Of a stretch of 64,000 bases of DNA, positions 1 to 64,000 are shown piece by piece. The stretch covers positions 925,001-989,000 of the forward strand of contig CAJHZI010000547.1 of the NCBI GenBank assembly GCA_905160935.1, given 5' to 3'. Below the pieces are notes generated by a model that saw only the letters and a list, made by a program, of their open reading frames with translations, was not told where the DNA came from and made no database searches. The DNA is from Enchytraeus crypticus (Eukaryota > Annelida > Clitellata > Enchytraeida > Enchytraeidae). Position 1 is the first letter of the stretch. The number at the start of each line of letters is the position of its first letter. The translations under genes were made by a program, and so were the position numbers.

Positions 1-356
1 CCTATTGCTTCTTTTGGTCTTTTCTTACACAACGAGGCAATTCGAATGGCTGTCAGCTGCCAGGTAGGGGCGGAAAGTTGCGAACATCGCAGTTGACTCT
101 GAAGTTACGAAGTCGATCCGTTGGATCTCCACAGTCTCTCCTGCAAGTGCAGCTCACATTAAATGTCTCACCCTCGCAATTAAAACGACATATGGCGAGC
201 CCTTTCGCGGTGTGCATCACTACCATGAAGGAACCAAATGGGCACTATGAATCCCGATGGAGTTGACTGCATTAATGGCTTAGCTAGGCATACTAATTTC
301 AATCAATCAATCAATCAAGAAGAATTTAACGTCCGGTTCCTTGCCGTAAGGGACCG

Positions 357-414
357 GAGTATCTTACCGACTTCGCCACAGGCTGGAGCCAGTGGCGAAG
401 TCGGTAAGATACTC
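357..414. repeat. Perfect 23-bp inverted repeat at the SINE head
   Basis: Arms 357-379 and 392-414 are exact reverse complements around a 12-base loop. The right arm is the A-box region of the SINE. Confidence 0.95.
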
Positions 415-500
415 GACCGCGGATCAGTTGATGCGGGTTCAAATCCTGGACTCGCCCGTCACTGACATCGCTTTCGAGTGAGGAAACTGACGTTAACCTT
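357..500 (+). repeat. tRNA-derived SINE copy (family S1)
   Basis: Contains an A-box-like segment (gtggcgaagtcggtaagata) and a B box, gggttcaaatcc, spaced as in a tRNA gene, then a tail gctttcgagtgaggaaactg. At least ten more copies occur in the window. Confidence 0.7.
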
Positions 501-1317
501 AGCTTTTTATAAGGCAATGTCAGGGACGTCTCTTGCAGACTCTACACCAACAGGCGCCAACGCACCACACGATGCCGACTGAGTACGTAGAGACCACACG
601 AGAAAAAGAGATCAAAACAGTGCAAGTCCATGATCCAAGGCAATTTCAGATTAAATCTGCGATAAGCGAGAGACCTCTTTTCTTTGACAAAGGCTTTCTA
701 TGACTTTGCAAAGAGTTAGGGGAGTCTGCTTTGGCAATTGTTTATGCAGCTAGATGATCTGATTTTACGAGCAGCGATTCATAAAATCTATAGTTTCAAT
801 GGCCACCCGAACTATTTCATATCACTGTACTTAACCATTTCTTAATGGCAGCTAGTTCAGCAGCTTCGCTCACACTGACTGTAGTTGTGTTGAGGTTAAG
901 TGTCTGCCATAGTGTCAATGACCGTGACGTCCCGAACGGCACATACCATTGCACCAGGGCACTAAGGTTATTCCGTCAGGACGCTTGCCATTAATAAATC
1001 CTTGCTGAAAAATAATTATGCTAACAATCAATATTTTCAACTTGTTATCTCCTCCGGAAAACCATAAGGATTTTGTTAGATATGATATATACAGTGTCAT
1101 TTAAATTATTTATAAATAATTTAAGTTTCTACATAATGAATTAGTTTCAAAATTCTCAGTAAAAGAAATAAAATTCTGCGAAATCGAAGTCGATTCGTGA
1201 TATTTACACATTGAATTTTTGATACTTAAGACACTAATTTATTAGTAATAATTTTCCTCTATTATGTATGTACACCGCTTTTAAAAATTTAACTATTCCA
1301 CAATTCTTCCACAATTA

Positions 1318-1524
1318 TTCCACAAATAGTACGGCAGCGAAGGAAGGCAACGGAAACCACCTCAGAAGTCATACTTTTCCCAAGCTAGAGGCTACATAAG
1401 GTATGGAAAGGCATAGACTTTATGAAGGGATTAACTAGTTGATCTAAGGGTGTGCTCTTGTGGAGTGGGAAAGCAGACTTTGAGTATGAATATGTACCTT
1501 GAACCTGCCACGTGGCAGTGCACT

Positions 1525-1585
<61 letters not shown>
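1318..1585 (-). repeat. Dispersed element (family R5) with (GA)n end
   Basis: Reverse copy of an element seen near 20525, 33700, 34790, 40145, 53930 and 56250 (marker on its forward strand: caggttcaaggtacatattc). It runs into a (GA)n microsatellite at about 1526-1584. Confidence 0.6.
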
Positions 1586-1587
<2 letters not shown>

Positions 1588-2358
1588 GGCAGCTAATTTA
1601 AATCATTTCATTCCATCTCAATATAACGATTTCTTTCTGTTAGGAAGGTTTCGACGAGTTTAACTTTATGCACACACATACATTATATTTCATCATCTTG
1701 TCTGTAGAGATAAATCATTATTATAAAAGCACAAATATTTTCTAAGCGTGCTTCTTCGTAGTGTCAAAATGGCGGTCCGTTTTAATCATTATGGTAAACT
1801 AAACTCACCGCAAATATACCCCGAGGAAAGAGGGCAGGAAGCAAAGTATAGAATATGATTTACAAGGCATTGCACACAGCTCATAATTTACTTGTACCGA
1901 TAGCTCAAGGGCCTTATAGGCTTTCTAAGTACACTAAGATTGTTACTACATAAAAGGCAGTACCAGGGCATCGCTGTATTTATAGCCGCTACACCATGAC
2001 TGTACGCTTAGTCACTGCTTGCCTGTGGCTGAACTAGTTCAGAACTCTACATCTGGCCACAATACTAGGCAATTCTACTTACACAGAAGGCCTATACTGC
2101 TGCTTGAAAATTTCGGCAATCTTCGTGAAGAAGTTGGCTCAATACTTATTAAGAGATTTGCTAGAGCGGTCTAGCCAATTTTCAGTATTCCTATACAGAA
2201 TTCATACGTTCAGAAGGTAACTGCATAATAAATAGAACATAGCTTAAAAGGCACCAATAGACGCAACGATAATTTAAGGGTAATTTTGTGCCTGAAAAGA
2301 GGTATTTAATCTTGTTATTTAGTAGTTCTGCCGGTACAGATATTGCTGGTAAATCAAG

Positions 2359-2463
2359 ATGTACATCAGAAGTGAGTCAGTCTACCTCGTTGTCGCAGTC
2401 GTTTATTCACTAGTTGATCATTTGATCTCAGCGCCAGTCATCAAAACTTCACAAGATGCCATG
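2359..2463 (+). CDS. MMP exon 1: signal peptide
   Basis: Encodes the initiator Met and a hydrophobic leader (core [10 protein letters not shown], probable cleavage after ISA). Ends in phase 0 at a consensus donor, gtaagt. The start was chosen because the leader directly follows it and no longer in-frame leader is visible. Confidence 0.75.
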
Positions 2464-2525
2464 GTAAGTGTTCTGATTGTTTATGACGAAATTCTGTCAA
2501 TGGCTAGCTAGTGCTCCTCTTTGCG

Positions 2526-2584
<59 letters not shown>

Positions 2585-5392
2585 AAATGTTTTGACAAAT
2601 GGTTTAACCTGAATATTACAAATTTCTTGAAGCTAGAAGCTGAGGTCCATTTTAAGTCAGTAACATCAGTTTCCTGATTCAAACATCATACCATTAACTG
2701 GCTAGTACTGGATTTGGAATCAACTACTGATGCAAAGATCTTATCTTGATCCGGCGACCATAACTGATCTTCTGCTTGGCACATATAATTTACATGCTCA
2801 ACAACTTGTCAACAAGCCTGCTGCTATGCATCTAATTCCTACGCACTTTTGTGATCTAATGCTGTACGAACTATAACTGTTACAACGTTATCAAATCCAA
2901 ATGCAAACTTTTAGCTCAAGAAAAAAGGTTACGATGTAGTTAACTTTGCTTACTTCAGTTTCTACTCTGGCTAAGTCATTGCATATGGACAGTAGACGCT
3001 TAGCCTACTTTACAATGAACTGAATACAACAATGAGGGTTTTTCTAGGGGAGAGGTGTTGCTGATATATCTTAAGAGAAGTTAACCGTACTTTAACATAG
3101 TCTTCAATCTTTTTAGGCTTTTAGAGGTGGCCAAATTGGAGCCAAAAGTTTACAGATTATGTGTATACTATACTTAATGATCCATTAGAGTATATAGCAT
3201 ATACAGTGCTTCATATTTACCTAGTTCGGCATATTTTATTCTTTACTTAGAATCTCAGCCGTGCTGATCAGAGAGTAAAATCTCGGACATTCACTGGACT
3301 GGTTACACAGAAAATGGACAAAAAATGGCCTAACGGTTTAAGCATGTGCTGTTAAAAGTGGTAGATATCAACATAGTTAATCATTTCACTATAATGCGTG
3401 CTTAATTGTTAGTCTGTTATTTGCAAGTATATACCGGTCCTTGGGCTAGCTAAGACGCAATTTGACACTAGGATATCCAATCAATAATATTATATTTGTG
3501 AATATCAGTAACAGGTACCAGAGCCCCGTATAATTATAAATTATTGCCTCAATATATTGAGAATTTATATTTTATAATTTATCTTCTACTTCTTTGCTTA
3601 GAAATTTTTGTTTCTTTACTATTTTACCTTATTTGTGTATTAGTTTGCTTATATGATTTTTACTTTCTATGCTGCTACCTAAACGGCGGAACAAAAATAT
3701 CTACGCTGGTTTAACATGTATGTTTAACATTTTAACCTTGAGCAAACAAATTTTGCAGAAATGCTACGGAATGCGGAACCCGATAAGCCCTGGGTTTTAT
3801 GGGCCTTGCTGCTCGCTGATGCGACCAATTGTCACCAAAAGAGGACACGATGTTAATCTAGAAATGCTCCATGTGTAGCGTATTTGACGTTAGGGAATTT
3901 ATTTCATTTAATACTCGTACCATCCTAAATTTGTGTGATAAATTTTTTAACAATAAACTTTCAAGTAAGTTCAAAATTAAAAGTTCTACTTATATCTTAT
4001 ATCTACGAATATCTTTCCGTTTATAACATCGGCTATAAAGTCTCATTCTATCATATCTATTATATTAGTCAAATATATTATATTATATATATATATATAT
4101 TATATATATATGTATATATATAATATTATATTATTATATATTATTATATATTATTATATATTATATATATATTATATTATATATTATATATACATATATA
4201 TTATATTATATTATAGTCTATTATATCAGTCTCATGAAAACACGATGCACATGTGAAGTTGAGCAACTGTTGATTTACATAGCGTTACTAAGTTTATTAA
4301 AATATTAGATTCACACACTGTAATGTTGACTTCAAGTACTAAAAGCATTACAAATACCCGAGCTTAGATGCAAGATCCTTTGTTTGAGCCGTCACATTCT
4401 ATAGAGTCTCTACTTAGCGATTCTCATTTGAACTGTTCAGGCGTAGTTTACATAATTGTTATTATTTACATTCATTGCATTCCACAATAAAGTTCTATTT
4501 GGTGCAAATTGAACGATGTAAGGTAGTTTGCATTACTATACTGCTTTCGTTATCAGGTCATGAGACGAACTTGTTGAGTCATGATTGTATTGCATACGTC
4601 TTTACTTTTCAGAAATTTTTAGGTCTACATCAAGAATGATTATATGAAAAACTGTTATTTTTATTAACATGTTAATATTAGCAAAACTGTCGCCATGAAT
4701 ATTTGCTCCTGAGGATCGAAATTGGAGTGTATTAGAGGAATTTCCAAGCTTTAAGTTGGACAATTCTTTTATTATTATGTAACGCAGTTTAAATATTTAG
4801 GTCACATTATAACCAATGGTGGTCGTGATAATAACGATATACAGCGTGAAATACGTGGTATGTTTATGCGTACGAATATATTAAAGCTTAGATTTGCTTA
4901 TTGCTCTCTTAATGTTAAGAGGGTCCTGTTCAAATCCTATTGTATGTGCTTCTATGATGTGGCACTATGGTCGTCGTTTACAATAGGTTTAATAGAGAAG
5001 TTTCGATCTTGCTATAATAAATGTATTAAAATATTTTTTGGATACAAACGTTACAGCAGCCTAACTATCGTGCTGCTAGAAACCAGATTGCCTAGTTTTG
5101 ATACTATCCTTTCAAATTACAGATTAAAGTTTAGAATGTGCTTGCAGGATAATGCTAATATGCTAGTTAAGTGTTTTGATGTTCTGAGCCTATTATAGAC
5201 TTGTATGCCTAATTCTATAAGTAATTGTTTTAGGCCTATAGCTCAATTTATGCGCAGACTATTTGCTTTTCTCGTTTTTGTTGCATTGTTCTATGTGCAA
5301 GATTCATGTATGGGTTTTTACGCCTGAAATAAAGCAATAAATAAATAATTAAATATAAATTAAAATAAATACATGTATGTACAATAGGCCTA

Positions 5393-5435
<43 letters not shown>

Positions 5436-8400
5436 CATTCATTCATTCATTCATTCATATGTTCATCCTGCGCCGCATGAAGGAGGACGTTTTCGACGAC
5501 GTGCCGCCCAAGATCATCCAGGAAAAGGAATCAGGATAATATATACATTATATAATGATAAACAGTACATACATATATACATGTATATACATTTCATAAA
5601 GACGAAACTTTTGTGAATGAATGAGCGATTGCGTCAAACAAATCAGACAAAATACGCATGAATATTGATGTACCTGCATGTATATTATTGATGCTTAATA
5701 TGGATTCCAGACATATGCACAAATGTTTGCGTATAGTCCTATGTCTATATGGTGTATGTGCTTATACATGTATATGCACATTTACACAGTATATTAATAA
5801 TTGTATGCTAAGAATGTTAGGATCGACTCTAACATTAATAAGAAATTTACTTTAAAGATTATATAAAGATCATTCACTATGCATGATATACATGTACATG
5901 TTACAATATTCGGGCCTTAATATCCTGTTTCGTGTTCTTTACAGCTTGCATTTGGTTACACTTTTGACTTTTCTGAAAACCCATTATTCACACATTTATG
6001 AGCTACAATGCTACAATGCTAGAGCAGATGTAACCCGTGAGAGTCTAGTAGTTTTCATTTCAAGCAGAAATGCACTGACTAGACGATTTATGATGCGAAA
6101 TGTTGAAATATTGAAAATAACAATAATAATAAATAGAAATAATAATACCAAGTTCATCCAGGAAATTTATTACGATTAGTATTAGTATTAGTATTTATTA
6201 CGAAATCTTTACACCCGGGGGCAATAATTATTAAAAATAAAAATATATAAAATATTCATAATAATAACAATAAAGTTTAACATGAATATTAATTTGCCTC
6301 AGCATTCCTAAACTAATCGCGCCCAGGCTCCAGAAATTGCTACAACAATTTAAACGAGTGGAATTGTGCGCATATTATGAGCATATTGTGATTAGTAGGG
6401 GACAGCGAGGGTTGGGGATGGTCTATTCGTATACCTACACTGGTTTAGCTGGAATTCAATGGACGACGATGATGATGAAGATGATGATGATTCCTAAAAA
6501 AAGCAAAATACAGATTTAGAATTCCCAGATAAAATGTCCGACTTCTAAAAGTAAAACTATGGCGATGAGTCAATTATAGCTGGTAGATTTTTAATAATCC
6601 ATATTAAGTTATTTTTAGGAAATACTGTATACAACTGTCGTCAGTTTGCATAATATTTACATATCTGATTTAATGACTCATTGACTAAGTCCCATCGATT
6701 TCTGATAAACAGTACGGTTGAACTTCTTTCAAGTCTTATGCGCAGAAAATTCTCGTTGATAAATTTATTTTTTCGCGGCGACACAGACGCTTCATTGCGG
6801 TTGTAATAAATTATCACGTCGCTTTCTTGACTCTCAGTAAATGAGAACATCATCTGAACAAATAGACGCACTCTTGGAGAAACATATGAGTCATGAAATA
6901 CATTATGATAATGATGATAATAATAATAAAATAAAAATAATAACAAAAGAGTATAAACGACAATAAATGAAACGACACAATAAAGGGCAGCACAATAGTG
7001 TATCAAAATGCCTCAAACTGCGATACAATGCTATGCACTATAATGTCCTTCACTTTATTCTTTGAAACGTGGAATTTTTGTAAATTTCTTTAGAGTTGCC
7101 CTTCACACCATTTTGCTAATTGTAATGAATGAACCGCTTATCAGACAGCCTTTGACTACTGAATTTTAATTCCAAATACGATGTCATCCCAATACTGCAG
7201 GAATACTTTAAATTCGGTTTCAACATATTATTTCTACTGTACATTTTGTGTTAAAGTGTAGGCTGATATAAATGTATTAAACTATGAAGAGTCAAAAAAA
7301 ATTAATTCAAAATTCTATCTGTTCTTAAAGGCTAATTTGTTGTTGTGATTAATGGCATGAACTTTAGCCTACATGTATGTTTATAATTTTGCAGAATTAT
7401 CTAAAAAAATATGGACACGTAACAACGGAAGACACAATTCTGGGGTCAGTCATATTTGAAGAAGCTCGACTGCGGGAAGCACTAGTCCGGTTTCAGATTT
7501 TCACGGGTCTTGAACCTACAGGTTTGATGTCTATACCTCGACAAGCTCAACATGAATTAATTTTTTGTTAAGATGTGGAAAACGGTGCGTAGTTAGTTTT
7601 TGAGGGCTAAATAGTCAGTTTCCAGCACGTTGGCCTTTGGGCTACTCGTGAAGTCACAACCAATTGTTCACTGTTGCAGTTTATTGTTTACTGTTCCGTT
7701 ATTTTGTAAAGTGTAATAGCTTGAAATAACGAAATAAATAAACGGTCAAGGTCGCAGAAGAAGACTTAAATCAGATAAACATTTCGTAAATTTAACGTTG
7801 TTTCAGCTTCACCTTACTGCACTAGAGAATCTCTGTTAACATGTGAACATTAGCGAATAAAAAACAGCGTAACTTTGCTTAAAATAGTTCTCCATACTTT
7901 GACAATCACCGTTCGTCGCAGTATTAATACTAATAATTGTAATACGGACAATTGATTGTTCTAGTTGGAGGATTTAATGCACTTTTATATCACGCGACTG
8001 CCTGGTAAACGCATGCAGGAGGACTAAGTCTGTAGTATTTAACATAGGTCTAGACGCGGTATATGACAGAAGACTTTATTTTCGGTTTACTGCTCTCTTT
8101 AGCAGAAATATTTTCTATATTAGTTTGACTCAAATGTCAAAAGATATTATATTCTGCAAATATTTTCCAAGTACAATAGATCTAAGCTTTACTGAACATG
8201 TTTAGTATACATGCATATTGAGTGCCAAAAATTGCATAAAACTATATTACGCCGCTAGGTTTAATTATGCATATAATACTAGACGCTAAGTCTAACTTAG
8301 CATTTAATTCTTTAATGACCTACTCGTACATCAAATTGAAGTTCAATCTTTATGCTATTATGTACATACATGTTGATATACTTTTTCTAATATTTTAAAA

Positions 8401-9055
8401 TTTAATTGCTATTTTATGCAGGAGTACTTGATGATCCTACAATAAAGAAGATGCAACAACAACGATGCCAGAGTAAAGACAATACTGATAGAATTGCTCG
8501 ACGAAAAAGGAGATACATAGCTGAAGGTTTGTTTTCAAATCCTTACGTCACCAAATCACCACCAAAAAATGTCACCAAATCAGAAAAAATCATTAATTTC
8601 GCATCGCACAAATTATTTCAACAATTAATTATTAAATAGAACTCAAATTCTTGACTTATATCAAATTTCTCAAGATAGTATTAATGGCTAGTTGTCATAA
8701 AAACCCTACTCTATGTAGTTTCATCAATATAATACGGAAAATCTCGGCCTTTAAGTTAATCTATATCAAGACATTTTTGCAGAATATCAACATAGCACTA
8801 AATAATAAATTTGAAAATTGTGTAGCTAATTGCCAATTTTACGACTTGGCAGTAGATAGTTACCGACGGATTTATCGAAGGGATAGTCATATTTGGATTT
8901 TATGAACACGTTAAGACCTGATGAAATTGCTATACAAATTTACACGAATGGAAAACTTTCAAATAGGAAATTGACTGATGATATGATGTAGGACAGAGAG
9001 GATTTGAGACAGTCAATTCGTATCCCGACCCTAGTTTAACTAGGATTCAAGGGAA

Positions 9056-9096
<41 letters not shown>

Positions 9097-10943
9097 CGAT
9101 GATGATGATGATGATGATTAAGACCTGATAAACTGTTCCGATTTATCAGCTAATTGGTAAGAGGATGCTAAGAGAGACTATACGGGAGCGACGGTTAGAC
9201 TGTTGAAATTCAAACTTCTCGAATGAGTGCCATTGGGCTAAATTGTCGCTAAAATCATTTCATAGCATTACATAATTATGCGATCTCTACAGTAGATGTA
9301 TTGCTCAAGCTAATACGCACATAATATATAGTGTTACAATTTCTAAATGATCCCACGAAGGCAATACAAACAGGGTGAAGCAAATGTTATTATACAATAT
9401 TATTATGTGTATAGTCCTACTGCTTTCTACCTGAATAGCAGGTGCTCACTTTTAGTCTGATTTTAATTTTGATATATTAGTATGATATTATAACCGAGAT
9501 TCTAGCGGAGTGAAATATATCTTACACGTCATTAATGTAGAACTCGTAGTCTCGTACCACAAAACTAGCGTTATTTGTGGCTTAGTTTTATCATTCTCTC
9601 GTTTCTCTCGTTTTCTGCCAAAAAGCAGGCACAAAGTGCATATATCTGCTCACTGTCTTCTTTCATGCTCTTCAAGAGCTTGAAAGAAGTCATTAATTAA
9701 TCCAATCACCATGTCGATACAATTTTCAATTTATTAATGTATTCTCTCTCTCCTTCTTAGTGCACTGCCTACAGGCAGGTCCATGGTATATTACGCCTCC
9801 ACTCATCTCTATCTTCCGCTTTTCTCTTCATATCCACATACAAGTGGATTTTTAAATTATTTATAACATTCCTTTGGATATAGCATTATTCTTGGGGATT
9901 TTACTAGCGACGAGGTGAGCCCCCTAAGTCTTTCTCAGCTTCGACTAACATTTGCTGGGAGGGGCGTTCTAAATATGAGACGCTGACGTAAATATGAGTT
10001 CTAATACGTTTCCTATGGCCTTCCGCAGTTGTCACTTAGTTCTTGTTATGACAGTCATTATGATGGCCATAAAAGTTTCAGCTAGGGATAGCCGAGTGGA
10101 TAACAGACATGTAAGATGAAAAGGAAGCCATCTGTTCGAATCTCGGCTGTACCCTCTCTGCCAGTATCCCTTGTGGTGGAGGCACTTTGATATCGAAAGG
10201 GGCACTTTAGGAGAAGCACACACTTTATGCAATACGTGCAGTGGTGCACTTATATTTTGAGATGAATAAAAATTTTACATAGCATTATATTGCACATATC
10301 CCTCCCTGCCTTCCCACCTAGGTGCCTTTTGTTGTAAGTGCAAAGTGATGTTGTTCTAATCTGTGCTGATCTGGTAGATACACTGGTATATAGAAAATAT
10401 TAATTATTTCATAGTACATTTAATGATATGGTCTAAAATATCATTTTTGGCATTGACTATATCCCAATATTTGGGTAGGCACGGAGGGACTAGATAAGAA
10501 ATTAAACCTGAAGCTTAGTTACTGTTAGGTCGCTAGATATATACCACTGGGTTTTTATTTTTCCCTCTGGAAGAAAACCGGTGTCAGAGCGCAGGATCGA
10601 ACTTGCGACCTTTCACTCTAGAAGCGACCACGCTGCCTCTAGACACAGGGCATTCAAGTCGCAGAGTATAAAACTCATTTAAGAGCTGCTGTGAATTTTC
10701 TTGTGTTAAATCTTGACAATTTTTGAATTGATTGTCTAACTTAAAAATACTCAAATTAGAAAGAAAATGAAAATATATTTATACTACAGTAGTACTGTTA
10801 TAACGATATCAATCAACAAATAAGGTTAATTTAAAATTCGTAAAATGTAATTTATTTTATTAAAGGTTTCATTGTCACAGATTGTCTAAAAACTGAACTA
10901 TTTATATTATTTACATATATATAATGCATATTGTATATATATA

Positions 10944-10984
<41 letters not shown>

Positions 10985-11035
10985 CATTTACATGTATATA
11001 TACATATATATATACAATGTATATATATATATACA

Positions 11036-11103
<68 letters not shown>

Positions 11104-14100
11104 TTTTCTTAGTAAGCTTCAATAAAATATGCAAAATTTATAAAATTACCTAAATATGAAGTATTACATTTGCAGGCAGCAAGTGGGGCACAACTTCTCT
11201 GACGTACAGCTTTTGGGACTACACCAGTCATCTTGCTCGACAAGACAATAGAAATATTGTAGTCAAAGCATTCTCTGTGAGTATTCATTCCAGATTAAGA
11301 TTTAATTTCTGTGAAGCTGAAAGTATTAAATAGTAAAATTTTTGTGAATGTGATGTCGGCTACTAGGCCTGGACTTATTTACTTTCGTGATATTTTCTTT
11401 ACTGTTTTTTTGTTTTTTGTTTGGTTTGTCTGTATGTGTACGTGGTATGGGCTGTTATGCTTAAATTACACTAGTTAATAGCTAAAAAACCAAATAACAT
11501 CTGTACTAAAACATTCATTTGCTCTGAATTCAGTAAACTCAACTATAGAATTTATCAAAATTCAACTACTATAGAAATTTCCACAAATTTAAAAAACTAC
11601 TCAAACATTTTCCAGTGAGTGAAAGGAAATGGGTTTCGTCTTTTGGGTTCCTTCATATATTCACATAATAATATATAATCACATGCCTTAAATCACATCT
11701 CATTTTCCCATTGCGACTAATTGCCTCATTCAATCAACAATGATAGTTTTAAGTTCGTTATATAAATAGCTGACATGTAATATAAAACGACATTCCATTA
11801 TAAAAAGACGATTACGTTTTGCGTCTTCTTTCGTATACATCAATGAAATTCTTGAAGACATCCACAATTATTTAATTCATTTTTTGCTACTAAATATTAT
11901 TTCATTCGTCATCGTTAAAAATTCAAAGAAACGCATCTAAAAAACTTCTTGAAATAATAGTCTTACTTTTATCAATTCATTCTATTGCTTACGTCGTCGT
12001 CGAATCTGAGTTAAGTTGAAATAGTTGCGAAAAAATGAAGCGACATTTCGCTTTTGGCACCTTCCAAATTTCTAAATTTTACAACTGCATTTTGATTTAT
12101 GAAGAAACCTAAAGTATGTCTTAGAATTTATCAGTAATTTCCGAGGTTGCTCAAGCTTTTCAGAGAAAATGAATAGTTCAACCATTTTCGGTCCAATGGA
12201 GAAGACCTTGCACACAAAGAATAGTAAGCGCCTTGAAAGCGTTTTCACACTGCATTAAATCTACTGGCAACAATAAACCCTTAAAATTTTAACTTTTTGC
12301 ACCGACACAAAGCAGGTAAGATATCAATTTGTTCATAAGTAAGAGTCACGGCTATCTAATAGTGTAGCTGTTAACGGCTTTATGAAGAGTTTTTAAAAAT
12401 TGTATTGTTATTTAAACGAAAGGTACAATTCGAATGTGGTTTTAAAACTGCAGGACGCTTAAAGGATAGCCAACATAAGTTTTTGGCTATTAATTATTAC
12501 CTGTCAATAATATAGTACTAAATAGCTGTCTAATATATTGAACTACTATTTTCGTATGGAAATTCTAAATAGTAGGATTAAAAAATAATTAGTAATTTAT
12601 TTCTTCACTTTTTCGTCTCATGTGTCAAGGTCTAATTGGTGAAAGAGCTAGTTCACCTTCAGTGAGCTCATCTTCATCTTTTCACTTTAAATGCGTTCAT
12701 TACAGCATTGATAATATTATTACTATTGCATATGGTTCACTCAAATATTAAAAATTAGTAGCAAAATCTGGGCTTATTCGTTCTGACTCTAGCAGAATAA
12801 AAACTAAAATTTATTGGAATTTAAAACTACAAATCTATATAGCAATCTGCACAATATTGTAGTTCAATATTGTAACGGTCTTTTAGCGAAACTATTTATG
12901 AACAGCTTATGTTTTGGGTGTCGTCAATCATCAATCAGCTATACCGTACCTGAGGTCAATTGTTCTAGGCTATACGAGTGGTTTGATAGGTTAGGTTTTC
13001 GACTACGCATCAGTAGGCGCAGGGTTTAAATCCAGCTGCTGTTAGGTTACTGCAATGGTTTCGAGAGAGTGAACTGACGTTAAATTATGTTCTAGTTATT
13101 TATCTATGGTAGACGTTCTTGAAGTGCTGATTAGTCACATGCAAACCGCGCACAGAATATTCTGAGCTGTTCAAAATTGACCTCATTGCAAGAATCGCCA
13201 GGTCATTTTCCATTGCAAGACATGGTTGAATTTCAATAACAATCTAATTCACATATTTCTATGAATACCGCCATCACTTGTCCACGCTTCGCTGTCCATA
13301 CATAATAGCACTAGTCATATTTCTACTCGACCTCTGACATGGGCACAATAGGACGTCTCTCGTTACATCTTAACGTTTACTATCATTTCGCTTTATATCT
13401 TCTAGCAACCCTACACTTGAAAGGACCCAGAACTTATAGCCAGTGACTAATATGTCTTCAGGTTAACTAACCTTAAGAGGTTTCTTGGAAGAATAATTTA
13501 TTAATTTCAGTATTGTCAGACTTCATCTGACCTTAACTAATTTTATTTCCTACAGGAGTTCACAAAAGGCGCCGTATATCAGCATGGTATTTGCTGAGTC
13601 ATAACTAAATAAAATGGTCATAATTTGTCACTATCATAAATTCATAACTTCAAATAACTTTGTTACGAACAATATTAAGCTAGGCCAGTGGCATGTTGGC
13701 AAGTTTGTTTCACAGCGCATCAGTGGGGGCAGGGTTCAAATTCCTGTCACTGACACTCTATTCGAGGAGTATTTAATTTTAAGATAGTTACGAATACAAA
13801 TTTAGTATGCGAGCATGGGTTGCAAATTAACTATGATGTTCGATCTATGATGTACATGTATAAGTATGCGACTAATTATCGTGTTAAGCACTCAATGCCA
13901 CTCATATCAAAAGTATCCAAGGTTATGAAATTGGGTTGCATAAATAAAACATATGTACCTAGTTCATACTAAATTATATATTATTTAAATTATTGAATTC
14001 AGGATACTTGTTCAAAAAATTTATCCAAATTGAGCAGTTGATTAATTGAGATTGATCTTGTTTAACATTGCTATTGTAATTGGCTCTTCTGTGGCGTAAG

Positions 14101-17100
14101 AATACATCAAGACTATGGGGGATATCGTGATAATTTGCTCATCCTCTTCGAAACACAACTATGATGTTGTTTTAAATATTAGATTACTTACACATTTTTT
14201 AATTGTTAATTAATTACATCAATATATTATATTATAAGTGGCAATTATAGGATTAAGATACTGAATCTATCAAGACTTTTAACGATATTTGTCCTATAAA
14301 AATGAGGTACAAAAATTACCTTTATGTTTTACACCGACTCAAAAACGAGAGATATAAAGCTCAGGCCAAGTTTAACGTCATCTTCCGGTTCGAATAGCAT
14401 GTCATTGTCGGGGAGAGAACTGGGTTTTAGCCCTAAACCTACAGTACTGATCCGCTGTCGAACAACTTGCCAACAAGCCACTGGCTCGGCCTGATATATC
14501 ATGTAGATGTACATGTAAAGGGTAAACATCTGAGTGCTCAGACTAATTGTGACTGATGGACTGTGATGATTTACGTCAGAGATCCTCTAAAATATGTGCA
14601 TTGTTTAACAATAAAGCCAATTTTAACGTCTGTTTCCGTTTAGTAAGCATATGGTCGCAGACGTTCCTGTGAACTTTAGAAGACTTGGCTTCTAGAATGC
14701 TAGAAAAATTGCCACCAACTCTGCCACTAGCCTGTGCTATTATGTATGTGTTTTTATAATTTAATATTTTCAGAAATTTTTTAAATCGTAGTAAAGATTA
14801 AAATGTTTGACTTTTGCTGCTAAACCTTACGAAGCTGTTCCATTGGAGGGGTTTACTGATGATATGGTGTGGGACAGAGAGTATTGGAGAAGTTCAATTC
14901 GAATCCCGACAATAGTTAACTGGGATTCAAGGTATGTAATGGATGTTGTTAAATAAAAGTTGTATTTACTAATTTTATTCAGCTATGGTCAGGAGCGTCG
15001 CCTCTATCGTTTACTGAAGTGCCATCGAACGCAAATATTCGCATCAAGTACGTGAGATTGGATCACGGGGACGGGTTCCCCTTCGACGGACCAGGAGGCG
15101 TCCTAGCCCATGCCTATGCACCGGACGGTGGGGCTGAAGCCCACTTCGATGACGACGAGTCCTGGACGGATGGAGTTTCTAGTGGTGAGACGATTATAAT
15201 ATTTGATTTTATGTGCCGGCAAGTGACCTTATTGTTAGCACACTTTGCTTTGTAACAAAATAGTATTCGTGTTCAAAACCCCAGCGAGAGCGTCTCTGAA
15301 AGTATGCGTGCCCTTAGGAAACAGACTTTAAACTTAGAAAACGGTTAGATTATGGAATAGTTCTTCAGTCATCTCTACGATTCCGTCTGTATAATATTCA
15401 AATTAATTATTGGCTTGACTTAGCGGGATTATAACTAATAATATACATGTTGAAAATTTGGAGATACTGATTTCAATGCAAGACACTGTGCCTTTCGGAC
15501 AGTATTTTATGACTTGCATGGACAGATTGAATTATGTGCATAATAACTGCTATTTTAAAGAGCATTTCAAAATTCAATAACCCAGTTTTTAACATTTATT
15601 TGTAACAAACTCAAAAAATTGAAATATGTCTACATGTGCTATTCGACTATAAACGCATCAAACCTAAGTGTTAGCTGCCTTGTCAAGTGACAGATATAAA
15701 AAAGCTTATAGAGGGAAAATAATAATTGTGACGTCTGGATTGTTGAAGTGGCTATATCGGTAAGATATCCGATCAAGGATCAGGAAGTGCGGGTTCAAAT
15801 CATCGGCTCGCCCGTCACTGATATCGCTTTCGAGAAACGAAACTGACGTTAATATCGGCTTTACTTTTTAAAAATCATTGTAATGCTAAAGACTCTATAT
15901 TTCTGTTTCTCTATCCTTCATTTTCCTCTCTCTCTCTCTCTCTCTCTCAATCTATGTCTCTCTCTCACTGTAATTAATGCAAAGGGAAAGAAAACTAATA
16001 ATTCTCAAATAGCCTGTTACTATAATCATAAAATAATTAGCATAATGTCGACAAATAATGCTGTCTAAGTTTTAGGATAATATTTTACTTTTTCCTATTT
16101 AAGTGTAACCTCCTTTGTGCGGGGATTCACTATGAAGCAGCATAATTATGCCCTTAAACTGAGATTTACTAAAGTACGCACAGTTCAGTATTACCACAAA
16201 ATGACAATATTCTGATTTCATAAGTCGTTTGAAGGATTCATAAATGATTCCATCAGTTGCTTAGAAGTATTTAAAACTTTGCGCCAAACTTCAGCAGACA
16301 TTTGAACAGATGGGTGTTGCAATCTGCAACATCAAAAATTCTAAACTATACGTGATGTATGAAAGGATTTATTGTGAGATATTAAATTCAACCTGTAGAA
16401 TTGAAGTCTGGAATTCGGAATACAAACCTTTGTAATTGTATAGCAAACGTTGATTTGACAAAAGATTCTGCAGGCACGTGTTTTAATAGCTGCGACTTAT
16501 TTTGTGTCTACAATAGTAACGGGTGTTACGCTGTTCTCACAATAAAAAGCTTAAGGTACAGGCAGCATATAAACATAAGGTAAACATGGTCATGACTCAT
16601 CAATCAGGATTTTTACATTGTCACACGCATCGCTCAATAGCTTGTCCCAGGCTTAAAAGCTTGTCCCAGGCTTAAAAATGTTGACAAATTTAAGCGAGTT
16701 GGCAAGGCTCATAAACAGAGTTTATTATTGCAGTTTCTATCAGCTATTCCTAATTTGTTTTGACTTTAAATAATGTTTTTCCTTTCTAACGTGTTTTGCT
16801 AAAACGCATTATACATGTAGGCCCTATATATGATATATTGATATCTATATTGCCAAAAACATGCAACACTAGTACTATTTGATTCAGTTGGATGGAAGCT
16901 AAATTTAAATCATTTCTTGTTTATTATTATTAAGTCACTTTATGCCTTCCACCATTTTGCAGTCATCATAGAGTGTCTACAGGGTCTGCAAGAGACGTCT
17001 CTGAAATTGCATTATGGCGAGGAACCGGACAATAAATTCTTATTGATACATTGATAGATTTGCTAAAAATAATTGCTCCACTAATGTGTTCGCAACCAAA

Positions 17101-17937
17101 CCCCGCAAAACAAAAAAAAAACCAACAGTTCATTAATTATTAATCGGAGTAAAGTCAAAATCTATAGTGTAATGAAGAAATTGTGTCGAAATTGAAAAAA
17201 ATCGAAGGTTTTGGTCAAATTTTCGACACTTTAAAATACGTAACTTGACTCAAAGGAAGATACAGTGATTAGATACTATGACACTACTTGAAAATTTAGT
17301 TTTCATAACTGTAAAGTAGTATTTAATTAGCAGGCCTACATGTTTCGATTTGATTCGGTTGGAATAGCATTTAGTACGAAAATATCAGCTACACGATCGA
17401 AAATACTAATATATATTATAAGAGATAAGTAAGGTATCGCTTCGTCAGTATGAAAGAGTCCTGAGGCATTTTGATGTGATGTCTGTCACGTTGTTGTGTC
17501 GCAAATAAATACAGTGAATCGACATTAAACGAACGGGTTCATTGGCCTGGCAAAAAGGTCAGTCTACTGAAGTGTATTTATTCAATTGTTACTTTAATTC
17601 TTTCCCGTCACTTACAATGGGTTAGGGGCAGAGGGCAGAGAGACTGGTGGGGAAAAGGCCAGTGTTACGTACAAGGCGAGGGTCAGGGAACGCTGTATAG
17701 GATATATAAGGGTGAATGATTTACTGAGGGATGTACATGTATATATATATAAGAAACTCATTATTGTAGTAGGAAGAATGCAAGAGAAGAGAGGTAGAGG
17801 CAGATCAAGACATGGGATGTTGGACGATTTAATAAAAAAATTATGTTTACCCTACAGATAACTAGGAAGACTGAAGATATAATTAGTTGGAAGAGATGCC
17901 ATGGTTCTGTCGTGACAAGTGCAATTGTAGAGGATGC

Positions 17938-18019
<82 letters not shown>

Positions 18020-21000
18020 CACAGTACTGAAATCTACATTATTAATGAAAATAATAAATTAATAATTAACAGTATTTTAATATTAAATTGATCAGTTTCT
18101 GTTATGTTGAGTCTGAAGGTGATCTATAGAATTAGTGTAGTCCATTAAAAGTAGCAATTTGATTTCCAAACTTGTATCCAGAAGGTTTCAGTTGAATTTT
18201 ATGAACTTTGAAGTCAAGAGTCTTGTGAGGCTGAATGACATATTCAAAAGTTGAATACTGACTGCGATTATTACTTCATAGAGTATATAATTATTTATTG
18301 ACAATATTGACAATTTGCATGAATCTTATTCACTTGATAGCTTTGTAATTTTGTCTTTTGTACTTGTCTACTATTGAATTGGTGAAAATAAATAAATATG
18401 TTCCTTAACCAGCACGAACTGATTTGATAATTATGTATCTAATCAAATATGTATTACTCTACGTTCTGTGAGGTTATTGCATTGGCTTATCGTACAATGT
18501 CTAATATTACCATCTTTCAACTGCAGTTTAGTAATTTAGTTATAATGTATTGTAGATTAACGATCAGTTTGACTGTTATATTTAAGCTATACTGTAACTG
18601 CTTGACTACGACCAAATCAATCACTGAATCAATCAAAGAGAATTTAATGTCCGGTTTGTCACCCGATGGCACTGTCAAAGAATACTGTAGTGAACTTTTC
18701 ATTAATGAAGACGTCTGTCATTTTTAAAATCATATTTTAAGACTTTATGTTACTAAATTGTGAAGTCATGCAAAAAGTTAGCTCTTGCATAAGCCTATAG
18801 CACCTTGAAATTGATACACAACCCTTGAAGAAACCGTTTAAAAATTCATGACGTTACCTGATAACACTCATCTATTTATATATTCTCTACGCATTTGTCA
18901 ATCATTTCTCTTGCAGGGCTGGTATCATTTGCCGGTTCTTTGCTGATATGGGGAAACTTATTATTTAAATTATGTGCAAAAGAAACTACAAATTGACTAT
19001 GTACAAACCTATTCGGGAAAATTAATACAAATTATTAATCCACTGTTAAACTTGCATCGATTTCAAAATGAGTAATTTTCTAAGTATGGCATAGTTAACT
19101 CCTACCAATTTAAGTTCCGAATTTAGGCTACTAATGTGACTATCTGTTCTAGTGCAATATTTTTAGTAAGTTATAATTCTGCAATAAGAGATTAGGCGTA
19201 GCCGAATTTGAGTCATACTCAGTGAGAACTGGGAATCGACTTCAATCAAGCACTTACACGCCAGTAAACTGAGCTCATTTATCGTGTCTAAGCATTTGTA
19301 TAGAAAACTAGTAGTCTAGTTAGCTGACATGTTGCACTGACTCTTTATTAGTCATCATAGAATAATACAGATGAAACGAACAGAGTCATAACGCCAAAAT
19401 GCATCTTGCTGTTGCGTTAACGTTAATTTCAATCCACCAAATAAAATATTGATTAAATTTTGTATATATGTATTGTTTAAATGTGGGATGTACGTAGGCT
19501 TGAAATCATTTTCATTTAATTAAATTTTGTTCATTTAATTTGAATTTGCTGGTTTATGGTTTCTATGGTTTCTTTAGGAATAAATCTACTTCAAGTTACT
19601 ACTCATGAGCTGGGACATACACTTGGGCTCGCTCACTCTGGCAATCCCGACGCCGTCATGGCGCCGTACTACAACGGATACAATCCATCATTCTCCCTGA
19701 CCCAAGACGATATCGCTGGCATCAGATTTCTATATCGTTAGTTTGACGATTATATTTTAATACTGTTCCACAAATTTCTTAAACTTAATGAATGGTCTTT
19801 TATACTGAAAATAGTAAAAACTAAGCACGTATTATAGTGAAATGATTAACTATGTTGATATCCATCACTTTTTAATGTCACATGTTTAAAGTGTTAGGCA
19901 ATTTATTCCATTTTCCGTGTAATCAGTTCGGTGAATATCCAAGATTTTACTCTCAGATCAGCGCGGCTTGGATTCGAACCCACGAGTCAATGTCTACTAT
20001 GTCTATTGTTAGCATGTAAAACCGAAGCCGAGTTTAAAATCATTATATCTTCCTCATTTTCTCTTGAATGTCAGTTGAACTAGGGTCGGAATACGAGTAG
20101 ACCTTTTTCCATTCATTTTAGAAATTTTTGTAGCAATTTCTAGAGACTAGGCGCTCACCAACCGAATGCTCTTTCTGACGTTGGTTTAAGTAGTAGTGTT
20201 TTGTCACCTTTTACGACACTTGCAGTTGCAGTTGTGTTGGGGTTGTTTGAAGAATAGACCAACCGGTGACTGCAAATGTCGTAGAAGGCCACTAAACCAC
20301 TAAGCTCCAAACCATCCTTAGAAAGGATAGTCGGTTGGCGAAGGCCTAAGCTTCAGAAATTGCTACAAAAATTTTCATATCCCAATCCTAGTTAAGCTGG
20401 GATTCAACGTTTGGTCTATTTTTAGCAACTTGTGCACAACACTGGTACGTTTAAATCATATAATAGCAGAAATTTAGAGAAAGTTTGAATTTAGAGTGCA
20501 TACCATGTATGCACTCTCCCACTTGTGAGCTTCCAATCGACAGGTTCAATGTACATGTTTATACTGAGAGTCTTCCTTCACGCTCCAGAAAGACCACCCC
20601 ATAGAACAACAAGCTCTTTCCTTCACAAAAATACTCTGTATTCAATAGCTTGGGAAAAATATGGCTTCTTAAGCGGTTTGCTTTTTCTTTGTCTCTTACG
20701 ATACGTGCAGTAAATGGTTGGTCTATTCTTCAGTACCCCGGACACAACACGGACTATATATCACACCCTATTGTAATATTTTAATGTATGTATTTGTTTT
20801 GCCACGTAGCTGTAGCAGCAGCAGTTGACAGCACCACAACTCGAATGACGCCCGTGAGAGTGGGAGGAATGACCCCACCTAAAGGCACAACCCCACAACC
20901 CCCTCAATTAGAAATCTGCCGCCATGCCGTGCTGGACGACATCGTGGTCATCAATGGAATTACCTATGCATTCTACGGTGTGCATTCTCTTTGAATTGAA

Positions 21001-22479
21001 TTACAGACCATAATTAGCAAACATTTTCTTGAATTGCTGTTCATGAATGTTTACTTTTATTAAGATTTGTCGTTATCTATAGAAAGCATAGGTAAAGTGA
21101 TTTTTACTCAAATATCTATGAAGATGACATTCCTGTTCTACTCTTTGTACGTCAGAGAAACTGCAACTAACGCAATTAGTTCCTGTTGAGATTTACACGA
21201 AAATGCAATATATTTACTGACAAATGTTTATATGCTCATCCGTGCCTCGCTTTTGATGTAATACTAGTACATTGAAAGGTTAAATTTTCAATCAATCTTC
21301 TGAAGCATTACCAAGCTTTGATGATTTATTTATTTATTTCTATTCAGGCGCGACCTACTACGTTCTCGACAGCTACGGTGTGCAGCAGGGTTACCCTCGG
21401 CTCATCTCCGCCATGTGGCCCGGGGTTCCTGCCTACATCGACGCTGCTGTTTACTTTGATCCCGAGTACAGCAACAACGTTCAAGTGCAGCCCGGCTATC
21501 TCTACTTATTCAAGGTACAAACTGGGTTGAACTTATTTCCACGCTGTTATCAATGCACGTCCTCAGAAAGGTTCCAAGTAGACAGCTGAATTTATTATAA
21601 AGCATTATACTAGATATACTAGAATAATTATCAAGTATTCTAAATGAAACTTTTTGAAGAGAGAGAACTAAGTTATTTTAATAAATATAAACTTTTAATG
21701 CGATTAGGATTAGATTTGCTTAGAGCGAAATTAGAATAATTCAGATTATTGATATCTACATTCTTTAATATAAAGAACCTTTGAAGTATTGAATTTACTA
21801 ATTCTATTTTCAAAATTTATTAGGTCACAAATATACAAATATACTTCTAAGTTTTCCTAAGCAGCAATATATTTAAAAATAATTATTGTTACAGCTCTAA
21901 TTTGCAATAATGTACAGTCAATTCAATAGATATAATTTTATATTTCTATTAGTAAAATTTAAATATTATATCAATATATTTATAAGACATAATAAAAACA
22001 AAAAAGCAAAAGCTGGTAAAGCTAAGGTTAAAGTCAATTTCCTCACTCGAAAGCTATGTCAGTGACTGGCGAGTCCAGGATTGAACCCCGCACATACTGA
22101 TCCGCGGTCGAGTATCTTACCGACTTCGCCACTGGCTACAGCCAGTGATATATAGTTGACATAATATCATTATTTGAACTGCAATAAAATCATATATCGC
22201 ATGTTTTTGCAGGGAAGTCAATATTGGAAGTTTGCAAACACAAATCAAGCTTTGCCGGATTATCCGCGATTAATTAGCGAGGGATTTCCTGGAATACCCA
22301 ACGATCTTAGCACCGCATTTGTATGGTCTGGCAGTGGAAACATTTTCTTTATTAAAGGTTCGTGAAATCTATGTAAATTAAAAGGACTTAAATATTGCGA
22401 AGGTTGCTTTTCATATAAACAACCCTATTTAATACCTACTCTATGCGTACCTACCTAGAAGACGAACATCACTGCCATA

Positions 22480-22531
<52 letters not shown>

Positions 22532-23688
22532 GCACACATATACTCAACTAGAGGGTCTGTAAAGACAGAAATTATCAAATGATATTATTTGCGTAAGCCT
22601 AGCCAGCATTATACACAAAAGCAAAGTAATACTTAACAAATTAATACTTTACATATTAAAGTTTTTAACTACATTCATCATCATCTTTCCTTTAATCCCA
22701 GTATAGCCAGGCTCGGGAAAGTTAATAACTGCATTAGTTCAATTTTATTTTATTTGTTAAATATCAGGAGATCAATATTACCGCTACACTAAGGGGCGAG
22801 GGGCTGACGCAGGCTATCCCAGGTCGATGTCCTGGTGGAATGGTATTCCCAACTACGTGGGAGCGGCTTTCCGTTGGACTAATGATAGAACATACTTTTT
22901 CGTTGGAGATCAGTACTATAAATTCAACGACTTCCAGTTTACGGTACCTCTACAGTTTTCTCTTTAGGACTATAGCAATCTTAGTCAATATTTTTGTGGT
23001 TTCGATATTTTGAATTGTTTTAATAAAGCTAAGTCAGATTTTGTTTTCTATCGCATATTTACTCTCAGAGATGGTACACAGCGGAGTTTTGAATATGTGG
23101 CCTCTCACTACACAGATATTCTACCGCTTTATTCAGTAGCTGGTTCAGAAATTCAACTGTGCGATTTTTTTATTTTAATTGCTTATTATTTCGTCTGCTA
23201 TTGTCAACATGTTAATTTCAGGAAACATGTTCTGTTGAGGTTTTTGTGTTTGTATTTACTTTGTTCTTATTGGAGTTATTTAATGGAGAGTTAAATTTAC
23301 TGTTTTAAATATAAAAATTCTATAGCAGTTTCAATTACTTTATTCGTATTTTGGTAATGGTTATATTATAGTTTGTTACATTGCAACATGATATCATAAG
23401 AAAGTAGCTATTCAAATGCTCTATGTATTTTTTCAGGCGGAGCCAGGATATCCGAAATCTACCGGTGATGGTTGGTTTAGATGCTCCAATACGGGTGCAG
23501 AGAACATAATTCTAGCTGGATCGGATGATAAAAACGGCACTGAAATAAGAAACTTGCTTCCGGAGGCTCAACAAAATGACAGTCAATTTAAAGAGGTGGA
23601 CGCGAATGGTAAAAGTTCTGCGTCCAGATTGTCGTATCGCCTGATTTTATTTATTTTGTACTTCTTATATTTAAGTTTTGCAAATTAG
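2359..23688 (+). CDS. Secreted/GPI-type matrix metalloproteinase, 11 exons, 568 aa
   Basis: Zinc endopeptidase of the M10A (matrixin) family, expected at the cell surface cutting extracellular matrix or membrane proteins. Exons: 2359-2463, 7395-7521, 8422-8526, 11176-11276, 14983-15184, 19578-19736, 20810-20977, 21348-21514, 22213-22357, 22768-22943, 23437-23688; all phases agree and sum to 1707 nt. Domains: signal peptide 1-24; propeptide to 108 with a variant cysteine switch at C93; polybasic furin site R104-R108; catalytic domain 109-266 with the structural zinc and calcium loop around H174-H200, the zinc site [11 protein letters not shown] at 223-233 and Met-turn M241; Pro/Thr hinge 267-300; four-blade hemopexin domain 303-501 bounded by C303 and C501; hydrophobic tail 554-567 ending four nucleotides before the stop, with small residues at 542-547 as possible GPI attachment sites. 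Furin site plus tail resemble GPI-type MT-MMPs (MMP17/MMP25). The hinge exon start is the least certain junction. Confidence 0.9.
2529..2580. repeat. (CT)n microsatellite
   Basis: Near-pure CT run just inside MMP intron 1, about 65 bases after the exon 1 donor. Confidence 0.9.
3245..3415 (-). repeat. Short dispersed element, family S3
   Basis: Reverse copy of the elements at 19835 and 35505. Those copies carry cgaacccacgag, whose complement is a B-box-like GGTTCGAATCC, so the family may also be tRNA-derived. Confidence 0.5.
4079..4215. repeat. TA-rich microsatellite
   Basis: Compound (TA)n and (ATT)n run in MMP intron 1. Confidence 0.9.
4790..5345 (+). mobile_element. Decayed non-LTR retrotransposon, RT C-terminal part
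   Basis: In-frame text reads [51 protein letters not shown], the conserved region just after the reverse-transcriptase catalytic core of LINEs. A short 3' UTR with overlapping AATAAA motifs follows. It lies in MMP intron 1, same strand, 5'-truncated. Confidence 0.72.
5462..5539 (+). pseudogene. Isolated exon fragment resembling BTAF1/Mot1
   Basis: A GC-rich patch reads [20 protein letters not shown] and then runs into a stop six codons later. The block is close to the conserved SNF2-helicase segment of BTAF1 (TAF172/Mot1). It is flanked by a TA/ATTC microsatellite and AT-rich sequence with no other BTAF1 exons visible, so it looks like a captured gene fragment inside MMP intron 1, not a working exon. 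Confidence 0.6.
6320..6500 (+). repeat. Dispersed element (family R4), (GAT)n-tailed
   Basis: Holds the family markers ccaggctccagaaattgcta and a 3' end near a (GATGAT) run. Other copies near 8925, 14840, 20060, 20245, 24395, 28060, 31600, 46065, 46870, 51350 and 56045. Confidence 0.6.
7395..7521 (+). CDS. MMP exon 2: propeptide
   Basis: Preceded by ttttgcag. Encodes NYLKKYGHV and the propeptide core [18 protein letters not shown], the peptidoglycan-binding-like fold of matrixins. Ends phase 1 at gtttga; joining to exon 3 restores EPTGVLDD. Confidence 0.88.
8422..8526 (+). CDS. MMP exon 3: cysteine switch and furin site
   Basis: Encodes [11 protein letters not shown], the switch QQRCQSKD (canonical PRCGxPD altered around the Cys) and the basic run ARRKRRY. 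Phase 1 in and out. Confidence 0.88.
8925..9120 (+). repeat. Family R4 copy with long (GAT)n tail
   Basis: Reads gaaattgctatacaaattta, then a tail region like tcctagtt..gggattcaag, then about 20 GAT units. It lies in MMP intron 3. Confidence 0.65.
9735..9860 (-). mobile_element. LINE 3'-end remnant, GRPR family
   Basis: Starts with (CT)n and tagtgcactgcctacaggca. On the minus strand related copies encode [12 protein letters not shown]-like text typical of LINE ORF2 C-termini; relatives at 43600 and 48148. Confidence 0.5.
10080..10220 (+). repeat. tRNA-like short element (Ser/Leu-like)
   Basis: Contains gatagccgagtggataac (A box) and ctgttcgaatctcggc (B box), but the cloverleaf stems do not close, so it is read as a SINE head and not a tRNA gene. 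Confidence 0.45.
10560..10665 (-). repeat. tRNA-like short element
   Basis: Minus strand reads gcagcgtggtcgcttctaga and gcaagttcgatcctgcgc, resembling A and B boxes. Possible SINE head; only one clear copy seen. Confidence 0.4.
10915..11101. repeat. Long (TA)n microsatellite
   Basis: Almost pure TA for about 190 bases, ending about 75 bases before MMP exon 4. Confidence 0.95.
11176..11276 (+). CDS. MMP exon 4: start of the catalytic domain
   Basis: With the G from exon 3 it reads [20 protein letters not shown], the typical first strand of matrixin catalytic domains, then NIVVKAFS. Donor gtgagt, phase 0. Confidence 0.85.
12965..13095 (+). repeat. Diverged S1 SINE copy
   Basis: Retains B-box-like gcagggtttaaatcc and tail gagtgaactgacgtta. 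Confidence 0.5.
13682..13785 (+). repeat. Diverged S1 SINE copy
   Basis: Retains gccagtggcatgttggcaag and gcagggttcaaattcctgtc. Confidence 0.5.
14355..14495 (-). repeat. S1 SINE copy, reverse
   Basis: Carries actgatccgctgtcgaacaa and gccaacaagccactggct, the reverse of the S1 head. Confidence 0.5.
14840..14940 (+). repeat. Family R4 3' end
   Basis: Reads gtgtgggacagagag, then ttcaattcgaatcccgac and aactgggattcaagg, matching the 3' part of R4. It ends about 40 bases before MMP exon 5. Confidence 0.55.
14983..15184 (+). CDS. MMP exon 5: structural zinc and calcium loop
   Basis: Encodes [13 protein letters not shown], then [20 protein letters not shown] and [10 protein letters not shown], which carry the structural zinc ligands (H174, D176, H189, H200) and calcium-binding acidic residues. 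Markedly GC-richer than the surrounding introns. Confidence 0.92.
15740..15875 (+). repeat. S1 SINE copy
   Basis: Carries tcggtaagatatccgat, gcgggttcaaatc and the tail cgaaactgacgttaatatcg. Confidence 0.65.
16970..17050 (-). repeat. Short dispersed element (family S2), reverse
   Basis: Contains gcaagagacgtctctgaaat and tatggcgaggaaccgga, the reverse complement of the outer element near 300-600. Confidence 0.6.
17770..17960 (+). mobile_element. LINE 3'-end remnant, GRPR family
   Basis: Translates with interruptions to [14 protein letters not shown], the C-terminal signature of a LINE ORF; ends next to a (TA)n run. Confidence 0.5.
17938..18015. repeat. (TA)n microsatellite
   Basis: TA run in MMP intron 5. 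Confidence 0.9.
19578..19736 (+). CDS. MMP exon 6: catalytic zinc site
   Basis: Contains [19 protein letters not shown], giving the three zinc histidines, the catalytic Glu (E224) and the Met-turn, then [10 protein letters not shown] closing the catalytic domain. Confidence 0.93.
19835..20015 (+). repeat. Family S3 copy
   Basis: Contains tgttgatatccatcactttt and ggattcgaacccacgag, shared with the copy at 35505. Confidence 0.6.
20060..20415. repeat. Head-to-head inverted pair of family R4
   Basis: About 20060-20235 is a reverse copy and 20245-20415 a forward copy of the same element, forming a long imperfect palindrome in MMP intron 6. Confidence 0.6.
20525..20760 (+). repeat. Family R5 copy
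   Basis: Contains actgagagtcttccttcacg and tggtctattcttcagt, shared with the copies near 34790 and 40145. It ends about 50 bases before MMP exon 7. Confidence 0.6.
20810..20977 (+). CDS. MMP exon 7: hinge and first hemopexin strand
   Basis: Thr/Pro-rich hinge followed by [20 protein letters not shown], the opening of hemopexin blade 1 with its disulfide Cys. Several AGs in the acceptor region (ctgtagcagcagcag) leave the first few codons ambiguous; phase demands two leading nucleotides. Confidence 0.78.
21348..21514 (+). CDS. MMP exon 8: hemopexin blade 1-2
   Basis: Encodes [18 protein letters not shown], then [15 protein letters not shown], the classic hemopexin blade signature. Phase 1 in, phase 0 out at gtacaa. 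Confidence 0.9.
22015..22150 (-). repeat. S1 SINE copy, reverse
   Basis: Contains gtcagtgactggcgagtcca, gattgaaccccgc and tatcttaccgacttcgccac, the full reverse of S1. Confidence 0.7.
22213..22357 (+). CDS. MMP exon 9: hemopexin blade 2-3
   Basis: Encodes [20 protein letters not shown] and [15 protein letters not shown] reverse tRNA-like SINE ends only about 60 bases upstream of its acceptor. Confidence 0.9.
22483..22526. repeat. (TA)n microsatellite
   Basis: TA run in MMP intron 9. Confidence 0.9.
22768..22943 (+). CDS. MMP exon 10: hemopexin blade 3-4
   Basis: Encodes [25 protein letters not shown] and [15 protein letters not shown]. The exon has no internal ATG, so it is missed by simple ORF scans. 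Phase 1 in, phase 0 out. Confidence 0.9.
23437..23688 (+). CDS. MMP exon 11: last hemopexin strand and C-terminal anchor signal
   Basis: Encodes [16 protein letters not shown] (final hemopexin disulfide Cys), an acidic and Asn-rich stem, then [15 protein letters not shown] and a hydrophobic run of about 14 residues up to the TAG stop. Absence of a cytoplasmic tail favours a GPI signal over a transmembrane helix (inference). Confidence 0.88.
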   Translation, partial: AEPGYPKSTGDGWFRCSNTGAENIILAGSDDKNGTEIRNLLPEAQQNDSQFKEVDANGKSSASRLSYRLILFILYFLYLSFAN

Positions 23689-24067
23689 CAAAATATTAAT
23701 GCATTTATTTTATTGTTTCAGCCGAAGTCTTTCACTGTAGATAAACTTTTGATGTAATACTTGAGAGCTAGAGACGCCAATGAGTTGATGAGTTGAACGT
23801 TTTGTATTTTTGTTGTAGGAATAATTGTCTTGTAACTATGTTCTTGTATTAACGTTTCTTTCGTTGTTGCATTCGACAGAAGAACAAACGCTATCTTTTT
23901 GTTGTATAACCGGTGTTTACTTACTTGACAATAGATAATTTTATATTCTAGCGAATTTTTATATTTTAATTTTCCTCTGTTAATGCTATTTGTCATTTTA
24001 TGAGTTGCACTCTGTTGATTACATAGCTTTTGACATCACGCTTCTGAAGGCTATGATTTCCCCGGAG

Positions 24068-24072
<5 letters not shown>

Positions 24073-24130
<58 letters not shown>
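24073..24130. repeat. (TA)n microsatellite in the MMP 3' flank
   Basis: TA run about 390 bases after the MMP stop; may sit inside the 3' UTR. Confidence 0.9.
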
Positions 24131-24132
<2 letters not shown>

Positions 24133-24185
24133 TGTAAAGTAAATGCTCAGCCACTTAATGACTTTTTATGTGACATCGGCATATA

Positions 24186-24191
24186 AATAAA
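24186..24191 (+). terminator. Possible polyadenylation signal for the MMP gene
   Basis: First canonical AATAAA after the MMP stop, about 500 bases downstream. Confidence 0.3.
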
Positions 24192-24394
24192 TAGATGACG
24201 ACTTCATAAATTATGGGATCCGTTTGTTTTAGTGCTTTAGCGAGAACTGCCTCCCACAAACCAATCGTTATACATAGAGATACTTTAAAATCTGTTTATA
24301 TACTGGTAATGTATTAGAGACTTATATATCCTTTGAGATAGTAAATTTAATTGTTAATCTACTAGTAAAGTTACTCATTAACATCATCTTAACC

Positions 24395-24590
24395 TTCATC
24401 TTCCTTTGAAACATAGTTAAACCAGGGTCGGGATTAGAAATTGTTGTATAAATGTCAGGAGCATAGGCACTCACCAACGGCGTGCCCTTTCTGACGTTGG
24501 TTTGGATCGTTATACTTTGTCGCCTTTTACGACACATGCAGTTTACGATTGGTCTATTCTTCAGCAATCCGGATGCGACACGGGTAAAGT
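24395..24590 (-). repeat. Family R4 copy, reverse
   Basis: Contains ccagggtcgggattagaaat, gcactcaccaacggcgtgcc and cgccttttacgacacatgca. Confidence 0.6.
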
Positions 24591-26099
24591 TACTAGCGAA
24601 TTAATAACTTAATTTTAGTTTATTCATTAATGTTTACAATCGTCTATTTACTCGTTTGTACAGCCTGTAAATGATTTAACAGTATACTCATTAATTTTGT
24701 TAATTATTTTACTCGCTACTTGATTCACCAAATTACCAATTAATTTGTTGATTGATTTAATCGAAAATTTACTAGTTAACTTACTGGCTAATTACATTGT
24801 TTGTTAAGAGTTTGATATATATTGCTGCAGTTTATGCTGTACCGTCTATTCGAAATCGTGGCTTGAGATATATTTGATAAGTACTTCAAGAAATTTCTAT
24901 TTTTATGAATACTGTAGTTATGTAATGTAAAAATTTAACACAGCCGGATTATATTTTAATCTCATTAAACTTTTACACATATTGAAATAGTTAAATAGTT
25001 GTAAAATTATGGAAAAGCTGTAACACAATATTGTAATATTAGACTTGCATTTGCAGGAATATCAAGATTAACTGTAGCATAACTGAATGAGAAAGAAGAT
25101 ATCCGAAGTCATAGTAAAGAAATATCATTGATCCTCCTATATAATATAGAAAGCCAGTTAGAGAAGATCCAAATATTTTATAAATTTGACTAATGCTCTT
25201 AGTAGTTTTAAGGAATTATAAAATCAAGCTGAAATAGAATGTTGTATGTCGTGAATTTCATGCTTAACATCTTTAAAGCTTAGGCGTAAACGTTATTTTA
25301 GGCCTATTCATTATGGCATTTTACATTACTGACAGCTACTCCCATTTAGAAAACTAATTCCATAGTAAGAATAGGCTATAGTATAATTTAGAAAAATGTC
25401 CGCATTCGTGGAATAGGTTTAGCTTAAATTAAATAATTTAATGAATACATAATAATTGAGTCATATGTGGACTAGGTGCAAATCTGATTCGGAAACTGAG
25501 CACTAAAAGTTATGGATTTTATAGCTGTTAATACGTGCATGTGTCAAAGTCTATAATGCTAATCTATTTAGATGTGTTGGTCAACATTTATTAATCTAAC
25601 TGCAAAATATATTTAGTGACAATGTATTTAAGACATACAGTATGAAGCATGGTAATATCTTAAAACCAACTTTTAGCTGACCATTTCTGTATGCTAGTAA
25701 TTTACGCGATAAATTGAACATTTCAATATGTTATGGACTGCTTTTGCATAGATTGTAAACTGACTTAAGCTAATAAGTACACGTCCAATTAAACGTCTTA
25801 CTACATTTTACATGCATTTATTTGTTGTTTTTTATTAACTCGCTATTAATTTTTAAAATATTTACTTTGACAGTTTTGCTGTACCTTTAGCTAAGCCTTA
25901 GTAAAGCTACTGATTTACATGTAGATGAATTACGTGCCACTTAAGTCGACGAAGCTGTAATAGGATGAAAGCAGATGTTTGGCTAAGTCAGTTTCATATG
26001 GGCACCTCAATCCCGAAGGGGCTCCTTGATACTTAGAACATTTGCTCGACTCAGGCACGCCATTATTAATATTCAATTAAGTATTATTATTAATAAAAC

Positions 26100-26245
26100 T
26101 ATAAAGCCGATATTAAAGCCAGTTTCATCTGTCGAAACAGATATCAGGCCAGGATTTGAACCCAGGATTGAGCCCATGATTTGAACCCACATTTATTGAT
26201 CCGCAGATATCTTACCGATATCGTCACTGTCTCCAGCCTGGCATG
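26100..26245 (-). repeat. S1 SINE copy, reverse
   Basis: Contains caggatttgaacccaggatt, ttgatccgcagatatctta and gtcactgtctccagcc; the B-box segment appears partly duplicated. Confidence 0.6.
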
Positions 26246-26457
26246 AGCACGTCGATATTTTTATTAGAGTATATGATTTATTAATTATTTATTTTATATT
26301 TTCGTTCGATTCGCATAGTACATTAGCAAAGCATCAACAGATAGGGTAATAGTGCAAAATGATGGTTAATCTAGGGCGCAATGAACTTATACGATCCAAA
26401 AAGTCAAAAATAAAGTCTTAATTGTATATAAAAGTCTAGACATTGAGCCTAATTGAT

Positions 26458-26488
<31 letters not shown>

Positions 26489-26494
26489 GAGAGA
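26458..26494. repeat. (GA)n microsatellite
   Basis: Purine dinucleotide run with a single interruption. Confidence 0.85.
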
Positions 26495-26715
26495 GTTCAT
26501 TTAATTTCAGACTCACACGCCACAATAATATTACATACTAGTTAACTGAACAGGAGTGTCAAAATATTTAACTTGTATCGAAACATAACCAAGAAAACAG
26601 TTATGTCATCGAATTTTGCAAAATTAGGAACTAATGTTGAAGAGAACCAGAACTTTGAACATTTGAAATCAATGATAAGAAGGACGTGATAGAAGACAAT
26701 TGAGATAATTTCAGC

Positions 26716-26830
26716 TATATATATCTAATGCTATATATCTAATGCTATATATCTAATGCTATATATCTAATGCTATATATCTAATGCTATATATCTAATG
26801 CTATATATCTAATGCTATATATCTAATGGA
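26716..26830. repeat. 14-bp minisatellite
   Basis: About eight near-perfect copies of ctatatatctaatg. Confidence 0.9.
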
Positions 26831-27174
26831 ACAGAAGAATCGATATTGTAAATATTGTCGATAACGATATCGAAGCAGGGAACTTCTGATAAAATGTTAT
26901 TGTTTTCGTACCACTACAAATACATTAAAAATAATGACATGAACAAATCATAAAACAATCACGTTGAACAACGGTAAATGAAACCTTTGATATGGAAACA
27001 GTGATGCGATTAAAACGATAAAATGAAAAACCATTTCAGAAATAAAAACTGCTATATTTTTATATTTAAATTAATTTGCATGATATTGTTGTAATTCTCC
27101 TTATATGTAAAATATATACTGGAGCGCGACGATAAGATCTGTCTTTAGACTCAAGCAATCTCTTACTGGGGTAT

Positions 27175-27305
27175 CTCACTGGAGCCAGTGGCAACGTCGG
27201 TAAGATATCCGAGAGTGGATCAATACGTGTAGGTTCAAAACCTGGATTCGGAAAACGCTAATATCGCTTTCGGGAGTTGTGACTGACGTTAACATCGGTT
27301 TTACA
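27175..27305 (+). repeat. S1 SINE copy
   Basis: Contains gccagtggcaacgtcggtaa, gtaggttcaaaacctgga and the tail gtgactgacgttaacatcgg. Confidence 0.7.
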
Positions 27306-28059
27306 GATTTTAAATATAGAAGTTTGCGTACTTTCATATTTCTAATTTGTTATGAATTTAATTTGCTATTTCTCTTATGTATTGCTCTTCTTCCTCCTGT
27401 AGTGCACGATTCGACTGTGATGGAAGAGGTAAAAGTTGAGGAATTAATGGAAGGATGCTGCAAGACACACCGACAGGCTAAGAACAGAAGTCGACTTTTC
27501 TAGTTTTCTAGTAGCGTTCTTTAAGGCCTGTCTGTCCCAATTCAAGCTGCTATCAAAATTTATTATAACGAAATCAAAATATTATTGTCAGAAAACTGTC
27601 ATAACATGTAATTTTAGCACAATAGTAGTAGCGTCAAATAATAATATTGAATTTGTGGATTCTATTTATTTGCGTTATTTAAAAAGATATTTAACTCTAT
27701 CATGGATACCAATCCTTATTTATTTTAGAATCTTTAGTGAAAATCCAATGCTGTGACGTTGCGCATATTTACACTGCGAATATTTTCTATTTAAAATTAT
27801 GTCTTCCGTAAAGTACATCCGTAAAATAAGGCGACGGCTATGAGATAGATGGAAGAGGGGGGCCAAAAGCGGAATAATAGAGTCTAATTCCTAAGATGTA
27901 TTCGATTTATAAGCTTTTTTAAAATTTTTGTGACATACGTGTTTAGCAAAGTTTTTAGAAATACAATTGAGCCGACATCAATTATTATTTACTAGAATAA
28001 AATATATTTTTTCAAGAATGTGGCAACATTTTGCAGCAAATTTTTAGTTTGCAATTTCT

Positions 28060-28300
28060 GGATGTTCGTTATCATAATCATCTGCTTCTCTTGAATCGCA
28101 ATCTATCTAGGGTCGAGATACGAATAAACTTTTCAATTTGTTTTGGAAAATTTCGTAGCGAACTCTGGAGTCTAGGCGCTCACCAACCGAATGTCCTTTT
28201 TATCGATTATTTTGATTAAGTGGTTTGTCTTCTTTTTCAACACGTGAAGTCAAATGTTGTTCTATTCTTCAGCAACCTGGACACAATACGGCTATGGAAC
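28060..28300 (-). repeat. Family R4 copy, reverse
   Basis: Contains tctagggtcgagatacgaat and ctaggcgctcaccaaccgaa. Confidence 0.6.
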
Positions 28301-28429
28301 TAGCGATATAAAAGTTGATTTCTAAAAATAATTATGTGAAAGTAATGGTATGAAACTAACGGTGTTAGAACTGTGATGTAAAGAAGAGGGATAGTGATAG
28401 ATAGGACCTACGTGAATAATATCTAAATA

Positions 28430-28735
28430 ATGTACAGCCAGCGATTTTGTACTATAGAAGCTGCTAAAATGAACATACTTTTAATAGCTGGTTGTCAACA
28501 ACCAGCAATATAAAACCACTGATATAGAAACCAGAATAAACATGTAGAATATGTAAAAAAACATGTAGAAAAAACATGCAGAATCACTGATATTAGTATT
28601 GACATGGTTCAAATGATCCACAACCTGTGATATAGACTCTGTGATATAGAATCACTAATATATGTAGTGAAATAGAACCAGTGATCTAAAACCAGTGATA
28701 CAGAACCTGTATAACCTGTGACATTCTGTAGAACC
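28430..28735. repeat. Degenerate tandem repeat upstream of DNAJB
   Basis: Loose copies of a unit like gatatagaaccagt reach to within about 30 bases of the DNAJB start, where the promoter or 5' UTR should be. Confidence 0.6.
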
Positions 28736-28742
28736 AACTTTC

Positions 28743-28754
28743 ATGCATAGATAA
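28743..28754 (+). promoter_or_regulatory. Possible 3-codon upstream ORF before DNAJB
   Basis: ATG CAT AGA TAA ends five bases before the DNAJB ATG. It matters only if the transcript starts upstream of it. Confidence 0.3.
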
Positions 28755-28759
28755 GCATA

Positions 28760-28827
28760 ATGCCTCAGGACTACTACAAAGCCCTAGGCCTGAATAGAGA
28801 CGCTTCAGTGGATGAAGTTAAGAAAGC
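28760..28827 (+). CDS. DNAJB exon 1
   Basis: Encodes [20 protein letters not shown] and KKA, helix I and the start of helix II of the J-domain. Consensus donor gtaagt, phase 2. Confidence 0.9.
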
Positions 28828-31800
28828 GTAAGTACATGTATATGTAATTTTTAAAATTTAACACGTACCTAGAGCTACCAATTTATATGATTTAAAGATT
28901 CACTCATATGTGGACATGAAGAGGAAAACGGAAGAGAGATAAGCGTGGAGGCGTTATATACCATGGACCTACCAGTAGGCAGTACACAAAGACAGAGAGA
29001 TCAATCAGACGAACGTATATATGTATGATGTATGTATGTGTGTATGTATGTGTGTATGTATGTATGTATGTATGTGTGTATGTATGTATGTATGTATGTA
29101 TCTATGTATGTATGTATCTATGTATGTATCTATGTATCTATGTATGTATGGATGTATGTATGGTTTATGTATGTATGTGAAATGTGTGCGAATTATATTC
29201 TCTGTACTGTTGTACACTACGGAAATCCAAACACAAACAATCATCATTACAATATATAAGACGTTCAGTCCTGTAATTTTCATCCAGCCATAAACAGCTT
29301 CATGTCTTCATTCTTGTTCATTGTCCTATATATTTTTAAAAGTAGAACTTAACGTTTCGACGTAATCTCGGGACATAATTCACTTATTTCCAGCCTTCCG
29401 CTGTGATATCCATGAGGACCATTAGCAATAGGTTTTTATAAATCTAATTTCATGAGCAAACTTTATTTCCAGATATCACAAGCAAGCCTTGCGTTGGCAC
29501 CCCGATAAGAATCCAGACAACAAGGAGGAGGCAGAGAGACGGTTCAAAGAGATCTCAGAGGCGTACGAAGTTCTCTCAGATGGTACTAACGCTTAATTTA
29601 TAATGTATCATATGAGAAACAAATATATTTTAATTATTAAAATATTTGTCCGCCTCTGACATCAGGTGTGATATCAATTGTTAAGGCTTATTTATATTGC
29701 ATATTACATTATTGACCAACTATCGTTTTGTAATTTGCTTATTAAGGTAGAAATTAGGTAAGTGTAACAGACGAGACTGTCGATTATACAAGTTTTTCTA
29801 ATAGACTTCTAAATCACCAGAATCATTCAACGCATATGGTTAGATTTTACGCAGTGGTTACGATGTACACGGTGTGGTACAAGGTCTTGGAATAAGAAGA
29901 CCAGGGAGAGGTGCTTAATTGCTATTATTGAATAGACTTTGAAAAACAAAGTATTGTTTCTTTAATTTAACTTTTTAAACTATCCCTAACCCTAAACCCT
30001 ACCCTTTACCCTATCCATAAAGATATTCCTCAGAAACTAAAAACAATTAGTAAAACTTCAAAAAATAAAAGTAACTCAAGCCAGAATCAAACCACTGAGG
30101 CTTCCGGCTGAAAGCAGTTGAATAGGTGCTGTCAACATATCGTATTAGAAAATCGTAATCCTATAGGTCCTCCCACTAGTCTTCTTATTCCTGGACCTTG
30201 TCACCGTATTGGCCTACATCCTATCCACTGAGTAGATTTTAAACTGAATTGATTGGAGTTAATCATATAACAGCTTTGCTTAGAAAGCTTAGAAAATATT
30301 GATAAGATAATTAACTTGATTATTTGAGAAGTAGTTCCTCTTTTCCAATTTAAAAAAAGCTTTATACACAATACTATTTATTTACAAACGAAAAACAATT
30401 TTAACAAAGCTAGATTAAGAAATGTAACGTAGCTTCAAAGAGAACAGATAATTAAGAGAAAATATACTTTTGAATCTACCAAATTTAAAATAAGCGAAAT
30501 TGAGATATTGGATTTATTACAAGTGCCAATGTATTTTTAACATTTCCGCAGAATTTATTTCGCGTAAAAGACGGATAATAATTTTTTTCCATTATTTCGA
30601 CCAGTTGAACCAAGTCTGGAGAAATATCTACAAGCATAGACATTGAATTCAACCAAAATATTAATTTCTTGAATTGGGCGAAAAAGGGTATTAATTCCTG
30701 ACTGATATTTGACTTTTCTACCGCAATTTATATTTGCTCCTTAGATATATTATTTATTCTTATAATTCACCTTTAAATGTTTCTGAATAATTATGATAAT
30801 ATTTTGTGTATCTTAATAATCTTCTCCTCGGGTTGAATTTGATTCTTCTGTATATTTTTAACTGCAGCGTCTAACTTTTGTTGTTTTGTCTGTAACAGCA
30901 AATAAACGTCGCATATACGATGATCGTGACACCGATATGTGCGGTGGAGGAAGTCACTTCCAGTCTCCGGACTTCTTCGATTTCAGCTTCCGCTCCCCTG
31001 ACCAGATCTTCAGAGATTTCTTTGGCGGGCACGATCCGTTTGACGACGATTTCTTCCACGATGGTTCTATTACTTCTTTGTTTTCAAAACTGATATAGAT
31101 ATCAAATTTCCCGATTCTGCAGCTGCTCATGTTTTGTATTTTTCGTTGTAGAAAATTCGTTTACCCAAGAGCGACGTAATAAGCGATTAAGTAGAATATG
31201 GGGAAGGTGTAGTAAAATCACCTCAGAAGCTACATAATAGTCTATTTTATGCATTATGAAGGCCTACACCATATACCTAATATTATATGCTCTCATTTCA
31301 GTTTTCATCAGCTCATGCTAAGTAGTAAGCGCGCCGATTACCTATAGACTTCTCTGGACCATTCTAAAGGAGCATATGGGTCTCACGCCTGTGAATCAAT
31401 GTTGAGTGTGAGTGTGACTCAAATCTTAGTTTTTGTTCAGTTCTGAAAATTAAGGACAAAGCAGTGGGTAGTTAATAGCAACTAGCAATCTATTTATTCT
31501 AGTATTTTAATGATCGCAATGGTTTTAAAATTCACTTTTGTTGTTTTGTCAAAGGCTACTCCTGTAAGTTTTGTATTCTAGTACATCGTAATCATCTTAC
31601 CATGAATCCCAGTTTAACCAGGGTGGGGTCACGAATAGGCATTCACTTTTTGATATTTGGTTTATAAAATTTGTATAAATTTCTGGATCCTAGGAGCTCA
31701 CTAAATGAATGCCCTTCATAACATTGGTTTGGATCTTAGTACTTTGTCCCTTTATGACATGCGCAGTCTACGGTTGGTCTATTCTTCAGGAATTCTTGCA

Positions 31801-34172
31801 CAACACGGATAGCGATGTTTTATTTTTTTTAAACAATGAAAGGTGTAATTTACTATTTCGTTACTACTTTATTTGTTCCTTTTATTTAACAGATTTAGAC
31901 GATTTCTTCACCCCTCCTACTATTCGGTATGTTTATTGAGTGTTCATATTTTAGTCACGTGATAGTCAGAGGAATGAAAATTGTTGTAGGTCTTAGGGTT
32001 GGATTGTTGATCTCTTCTGAAATTTAATTCGTTATTTTTCGATAATAATCAGCTTAGACCTCTCACTGTATAATATGTTGCTAGAATGACTGTTCAATTG
32101 TATCGTCTGTGAGTTTGCGATATTTGGTGGCTGGCAAATTTGCAACTTATAAGAAGACAATTATAATTGGACAAGTGACTTGCAAATGTACAATGATATT
32201 AAGAATGTTTGCCCTACTCTTCAGCTTAATGTTTAACCTGCTAACACCTTTTATATTTGCTGAATTAATAATGATAAAAAATCACTCTCTCTCTCTCTCT
32301 TTTCTCTCTCTGAACTACCTCAAAAGATAATTAATTTTCTGCGCATAACTTATAATAATTTCATTAATATGATTAAATCTACCCCACTGTTAATACTGCT
32401 ACCATTGCAGAGTTCGTCTACAGCATTTGCAGAAAATAAAGTTTTTCAGATGACAATATGGTCATTATCCGTGGAAAAGTTTTCCTATTAGAAGCCTCTA
32501 AATAGTGCGGAGCATTTGGCCAAGCTATGATACGTGACTTTAATTAATTAAAGAAATGAAAGAGATATGGAGTGCATAATTGGTAAATGAAATGACATTT
32601 CATAAAAAACTGCAGCATATTTGAAAGAGTAATAGAATTAATGTGGGACTAAATAAAAACCACCGTACATCGCCTTGATATATGCTTGTGAATCCTGGGA
32701 AAGTGCTAGTAAAATGAAGCACAAACTAATCTGTTTTAAACAAAGGTGTCTTAGAAAAATCTTAAAGGTTGAGGTTTTGAGTCACTTATAGAAAATGCAT
32801 GTGGATAGATATGCAAAGACTGCGTTTAATTGTAAGCCAAATCAAGGAAAATGAAAAGAGGAAGACCTAGGAGTACTTGGTCTAGCACGATCAACAAAGA
32901 TTTCAGAACGTTGAATATTAGATGGGGAGAAGTTGTGAGGGTTGCTGAAGATAGAAACTAATGGAGGAGTATTGACGCCCTTAGTTCTGTTCAGAACGCA
33001 AGGAGCTGATGATGATGATGAATCCAACAGGATATTCAATTATTCATGTGTGACACACATGGAGATTAAAAGTCACTGTATCAACAGTTTTGTTCACCTA
33101 CGTGGCGATCCTCATGCAATTTCAACATTTATAATTTTTACAGAGTATGTTGCTATTGAAATTGAGTGTGATACAATCATTCAATTGATAATATGCAACT
33201 CAGATTTAGATTTTAATTTAGTTCTATTTGAATGTTATATTTATATCGATTTAAATTTATTTCATACATTTCTTGTTATATTACATGTTATATTTATATA
33301 GATTTAAATTTATTTCATACTTTACTTGTGTGCTTTTTCTGGTCATCAAGTGGGCCACAAAGGAATTCATGGACATCATCGTCCTCTATGTCTGAGACGA
33401 AGACGACCGTCAATGGCCACACTGTAGTGACCAGAACGTAAGCTCAGCCTGCGTGTAAAACTATTTATAAAGTTCTCTCTGCCATCTGGCGAAGTGACAA
33501 ATTTAAAGTTTCAGCGGCTTGTTAGCAGCATGCAGTTGTATAGACAAACAAAACAACACGCATTCATATCGACTTAGCTCAATTATATATTGTCAATATT
33601 GATAACTCTCAATTTTTATTTAAACTTCTCTAGCTATTTCTTATTTCACCATACATAATGCAATCAAATTCTTAACTCTTAGCGTCCCGGTGTTGTGTGA
33701 GGAACACTCAGATTACTGAAAAATGGACCAATCGTGACGTGTGTCACAAGAGTCGACTTAGAAAGAACTGAGGAAGACTCAGGAGAGCAACGACAAACCA
33801 CCTCAGAAACCATATTCTTCAGACTACGTAAAGCCTTCGTAAAGGCTTTGTCTTTACGTAGACGAAGCATGTCTTTTTGTAAAGGGATTAAATTGTTCAT
33901 CGGTGGAATAGCATACTCTTAAGGGAGCGTGAAAGGTACATAAGAGTATAAATATTATTCCGTAATTGTATAGGATCGCGTGCAGTAATAACATTTATAT
34001 TGTTGAATATATTGTATTTTATTGCATCGTATCATATCTTAAAACGATACCGTACCGTGCCACACATCGTATGGTATAGCATTATATTTTACTATAATGA
34101 GTTTTGCATCATCCACGCGTATGGATTGTATTGTACTGTATCATAGCGTATCGTATTTTGTACCTATAAAGG

Positions 34173-34243
<71 letters not shown>

Positions 34244-34350
34244 CTGTTAGGGTGATTAAGGATGGGAAGAAGACGGTGACGGTTGAGGAAGACGGAGAGC
34301 TGGTTATGAAGACAGTGGACGGAGTTCCTCAGCCTCTTACTTATAAATGA
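28760..34350 (+). CDS. Class B DnaJ co-chaperone, DNAJB6/DNAJB2-like, 6 exons, 187 aa
   Basis: J-domain protein that stimulates Hsp70 ATPase; DNAJB6-type members also hold back aggregation of client proteins in cytosol and nucleus. Exons: 28760-28827, 29473-29582, 30899-31063, 31893-31926, 33351-33437, 34251-34350; phases agree, 564 nt. Domains: J-domain 1-70 with the HPD motif at 32-34 in [19 protein letters not shown] and [19 protein letters not shown]; then [20 protein letters not shown] and [17 protein letters not shown], the MRJ-type G/F-region signature; a short Ser stretch [17 protein letters not shown]-terminal strand [20 protein letters not shown]. The usual long Ser/Gly-Phe-rich middle is greatly shortened compared with vertebrate DNAJB6. 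No C-terminal transmembrane segment or CaaX box. Confidence 0.9.
28900..29005 (+). mobile_element. LINE 3'-end remnant, GRPR family
   Basis: Reads ttcactcatatgtggacatg and accatggacctaccagtagg, the forward of the copies at 43600 and 48148. In DNAJB intron 1. Confidence 0.5.
29021..29175. repeat. (ATGT)n microsatellite
   Basis: Tetranucleotide array in DNAJB intron 1, with CTATGTAT variants. Confidence 0.9.
29473..29582 (+). CDS. DNAJB exon 2, HPD motif
   Basis: Encodes [20 protein letters not shown] and helix III to VLSD. Acceptor tttccag, exit phase 1. Confidence 0.93.
30899..31063 (+). CDS. DNAJB exon 3, end of J-domain and G/F-like region
   Basis: Encodes [20 protein letters not shown] then the Phe/Asp-rich segment ending FDDDFFHD. 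The donor gttcta is weak, but it is the only one that keeps frame with the next exon. Confidence 0.88.
31600..31810 (-). repeat. Family R4 copy, reverse
   Basis: Contains gtttaaccagggtggggtca and tggtctattcttcag; it ends about 80 bases upstream of DNAJB exon 4. Confidence 0.55.
31893..31926 (+). CDS. DNAJB exon 4, 34-nt microexon
   Basis: Encodes [11 protein letters not shown]. Acceptor tttaacag, donor gtatgt; phase 1 in, phase 2 out. Confidence 0.75.
32640..33020 (+). mobile_element. Decayed LINE ORF2 C-terminus
   Basis: Interrupted text [19 protein letters not shown], then [20 protein letters not shown] and [12 protein letters not shown], a typical LINE ORF2 end. It finishes in a short (GAT)n run, in DNAJB intron 4. 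A reverse relative is at 42855. Confidence 0.65.
33351..33437 (+). CDS. DNAJB exon 5
   Basis: Encodes [20 protein letters not shown] then NGHTVVTR, matching the TKMVNGRKITTKR-like strand of DNAJB6. Donor gtaagc. Confidence 0.85.
33700..33930 (-). repeat. Family R5 copy, reverse
   Basis: Contains aaccacctcagaaaccatat and attaaattgttcatcggtgg, matching reverse R5. In DNAJB intron 5. Confidence 0.55.
34180..34241. repeat. (TA)n microsatellite at a 3' splice site
   Basis: Pure TA run ending ten bases before DNAJB exon 6. Confidence 0.95.
34251..34350 (+). CDS. DNAJB exon 6, C-terminus
   Basis: Encodes [20 protein letters not shown] and [12 protein letters not shown] then TGA. A (TA)n array of about 60 bases stops ten bases before the exon, so the 3' splice site attctgttag has almost no pyrimidine tract. 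Confidence 0.88.
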
Positions 34351-34400
34351 CCTCATTATAAATGACCTCATTATAAATGACCTCATTATAAATGACCTCG
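34341..34400. repeat. 15-bp tandem repeat covering the DNAJB stop codon
   Basis: Four copies of ttataaatgacctca; the first supplies the last codons (TAT AAA TGA). Confidence 0.95.
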
Positions 34401-34733
34401 TTCCAGCTCTGTCAGCTCCTTCATAGTGTTACTGATGCTTGACTTAGTTGAGATGATGATACCATTTCGAAAATTATGGAGTCTTTATCAAATAGAACAA
34501 TTTCCTATTGTGTCATTTAGAATTAGAACTTTTTGTAATTTATCTGGAGCCTATTTTAACTAAAGTTTTTGATATAAGAGCCTACAGTCTTCACAATATG
34601 CCGGCATGGCTGTTCTGATCTTTTTATCTTCGTTTTCATATGTCTGAGACATTTCCAAAATAGTGATTTGCTGATTTGACGTAACACTGTTTACTCAATT
34701 TAACTGTAGGAATTTTGAGAGATAGATAGCTAT

Positions 34734-34737
<4 letters not shown>

Positions 34738-34765
<28 letters not shown>

Positions 34766-35060
34766 TAACACACACACACTCTCTGTCTCTCTCTAGTGAT
34801 CTGCAAAGTGTCAGGTCCAAGGTACACACTCATATCCAGAGTCTTCTTTCAAGCTGCTTTAGAGCACTCCATAGATCAACAACTTCATCCCTTCACAAAA
34901 GGTTATGCCCTACCCAAATCGTATGTAGCTTGTGAAAATATGACTTCTGAGGTAGTTTCTCCTTTCCTTCCTCAGGTTTTGCTTTGTCGCCTCTTACGAC
35001 ACGTGAAATTAAAAGTTAGTCTATTCTTCAGTGTTTGGGACACAAAACGGGAAAGATAGC
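34738..35060 (+). repeat. (CT)n plus family R5 copy
   Basis: CT/CA run at 34738-34795 followed by the R5 text ccaaggtacacactcatatc, to ttgggacacaaaacgg. Confidence 0.65.
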
Positions 35061-35504
35061 TATTAAGGAAGACTTTATCCTTATATAGATCGACCAAGTT
35101 TGTATTCATGACAATTGATACGTTTAGCATCATTGTACATGTAATGTCAATCTAAGTAGCTTATATAAATTAAGCACTTCAAAACTTTCCAAATGCTACT
35201 AGCCTATATTTATTGATGAAATTAAACATTTTAAATTTATATCTGAAACTTTCAATCCCAAAAAATATGTATAATTTTGCTTAATGCTTGAACGTCTCAG
35301 ACTTTTGTACGCAGTTTGAAATGATGTCGCAATTTTCATGAGATTTCATTTGGTATTTTGAACTTTGAAAACGTACTCTGTGGTAGAATAGAGATACACG
35401 CGTCCCGGGAACAACACGGGAAAGAGAGTTATTAAGGAAGACTTGTTCATTAATAATCTACACTTAAACTTATATCTACATGTATAAGCAACCCAACCCA
35501 TCCA

Positions 35505-35670
35505 CACGCATTATAGTGAATAATCAACTATGTTGATATCTATCACTTTTAATGCCACATATTTAAACCGTTAGGCAATTTAGACCATTTTTCGTATAAC
35601 CAGTCCAGTGAATGTCCGAGATTTTACACTCAGATCAGCGCGTCTGGGATTCGAACCCACGAGGGTTCAA
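35505..35670 (+). repeat. Family S3 copy
   Basis: Contains tatgttgatatctatcactt and tgggattcgaacccacgag. Confidence 0.6.
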
Positions 35671-35784
35671 TTCACCTTAGGATTTGTCATTTAAAACTTT
35701 ATGACGTTACCCCTACGCTATTTAGACATTCAATCCGTTTGGTAAAAATTCGTTTGGTAAATAGGCATACCTACATGTACATGT

Positions 35785-35880
35785 ATAGCTTGCAAAGCTA
35801 ATGTTAACGTCAGTTTTCACAGTCGAAAGCGATGTCAGCGACAGGCGAGCCCAGGATTTGAACCCCGTACATGTGTAATA
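35785..35880 (-). repeat. S1 SINE copy, reverse, head missing
   Basis: Contains gctaatgttaacgtcagttt and gcccaggatttgaaccccg, then passes into a tandem array of an acacatgtg unit (35870-35958). Confidence 0.6.
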
Positions 35881-35958
35881 CACATGTGCAATACACATGT
35901 GTAATGCATGTGTAATACACATGTGCAATACACATGTGTAATGCATGTGTAATACACA
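35870..35958. repeat. Palindrome-rich tandem array
   Basis: Repeated acacatgtg(c/t)aat units, each self-complementary, where the SINE head should be. Confidence 0.75.
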
Positions 35959-36109
35959 AAATTTAATTCAGTGAGAATAAATTTAAAAGAAATACTAATA
36001 TATTTTAGCTCCTGTTTATAGCATATCGCTACGATTCATTGAAAACACAAAATCTTAATTTAATTTATGGAAAAGTGGACCGAAAAGCGGCTAAAATAAT
36101 ATAACTCGC

Positions 36110-36490
36110 GTTTTTATCTCCTCTCGATGCTCTGCCTATGGTAGGTTCAAGGCACATAACTCTATCAAATAGTTATTTCCTCAAATTTCAAATATTCTCC
36201 TCATCTCTATATAAAAATATATTATAGAATCATCCATTATCCTCAGTCTAGGACTATTGCTCACCCTTCTCGCTTGCTCTCTATCTTACATCAATAAGCA
36301 GCCCATCCCTTCTCATGATGTGTCCAATCCAGTCATACCGTCTATTGATTTTGTAAGTTCTAACAGACTAAATCTAAAAGCCTATATCAGTCTCAAAGCC
36401 TACGATGACTTTCATCTCTGTAATTTACAATGGTTCAATTAATCTGTTGGTTCAATTAATCTTCTTTAACATCTTTCTTTATAGGCATTT
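36110..36490 (-). mobile_element. Decayed LINE 3' part, reverse
   Basis: Minus strand reads RYDWIGHIMRRDGLL, the RT C-terminal motif common to many LINEs (W.GH..RR). Confidence 0.55.
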
Positions 36491-36814
36491 TTCTTTTGCT
36501 ACTAGTTTCTATAATTCCTGATACCCTCTTTCCTTAATGTCCACATTTCATATACGTGTAAACACGTGCATATAGTGTGTCGTCCGCACCATGATTTTTT
36601 TAATCTTTACCTTTAATGCTTACATAACACTTTGTAATGTAGGCCTATGACTTTTATTTACAATAATGTAAATTAGAATAGAGGCCCTATTTGTTTTTTT
36701 CCTCATGGCAGAGAAGGATTAAATGAGGCTGACACAGAATGTGAAAAATCTTACGTAAAATCTCAAAGTATATGTTTACCTACCAATTTATCTACGATTA
36801 AAATCCCCTTGCAA

Positions 36815-36935
36815 TCAATCAATCAACAAGAATTTAACGTCCGGTTCCTGGCTATAAGGCAATGTCAGAGACGCCTCTTGCAGAATCTACACAAACACGC
36901 ACCGAAGCACCACACGATTACGACTGAGTAACATG
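36815..36935 (+). repeat. Family S2 copy
   Basis: Contains aatcaatcaatcaacaagaa, tttaacgtccggttcctggc and ggcaatgtcagagacgcctc. Confidence 0.65.
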
Positions 36936-37144
36936 ACAACAACATTAAAGCATGTTAGCTAAAAATATTTGTGAACAACTAAAAAATAATACTACAAAAT
37001 TCAAGGTAAGGATTACATCCAGTTATTCACAAAGATTAATTTTTAAAAATATTTTGGGACTTGAAGTACCTATTGATTATAAGAGATTGCAAGCAAAGCA
37101 AGCAAATATATACATTGAAACTGCAATTCTACGAACACTAGAAA

Positions 37145-37270
37145 AAGCTAATGCTGACGTCAGTTTCTTCATGCAAAAGCTATGTCAGTGACGGGTGAGC
37201 CCAGAATTTGAACCCCGAGCATACTGATCGGCGCTTGAATAACTTACCAACACCGCCACTGGCTAGAGAG
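37145..37270 (-). repeat. S1 SINE copy, reverse
   Basis: Contains gctgacgtcagtttcttcat, cagaatttgaaccccgagc and acttaccaacaccgccactg. Confidence 0.7.
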
Positions 37271-38494
37271 TGAGAGAACATTTTTGTTAAATTCTTCAGA
37301 TTCTAAATGCGTGATAAGCATTTTAGATAGTTTCTATTTGATTGGTTCGTAAGTCCTAAGCCTAGGATATTATTAAGTTGTAATTGCCAATCCATTATCT
37401 GATAATTAATTGAAATAAAATATAATAATTGTATTGAGCTAAGTGTCTGACACTATTATGTTTCTATTTGATTATTATTTACTTTCGCTAATTTGTAATT
37501 TGTTGAAAATATTATAATACAAATCGAGTATTCAGTAAATGAGGAATAACATCGTGCCTGAATGATTTACGAGTCAGCTCTAATCGTTAATTTATATGAA
37601 GTCAGCCTCGTCTCAAGTTTCAACGGATCTGATGTTCAATGCTTTATCTCTACAGATACATGCGGGTCAGCTGAGCGATCTGCACGTCTGGAGGTTGTAA
37701 TAAACCCATTAGTGGACAAGAAAGTGGGATCTAAAGACAGGCTTCCTTTGTAAAATCTCACACCTCATAAACACCCGGTCATTTCAAATGAGTCTACAGG
37801 CATGTGGAGTTTCCTTAACGATGTTTTCAAAACTCAAAATTAAAATAGTATAGACTGCAAAAGTTTCTTGCTGATAGGTATATAGAAATTGATTTATTAA
37901 GTTAGAGTTTTCGGACGTGCCTATGGATCGATTAATGCATGTAGTACATTGTAGGTTCAGATGAAATTAACCACATGCCAAGATTAAAAGCGTATAACTA
38001 ATTTAGATTTAGACTTCTATGCAGAAGAAAACGTTACATTTCGTTTTGAGCATAAAATTCCTAGCATACTACTTCTAGTATACCATTCCTAAGTTCCTAA
38101 CACATACTGTTTCCAACTATTCTCCAAAGCAATTCCAAAATATTTGCAAAGCTAAAATATTCAGTGTTTTGGATATTTATTATATAGATACTGTATATAT
38201 AAAGCAGTCTTGAAGACGGGACACCGGCCATGACACCGTTATAGATATTGTCGGATGTTGTCGTTATTATTATTATTATTTCTTTTTAATTTTATTATTA
38301 TTAGTATATAAATTGTGAAGAAGCAATCCTTTGTTTACCACTCTAATTGTTTTTATGTTATGTTCACGTATGATATTTATCAAGCTTTTAATGTACACTG
38401 ACTTCATACTTACTGCTCGGAATTTCACTCTAACGTTCTACTGAGCTAGGTGTCTGAGAGTAATCAAACTTTTCAGATACAGTAGATATACAAT

Positions 38495-38580
38495 ACATGC
38501 AGAAGGAAGGAGGGAGGGGAGGGATAGATAGGGGGAGCGGATTGGGAGGGGCGAAAGATGAGGGGGTAAGAGACTGACCT
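38495..38580 (+). other. G-rich purine tract
   Basis: Dense runs of three to five G (gggaggggagggatagat, gggggagcggattgggaggg) in otherwise AT-rich DNA, about 1.3 kb before the first exon of the C4/CXXC gene. It could fold as a G-quadruplex; function unknown. Confidence 0.45.
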
Positions 38581-39894
38581 CATTAGTGCGAGAGAGAGCT
38601 GGTCTAACGAGACTAGAAGTACAATGAAAGCGAAAAGGCTAATTGCCACTGTTAGTACATTCTGTAATATAGGCCTATATTATAGAAATGGTACAATGCT
38701 TTCGTAAATATAAAGTGTTTAAATTCAACATCTATAAAAACAACAGCGATAAGCTTGGTGCCTGCATTTTGTTAATATTCGTTTTAGTGACCAGTGTACT
38801 GTACAACTTTAGACAGAGAGATTGAGTTTAGTGTGAGACTAAAGGGTTACTTCAGTCGTGCAATAATTAGCAAATAATTAGTAAATAGCGTTTAATAAAT
38901 TTTTTCTTTTTCTTATGCAGAAGTTTAGTGTGTGAAGAATATTACAAAATGTTAGGATAATTTATTTTTTAATTTATCATTTTGGTATTAAAACTAATCT
39001 AAACATCTTGAAGGGAAGCTTTGCTATAAATTATATTAAATGAAGTTGACACAGTGATTTTGCTGAGTTTAAGGTTTAAAATATTAATTCCTGATTTCAT
39101 TTAATTCTTTATCTTAAATTAAATTCGATTAAATCAAGAAAACAATATTTCCAGTGTGGCGCTTCATCGCTTTTGCGACTAAACGAGTATGTTAGGGCCT
39201 ACATGTACAATAGTTGATTCACTAGTAACGGATTCTTTGATGACTGAAGTGATGGTGGTAAATCTTCGAAGGAAGAATCTTAAACTGCATAATAAAACCA
39301 TTAGCAGTACCTACTTGTATAACTGTAAATGTAAGTCATTGGAGGAAGGATGTATCAATACAACCAAAGCCATCAGCTTAACTACACACAACAAGGCAGA
39401 CGTCTTTGTGTTATTTCTTTATAGTAGGCCATCACTTGTAAAACCATTATAATATGTGCTTAACAAGTTATTTAGCGAGATACGAAACCTGTCACGTAAC
39501 CATAAGTTGGTTCTGTTCAAGGAAAACTCTTAAGTTTTACTTATTTAGTTAGAATTAGACATTCGCGCTTCAAACTCCTGCGATCACAGTGTTTAACTCG
39601 GATATCGTGCAGTCAAGATCGTTTAAAAAATCTTCCATTATGTCAATATATAGGTTTTATGTAGATGAAGACTAAGATTAGGCTGTTACAAAATATAAAA
39701 ACTGAGTAATTAGAAGCGCATAAAATAAAATAAGCAGATATATTATCACTTTCCAGCTGCATTAAGAAATATTGGTTGCTCTGAAATGCTCATTTGATCT
39801 AAATTAGTTTGTACTAGGCTATATTGTTATGTTTTGATATTAAATTGTTAGTATTTATACATAATAGCATTGCATTACGGATACATCTCTAGGA

Positions 39895-40092
39895 ATGAAA
39901 AGTCGGTTCCCAGGACGTCCGACTGCTGATAGTAGAACTGGATTTAATCGAAAGAGGATAGACTGGTTTTCAGAAGAATCGGAATCCAGGAGATTATCGG
40001 TTATCGAGAGGTCTAACCACATCTTCAAGCATTTGAAGAGAATCGAAGAGAAGTTTAAACAGTTTAACGAAATCTCTTCATGGAATGATCAG
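39895..40092 (+). CDS. C4/CXXC gene, first recognised coding exon
   Basis: Begins at ATG two bases after an acceptor (ctctag|GA). Encodes [16 protein letters not shown], then a charged helix [18 protein letters not shown]. Donor gtaaat, phase 0. An upstream UTR or coding exon is likely. Confidence 0.7.
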
Positions 40093-40550
40093 GTAAATCC
40101 TATTTGTTCTCTCTTATCTATTATGTATCTTATCTTTCAAGCGTTCTGCCCAGTGTCAAGTCCAAGGTACATATTCATACTCAGAGTCTGCTTTTACTCT
40201 TCTTAAAGAGTACTCCATAGATCAACAACTTAATTCCTTCACAAAAGTCTAAGACTTAACCATAAATTATGTAGCCTGGATCTTGGAAAAGTATGGCTTC
40301 TGAGGTGGTTCCCCATTACCTTCCGTAGTTCCTGCTTAGTTGCCTCTAATGACAGTTGCAGTTAACGGCTGGTCTATTCTTCAGTGATTCGGACACAAGA
40401 CGAGATAATGCATATTATCTAAGGTACATGATCTCTTTTATCTATGCATTATTTGTATAAGTTATACATTATTATAACTTTATGGAACTTGCAAAATTTA
40501 ACCTATAAAATTACTAATAAAAATTTAATCTATTTAACCTAAGATATACT

Positions 40551-40598
<48 letters not shown>

Positions 40599-42598
40599 TA
40601 TATACATATATATACAGATCATAATACTAAAATAAAATATGTTTTATATATATATATATATTACGCATAATATATATATATATATATATTACACATAATA
40701 TATATATAATATAAATATATATATAGATCTATATATATATATATATAATGCTTAATTAGATAACTTATATATTATCTATATATTATAATAATGTATATAT
40801 TATATTACATAATTGTATAGATAATATTCTATATATATATTAATATGTTTAATATATATATAAAATATTTTATGTTAGTATTATTACATGTTTACATATA
40901 CATTTATCTATTTGGGTAGGTTAAGCTTTTGCAATTTTCTTATGTAATCTTCAGAGTTTATCAAAAATGTAATCTTATGCTTGCAATATTCTGCATCTAT
41001 TGCTAGGTGCTGATTATGTTTGAAATCCAAATAATTATGATAACTGCTAATTTAATTTTTATTTAGTTTATTGCTGTAATTGAACTCTTTCTGTAAAGTA
41101 ATCTCGAAGACTAATACAAATAACTAGGTGTAAGTATGACCCGATCAATCTATGTCGCTTAGCATTACGAGAGTAAGAGGGTATCATTTCTCATACATCG
41201 TAATTTTTATCGAATAGTATTCAGCTTGTAATCGGGATTTCACTTGTTAAGCCCTGTGCTGTATTATATTGTGTTTACCATCATAAAGGACATAATTAGT
41301 AATTTTGGAGACATTTTATTAATAATTTTGGTATATACATATTTATAAATTAACTTAATGAGCGTTTTATCTTAGTGTCACCTGAAATTGTATTACAATG
41401 CATTCATGGAGTTAATGTTGTGATAAATTTAAATGTACATTCTTCGGCAGATATAAATCTGCTCGCAAGATAATTTTATTTGATAAAACAGACATAAGTT
41501 AAAATGAGATAGTTGAATGCGATACTTTAACTAGTATTTTATCTACCATCATATTGAATTTAGGAACTATAAAAATAATAATGAAACGATTAAACGAATT
41601 TTGTTGCTGCTCTGCAAACAATTTAAATTTAAATAATTTCAGGAGTTGTTCGAAGGGTTCTCAGACGAAGATGTGCAGTCCACGTCCGAAGTTATTAGAC
41701 ATCTGACGTCACAGTTAAAATTTCATGACGTCTCTCCTGAACCACAGTCATCATCATCTAATTCAGTTATTGATCGTAAACCAACTGTATGGCATAGAAA
41801 CGGTACTACGGACTTTAAACCACCACATAATCGCAAACAGAAACTATCATCGCTTAAGATTTCTTCACCATCATTTCTGCCCATTTTGGACTATAATATT
41901 GATGGCGCGGACAATAGAGCAAATGACAAATTAGCAAATTACAACAATATTCACAACGTATTTACTGAAATCCGCACAAAACTTGATAAAGGGCAAAATA
42001 AATATGGAAACACCTTGAATGTTAATTTAAATGAGAATGAGAATATCCTGCCCAAGGGTCCTTGTAAAGCTGCAATTAAATCATTGCCTATGAATACGAC
42101 AAATAAATCTAGAAAATTCTTTACCGGCAAGCGCAGACAAAAAATTAATAATGCATTTTCAGATGTAGCTACTAATTCTCAGTCTTCTGTAATTAGGGCT
42201 GATGAAGTTAATTCTCAGTTGGAGTTTAGTAGCGAATCTCCTAGTCAATGGTGTCTTGCGAAGAGATTGCAAGCAAATGAATCTCCCTACAATTTCTCTT
42301 TCGATGAGAGATGTCAGTCAGAAAGCGGCATGAGAAGTGTGTCACCGATAAAACTGACGCTAAAGTTAAACAGGGCAACCAAATCTCTCTCTCCGAACTA
42401 CGTTTATGATCAGAGATCAGCCGGACTGATGATATTGAAAGGTAGGTCGTTGATAATTACACGCTTATAAAAGTATTAGATTTTAAATATTTAATAATAT
42501 TAATAAAGAATAGTTTATTATCATTGAAATAAAATTGACATAGATAATCTAGCAATTATGCATAGATGCTAATGAATTGCATTTAAAACAATGGAACT

Positions 42599-42644
<46 letters not shown>

Positions 42645-42803
42645 TCCCTCTCGGAGTCCTGCTTAACGGCAGGTCCATGGACTACTTTGGACTGAATTTC
42701 TGGATTTTGGAATTTGCACCTTTTTTGGAACTTCTTTTTGCTTGCTGGATTGATTTTGTCTCAATAGTGCTCGATGTTGTCATTGATGACTGTAGCACTC
42801 TAA

Positions 42804-42849
<46 letters not shown>

Positions 42850-43451
42850 TGGTAGAGAAGAGAGTGCTTCTAACCAATTCAATCCTCACCTTTCCGTTTC
42901 ATATTCATGTATTCATGTATCTCATTATCATCTGTTCCTTGCGTTCTGTACAGAACCTAGGGGGCAACATTCCTCCATTCGTGTCTATCATCAGCAATCT
43001 TCACAGCGGTCTTCCCATGAAAGGCTTAATGCTCTCTAATCCTTATTGATCGTATTTAACCAAGTACTTCTAGGTCTTCCTCGTTTTCTTTTTCCTTGAG
43101 TTGGCTTCCAGTTAACTGCAGTCTTTGCGTATCTATCCTCAGACATTCTCAGTAAATGACCTAAACACCTCAACCTTCTCTCAGGAACTATTTCATCTAA
43201 TTTTCTTTGTCCACTGCTTTCGAGTACTGTTTATTTTTTTGTATCTACGAACCTTCAACCTTTTTCATTTTTCTTTATAGCCACACTCAATGCTTCTGGT
43301 TTGCTGACACCTTTTTTCCTGTATTGTACACTCGCTTTCACACATTTTACATTTGTGGTTTTCTTCGTACACTTTCTTATGTGTTTTCTCTTTCTGAAGG
43401 TCTCGTTTGGCCCGTACAATTTATGTTCATTATACAGTATACACTTTTATT

Positions 43452-43510
<59 letters not shown>

Positions 43511-44673
43511 GTGTAAATATATATGTATATAATATACTATATATATATACATATATAAATAAATATATATGCATGTATATATATATATATAGGCGTATGT
43601 ATATAGCCTCTCTCTTAGGGCACTGCCTACTGTAAGGTCCATGGTACATAAAATCTCCACTCTTCTCTGTCTTCCGCTTTCCACTTCATGTCCACATATG
43701 AGTGGGTCTTTAAGTCATCTAACATACCTAATCTCGGCCTGCCTCTGCCTCTATTTCCTTCCATTCTACCTTCTATGCCTCATTTAACAGACCTTCCCCC
43801 CTTACAATGTGTCGTATCCAACTCTTCTTCATATTTATTAATACATTTAGGAAGAAGACTCGTGTTTAGTATCACCGTTTCAATTTTGTTTTCATAGATT
43901 TGACCAAGGCAAAGAAACGAGAGCTGCGGTTAAGTTCTGGCAAGGTTCCATCAAGAGATGGCGATGATATTCATCAAGATATGAGTAACTCACTTTCGTC
44001 CAAATTAATGACGCATGAGCAATTGTCTGAGCAGAAACAACAGTTTTCTGAGCAACAGAACGAGCAAGCAAATTCAAATCATCAGCAATTAGATATCAGT
44101 TCATTTAGTCAGTCGATGGTGATACCAATACAGCATCAAGGCACAATAAAGCAGCCAAAAACACAACTGCAGTTTGCAAATAAAACAATAGCCTTACCAA
44201 AGCCTTTATGTCTGCAACTAAACGAACAAGACGGAGGACAGCTTCATGAGCAACAGAGTGAAATAAAGCAACGGACGGCGTTCTCGCCTAAAACCCAATC
44301 ATTGCCGATTAATCATAATCCGCAGTTGGTGAACCTGGCGGTAAATCAGGAAGAGTCTTGCCCACGAGTTCGAGTGTTTCCAGACGAGATGTCCTTGGCA
44401 CGGCTGAGACGTGAAGTGAGACAGTGTTGTATTTGTGGAGCACGTTGCGGTCTAACCAGATACACTGGCTTTACTGGTCTATCTTGCAGAGCTTGCGTCG
44501 AATTCTTCAAAGAGCTTTACTATCAACAGTCCAGGGAGCTGTTAGTCTGCCGTCTTGCTGGTATGTGTTTATTTCAAATTCTGAGAAATATCTATGTGTG
44601 TGATATAGGCCTATATTTAATTGTATATCTATATCTATTTATATATAATTAAATATATTAAATATCTCTAAAA

Positions 44674-44733
<60 letters not shown>

Positions 44734-46743
44734 GAAGAAGAATATATAATTAAGAAGAAGAAGTGCACCGTCAGAGAGATGAGGCTCGTCCTCGCTGGAA
44801 CTTAACAGTACAATTTTGCAAAAGTTACTGCTGTAGAAAAATATTATTTGTAGAAAAAATGCTCTAGCATAAGCCAGTAACGCAGTTGTCAAAATGTTTA
44901 GCAGTTGAGAATATGAAAGGTTCATTGGATCATAAGCGGTGGGTTGACGATGCGGACGTTAACATGGTTTTATTCATTCTTCTTTGACCGTTACAGTTAT
45001 AAAAGTAATGTAGATATTTCAAATTGGCTACTTCAAAAACTCACAGAGTTTTCTAGCTCTTTACTAGCATCACGCTATTCTCGTGTCATTATAGTTAGCT
45101 ATTCTATTTGACTTGTTTCATAATAATATAGCTGTATCCGCTAATTGTTTTGCTATTGGGTAATCTATCTCTTTTGTTCCCTTTGTTTGTTGATGTTGTT
45201 GTATTAAAAATCTTTATGAAATTAAAAGTAGAAAAGGTCTGGAGCTTTGCTTCAATTCCTCTTCTCTGTGACGACTAGCAGATTAATGTCAACAACCAGA
45301 TTTACCCTCATCAGTTCTCAGATTAAAAGTGATATAAATGAAAAGTTAAATAAATTTTTTTAATAAAATTAAACAATTAATTTAAATAGAAAGTTTCTAT
45401 TTTTTACAATGTTTGTGTAATTACTTAATCAACACGGCTGCTTTGTTTTCCTGGCTTGATCTCCACTGTGTTAGCATCGTTTCGAGCTTTCTGTATATTA
45501 GTTCTGGCTGCAAAGTTTCACGTCGGTTTTTACATCTGCATTCGTTATATCCGGCAAGAGTATCTCAACTTGGAAAGCTGCTGAAAGGAATATATTATAA
45601 CCTGATAGAAAATTTTAAAATAAATTATTATGAGCAGATATATTATTATGAGGTCCATTGTAAAGAAATTGATTCAATGTGATCTTTCTAACTTTCTCAT
45701 GAATTAATACATTATACACGCAGATCTTAGTTGATTATGTACCGCACTAAATTTCTATTTTTCTTATCCGTCATATTTTGCAGGCAACTGTAAAATTCGC
45801 TATTCATCGGAGATTGAAAACTGCAGAGCTTGTCATTACAGCAAATGCTTGCGTCATTTTGACTTCCATTTTGCAGGTAAATTTTAATTTACAGTACACT
45901 TTCATGAAATATAAACATGTACATGCATAGTAGTAGTGTAATTGGTTTAACTCTTTAGTTCAGTAAGTTATACTGCTGTTCTGTTCATTGGGATCTGACA
46001 ACCATGCATTTTAGTCTTGTGCAAAATTATAATTATATCAGTTTCTATTATCTAAAGTATTACGATCCCGCTTCCGCGTTTCTGAAGAATTGGCCGGCCA
46101 TGGACTGCACGTGTCGTAAGAGGTGACAAAATACTGAGATCCAAGCGAACGTCAGAAAGGACATTCGGTTGGTTACCGCCTAGGATTTAGATATTGCTAT
46201 AAAATGTTCTAATCCCGATCCTAGTTAAATTGGGATTCAAGGAAAGATAATAATGATGACTATATCTGACGCATATAAGTTAGGAACAATTTTTAGAGTA
46301 AATAAGGCAATTATACATCGCCAATTATCGCCGAACAACTTGCCAACATGCCACCGGCTCAGCTCAGTTTAGTCGCCTCTTTGGTGCAATAAGACTTGAG
46401 CACGCACTGAGCTTAGGCCTCTTATTAATATCTTATCTAAACCTTGCGAATTTAACCTATTTTTTAATATTAGACGAATTTAAAAAAAATCCTTTTAGCA
46501 GTTGTTATTGTAATAGCTTTCTTATATTCACGTAAGCTATCAGAAATATTTCTAATAAATAAAGCAACAACAACTTGTGAACTAAGTAATTTTAGATTAA
46601 GGCTCTAGAAAAATTGTGGATACGATATTCATTCACGTAATTCTATTTCTAGTTATATTTTGAGAAGATGAAATAAACCGATCCAGTTTCTTTGCAGTCT
46701 GGTTTTTTCCAAGTTAAATTTGAGGCGTGCAAAAAACCGATAG

Positions 46744-46790
<47 letters not shown>

Positions 46791-49407
46791 TATCATCATT
46801 ATCATCATTATCATCATTATCATCATTATCATCATCATCATTATCATCATCATCATCATCGTCATCATCATCTTTCCTTTAATCCCGGTTAAACTAGGGT
46901 CGGGATACGAATAGACCTTCTCCACTCCTCTCTGTTCCATAGCATATGATCAGTCAATCCCGTGTAACCTCTTCTATTCGTTTATAAAACTTAGTGGCAA
47001 TTTCTGGAGTCTAGGAGCTCACCAATTGAATGCCCCTTCCGACGTTGGTTTGGATCTTAGTGCTTTAGTCGCCTTCTACGACACATGCAGTCGCAGGTTG
47101 GTCAATTCTTCAAGCAACACGGACACGTTACGGGAAACAGATAGATCATAATGCATTAACCAAAAATTTTTAACTATTGCATTAAAAGTGATAGATATAA
47201 ATAAGGATCATTATTTCACTGTATGTACTATATACATTTATATGTTTTTCAATATTGATATTGGTAATAATTAGGCTAATTTTAGCTAGAACAATTATAA
47301 TGTGAACAATTATTGCAGGTTCACAGTTCTCAATATCGGTTATCGACAGTGTTCTGTTTTATTCGCATATGTTTTTTGTTTCCGTGTAGTTTACTTTATT
47401 GGGCACATTTTGGAATTTCGGGCACATGTTAGAGTTTTCGGACCTTTGTGTGCTTTTCATTTCATGTGAACGGCTGTATCTTATAAGATTTTTCTAACTA
47501 TATTGTGTGAAATGAGTGAATCATCTTAAATAAAATAAAATAAAATTGATATGCATGTATTTGATTATATTGTTTTAGCCTCTATTTATTCGATGCCGAA
47601 TTGTCAAACTCAACTGAATATAGAAGAGCTTTCAGCTGTCCCGGTGGATTCAGATTTAAACCAAATGTATAACCCGCACTGTACAGAGACCCCCAATGCT
47701 GGGACCTATCCTATTGATTCATCAAATTATATCCGGTCGGATAGTTCAACATCAAACAGTCTCACTCCGTCACTGTGTCCGTCAATTCGGAATGAAGGAA
47801 ACAGTGATTTGGAAATGCCTCAAACTTCAAATTACAAATTGGTTGAAACTAATCTCTCTCCGCGAACCCCATTAAAAACTGTCTCCAATGTTTCTAGAAA
47901 ACTAATCCAAGGAGAAAATGCTCTTAAGAAAGATTTTCATAAAAAGTCGAGAGAGCATGAATTGGATGAAAATAGCAGATCAACGGAAGAGGAGCCAAGT
48001 GAGAAAAGGAGAAAGATATGTGCGAGTGTTCCTTGGATAGATGGAGTAGCTACCGCTTCTCGTGGCAGGAAGAGACGTTGTCAGAAGTGTTCAGGATGTC
48101 TGGCCAAGAAATGTGGGACTTGTGATCCGTGCAGGTAAATATACATGTTACTCTCTCTCTTAGTGCACTGCTTAATGGCATGTCCAATGTCCATGGTATA
48201 TAACGCCTCCACTTTTTTTTGTCTTCCGCTTTCCTCTTCATGTCCACATATGAGTCGATCTTTAAATCATGTAACATACCTAATCTTGGCCTACCTCTAA
48301 CTCTTTTTCCTTCCATTATACCTTCTTCGACCTCTTTTATAAGATTTTCCCCCCTTTAGAATGTTTCTTATCATTCTCTTCTGTAAGCACTATATGTCTA
48401 CCATTATACAATACTAATTTAAATTTAAAATCCCAATTCTGACCGCTTTTCTTCTGCAGTATTTTATTTTGGAAATTGCTTTGTATGAATCGGTTTGCTG
48501 TGAAGTGAAACAGAGGTGCCCTGACATTATAGTTCCATGATTATATGGGCATTAGATCTTTATTATTTTATTGTAAACAGAGAAAGTAAGTTAAATCAGG
48601 TCGTTGCAGCTTTTGAGATTGAGTCAACTAATTGGTTGATGGAGTTCTTCTTAATTATTGTGTGTGATTAATTGATTACTTCGAAGACCGCTATAGAAAT
48701 ATTTATTTACTTTGCATGAATCTCTATGCATGTCACTCGTATGCCTATGATAATTATACGTAAACTCAGGTATATGTATTAACTCAGTTCATGCATTATT
48801 CACACAGTTCTCAAATTCAATTTAATTTTATACTCAAAAATGGTAAAAATGAACACTAATACTTCCAAAATGACTTCGATTAGTGAAGTCTCAGCTCTTC
48901 GACTGTTATGTTATCTACAGTATTTCTAACTATTTAAAATTATATATTGAGTTATAATGTTGCTTTATATAATTCTTGTTTTAATCATATGCTTATTAAA
49001 TCAATATTCATTTATTAAGTATATATTGCGTCTATATAGACTATTGCATCTGTATATATTGTCGTTTTATTTTTTGGATTTCATGTAGATTCTGTTTGCT
49101 CATTTATTTTCCTATTTGCTTATGTGTCTGATGGGTATTGGTTAAAGTGGGAATATGCTACTAAGCTAATGGCAAGGTCAGAATATTTGCCCACCTCCAT
49201 ATATTCACAAGTCTCCTAGTGCCCCTTGCAGGGGAAATCACCTCCGAAAAAATGAGAGCTAGGGGAACTGCGTTCCACATCATTCTCACCACTTAAGCTA
49301 CTGCTGATGGATGGTCAACTAGATAGGTTACTTGTAACCTCTGACATCCTTGCATGTGTGTCATTGTATGCATCGATTGTTTTGAAAATATACATAGCCC
49401 CACACTA

Positions 49408-49493
<86 letters not shown>

Positions 49494-50474
49494 AATATAG
49501 TTTTATGAAAACGCATATATGCTCCGATAGTAAGTATTTCATTGAGGCTGCTCCAATAAGTTAAGTTGTAGAAAATGCACGCGAATATTGCTAAGTTAAT
49601 TAAGGTTTGTTAAATATGTAATGTTTATTTATTTATTTATGATTTTGTACTACTGCTATAGACTAAGCAAAGAAAACAAAAGAGAGAAAGCTGTTCGATC
49701 AATATGCACGTAAGTACTCTATAGCCTCAATATCTGAATTATAGGCCTCATATAGCACGTCTACATAATTGCTTTAAACCCTAGTGATTTTATAGTTTAC
49801 AATTATAGATGAAGTAGTTTGTACCGAGGCATCAATAGGATGATTAATATCATTGATGATGTATTTGATCAAGACTACAAATATGCGCACATACTTTCTG
49901 TTTATCCATATTCATTTTAATTTAAGAAGTAAACTTAGATGTTACTTTTCTTCTCTAAAACAACTGTCAGATTGGTTGGTCTGGAACACTAATATCAGCA
50001 TGTGTGCTATCAGCGTTTACAGCCAATGTTAGCTTTCGTTAACTAGCGCCTCAAATTATTATAATAAAATAAAATAATTTTTAAATAATTTAATTACTAA
50101 TATAATAAGTATATTAATAATTAAATTATTTAAAAATTATTTTATTTTATTATAATAATTATAGCAATTATTAGTATAATTAAATTGAATCGATTTTCCC
50201 TATAATTTTATTGATCTAATGCTATTCTATATTTGTTGTGACGTGTGATGGGGAACGTCCCTGACATCATTCTTGTATGAGGAAACGGACATTGAACCTT
50301 TATTATTACTAATATAATTACTATTATTCTTGCAGTATTTGTATACCTAGCTTCTCCTCAATTGCCATAAGAAACTAAAGTTAGCATCCTGAAAATTTTA
50401 ATGTAAGCATTCTGAAATGTTTTGAATAGTCAGAGAAAATTTTGCTCGCTTAATTTTTACATAGCTTCAATATT

Positions 50475-50525
<51 letters not shown>

Positions 50526-53461
50526 AGAGAAAGAGAGATTTAGGGGGAGACAGAAAGGGTGATGGAGAGAAAGATGGAATTGCTTGAACTAAGAATTCAT
50601 AGAGTAATGATAGTTCTTAAAGGGTGAAACTGCGAAAAATCACAGTTACCACAGTGTTTGTTTTGTTATTCATATTAATCTAACAGTAATAATTCTTCAA
50701 TTCATTTTCAATTGATCAAAATGACTGTTGCTATTATTATCAGAGCTCTCTTCGTTTTCATTTAGGTGTTAGTAGCAGCAAAGTATTAGTTTTATTTGTA
50801 ATATTATTCAGATCTTTATCACCTACATATTTACAGAAAAAGGATATGCTTGTTTCCTGGAAATCCGAGACCGAAAATATCAGAAAGTGAAAATCGACGG
50901 TTATCGTTCGAGTCAATTTCTTCTCTGCCAAGTTCTTCAGTCCTGAATGCATTCTTCAGTACAGGTAAAATAGTAAATTACTTCTTTATTCGATGTAGAC
51001 AACGCAACAACAACAGCAACACTGTCAATTAGACACTTAAAGAGATTATGCTGTACAATTATTAAGTTTAAGTTTTGGAAACACCTTGTATACAAACTAA
51101 TTTTGATCGTTAGAAGAAAAAAAATATCATATGTATAATATTGATTTGATTAAGTTAGTATCTAGTTTCTATTTATTAAATATCTCGTTTTTATTATTTA
51201 TTCTCGAGTTTCATCCGCAATAAATGTGTATCTAAGAAGTTCTGAAGGACTTGAGATTTAGTGTTTTAAATCTTATTGGAGAAGAGTGTCAAATATATTT
51301 CAATTTTATTTCTTAAAGCATTATAGTTTACTCGTTTTGTTTTGTTCGAGTTGTTTGACTGCACGTGTCGTAGAAGGCGGCTAGTCACTCAGATCCAAAG
51401 CAACGCCATTTCTGGCGTTGCTTTGATGAGCGTTGTTCTTAGGTTGATGAGCGCCAAGACTCCAGAAATTGGTACACAATTTTCCAAAAGGAAATGGAAT
51501 GGATTATATGAAATAGACGGATTGCATGGTATGGACAGAGAGGAGTGGAGAAGGTCTATTCGTATCCGGACACTAGTTGAACTGGGAATAAGGGGAAGAC
51601 GACGATGATTATAATTTACTTGTATTTAAAAGATACGTAAGCAAAGCTTCATTAGAGGTTTAGGACTTATTTAAAGTATAGCAGCTGTGTGCACTGTGTA
51701 CGTCTAGTAATTATGTTCAGGTAATTTTATTCAATGTGATTATTTTTAAAGTCATTATGTTTAATGTCATTTTACATATAATGCCATTGTGTTTAATGTC
51801 CTTATGTTCAGTATCTTTGTATTTAATGTCACTGTGTTTAATTTCATTGTATTTAATGTCATTGTATTTAATGTCAGTGTGTTTTATGTCAGTGTGTTTA
51901 ATGCCAGTGTGTTTAATGTTATTTTATATGCGTAGCCAGTTGCTCCACTAGACAATGCATTCGTTAGAAGTTCTCGGACACAACGTACGCAAAGAAACAT
52001 TAAAGATCATCACTCCAGCGATGTAGCGAGTGATGTAAGTAAGGATACTTTCATTATAACGATTTCATTATATACTATCCTTTGTTATTATTGAAAAAAT
52101 ATGACCATGGTTAATATTTAATTTTTGAAACTGATATAAAAACAATTAAATAGCACTACCAAGAGTACTTTTAACCATAAGCGATTAATCAGCTTCAACA
52201 TGATTTTATATTCTCACTTGATATTAAACGCAGCAGTGAACAGGATGAAGGTAAACAGAGTCTTTGTTAAAGCCTTCGTGGACGACGAATGGTCTAGTAA
52301 TGGGCACGCAGGAGTTGTAAGCGAGAGATCGCGGATTCGACGCTCTTATTAATTTTGCTTTTAATTCTTATTTAGTGAGGACAGCCAGAGACCCGATTTA
52401 TCATCTATACAAACATCATACTCAATGTGAGCTGTTTATATAAGACGCAATTAATTTCATGATTAATTTCATGATTAATTTCATGATTAATTTCATGATT
52501 AATTTCATGATTAATTTCATGATTAATTTCATGATTAATTTCATGATTAATTTCATGATTAATTTCATGATTAATTTCATGATTAATTTCATGATTAATT
52601 TCATGATTGACATTCCTGACATTGCCTTATGGCGAGGAACCGGAAGTTAAATTCTTATTGATTGATTGATTGATTGATGGTCAAGTAGTAGTCCTATGTA
52701 TGTTTCTTTAGGACTTAGTTGTTTCCTTTCTATATATTTTTTACTTATTTTTCGGCTTCGTTACTTTGATGGCCTAGTAGAATATCGAATGCTGCATATC
52801 ATTGTATTGTATTGTATTGTATAATAGTGTATAATATTGTATTTAGTGTATTGTATTGTTCTGAATTACATCACATTGCATACTTTGTTTTGTATTGATG
52901 TATTGTAATGTATCGGATTGCAATGAAATGTATTTTATTGAATTGTATTAAAGTGTATTGCATTGTATTCTATTGTAGCGTACCGTATTTTATTGTATTG
53001 CATTGTCTTGTACTGTATTTTATAATATTGTATTTTATTATATTGCATTGTATTTTATTATACGGCATTATTCTTAACTGCTTTTCATTTCACTGCAATA
53101 CATTGTATGTTTTTGAATTGTTTTGTTCTGCGTTGCATATTACTGCATTGCATTGAACTATATCGCAGTATGCTCCAGAGCAATGCAATGCATGATGCAT
53201 TGTACTAAATTACATTGTACTACATTATATTGCATGATCTTGTTGGTTATTTAGGATATTCAGTCAATTTCCGATGAAGAAAAGGTTAAGCAGATTTCAT
53301 TCATGGACTTCATTCGCCTATCAGACGAGATTGACGAGTGGCAGAACGTTAATGAAGAGAAACCTTCTGAATTTTGTAAATACTCATTTCTAAGACACAT
53401 AATTCAGCAAGTCCTACCAGATTTTACCTGCAGGCTTTCCGATGCGTTAAATTTACCTTAG
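39895..53461 (+). CDS. C4 (nuclear-receptor-type) finger plus CXXC zinc finger protein, 9 exons, 928 aa
   Basis: Probable nuclear DNA-binding regulator. Exons: 39895-40092, 41643-42441, 43898-44560, 45784-45876, 47579-48134, 49662-49709, 50837-50964, 51940-52034, 53255-53461; every junction keeps phase, 2787 nt. Residues 1-66 are basic with a short helix; 67-508 look disordered, Ser/Asn- then Gln-rich. Residues 509-576 form a divergent nuclear-receptor DNA-binding domain: [41 protein letters not shown]. Residues 752-790 form a CXXC finger with all eight Cys at canonical spacing (C-x2-C-x2-C-x4-C-x2-C-x2-C-x15-C-x4-C), preceded by basic stretches EKRRK and RGRKRR that fit an NLS. CXXC fingers of CFP1, MLL and KDM2 bind unmethylated CpG. 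No ligand-binding domain was found. The C-terminal 69 residues are helical and unassigned. An upstream exon may exist because an acceptor precedes the first ATG. Confidence 0.8.
40145..40410 (+). repeat. Family R5 copy
   Basis: Contains ccaaggtacatattcatact, gagtactccatagatcaaca and gctggtctattcttcagtga. It begins about 50 bases after the first exon. Confidence 0.65.
40557..40870. repeat. Compound TA-rich microsatellites
   Basis: Several TA runs with ttacacataa interruptions. Confidence 0.85.
41643..42441 (+). CDS. C4/CXXC gene exon 2, disordered region
   Basis: A 799-nt open exon from aatttcag to gtaggt, starting [20 protein letters not shown]. Low-complexity Ser/Asn/Lys content with SP motifs; no domain recognised. 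The long open frame in AT-rich DNA and matching phases support it as coding. Confidence 0.82.
42605..42680. repeat. (CT)n run and element start
   Basis: CT run followed by cggcaggtccatgga, the same arrangement as in the GRPR-LINE copies. Confidence 0.7.
42808..42846. repeat. (ATT)n microsatellite
   Basis: About 13 ATT units. Confidence 0.95.
42855..43200 (-). mobile_element. Decayed LINE ORF2 end, reverse
   Basis: Minus strand resembles the element at 32640 ([11 protein letters not shown] followed by text like the other copy, and aagacctagaagtacttgg). Confidence 0.5.
43456..43590. repeat. TA-rich microsatellite
   Basis: Long TA run and imperfect extension. Confidence 0.9.
43600..43860 (-). 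mobile_element. LINE 3'-end remnant, GRPR family, reverse
   Basis: Contains agggcactgcctactgtaag, gtccacatatgagtgggtct and ctcggcctgcctctgcctct. It ends just before exon 3 of the C4/CXXC gene. Confidence 0.6.
43898..44560 (+). CDS. C4/CXXC gene exon 3, Gln-rich region and first zinc module
   Basis: Gln-rich tract ([16 protein letters not shown] and similar), then [18 protein letters not shown] and [18 protein letters not shown], the first C4 module and recognition helix of a nuclear-receptor-like domain. It ends inside the second module (LLVCRLA), phase 1. Confidence 0.88.
44677..44727. repeat. (TA)n microsatellite
   Basis: TA run about 115 bases after exon 3. Confidence 0.9.
45784..45876 (+). 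CDS. C4/CXXC gene exon 4, second zinc module
   Basis: Encodes [20 protein letters not shown] then [10 protein letters not shown], matching the C-x9/10-C-x2-C-x4-C end of nuclear receptor fingers. Acceptor ttttgcag, donor gtaaat. Confidence 0.88.
46065..46265 (+). repeat. Family R4 copy
   Basis: Contains ggactgcacgtgtcgtaaga, gaacgtcagaaaggacattc and aattgggattcaaggaaaga, ending at a short GAT-like run. Confidence 0.65.
46740..47140 (-). repeat. Family R4 copy, reverse, with (CAT)n tail
   Basis: A (CAT)n/(TTATCA)n array at 46744-46872 followed by the reverse element (aaactagggtcgggatacga, cgacgttggtttggatctta). Confidence 0.65.
47579..48134 (+). CDS. C4/CXXC gene exon 5, linker and first six CXXC cysteines
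   Basis: Ser/Thr-rich linker with several SP sites, basic patch [15 protein letters not shown], then [18 protein letters not shown] and GTCDPC. Phase 1 in, phase 2 out at gtaaat. Confidence 0.88.
48148..48380 (-). mobile_element. LINE 3'-end remnant, GRPR family, reverse
   Basis: Minus strand is open for [20 protein letters not shown] and [13 protein letters not shown], a LINE ORF2 C-terminus. It abuts the donor of C4/CXXC exon 5. Confidence 0.65.
49412..49491. repeat. (CT)n-(TA)n compound microsatellite
   Basis: About 40 bases of CT directly joined to about 40 of TA. Confidence 0.95.
49662..49709 (+). CDS. C4/CXXC gene exon 6, 48-nt microexon inside the CXXC finger
   Basis: Encodes [15 protein letters not shown] between the sixth and seventh CXXC cysteines. 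Acceptor ctatag, donor gtaagt; phase 2 on both sides. Its length is exactly what canonical spacing requires. Confidence 0.85.
50054..50160. repeat. Perfect 43-bp inverted repeat
   Basis: Arms 50054-50096 and 50118-50160 are exact reverse complements with a 21-base spacer, all A/T. It lies in intron 6 of the C4/CXXC gene and may be a foldback or MITE-like element. Confidence 0.95.
50225..50310 (-). repeat. Family S2 copy, reverse
   Basis: Contains gaacgtccctgacatcattc and gaggaaacggacattgaac. Confidence 0.5.
50477..50540. repeat. (GA)n microsatellite
   Basis: GA run with minor interruptions, about 300 bases before exon 7. Confidence 0.9.
50837..50964 (+). CDS. C4/CXXC gene exon 7, end of the CXXC finger
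   Basis: Encodes [18 protein letters not shown] with the eighth zinc Cys, then a Ser-rich tail to FFST. Acceptor tttacag, donor gtaaaa. Confidence 0.85.
51350..51610 (+). repeat. Family R4 copy
   Basis: Contains gactgcacgtgtcgtagaag and tatggacagagaggagtgga, ending gacgacgatgatt. Confidence 0.65.
51730..51925. repeat. Degenerate tandem repeat
   Basis: About ten loose copies of tttaatgtcattgtg end at the acceptor of C4/CXXC exon 8. Confidence 0.8.
51940..52034 (+). CDS. C4/CXXC gene exon 8
   Basis: Encodes [20 protein letters not shown] then [11 protein letters not shown]. Acceptor gtagccag, donor gtaagt; the alternative AG four bases upstream runs into a stop. Confidence 0.75.
52448..52607. 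repeat. 12-bp minisatellite
   Basis: About 13 perfect copies of atgattaatttc, followed directly by a reverse S2 copy (52607-52680). Confidence 0.95.
52607..52680 (-). repeat. Family S2 copy, reverse
   Basis: Contains gacattgccttatggcgagg, aaccgg and an (ATTG)n end. Confidence 0.65.
52790..53245. repeat. Degenerate TATTG/TTGCA tandem region
   Basis: Hundreds of bases of loosely repeated pentamers (tattg, ttgca) fill the end of the last intron up to the acceptor of exon 9. Confidence 0.75.
53255..53461 (+). CDS. C4/CXXC gene exon 9, C-terminus
   Basis: Encodes [33 protein letters not shown] and a last helix [14 protein letters not shown], ending DALNLP and TAG. No family recognised. Confidence 0.8.
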   Translation, partial: DIQSISDEEKVKQISFMDFIRLSDEIDEWQNVNEEKPSEFCKYSFLRHIIQQVLPDFTCRLSDALNLP

Positions 53462-53554
53462 TTTTTACTGTGATGTGTAATGATCGACATTTTTTCGAAC
53501 ATAATTCGAGTGATTTTATCGCACTATTCAAACGACGAACTACACACGTTTGTA

Positions 53555-53560
53555 ATTAAA
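53555..53560 (+). terminator. Possible polyadenylation signal of the C4/CXXC gene
   Basis: ATTAAA, the commonest variant signal, about 95 bases after the stop codon. Confidence 0.4.
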
Positions 53561-53929
53561 GACCTGCAAAGTTTCGCTTGCCACATTCATACAGTGTAGT
53601 GGGCCTACTGGGTATATGAAGGCACACTGTTTAATTAAATATTAACCTTGAGCCTATCAAAAACGCTCCCATGTTCGAGACCGCCCTTGAGCGCACCCTG
53701 TGCTCAAAATATAAGTGAGCGCTACATCAGAGTTCTGCGGGACCCGGGAGCGCCTGCTTCCTTCCCCCCACTTTTACCACTGCATTGTAATGATTGCATC
53801 AAAGACGTGTTAGTACTTTGCGATCTATGGCAATAGTGTCTAACTAAACAACTGCTATTCATCCATCTTGAACTTCTCCAGCTGACAACAGCTTTCATTT
53901 TAACGTCCTGTTACTCCACTCCACTTCAA

Positions 53930-54180
53930 TTTCCCGTATTGTTTCCAAGTCATTACGGAACAGACCAACCGTGAACTGCGTGCGTCGTAAGAGATAATTA
54001 AGGTGAAAGCTTACGGCAATGAAAAAGCCCTTCAGAAGCTATTGAGATAAAAGTTACATTAAAGCTGAGTAAATTTTGATTCCTTTTGATGTATCAACTT
54101 ATTCGTTAGTGGAGTGTTCTTATTGAACGTCAAAGCAGACTGAAGTAGAAGAAGCTTCGGACCTGCTACTTGGCAAATCA
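53930..54180 (-). repeat. Family R5 copy, reverse
   Basis: Contains cggaacagaccaaccgtgaa and gaccattcg-like ends, with acctgctacttggca matching the R5 start. Confidence 0.5.
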
Positions 54181-55179
54181 CAAGAGTTATATTTAAATTT
54201 ATAAAATTTATTTTTCCTCGCATTCCTGCAACCTACTCCCCGCCAGTGCTGCAGCTGCCCAGGGGAGAGGGGCTGCATCGTTCACCCTAAGAACTACTGA
54301 TCCAAGCTGACTGTATTGTAGTGTGTAGGATAGGTTATTTTGAGCTTGCGTTACATTGTAGACTTATCTCAAATTGTAAACTGGTTAATTTTGTTGTATT
54401 CTTCAAAACAAGTAAATTAAAATTAAAGGGCAAAAGTAAAAAACTGTTTGCATTTTAACATTTTCCGTAGTGGTAGGTCTAGTCAGTAACATGACTGCTG
54501 CTTCAGCTGACGACACGGTTTCAGTCCCGGTGTCAGTCAGATCAGCTATCGCAGTCTGCTGATTATATCACGTCCTATTCCACGGTCAACTGCAATCACA
54601 GACGTTATACTCTAATTTAACTTAAAAATTAATTCTCGACCTGAACAATATTGCACTTTTATTTTATCAATCAGTCAATCAATCAATGCAACATTAGATA
54701 GTATGTTTAAATATGATAATATGATAATCATATGATAATAAGTTTACGGTTAATCAATCAATAGAACATAAGATACAATCGTGGATAAGGTCACAAGGTT
54801 TAGAGATCTCAGTAAGTTAACAATACAGGGACTAGACATGCAGTCAGTTAATGACTGCTTATACTAACAAAGCATTATCACTGGATTGATGCCAAGAAAC
54901 CACGAACAATTAATGGAACTCACATCGTCATGTCAAGATAAACAACTGTTTAACTTATAGTCAAATGAGACGTGCAATTTTACTAGCAGTTCCAGCGATT
55001 TAATTACATGAGACCTAGGATAAATTATCACATCCCAATACAAAAATGTCAGTAGAATTACCATCAAGCAGCAGTAGACATACCAAGACACATTTTAAAC
55101 GATTTGATGGAGCAAGCAGAAGATATATCATCAGAAAAATCTACAACATATCTGAATCTACTCATACTCATACGATGCT

Positions 55180-55858
55180 ATGTGCTAGCCTTTGCTCAAC
55201 AGATAGAGATGTGATGAGGTACGTGATAGAGGGGTTCGATGTGATGCTATGTGATGGACGCTGATGATGTGATAGAGATGTGAGAGACGTGATGATGTAT
55301 GTGATAGAGGTGTTGATGTGATGGTATGTGCTGGACGCTGATGATGTGATAGAGATGTGAAAGATGTGATGATGTATGTGATAGAGTTGTTTGATGTGAT
55401 GGTATGTGCTGGACGCTGATGATGTGATAGAGATGTGAAAGATGCGATGATGTATGTGATAGAGGTGATAGATGTGATGATATGTGCTGGACGTTGGTGA
55501 TGTGATAGAGATGTGAAAGATGTGATGATGTATGTGATAGAGGTGATAGATGTGATGCTATGTGCTGGACGTTGGTGATGTGATAGAGATGTGAAAGATG
55601 TGATGATGTATGTGATAGAGGTGATAGATGTGATGCTATGTGCTGGACGTTGGTGATGTGATAGAGATGTGAAAGATGTGATGATGTATGTGATAGAGGT
55701 GTTTAATGTGATGCTATGTGCTGGACGCTGATGATGTGATAGAGATGTGATGATGTATGTGAGAGAGGTGATAGATGTGATGCTATGTGTGGACGCTGAT
55801 GATGTGATAGAGATGTGATAGATGCATGTATGTGATAGATAAAGGTGATAGATGTGAC
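55180..55858. repeat. Minisatellite of about 80 bp seeded at a coding end
   Basis: About eight copies of a unit containing gatagagatgtgaaagatgt and gctatgtgctggacgctgat. The last piece resembles ctatgtgccgggcgctgata, which is the stop codon and final codons of the minus-strand gene. Confidence 0.85.
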
Positions 55859-55859
55859 G

Positions 55860-55968
55860 CTATGTGCCGGGCGCTGATAATCTTCTGATGTAGTCTTTCA
55901 GCTGGACGTTGTCTGTCAGATCCTCTAACCTCAGTGGAACCGTCTGTCTGCAGCCAGCATACGGGCAC
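55860..55968 (-). CDS. SP-RING gene last exon
   Basis: Encodes CPYAGCRQTVPLRLEDLTDN and VQLKDYIRRLSAPGT then TAG, the second half of the SP-RING and the C-terminal helix as in NSE2. Phase 2 junction with the preceding exon completes a Lys. Confidence 0.88.
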
Positions 55969-58443
55969 CTATACATTACATGCAATAGCATACAAATTAA
56001 TTTTGAAAAAGATATTTTTCAATTTAGAAATTTGCATCCGTTTTGTGACCGGGTTGCTGAAGAATAGACCAAGCGAGACTGCACGTGTCGTAAATTGCTA
56101 CAAAGCATTCCAACCAACGTCAGAAAGAGAATTCGGTTGGTGTGCGCCTAGGCTCCAGAAATTGCTATAAAATTTTAAATTCCCGATCCTAGATAAATTG
56201 GGATATAATGGAAGATGATGATGATTAAAACTAGCGTTGTATTTGTCTTCTCTTCAGTCCACTGCCAAGTGGCAGGTTCAAGGTACATATTCATACTCAA
56301 AGTTTGCTTTTTCGCTCTATTAGAGCACTCCTTAGATCAACAAGTTAAGCCCTTCACAAAGTCTATGCCTTATCCATACCTTATGTAGCCTATAGGTTGG
56401 GAAAAATATTGCATTTGTATACAAATGAAATCTAATCAAAATAAGCCGCATTAGAGGCTTCATAGAGATGGAATAGATTCCCGCACTAGCCAGAGACTTT
56501 TGAGACTGAGGAAGATATTCCCATTCTAGCTAGAGACTGCTCAATTTTTCAAAATAAACAAAATTCTACAAACACGATGAATTGAATGCCCGCGATGCTA
56601 GATTAGCAGATCAATGTTGCTCATCCAATATCAGGACTATACTTAACAGCTGATGAAAGATGTCACAGGTTCTACATACTAATCCCGTGACTCACTTAGC
56701 ATTGCCCAGGCGTTTCACTATGAACTCCAGTATGGCCTGTTTCTCGTAGTTGTGTCCACAGATCCTGTTCCTCACCGGATCCTTCATGATCAGCTGCGTG
56801 TAGGGACACTTAATCCCTACCTCCTCCCGAGTCATTATCAGATCATCATCATCTTCTTCCTTGCTGCCTGGTACAACAGTGCTGCTCAGTTCCATCGCCA
56901 GCTTCTCGAAGACTGCAGAAACCTGCTGCTTCTCTCTCTTCAGAGATTCAAGAGCCTCGGCATTCGTTCTGATGTCGCCCTTTATCTGCGCCAGACGACA
57001 GAAGCCGACGACGATGTTAAGGACCTGTACAGAGAGCGTGACCTGAGATTTTCTGAACGTGAGCTGTCGTATTGCAAGCTCCTGCTCAGAGTTAATGCTG
57101 TTGAGAAAGAGCAGCATGTACTTGCTGCTCGGATCTGCAATAATAACATACAGGCAGCATGTACATCATCAGCAAATAAGAATAGGGAAGAAAGTTTAGG
57201 ACAACAGGAGCTTAAATCATTTATATAGATAATGAACAGGATGGGCCCCAGTACACTGCCTTGTGGAACGCCGCTATGAACGGTAGACCAGTCCGAATAG
57301 CATTTACTTATTCTGACAGTCTGCAGTCTGCCAGTTAAAAAGGACGAAAGCCAATTTAATAGAGTACCGGACACACCACAGGCTAGCAATTTATATAGTA
57401 ACTTACTGTGGCTTATGGAATCGAAAGCCTGGAGAAGGCTTTCGATTCCCTTCTATAACTGAAGAAGTGACGGACCTGGAAGTAAGGTTTACACGCGATT
57501 TATCGTTCTCTACTCATATAAAAGATATTTGCAATAAAGCCAGAAAAAGGGCTTCAATAATCTTACACTGCTTCAAGTCTAAAAATCAGGTCACATTGTT
57601 TAGAGCGTTCACAGTTTTTGTGCGTCCAATTCTCGATTACTGTTCAAGCCTTTGGTCTCCTTACAGAAAATGTGATATTGTCCTGGTAGAATCAATCCAG
57701 AGACGATTCACGAAACGGCTCAGAGGTATGATGAGACTGCAGTATAAGGAGAGATTAAAATTGTTGGCTACTGAATCGCTAGAACAGCGAAGACTCAAAT
57801 CCGACTTATGCATGTACTATAAAATCATCTCTGGATTGGTCGACCTACCTTTAGAAGAGTTTTTTGTTTTCAAAAAAGGCGTCACCAGAAACAATGGTTT
57901 AAGTTTATATCTGAATAAATTCCATTTTAATGCTGAAAGGTACTATTTCAAAAACCGATGCATTGATTGTTGGAATTCACTACCCCCAAGTATTGTTAAC
58001 GCATCTAACTTAAACTCTTTTAAAAAGTGTTTAGACGGTATCGACCTTAGCAAATATTTGAAAAGTTAAGGAACTATATTAAAAGCATAAACTCGTTATC
58101 TGTAAAGATTTCCTTCATATAATTATTTTTTTATTCTAAGTAATCTATTGTTTTTACCAATTTTAATATTGCCATTTATGACAACTGTGTGTAAAGTAAT
58201 CTGTTTAACTTAAATTAAGTGGCTGTATTTTCACGTTTTGAAGTTCAATTGTGCAATATCCTAATCATTTTAATATTTGAACTTGCTAAATACACCTTTG
58301 TGTATATTTTAATATGATTACTTCCTTATGCTTTTAAATTCGGAATATGTAAGTGCCACTTGTGGCCTTTATCTCCGTTCATGCGCTGATGCTGTTTGTG
58401 TATAATTGTAAAGTCTATGTTTGTGACATGCGTATGATAAATA

Positions 58444-58480
<37 letters not shown>

Positions 58481-61029
58481 TACTTGCTTATATCTATCAT
58501 AATAAAAAATAGGCAGCAAGTACTTCCTGCTTTTACATGTAATAGCACACAGGTCGCATGGCCCTGGTGCTTGTATCTGTAATATTAAATTATAGACAAC
58601 AAATACTTGAAAATTCAGCATTCACTTGCTGCTCACAATTCTAATAACAAACAGGCAGCATGTACCTGACATTAATTCTAATCTTTATTTAAAAATAGGC
58701 AGCATGTATCTGACACTCATATATGTAATAGTAGAGAAAATAGTCGATAGGTAATGAACATATAAGGGACACTAGTAGACAGATAATGGACAAGTAGAGA
58801 CATAAGTAGACAGATAATGGATATGTAAAGACACTAGTAGACAGATAATGGACATGTAGAGACATTAGTAGACATATAGTGAACATGTCGAGACACTAGT
58901 AGACAGACATGGGACATTTAGAGACACTAGTAGACAGATAATGGACATGTAGAGACATTAGTAGACATGTAGTGAATATGTCGAGACACTAGTAGACAGA
59001 CATGGGACATTTAGAGACACTAGTAGACAGATAATGGACATATAAAGACGCTAATAGGCAAAAAAGGACATGTAGAAACACTAGTAGACTGGTGATGGAC
59101 ACGTACAGACATCAATCAAGGAGCTACCAACTTTCTCCTGTGGGATCAAACTGAGACCGCAGCCCTGACTGCATGCCTAAGTTCTGCCTCAACTTCTCAG
59201 ACAGTGCCCAGGAAAGCCTGATGAAGAGCACACTGATCTTGTTGAAACAAACCTCACACGAGATAATATCATCAGCATTGATGCAGATCTCCTGAAGTCC
59301 ACACGTGCGTCCTACACATAACAGAGATCTCCTAAACATACATCTCATACACATACACAGAGTTCTCCTAAATATACATCTCATACACATACACAGAGTT
59401 CTCCTCAACATACATCTCATACACATACACATGTATGTCCTACACATACACAAGTATCTCCTACACATACACACGTATCTCCTACACATACACACAAAGA
59501 TGTCATGCACATAAAACACGCATCTCTTACATATACACAATATCTCCTACACTTACACACATAAAACTTCAGTGTAAGGCTCTGTTTTCTAGTAAGAAGA
59601 CGACAAGATAGGCATGCTGATCTTGAGCTACAGAATCACAGGAAAATAGACAGAGAGAAAATAAATACAGAAAGAGAGAGAGAGAGAGGGAGAGAGGGAG
59701 AGAGAGAGGCGGCATACCTTTAATGGTGAAGAAGATGCCACTAGAAGGTTCTGACCTGATTCTCACCTGACCCACACACTGAGCGATCATACTGCCAATA
59801 CGTACACACGCGCAGCTCAGCTGTACCTCAGTGTTCTGTACCGTATCTACACAAATAGCACAACAAGAGTACCAGTGTATCTCAGTGTTCTGTACCGTAT
59901 CTACACAAATAGTACAACAAGAGTACCAGCGTACCTCAGTGTTCTGTACCGTATCTACACAAATAGTACAACAAGAGTACCACTGTACCTCAGTGTTCTG
60001 TACCGTATCTACACAAATAGCACAACAAGAGTACCAGTGTACCTCAGTGTTCTGTACCGTATCTACACCAATAGTACAACAAGAGTACCAGTGTACCTCA
60101 GTGTTCTGTACCGTATCTACACAAATAGCACATATACAAAAACAGTACAACAGTACCTCAGTGTTCTATACCGCATCTACACAAATAGTACAACAAGAGT
60201 ACCAGTGTACCTCAGTGTTCTGTTCCGTATCTACACAAATAGTACATATACAACAAGATTACCAGTGTACCTCAGTATTCCTACACATACAAAAACAGTA
60301 CAACTGTACCTCAGTGTTCTGTACCATTTGTACACCTATAGCAACAGTACAACTGTATCTTAGTGTTCTGTACCATAGCTACACAAACTGCATAACAACA
60401 ATACAACTGTATCAGTGTTCTGTATCATACTTGCACATATAGAAAGAATACAACTGTATCAGTGTTCTGTATCATACTTACAATATATAACAACAATACA
60501 ACTGTATCAGTGGTCTGTATCATACTTACAATATATAACAACAATACAACTGTATCAGTGGTCTGTATCATACCTACAATATATAACAACAATACAACTG
60601 TATCAGTGGTCTGTATCATACCTACAATATATAACAACAATACAACTGCATCAGTGGTCTGTATCATACCTACAATATATAACAACAATACAACTGTATC
60701 AGTGGTCTGTATCATACCTACAATATATAACAACAATACAACTTCATCAGTGGTCTGTATCATACCTACGCATATAACAACGAATCTACCTCTCAAAAGC
60801 AGCACTGAATGAGACACAAAGGACAACAAAAAGCAGACACGGTTAAACAAGGGGGTATATCAATGTAATGCATAGTGCTAGAGGCGGGTAATAAAGTAAA
60901 GTATAATGTATAAACATCGTATTATCTAGGACTAACCTTCGCCACAGATTTGACTGGGTATTGAACAGTAAAGAAAGTGAAATCAAGTGAGACTGGACAA
61001 AAGATAAACACAGTAACTAGGTCGAGAGA

Positions 61030-61061
<32 letters not shown>

Positions 61062-63886
61062 AGCAGAATGTACATGGTTTAATTTGAATGCCGTCCCACA
61101 CACAGTATCTACTCTGGCTGTTGGAGACCATGACCTTATAGAGTCCACCCACAACGAGATTCTTCTTCAACTCCTGCCACTTCGACGATTCTTGAGGCAT
61201 GACGAGCACCGGGATACTACTGCTACTGCCGCTAGCTGAGTAGCTGCTACTACCACTAGCTGAGTAGCTGCTACTACCACTAGCTGAGCAGCTGCTACTA
61301 CCACTAGCTGAGCAGCTGCTACTGCTGCCGCGAACTGAGCAGCTGCTACCGCTGCCGCTAGCTGAGCAGGTGCTACTGCCGTTAGCTGAGCCGCAGCTAC
61401 TGCCGCTAGCTGAGCCGCAGCTACTGCTGCCGCTAGCTGAGCCGCTGCTGCAGAAGCTAGCTGATATACTGCAGCTGGCTGTTGATGAGTTTCTGCTGCT
61501 GCTGCTAGCTGTTAATGTGCAGATGCTAGCAGTTGAAGTGCTGCTGCTACTAGTTGTTGAAGTACTACTGCCGACGCTAACTATTGAAGTGCTCCAGCCT
61601 CCAGCTCTTGATGTGTAGCTGTAGCTGCTGTGGCCAGCTGTAAAAATGCTACTGGCTGTTGAAATGCAACTGACGCTAGTTGAAACCTACACACACGCAC
61701 ACAGACATGATTCACATAACTTTGGCTGATGGCAAATTGGCAGGAGCCATTGGCCATGTCTGTAAGATATTCGACAGCGGATCAGTATGTGCGGGTCTCA
61801 AATCTTGGGCTCGCTCGTCACCGACATCGCTTTCGAGTGAGTGAGGAAACTGACGTTAATATTACCTTTTTTATAACAGTAGGCAAACTGCATACGGGAG
61901 TGAGAGAGAGAGAAGAAAGAGGTCCGTATGGGTAGGGGTGATTAGCTCATTGAGTGCCTGTTGTTATGTGACTCGTGTCCCACATCACACTTATAGAAAT
62001 GTATAAAGTGTAAGTATTATGACTAAATCCCTGAGGATTTACTACAATGCATTTACCGGCATAACTATTCCTTCAAACATGATAGTGTCAGCAGTCTTAG
62101 AAACCATATAACAATAACGACCCATCTTAATTCAAGGTCCACAACCAACAAATCCACACACACACCCACACACCAGGGCATCTTCTATTTAACACCCCTG
62201 AATATGCAATTTTTGAGCAATTGCAAGCCAAAATATGTGTAAAGAATGACTTTACTTATTTTTTGTAAGTTGCATTCTGAATATTCCAAATTTACAAGTA
62301 GACGAATTCATTTATTGCAACATCTTTGCTCTCTGTACAGTCTGTAGTATTGTACAATGTGTACATGCATATTAGTGATAGCAAAAGTGTATTCTAATTC
62401 ACGTTGAAACAAAATTCAAATTTAAAGGTTATATAACAAGACACAATATTTTCCATTGTTACTTTACCATAAAGTTATACACAAAGTGTAATGCAGTTCA
62501 CTTCACTCTGAGGCTCAGTCATTAGTTTGTAAACCTGACTCTGAGACGCAATCCATTAAAATTTACATGACCTTGCAATATAAACACTTCCAGCACTCAA
62601 CTCTTCATCATTGCTGCCATCAAAATTAAAAACTATCTTATACCAATCTTGCTTAGAGGCTTTTGGCGTTTCTTTAGCTCTGAATTCTTCAGCATTTAAC
62701 CACAACAACACCGCAAGGGCGTGGATCAAATGCACACAAAGATGGCATATTAACATTAACATAAAAGAAATCTGAAATAGTTAAAGCTTCTGCAAACAAG
62801 ACAATAGAATTCAATCTATTGTAGGCTTAAACTAGACTCTCGCGATTAGCTGAGTCAGGTTTACAAACTAATATTCTGCTCAAGGATAGAGGTAATACTT
62901 TTGACTTCATCCCATTTTCATTCAACTCAATGCACAATGTTTTAAGTATGTCTCGAACACTGGGAAAAAATGTCCCGTGCTGCCTGGCAGCAAGTTTAAC
63001 CTCCAAATACTCTTAAGCTAAATGCACTGTTCTAACGTCTTCGTCTATTGCACAGATATTGACATGCTATCGGCACAGCTTTCCATTACACTGTCAAGGT
63101 AAATTCATGAATGCATAACATTTTTCAAACTTTCTATGCTGTCATTCCTCACAGCAGATAATATATGTTTATCATTGATGTGCGTGTTGGATTTAACGCA
63201 GCGACGGTCTTCAGACCGTAACTCACTATCAAAAACGTTACAGCACCTTTTTTTCTTTTATGATGCTATCAAACCTCAACTCCTAAACTTAATTTACGGA
63301 CTGTTAATGTAATGACTGAATAGTGTATACTGTATACAATTATTTTAGCGTCGTTTCTTCTCACTGTGAAACATTGAAACAATTAAGAGGCTATGAGTTA
63401 TTGCTTTTTAGAATACAAGCTAAGAATTGAACTCCACATTTTTGAAACTTGGACTCTACATTTCGAAGCTTAGCCTACACGAATTGATTGGACTCCACGC
63501 TTAGAATATGCCCTGCCACATACACACACACACACACCACACACACACACACACACAGACACACACGTACACACGCATACACTAACACAAAAGCAGTGCA
63601 CACACATACACACAGTTAAGTGCAGAAACTAATAACTTACCTGACTGTGTGCAAGGCTGCTTACTAAACTTTGCAGATGTTGACCGGCAAACTGATCGGC
63701 AATAGAGGTTCCAGTGGATGTACTAAAACAACATAAGCACAGTATTAACTACTCTTTAATTAACTACGGATTATTAAGCTACAATTAACTACTGATCAAT
63801 CAAGTAAAAACTGATCAATCAAGTAAAAACTGGTCAATCAATCAATGCTCACCTGAGGACGGGCCTATCTACTCGCTCTATTTGTG
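55860..63886 (-). CDS. NSE2 (MMS21)-like SP-RING protein with Ser-rich and PH-like region, 3' part
   Basis: C-terminal SP-RING E3 SUMO ligase; NSE2 acts in the SMC5/6 complex in DNA repair. Exons in transcript order: 63886-63853, 63722-63641, 61686-61074, 59846-59718, 59311-59128, 57127-56696, 55968-55860; phases agree throughout, and the 5' end lies beyond the window. The SP-RING is clear: IKCPYTQLIMKDPVRNRICG, HNYEKQAILEFI, KCPYAGCRQTVPLRLEDL, with Cys/His ligands in order and the acidic DDDDLIMT lead-in of NSE2. Upstream is a coiled-coil-like helix (RTNAEALESLKREKQQVSAV). Before that, an unusually long N-terminal part: a Ser-rich repeat of about 180 residues, then a globular stretch (EICINADDIISCEVCFNK, VLFIRLSWALSEKLRQNLGM, SKYMLLFLNSINSEQEL) that from memory resembles the PH-like region of SENP6/7. 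If both parts belong to one transcript, the architecture is unusual; two fused or adjacent genes remain possible. Confidence 0.65.
56045..56225 (+). repeat. Family R4 copy
   Basis: Contains gaagaatagaccaagcgaga, gtgcgcctaggctccagaaa and a GATGATGAT end. In the last intron of the SP-RING gene, opposite strand. Confidence 0.65.
56250..56410 (+). repeat. Family R5 copy, truncated
   Basis: Contains cactgccaagtggcaggttc and gagcactccttagatcaaca. Confidence 0.6.
56696..57127 (-). CDS. SP-RING gene penultimate exon
   Basis: Open for over 140 codons. The 3' half encodes the coiled coil and first half of the SP-RING (CPYTQLIMKDP, CGHNYEKQAI) up to a consensus gtgagt donor. The 5' half (SKYMLLFLNSINSEQELAIR) would finish the PH-like region. 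Alternative starts are possible: about 57137 (best acceptor but other phase) or 56985 after a pyrimidine-rich gcgcag. Confidence 0.75.
57417..57449. repeat. 13-bp inverted repeat at the LINE inversion junction
   Basis: ggaatcgaaagcc and its exact complement around a 7-base spacer mark where the inverted and direct halves meet. Confidence 0.85.
58437..58477. repeat. (TAA)n tail of the LINE
   Basis: About 12 TAA/AAT units closing the insertion. Confidence 0.9.
58484..58725 (-). repeat. Intronic tandem copies of an exon-border motif
   Basis: Minus strand repeats texts like gtacatgctgcctgt and gagcagcaagtgaatgctg, similar to the acceptor region of the SP-RING penultimate exon at 57110-57165. 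The LINE split this array. Confidence 0.6.
58735..59110. repeat. Minisatellite of about 30 bp
   Basis: About twelve copies of gtagacagataatggacatg plus tagagacact, ending about 20 bases from the donor of the 59128 exon. Confidence 0.9.
59128..59311 (-). CDS. SP-RING gene exon, PH-like segment
   Basis: Encodes GRTCGLQEICINADDIISCE, then VCFNKISVLFIRLSWALSEK and LRQNLGM, to FDPTGES. Acceptor tgtgtag, donor gtagct (weak); phase 1 in, phase 2 out. Confidence 0.6.
59313..59560. repeat. Tandem array next to the 59311 acceptor
   Basis: Degenerate units of acatctcatacacatacaca plus gagttctcct, beginning right at the acceptor. Confidence 0.8.
59660..59709. repeat. (GA)n microsatellite
   Basis: GA-rich run directly downstream (minus-strand sense) of the 59718 exon. 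Confidence 0.8.
59718..59846 (-). CDS. SP-RING gene exon, start of PH-like segment
   Basis: Encodes TVQNTEVQLSCACVRIGSMI then AQCVGQVRIRSEPSSGIFFT and IK. Donor gtatgc, phase 1. The acceptor sits in the last unit of a 54-bp array; a start at 59820 is the alternative. Confidence 0.55.
59819..60420. repeat. 54-bp minisatellite carrying splice-site copies
   Basis: About ten units of ctgtaccgtatctacacaaa plus tagcacaacaagagtaccag and flanks. On the minus strand each unit shows a pyrimidine-rich stretch, gtgtag, then the first 20 nt of the exon and a possible donor gaggtac. Confidence 0.9.
60420..60775. repeat. 48-bp minisatellite
   Basis: About seven units containing acaactgtatcagtggtctg and tatcatacctacaatatata. 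Confidence 0.95.
61028..61062. repeat. (GA)n microsatellite
   Basis: GA run about ten bases past the donor of the Ser-rich exon. Confidence 0.85.
61074..61686 (-). CDS. SP-RING gene Ser-rich exon
   Basis: About 200 codons open on the minus strand: a Ser/Thr/Ala stretch with 24-bp units encoding SASGSSSY/C variants, then IPVLVMPQESSKWQELKKNL and VVGGLYKVMVSNSQSRYCVW, DGIQIKP. Start phase 0 fits the upstream exon; donor gtacat gives phase 1. Confidence 0.55.
61222..61450. repeat. 24-bp coding tandem repeat
   Basis: Units of tagctgagtagctgctacta plus ccac, a multiple of three, so the minus-strand frame stays open. Confidence 0.9.
61735..61875 (+). repeat. S1 SINE copy
   Basis: Contains gccattggccatgtctgtaa, gatattcgacagcggatcag, gcgggtctcaaatc and the tail gaggaaactgacgttaat. 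In an intron of the SP-RING gene, opposite strand. Confidence 0.7.
61876..63640. other. Intron of the SP-RING gene, little recognisable
   Basis: AT-rich sequence with a CA/AC microsatellite (about 63515-63560). A 68-codon minus-strand ORF at 62556-62762 has no convincing homology. Confidence 0.45.
63641..63722 (-). CDS. SP-RING gene upstream exon
   Basis: Between tgttttag and the consensus donor gtaagt. Encodes TSTGTSIADQFAGQHLQSLV then SSLAHSQ, ending phase 0. Confidence 0.6.
63853..63886 (-). CDS. SP-RING gene upstream microexon
   Basis: 34 nt between tttgtag and gtgagc, encoding QIERVDRPVL; phase 1 in, phase 2 out, which fits the next exon. Short, so support is mainly splice sites and phase. 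Confidence 0.45.
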
Positions 63887-64000
63887 CTACAAAGTTAAAC
63901 GGTGCGTATAATTAGATATGTTAGACTCGTGAATTTATTTTTCTAGAGAATTTTACTCTACAACAAAATGACACGGTGGTCGTTTACAATTAGCCTATAG

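Follow-up and report, generated by a model that had tools for sequence, protein, structure and literature searches.

The gene identified on the forward strand of an Enchytraeus crypticus contig (GenBank assembly GCA_905160935.1, contig CAJHZI010000547.1) probably codes for the N-terminal (targeting) half of a chromatin regulator of the trithorax/MLL (KMT2A/B) type. Its spliced reading frame contains, in this order, a menin-type core, a LEDGF-type FxGF motif, a variant C4 finger of the nuclear-receptor type and a CXXC finger. The proposed family assignment is drawn from these motifs and from the overall architecture, and not from an alignment to a named trithorax protein. All coordinates given below refer to the window, i.e. 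the whole stretch of 64,000 nucleotides that was analyzed (positions 925,001 to 989,000 of the contig).

Structure of the gene

Positions 40001–64000 of the window were read and stop-to-stop frames of at least 80 residues were listed for the window. Seven exons, located between positions 39895 and 50964 (+), are joined through GT-AG sites into a single open frame of 828 residues containing no stop. The first-pass annotation had proposed that the last five of them (43898–44560, 45784–45876, 47579–48134, 49662–49709 and 50837–50964) are spliced in phase into one frame, which agrees with the AG acceptor and GT donor found at each of these exons. Two predicted downstream exons (51940–52034 and 53255–53461) lengthen the predicted protein from 828 to 928 residues, with a TAG stop codon at 53461. 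The exons are as follows:

39895..40092, + strand: exon 1, starting at the first in-frame ATG; donor CAG/GTAAAT
41643..42441, + strand: exon 2, a linker without a Pfam domain
43898..44560, + strand: exon 3, the first C4 module (44425–44508) and the beginning of the second
45784..45876, + strand: exon 4, the rest of the second C4 module (C556–C575, to 45848)
47579..48134, + strand: exon 5, a linker, a basic run (RGRKRR) and, from the CXXC finger, the cluster of six cysteines (48079–48132)
49662..49709, + strand: exon 6 (48 nt), encoding the CXXC DNA-contact loop and C785
50837..50964, + strand: exon 7, the last CXXC cysteine (C790) followed by a downstream linker
51940..52034, + strand: exon 8 (predicted), open in phase; donor GAT/GTAAGT, score 7.3
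53255..53461, + strand: exon 9 (predicted), open in phase to the TAG codon; likely the terminal exon

A site resembling an AG acceptor terminates 2 nt 5′ of the exon 1 ATG, and therefore a leader exon may lie upstream. Exon 8 was picked from several in-phase splice pairs by its GTAAGT donor; a direct join of exon 7 to exon 9 runs into stops, and exon 8 is thus required. The donors of exons 1–8 scored 6.5–10.2 with a generic donor matrix, and those that were ranked (exons 1, 3, 5 and 8) fell within the top 1.1–1.8% among 3492 GT sites. The eight introns are 975–1702 bases long.

The location of the C4 and CXXC fingers on separate transcripts, i.e. in two genes, seems very improbable, since exon 5 (556 nt, open) appears to link both fingers, and the predicted joins of exons 4–5 and 5–6–7 are in phase and have good donors. 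Degeneration to a pseudogene, or truncation after duplication, is still less credible. Such an origin would fit with the fact that neither finger reaches the Pfam cut-off and that the SET part was not seen, but the coding part comprises 2787 bases without a stop before the last codon, and both the finger cysteines and the splice sites are kept. Moreover, the G+C content of the coding exons (0.41) is above that of the 8-kb blocks of the window (0.33–0.39). The CpG observed/expected ratios (window, 0.81; exons, 0.89) do not clearly indicate heavy methylation in the germ line and are not decisive.

Three pairs of dispersed repeats (79–85% alike) were detected: 43634–43801/48186–48353, 46139–46257/56107–56225 and 46855–46935/51535–51615 (inverted). 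Five of the six copies lie within introns of the trithorax-like gene and some adjoin ATC/ATG runs; our guess is that they are SINE copies. On the 5′ side of the gene, a frame at 36677–36931 (+) shows a weak match to the DAN domain (E 0.028, below cut-off), and matrix metalloproteinase exons were found at 14953–15255 and 21284–21586 (+) (Peptidase_M10, E 6e-20; hemopexin, E 1.4e-8). Rfam and tRNA scans produced no matches, and neither did NCBIfam. Several other Pfam matches remained below the cut-off and were regarded as fortuitous: in exons 8–9, XendoU (E 0.074) and RGS12_usC (E 0.12); in residues 1–103, BRX_N (E 1); in the CXXC piece, PRKCH_uORF2 (E 7.5); and in the downstream DNA, COX2_TM (E 0.034).

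Candidate docking motifs at the amino terminus

Two short motifs were found close to the start of the predicted protein:

39904..39921, + strand: RFPGRP (residues 4–9), putative core of a menin-binding motif, pattern RFP.RP
40087..41660, + strand: DQELFEGF (residues 65–72), putative LEDGF IBD-binding motif D/ExExFxGF, spanning the exon 1/2 junction (40087–40092 plus 41643–41660)

The former resembles the sequence RWRFPARP (residues 6–13) at the start of MLL1, described as a menin ligand (PMC5368065); the JunD sequence RLFPGAPTA is described as another (PMC8911756). The pattern RFP.RP occurred anywhere in 97 of 200,000 shuffles, and in only two of 200,000 did it start within the first 12 residues. 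DQELFEGF matches D/ExExFxGF, the consensus given for motif 2 of MLL1 and for other LEDGF partners (PMC8022399), and a motif of this type appeared in 67 of 200,000 shuffled versions of the 828-residue sequence. Docking of FxGF to a LEDGF-type domain is reported to be used also in flies, by JASPer and JIL-1 (PMC6877644).

The 928-residue model contains neither the AT-hook core RGRP nor LEDGF motif 1 (N-x3-F-x3-F), which in MLL1 is formed by N125, F129 and F133 according to PMC8022399. A phmmer comparison of residues 1–91 with solved structures gave 10 matches up to E 10, all of them irrelevant and none a menin or LEDGF complex, and a 21-residue piece containing the LEDGF-type motif gave no match in the same kind of search. 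The combination of a menin-type and a LEDGF-type motif at the amino end points to the trithorax/MLL family.

A variant C4 finger of the nuclear-receptor type

The two-module C4 finger, placed at C509–C575 in the first-pass annotation, was recovered with the same cysteine numbers in the 828-residue frame. Its spacing is C-x2-C-x16-C-x2-C, followed by C-x5-C-x10-C-x2-C-x4-C. Two C4 modules, a CxxCxxFF helix and a CxxCxxxxKCL ending are common to this finger and to those of GR, ERR and PPARg. In contrast, the alignment showed that the DNA-binding domains of nuclear receptors have x13 in place of x16 and x9 in place of x10, so that the first module is here three residues longer between the cysteine pairs and the second is one residue longer. 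These additional residues would be in keeping with a receptor-type domain of a “variant” kind.

The complete cysteine pattern was obtained in none of 200,000 shuffles of the 828-residue protein, and the pattern of the first module occurs once in the six frames of the whole window, in this gene. Comparison of the C4 region with a profile of four receptor sequences gave an hhalign probability of 90.8% (E 1.2e-6, 65 columns), compared to 0.5% for the CXXC piece. When the cysteines were fixed and the other residues shuffled, one of 5000 sequences attained the score of the actual C4 finger (20.0 vs 18.3 bits), and none of 5000 did so when all residues were shuffled. The match to the receptor profile is therefore rarely explained by the cysteines alone.

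The best match of the finger among solved structures was GR (phmmer, E 0.0013); this similarity is weak, and reached E 0.014 with the whole 828 residues. At E ≤ 1 the search retrieved 34 distinct sequences, of which 31 are, by name, nuclear receptors or reconstructed ancestral ones, the remaining three being one ribosomal protein and two copper transporters. Pfam zf-C4 did not match the product of exons 2–7 at E 1. Pattern scans with the C4 piece gave five matches in viral contigs and 36 in prokaryote contigs, with no relative among them.

It had also been noted in the first-pass annotation that no ligand-binding domain follows the fingers, and Pfam analysis of exons 2–7, exons 8–9 and the downstream DNA likewise gave no match to such a domain. 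A new family of hormone receptors was rejected on these grounds, and because the family marks point to trithorax.

A CXXC finger without the CpG-reading loop motifs

The CXXC finger (C752–C790), with all eight cysteines correctly spaced, was confirmed in the 828-residue frame. It is composed of the clusters CxxCxxCx4CGxCxxC and CxxRxC, 15 residues apart, which corresponds to the published form CxxCxxCx4/5CGxCxxC plus CxxRxC (PMC3685328). This cysteine pattern was absent from 200,000 shuffles of the 828-residue protein, and the six-cysteine cluster occurs once in the six frames of the whole window, in this gene. KDM2A was the best match among solved structures (E 0.00056). The scores obtained with Pfam zf-CXXC were 18.3 bits for the 762-residue product of exons 2–7 and 23.9 bits (E 4.2e-5) for the CXXC piece, both under the cut-off of 26.5. 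In the Pfam comparison of the two pieces, the CXXC finger was recognized below the cut-off and the C4 piece did not match zf-C4 at E 10.

The eight cysteines, the CxxRxC second cluster and the 15-residue linker are common to this finger and the CXXC domains of KDM2A, KDM2B, FBXL19 and CFP1. However, the alignment placed VRS where KDM2A has MKQ and CFP1 has IRQ in the loop, and KFGG is absent. In type-1 CXXC domains the reading of CpG is described as linked with a KQ/RQ dipeptide, and KFGG may provide rigidity; type-2 domains are described as keeping the linker length while having lost both KQ/RQ and their resemblance to type 1 (PMC3685328). Compared with KDM2A and CFP1, the linker analyzed here has the type-1 length (15) without KFGG and without KQ/RQ, and therefore the reading of CpG methylation is not to be assumed. 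Judging by this loop, the finger probably does not discriminate CpG methylation as MLL1 or CFP1 do. The initial proposal that the protein reads the CpG methylation state is weakened accordingly, and methyl-CpG discrimination was dropped as unsupported.

Probable assignment to the trithorax/MLL family

Trithorax reportedly carries a variant nuclear-receptor-type domain, as worded in the title of a 1995 paper by Stassen. The likeness of the Drosophila domain to the variant receptor-type C4 finger present here is by description. The descriptions of MLL consulted mention no receptor-type C4 finger, and we know of none. The sequence VFPDEM (residues 492–497) resembles VFPDDM, located upstream of the CXXC domain of MLL1.

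Drosophila trx, described as a member of the KMT2A/B group (PMC7762615), is stated to have no CXXC domain (PMC6647185), whereas in the E. crypticus protein a CXXC finger follows the C4 finger. MLL and MLL2 are described as carrying a CXXC domain together with AT hooks (PMC6647185). The CXXC finger is thus a feature shared with MLL1/MLL2 (KMT2A/KMT2B); in contrast, their AT hooks and LEDGF motif 1 of MLL1 were not found here, and the CXXC loop lacks KFGG and KQ. The trithorax/MLL family is the simplest home for this gene: both types of finger have been described within it, although in different animals, and here one protein has the two. The first-pass annotation knew of no described family with this pair. 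Within the open-access literature, no description of a C4 plus CXXC pair in one protein appeared among the matches listed, and the combination may be undescribed; as far as these sources describe them, each finger separately is nevertheless known in the trithorax/MLL family.

Searches for protein homologues aligned no trithorax/MLL orthologue. Residues 480–810 of the 828-residue model gave 2004 candidates, none at E 0.01; residues 140–220 of a 2900-residue read-through frame, a search aimed at long proteins, gave 15 candidates, none at E 0.01; and the exon 3 frame gave 252 candidates, none at E 0.1. This is probably because the protein collection is poor in animal proteins.

The gene might instead be unrelated to trithorax, if the receptor-type and CXXC fingers had been joined independently and the menin- and LEDGF-like motifs had arisen by chance or convergence. 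We regard this as unlikely. In its favour, no homologue ties the protein to trithorax, no SET domain was found in the window, and short motifs do arise by chance, as the counts of 67 and 97 in 200,000 shuffles illustrate. Against such an origin stands the presence of four trithorax/MLL marks in one protein, namely two short motifs near its start and both types of finger, as well as the position of the menin core, found so near the start in so few shuffles. Assignment to the trithorax/MLL family remains the preferred interpretation.

The 3′ end of the gene

PHD, FYR and SET domains follow the CXXC position in MLL-type proteins. None of the three was found in the six frames of 50965–64000 (Pfam, E 0.1) or when the whole window was scanned for motifs, two approaches in which intron-split domains could escape detection. 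As the window stops at 64000, the protein is not classed here as a methyltransferase. Codon use within exon 9 is coding-like in 53255–53374 (7 of 535 length-matched controls reached the same level) but not in 53375–53458, where 457 of 997 control frames did. This tail speaks for an earlier end of the exon, whereas the poor donors speak against it: exon 9 contains seven GT sites, the highest-scoring of which reached 2.7 and the one at 53375 only −1.3, compared to the 6.5–10.2 of exons 1–8. An ATTAAA sequence is located at 53555, and there is no AATAAA on the + strand before 56553.

An NSMCE2-like SUMO-ligase gene at about 55860–57000 (−) (zf-Nse, E 8.3e-12) converges on the trithorax-like gene; its last exon was assigned by eye, with the stop at 55860–55862. 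The end of this gene adjoins a 78-base minisatellite of about nine copies (55177–55881), and reading through the latter gives long spurious frames. A reverse-transcriptase fragment at 56982–57452 (−) (RVT_1, E 6.9e-14) apparently represents a retroelement just upstream of an NSMCE2-like exon, overlapping its read-through.

Two sub-cases of the trithorax/MLL assignment may be considered. A full-length trithorax, to which we give somewhat less than an even chance, would require exon 9 to be spliced at a weak site, with PHD, bromodomain, FYR and SET exons beyond 64000 and the NSMCE2-like gene nested on the opposite strand of a large intron. This arrangement would agree with descriptions of KMT2 proteins, which carry SET (PMC7762615), and of MLL1, which also has FYRN/FYRC (PMC7294230) and PHD fingers (PMC6647185). 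It would also agree with an exon end near 53374, as the 84 bases before the stop codon in exon 9 do not show coding-like codon use; in addition, exons without domains could be missed, as could intron-split domains, and the window ends at 64000. However, one or more introns would then span over 10 kb and another gene, far beyond the lengths seen elsewhere in this gene; the low donor scores of exon 9 and the lack of any PHD, FYR or SET signature in the six frames also argue against it.

In the other sub-case the docking and DNA-reading half, with both fingers, would form a gene of its own, a SET-less “MLL-N” with a product of about 928 residues. An end at 53461, with ATTAAA at 53555, is a simpler layout than a trithorax running past 64000; still, we consider a SET-less gene a tentative and rather doubtful option.

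Possible function and significance

The motifs permit a conditional scheme of how the product of this trithorax/MLL-type gene may act. Its first residues would dock menin and its FxGF motif would dock a protein of the LEDGF/JASPer type, and both contacts might hold it on active chromatin and genes. The C4 finger could place its first helix in the major groove of DNA without control by a ligand, while the adjacent CXXC finger may add a non-specific contact with DNA or protein. With a SET domain the protein would be an H3K4 methyltransferase; without it, an adaptor or a competitor of full-length trithorax.

A receptor-type finger without CXXC is described for fly trithorax, and CXXC for vertebrate MLL. 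One gene containing both fingers would point to two independent modules, either of which was lost in some lineage, and not to the replacement of one by the other. Such a gene would also provide a likely ancestral layout, in which the role of the receptor-type finger could be addressed. Should the gene truly stop short of SET, it would represent a naturally occurring form of MLL confined to targeting, able to compete with or redirect the methyltransferase, and a natural counterpart of the amino-terminal part of MLL that is kept in leukaemia fusions.
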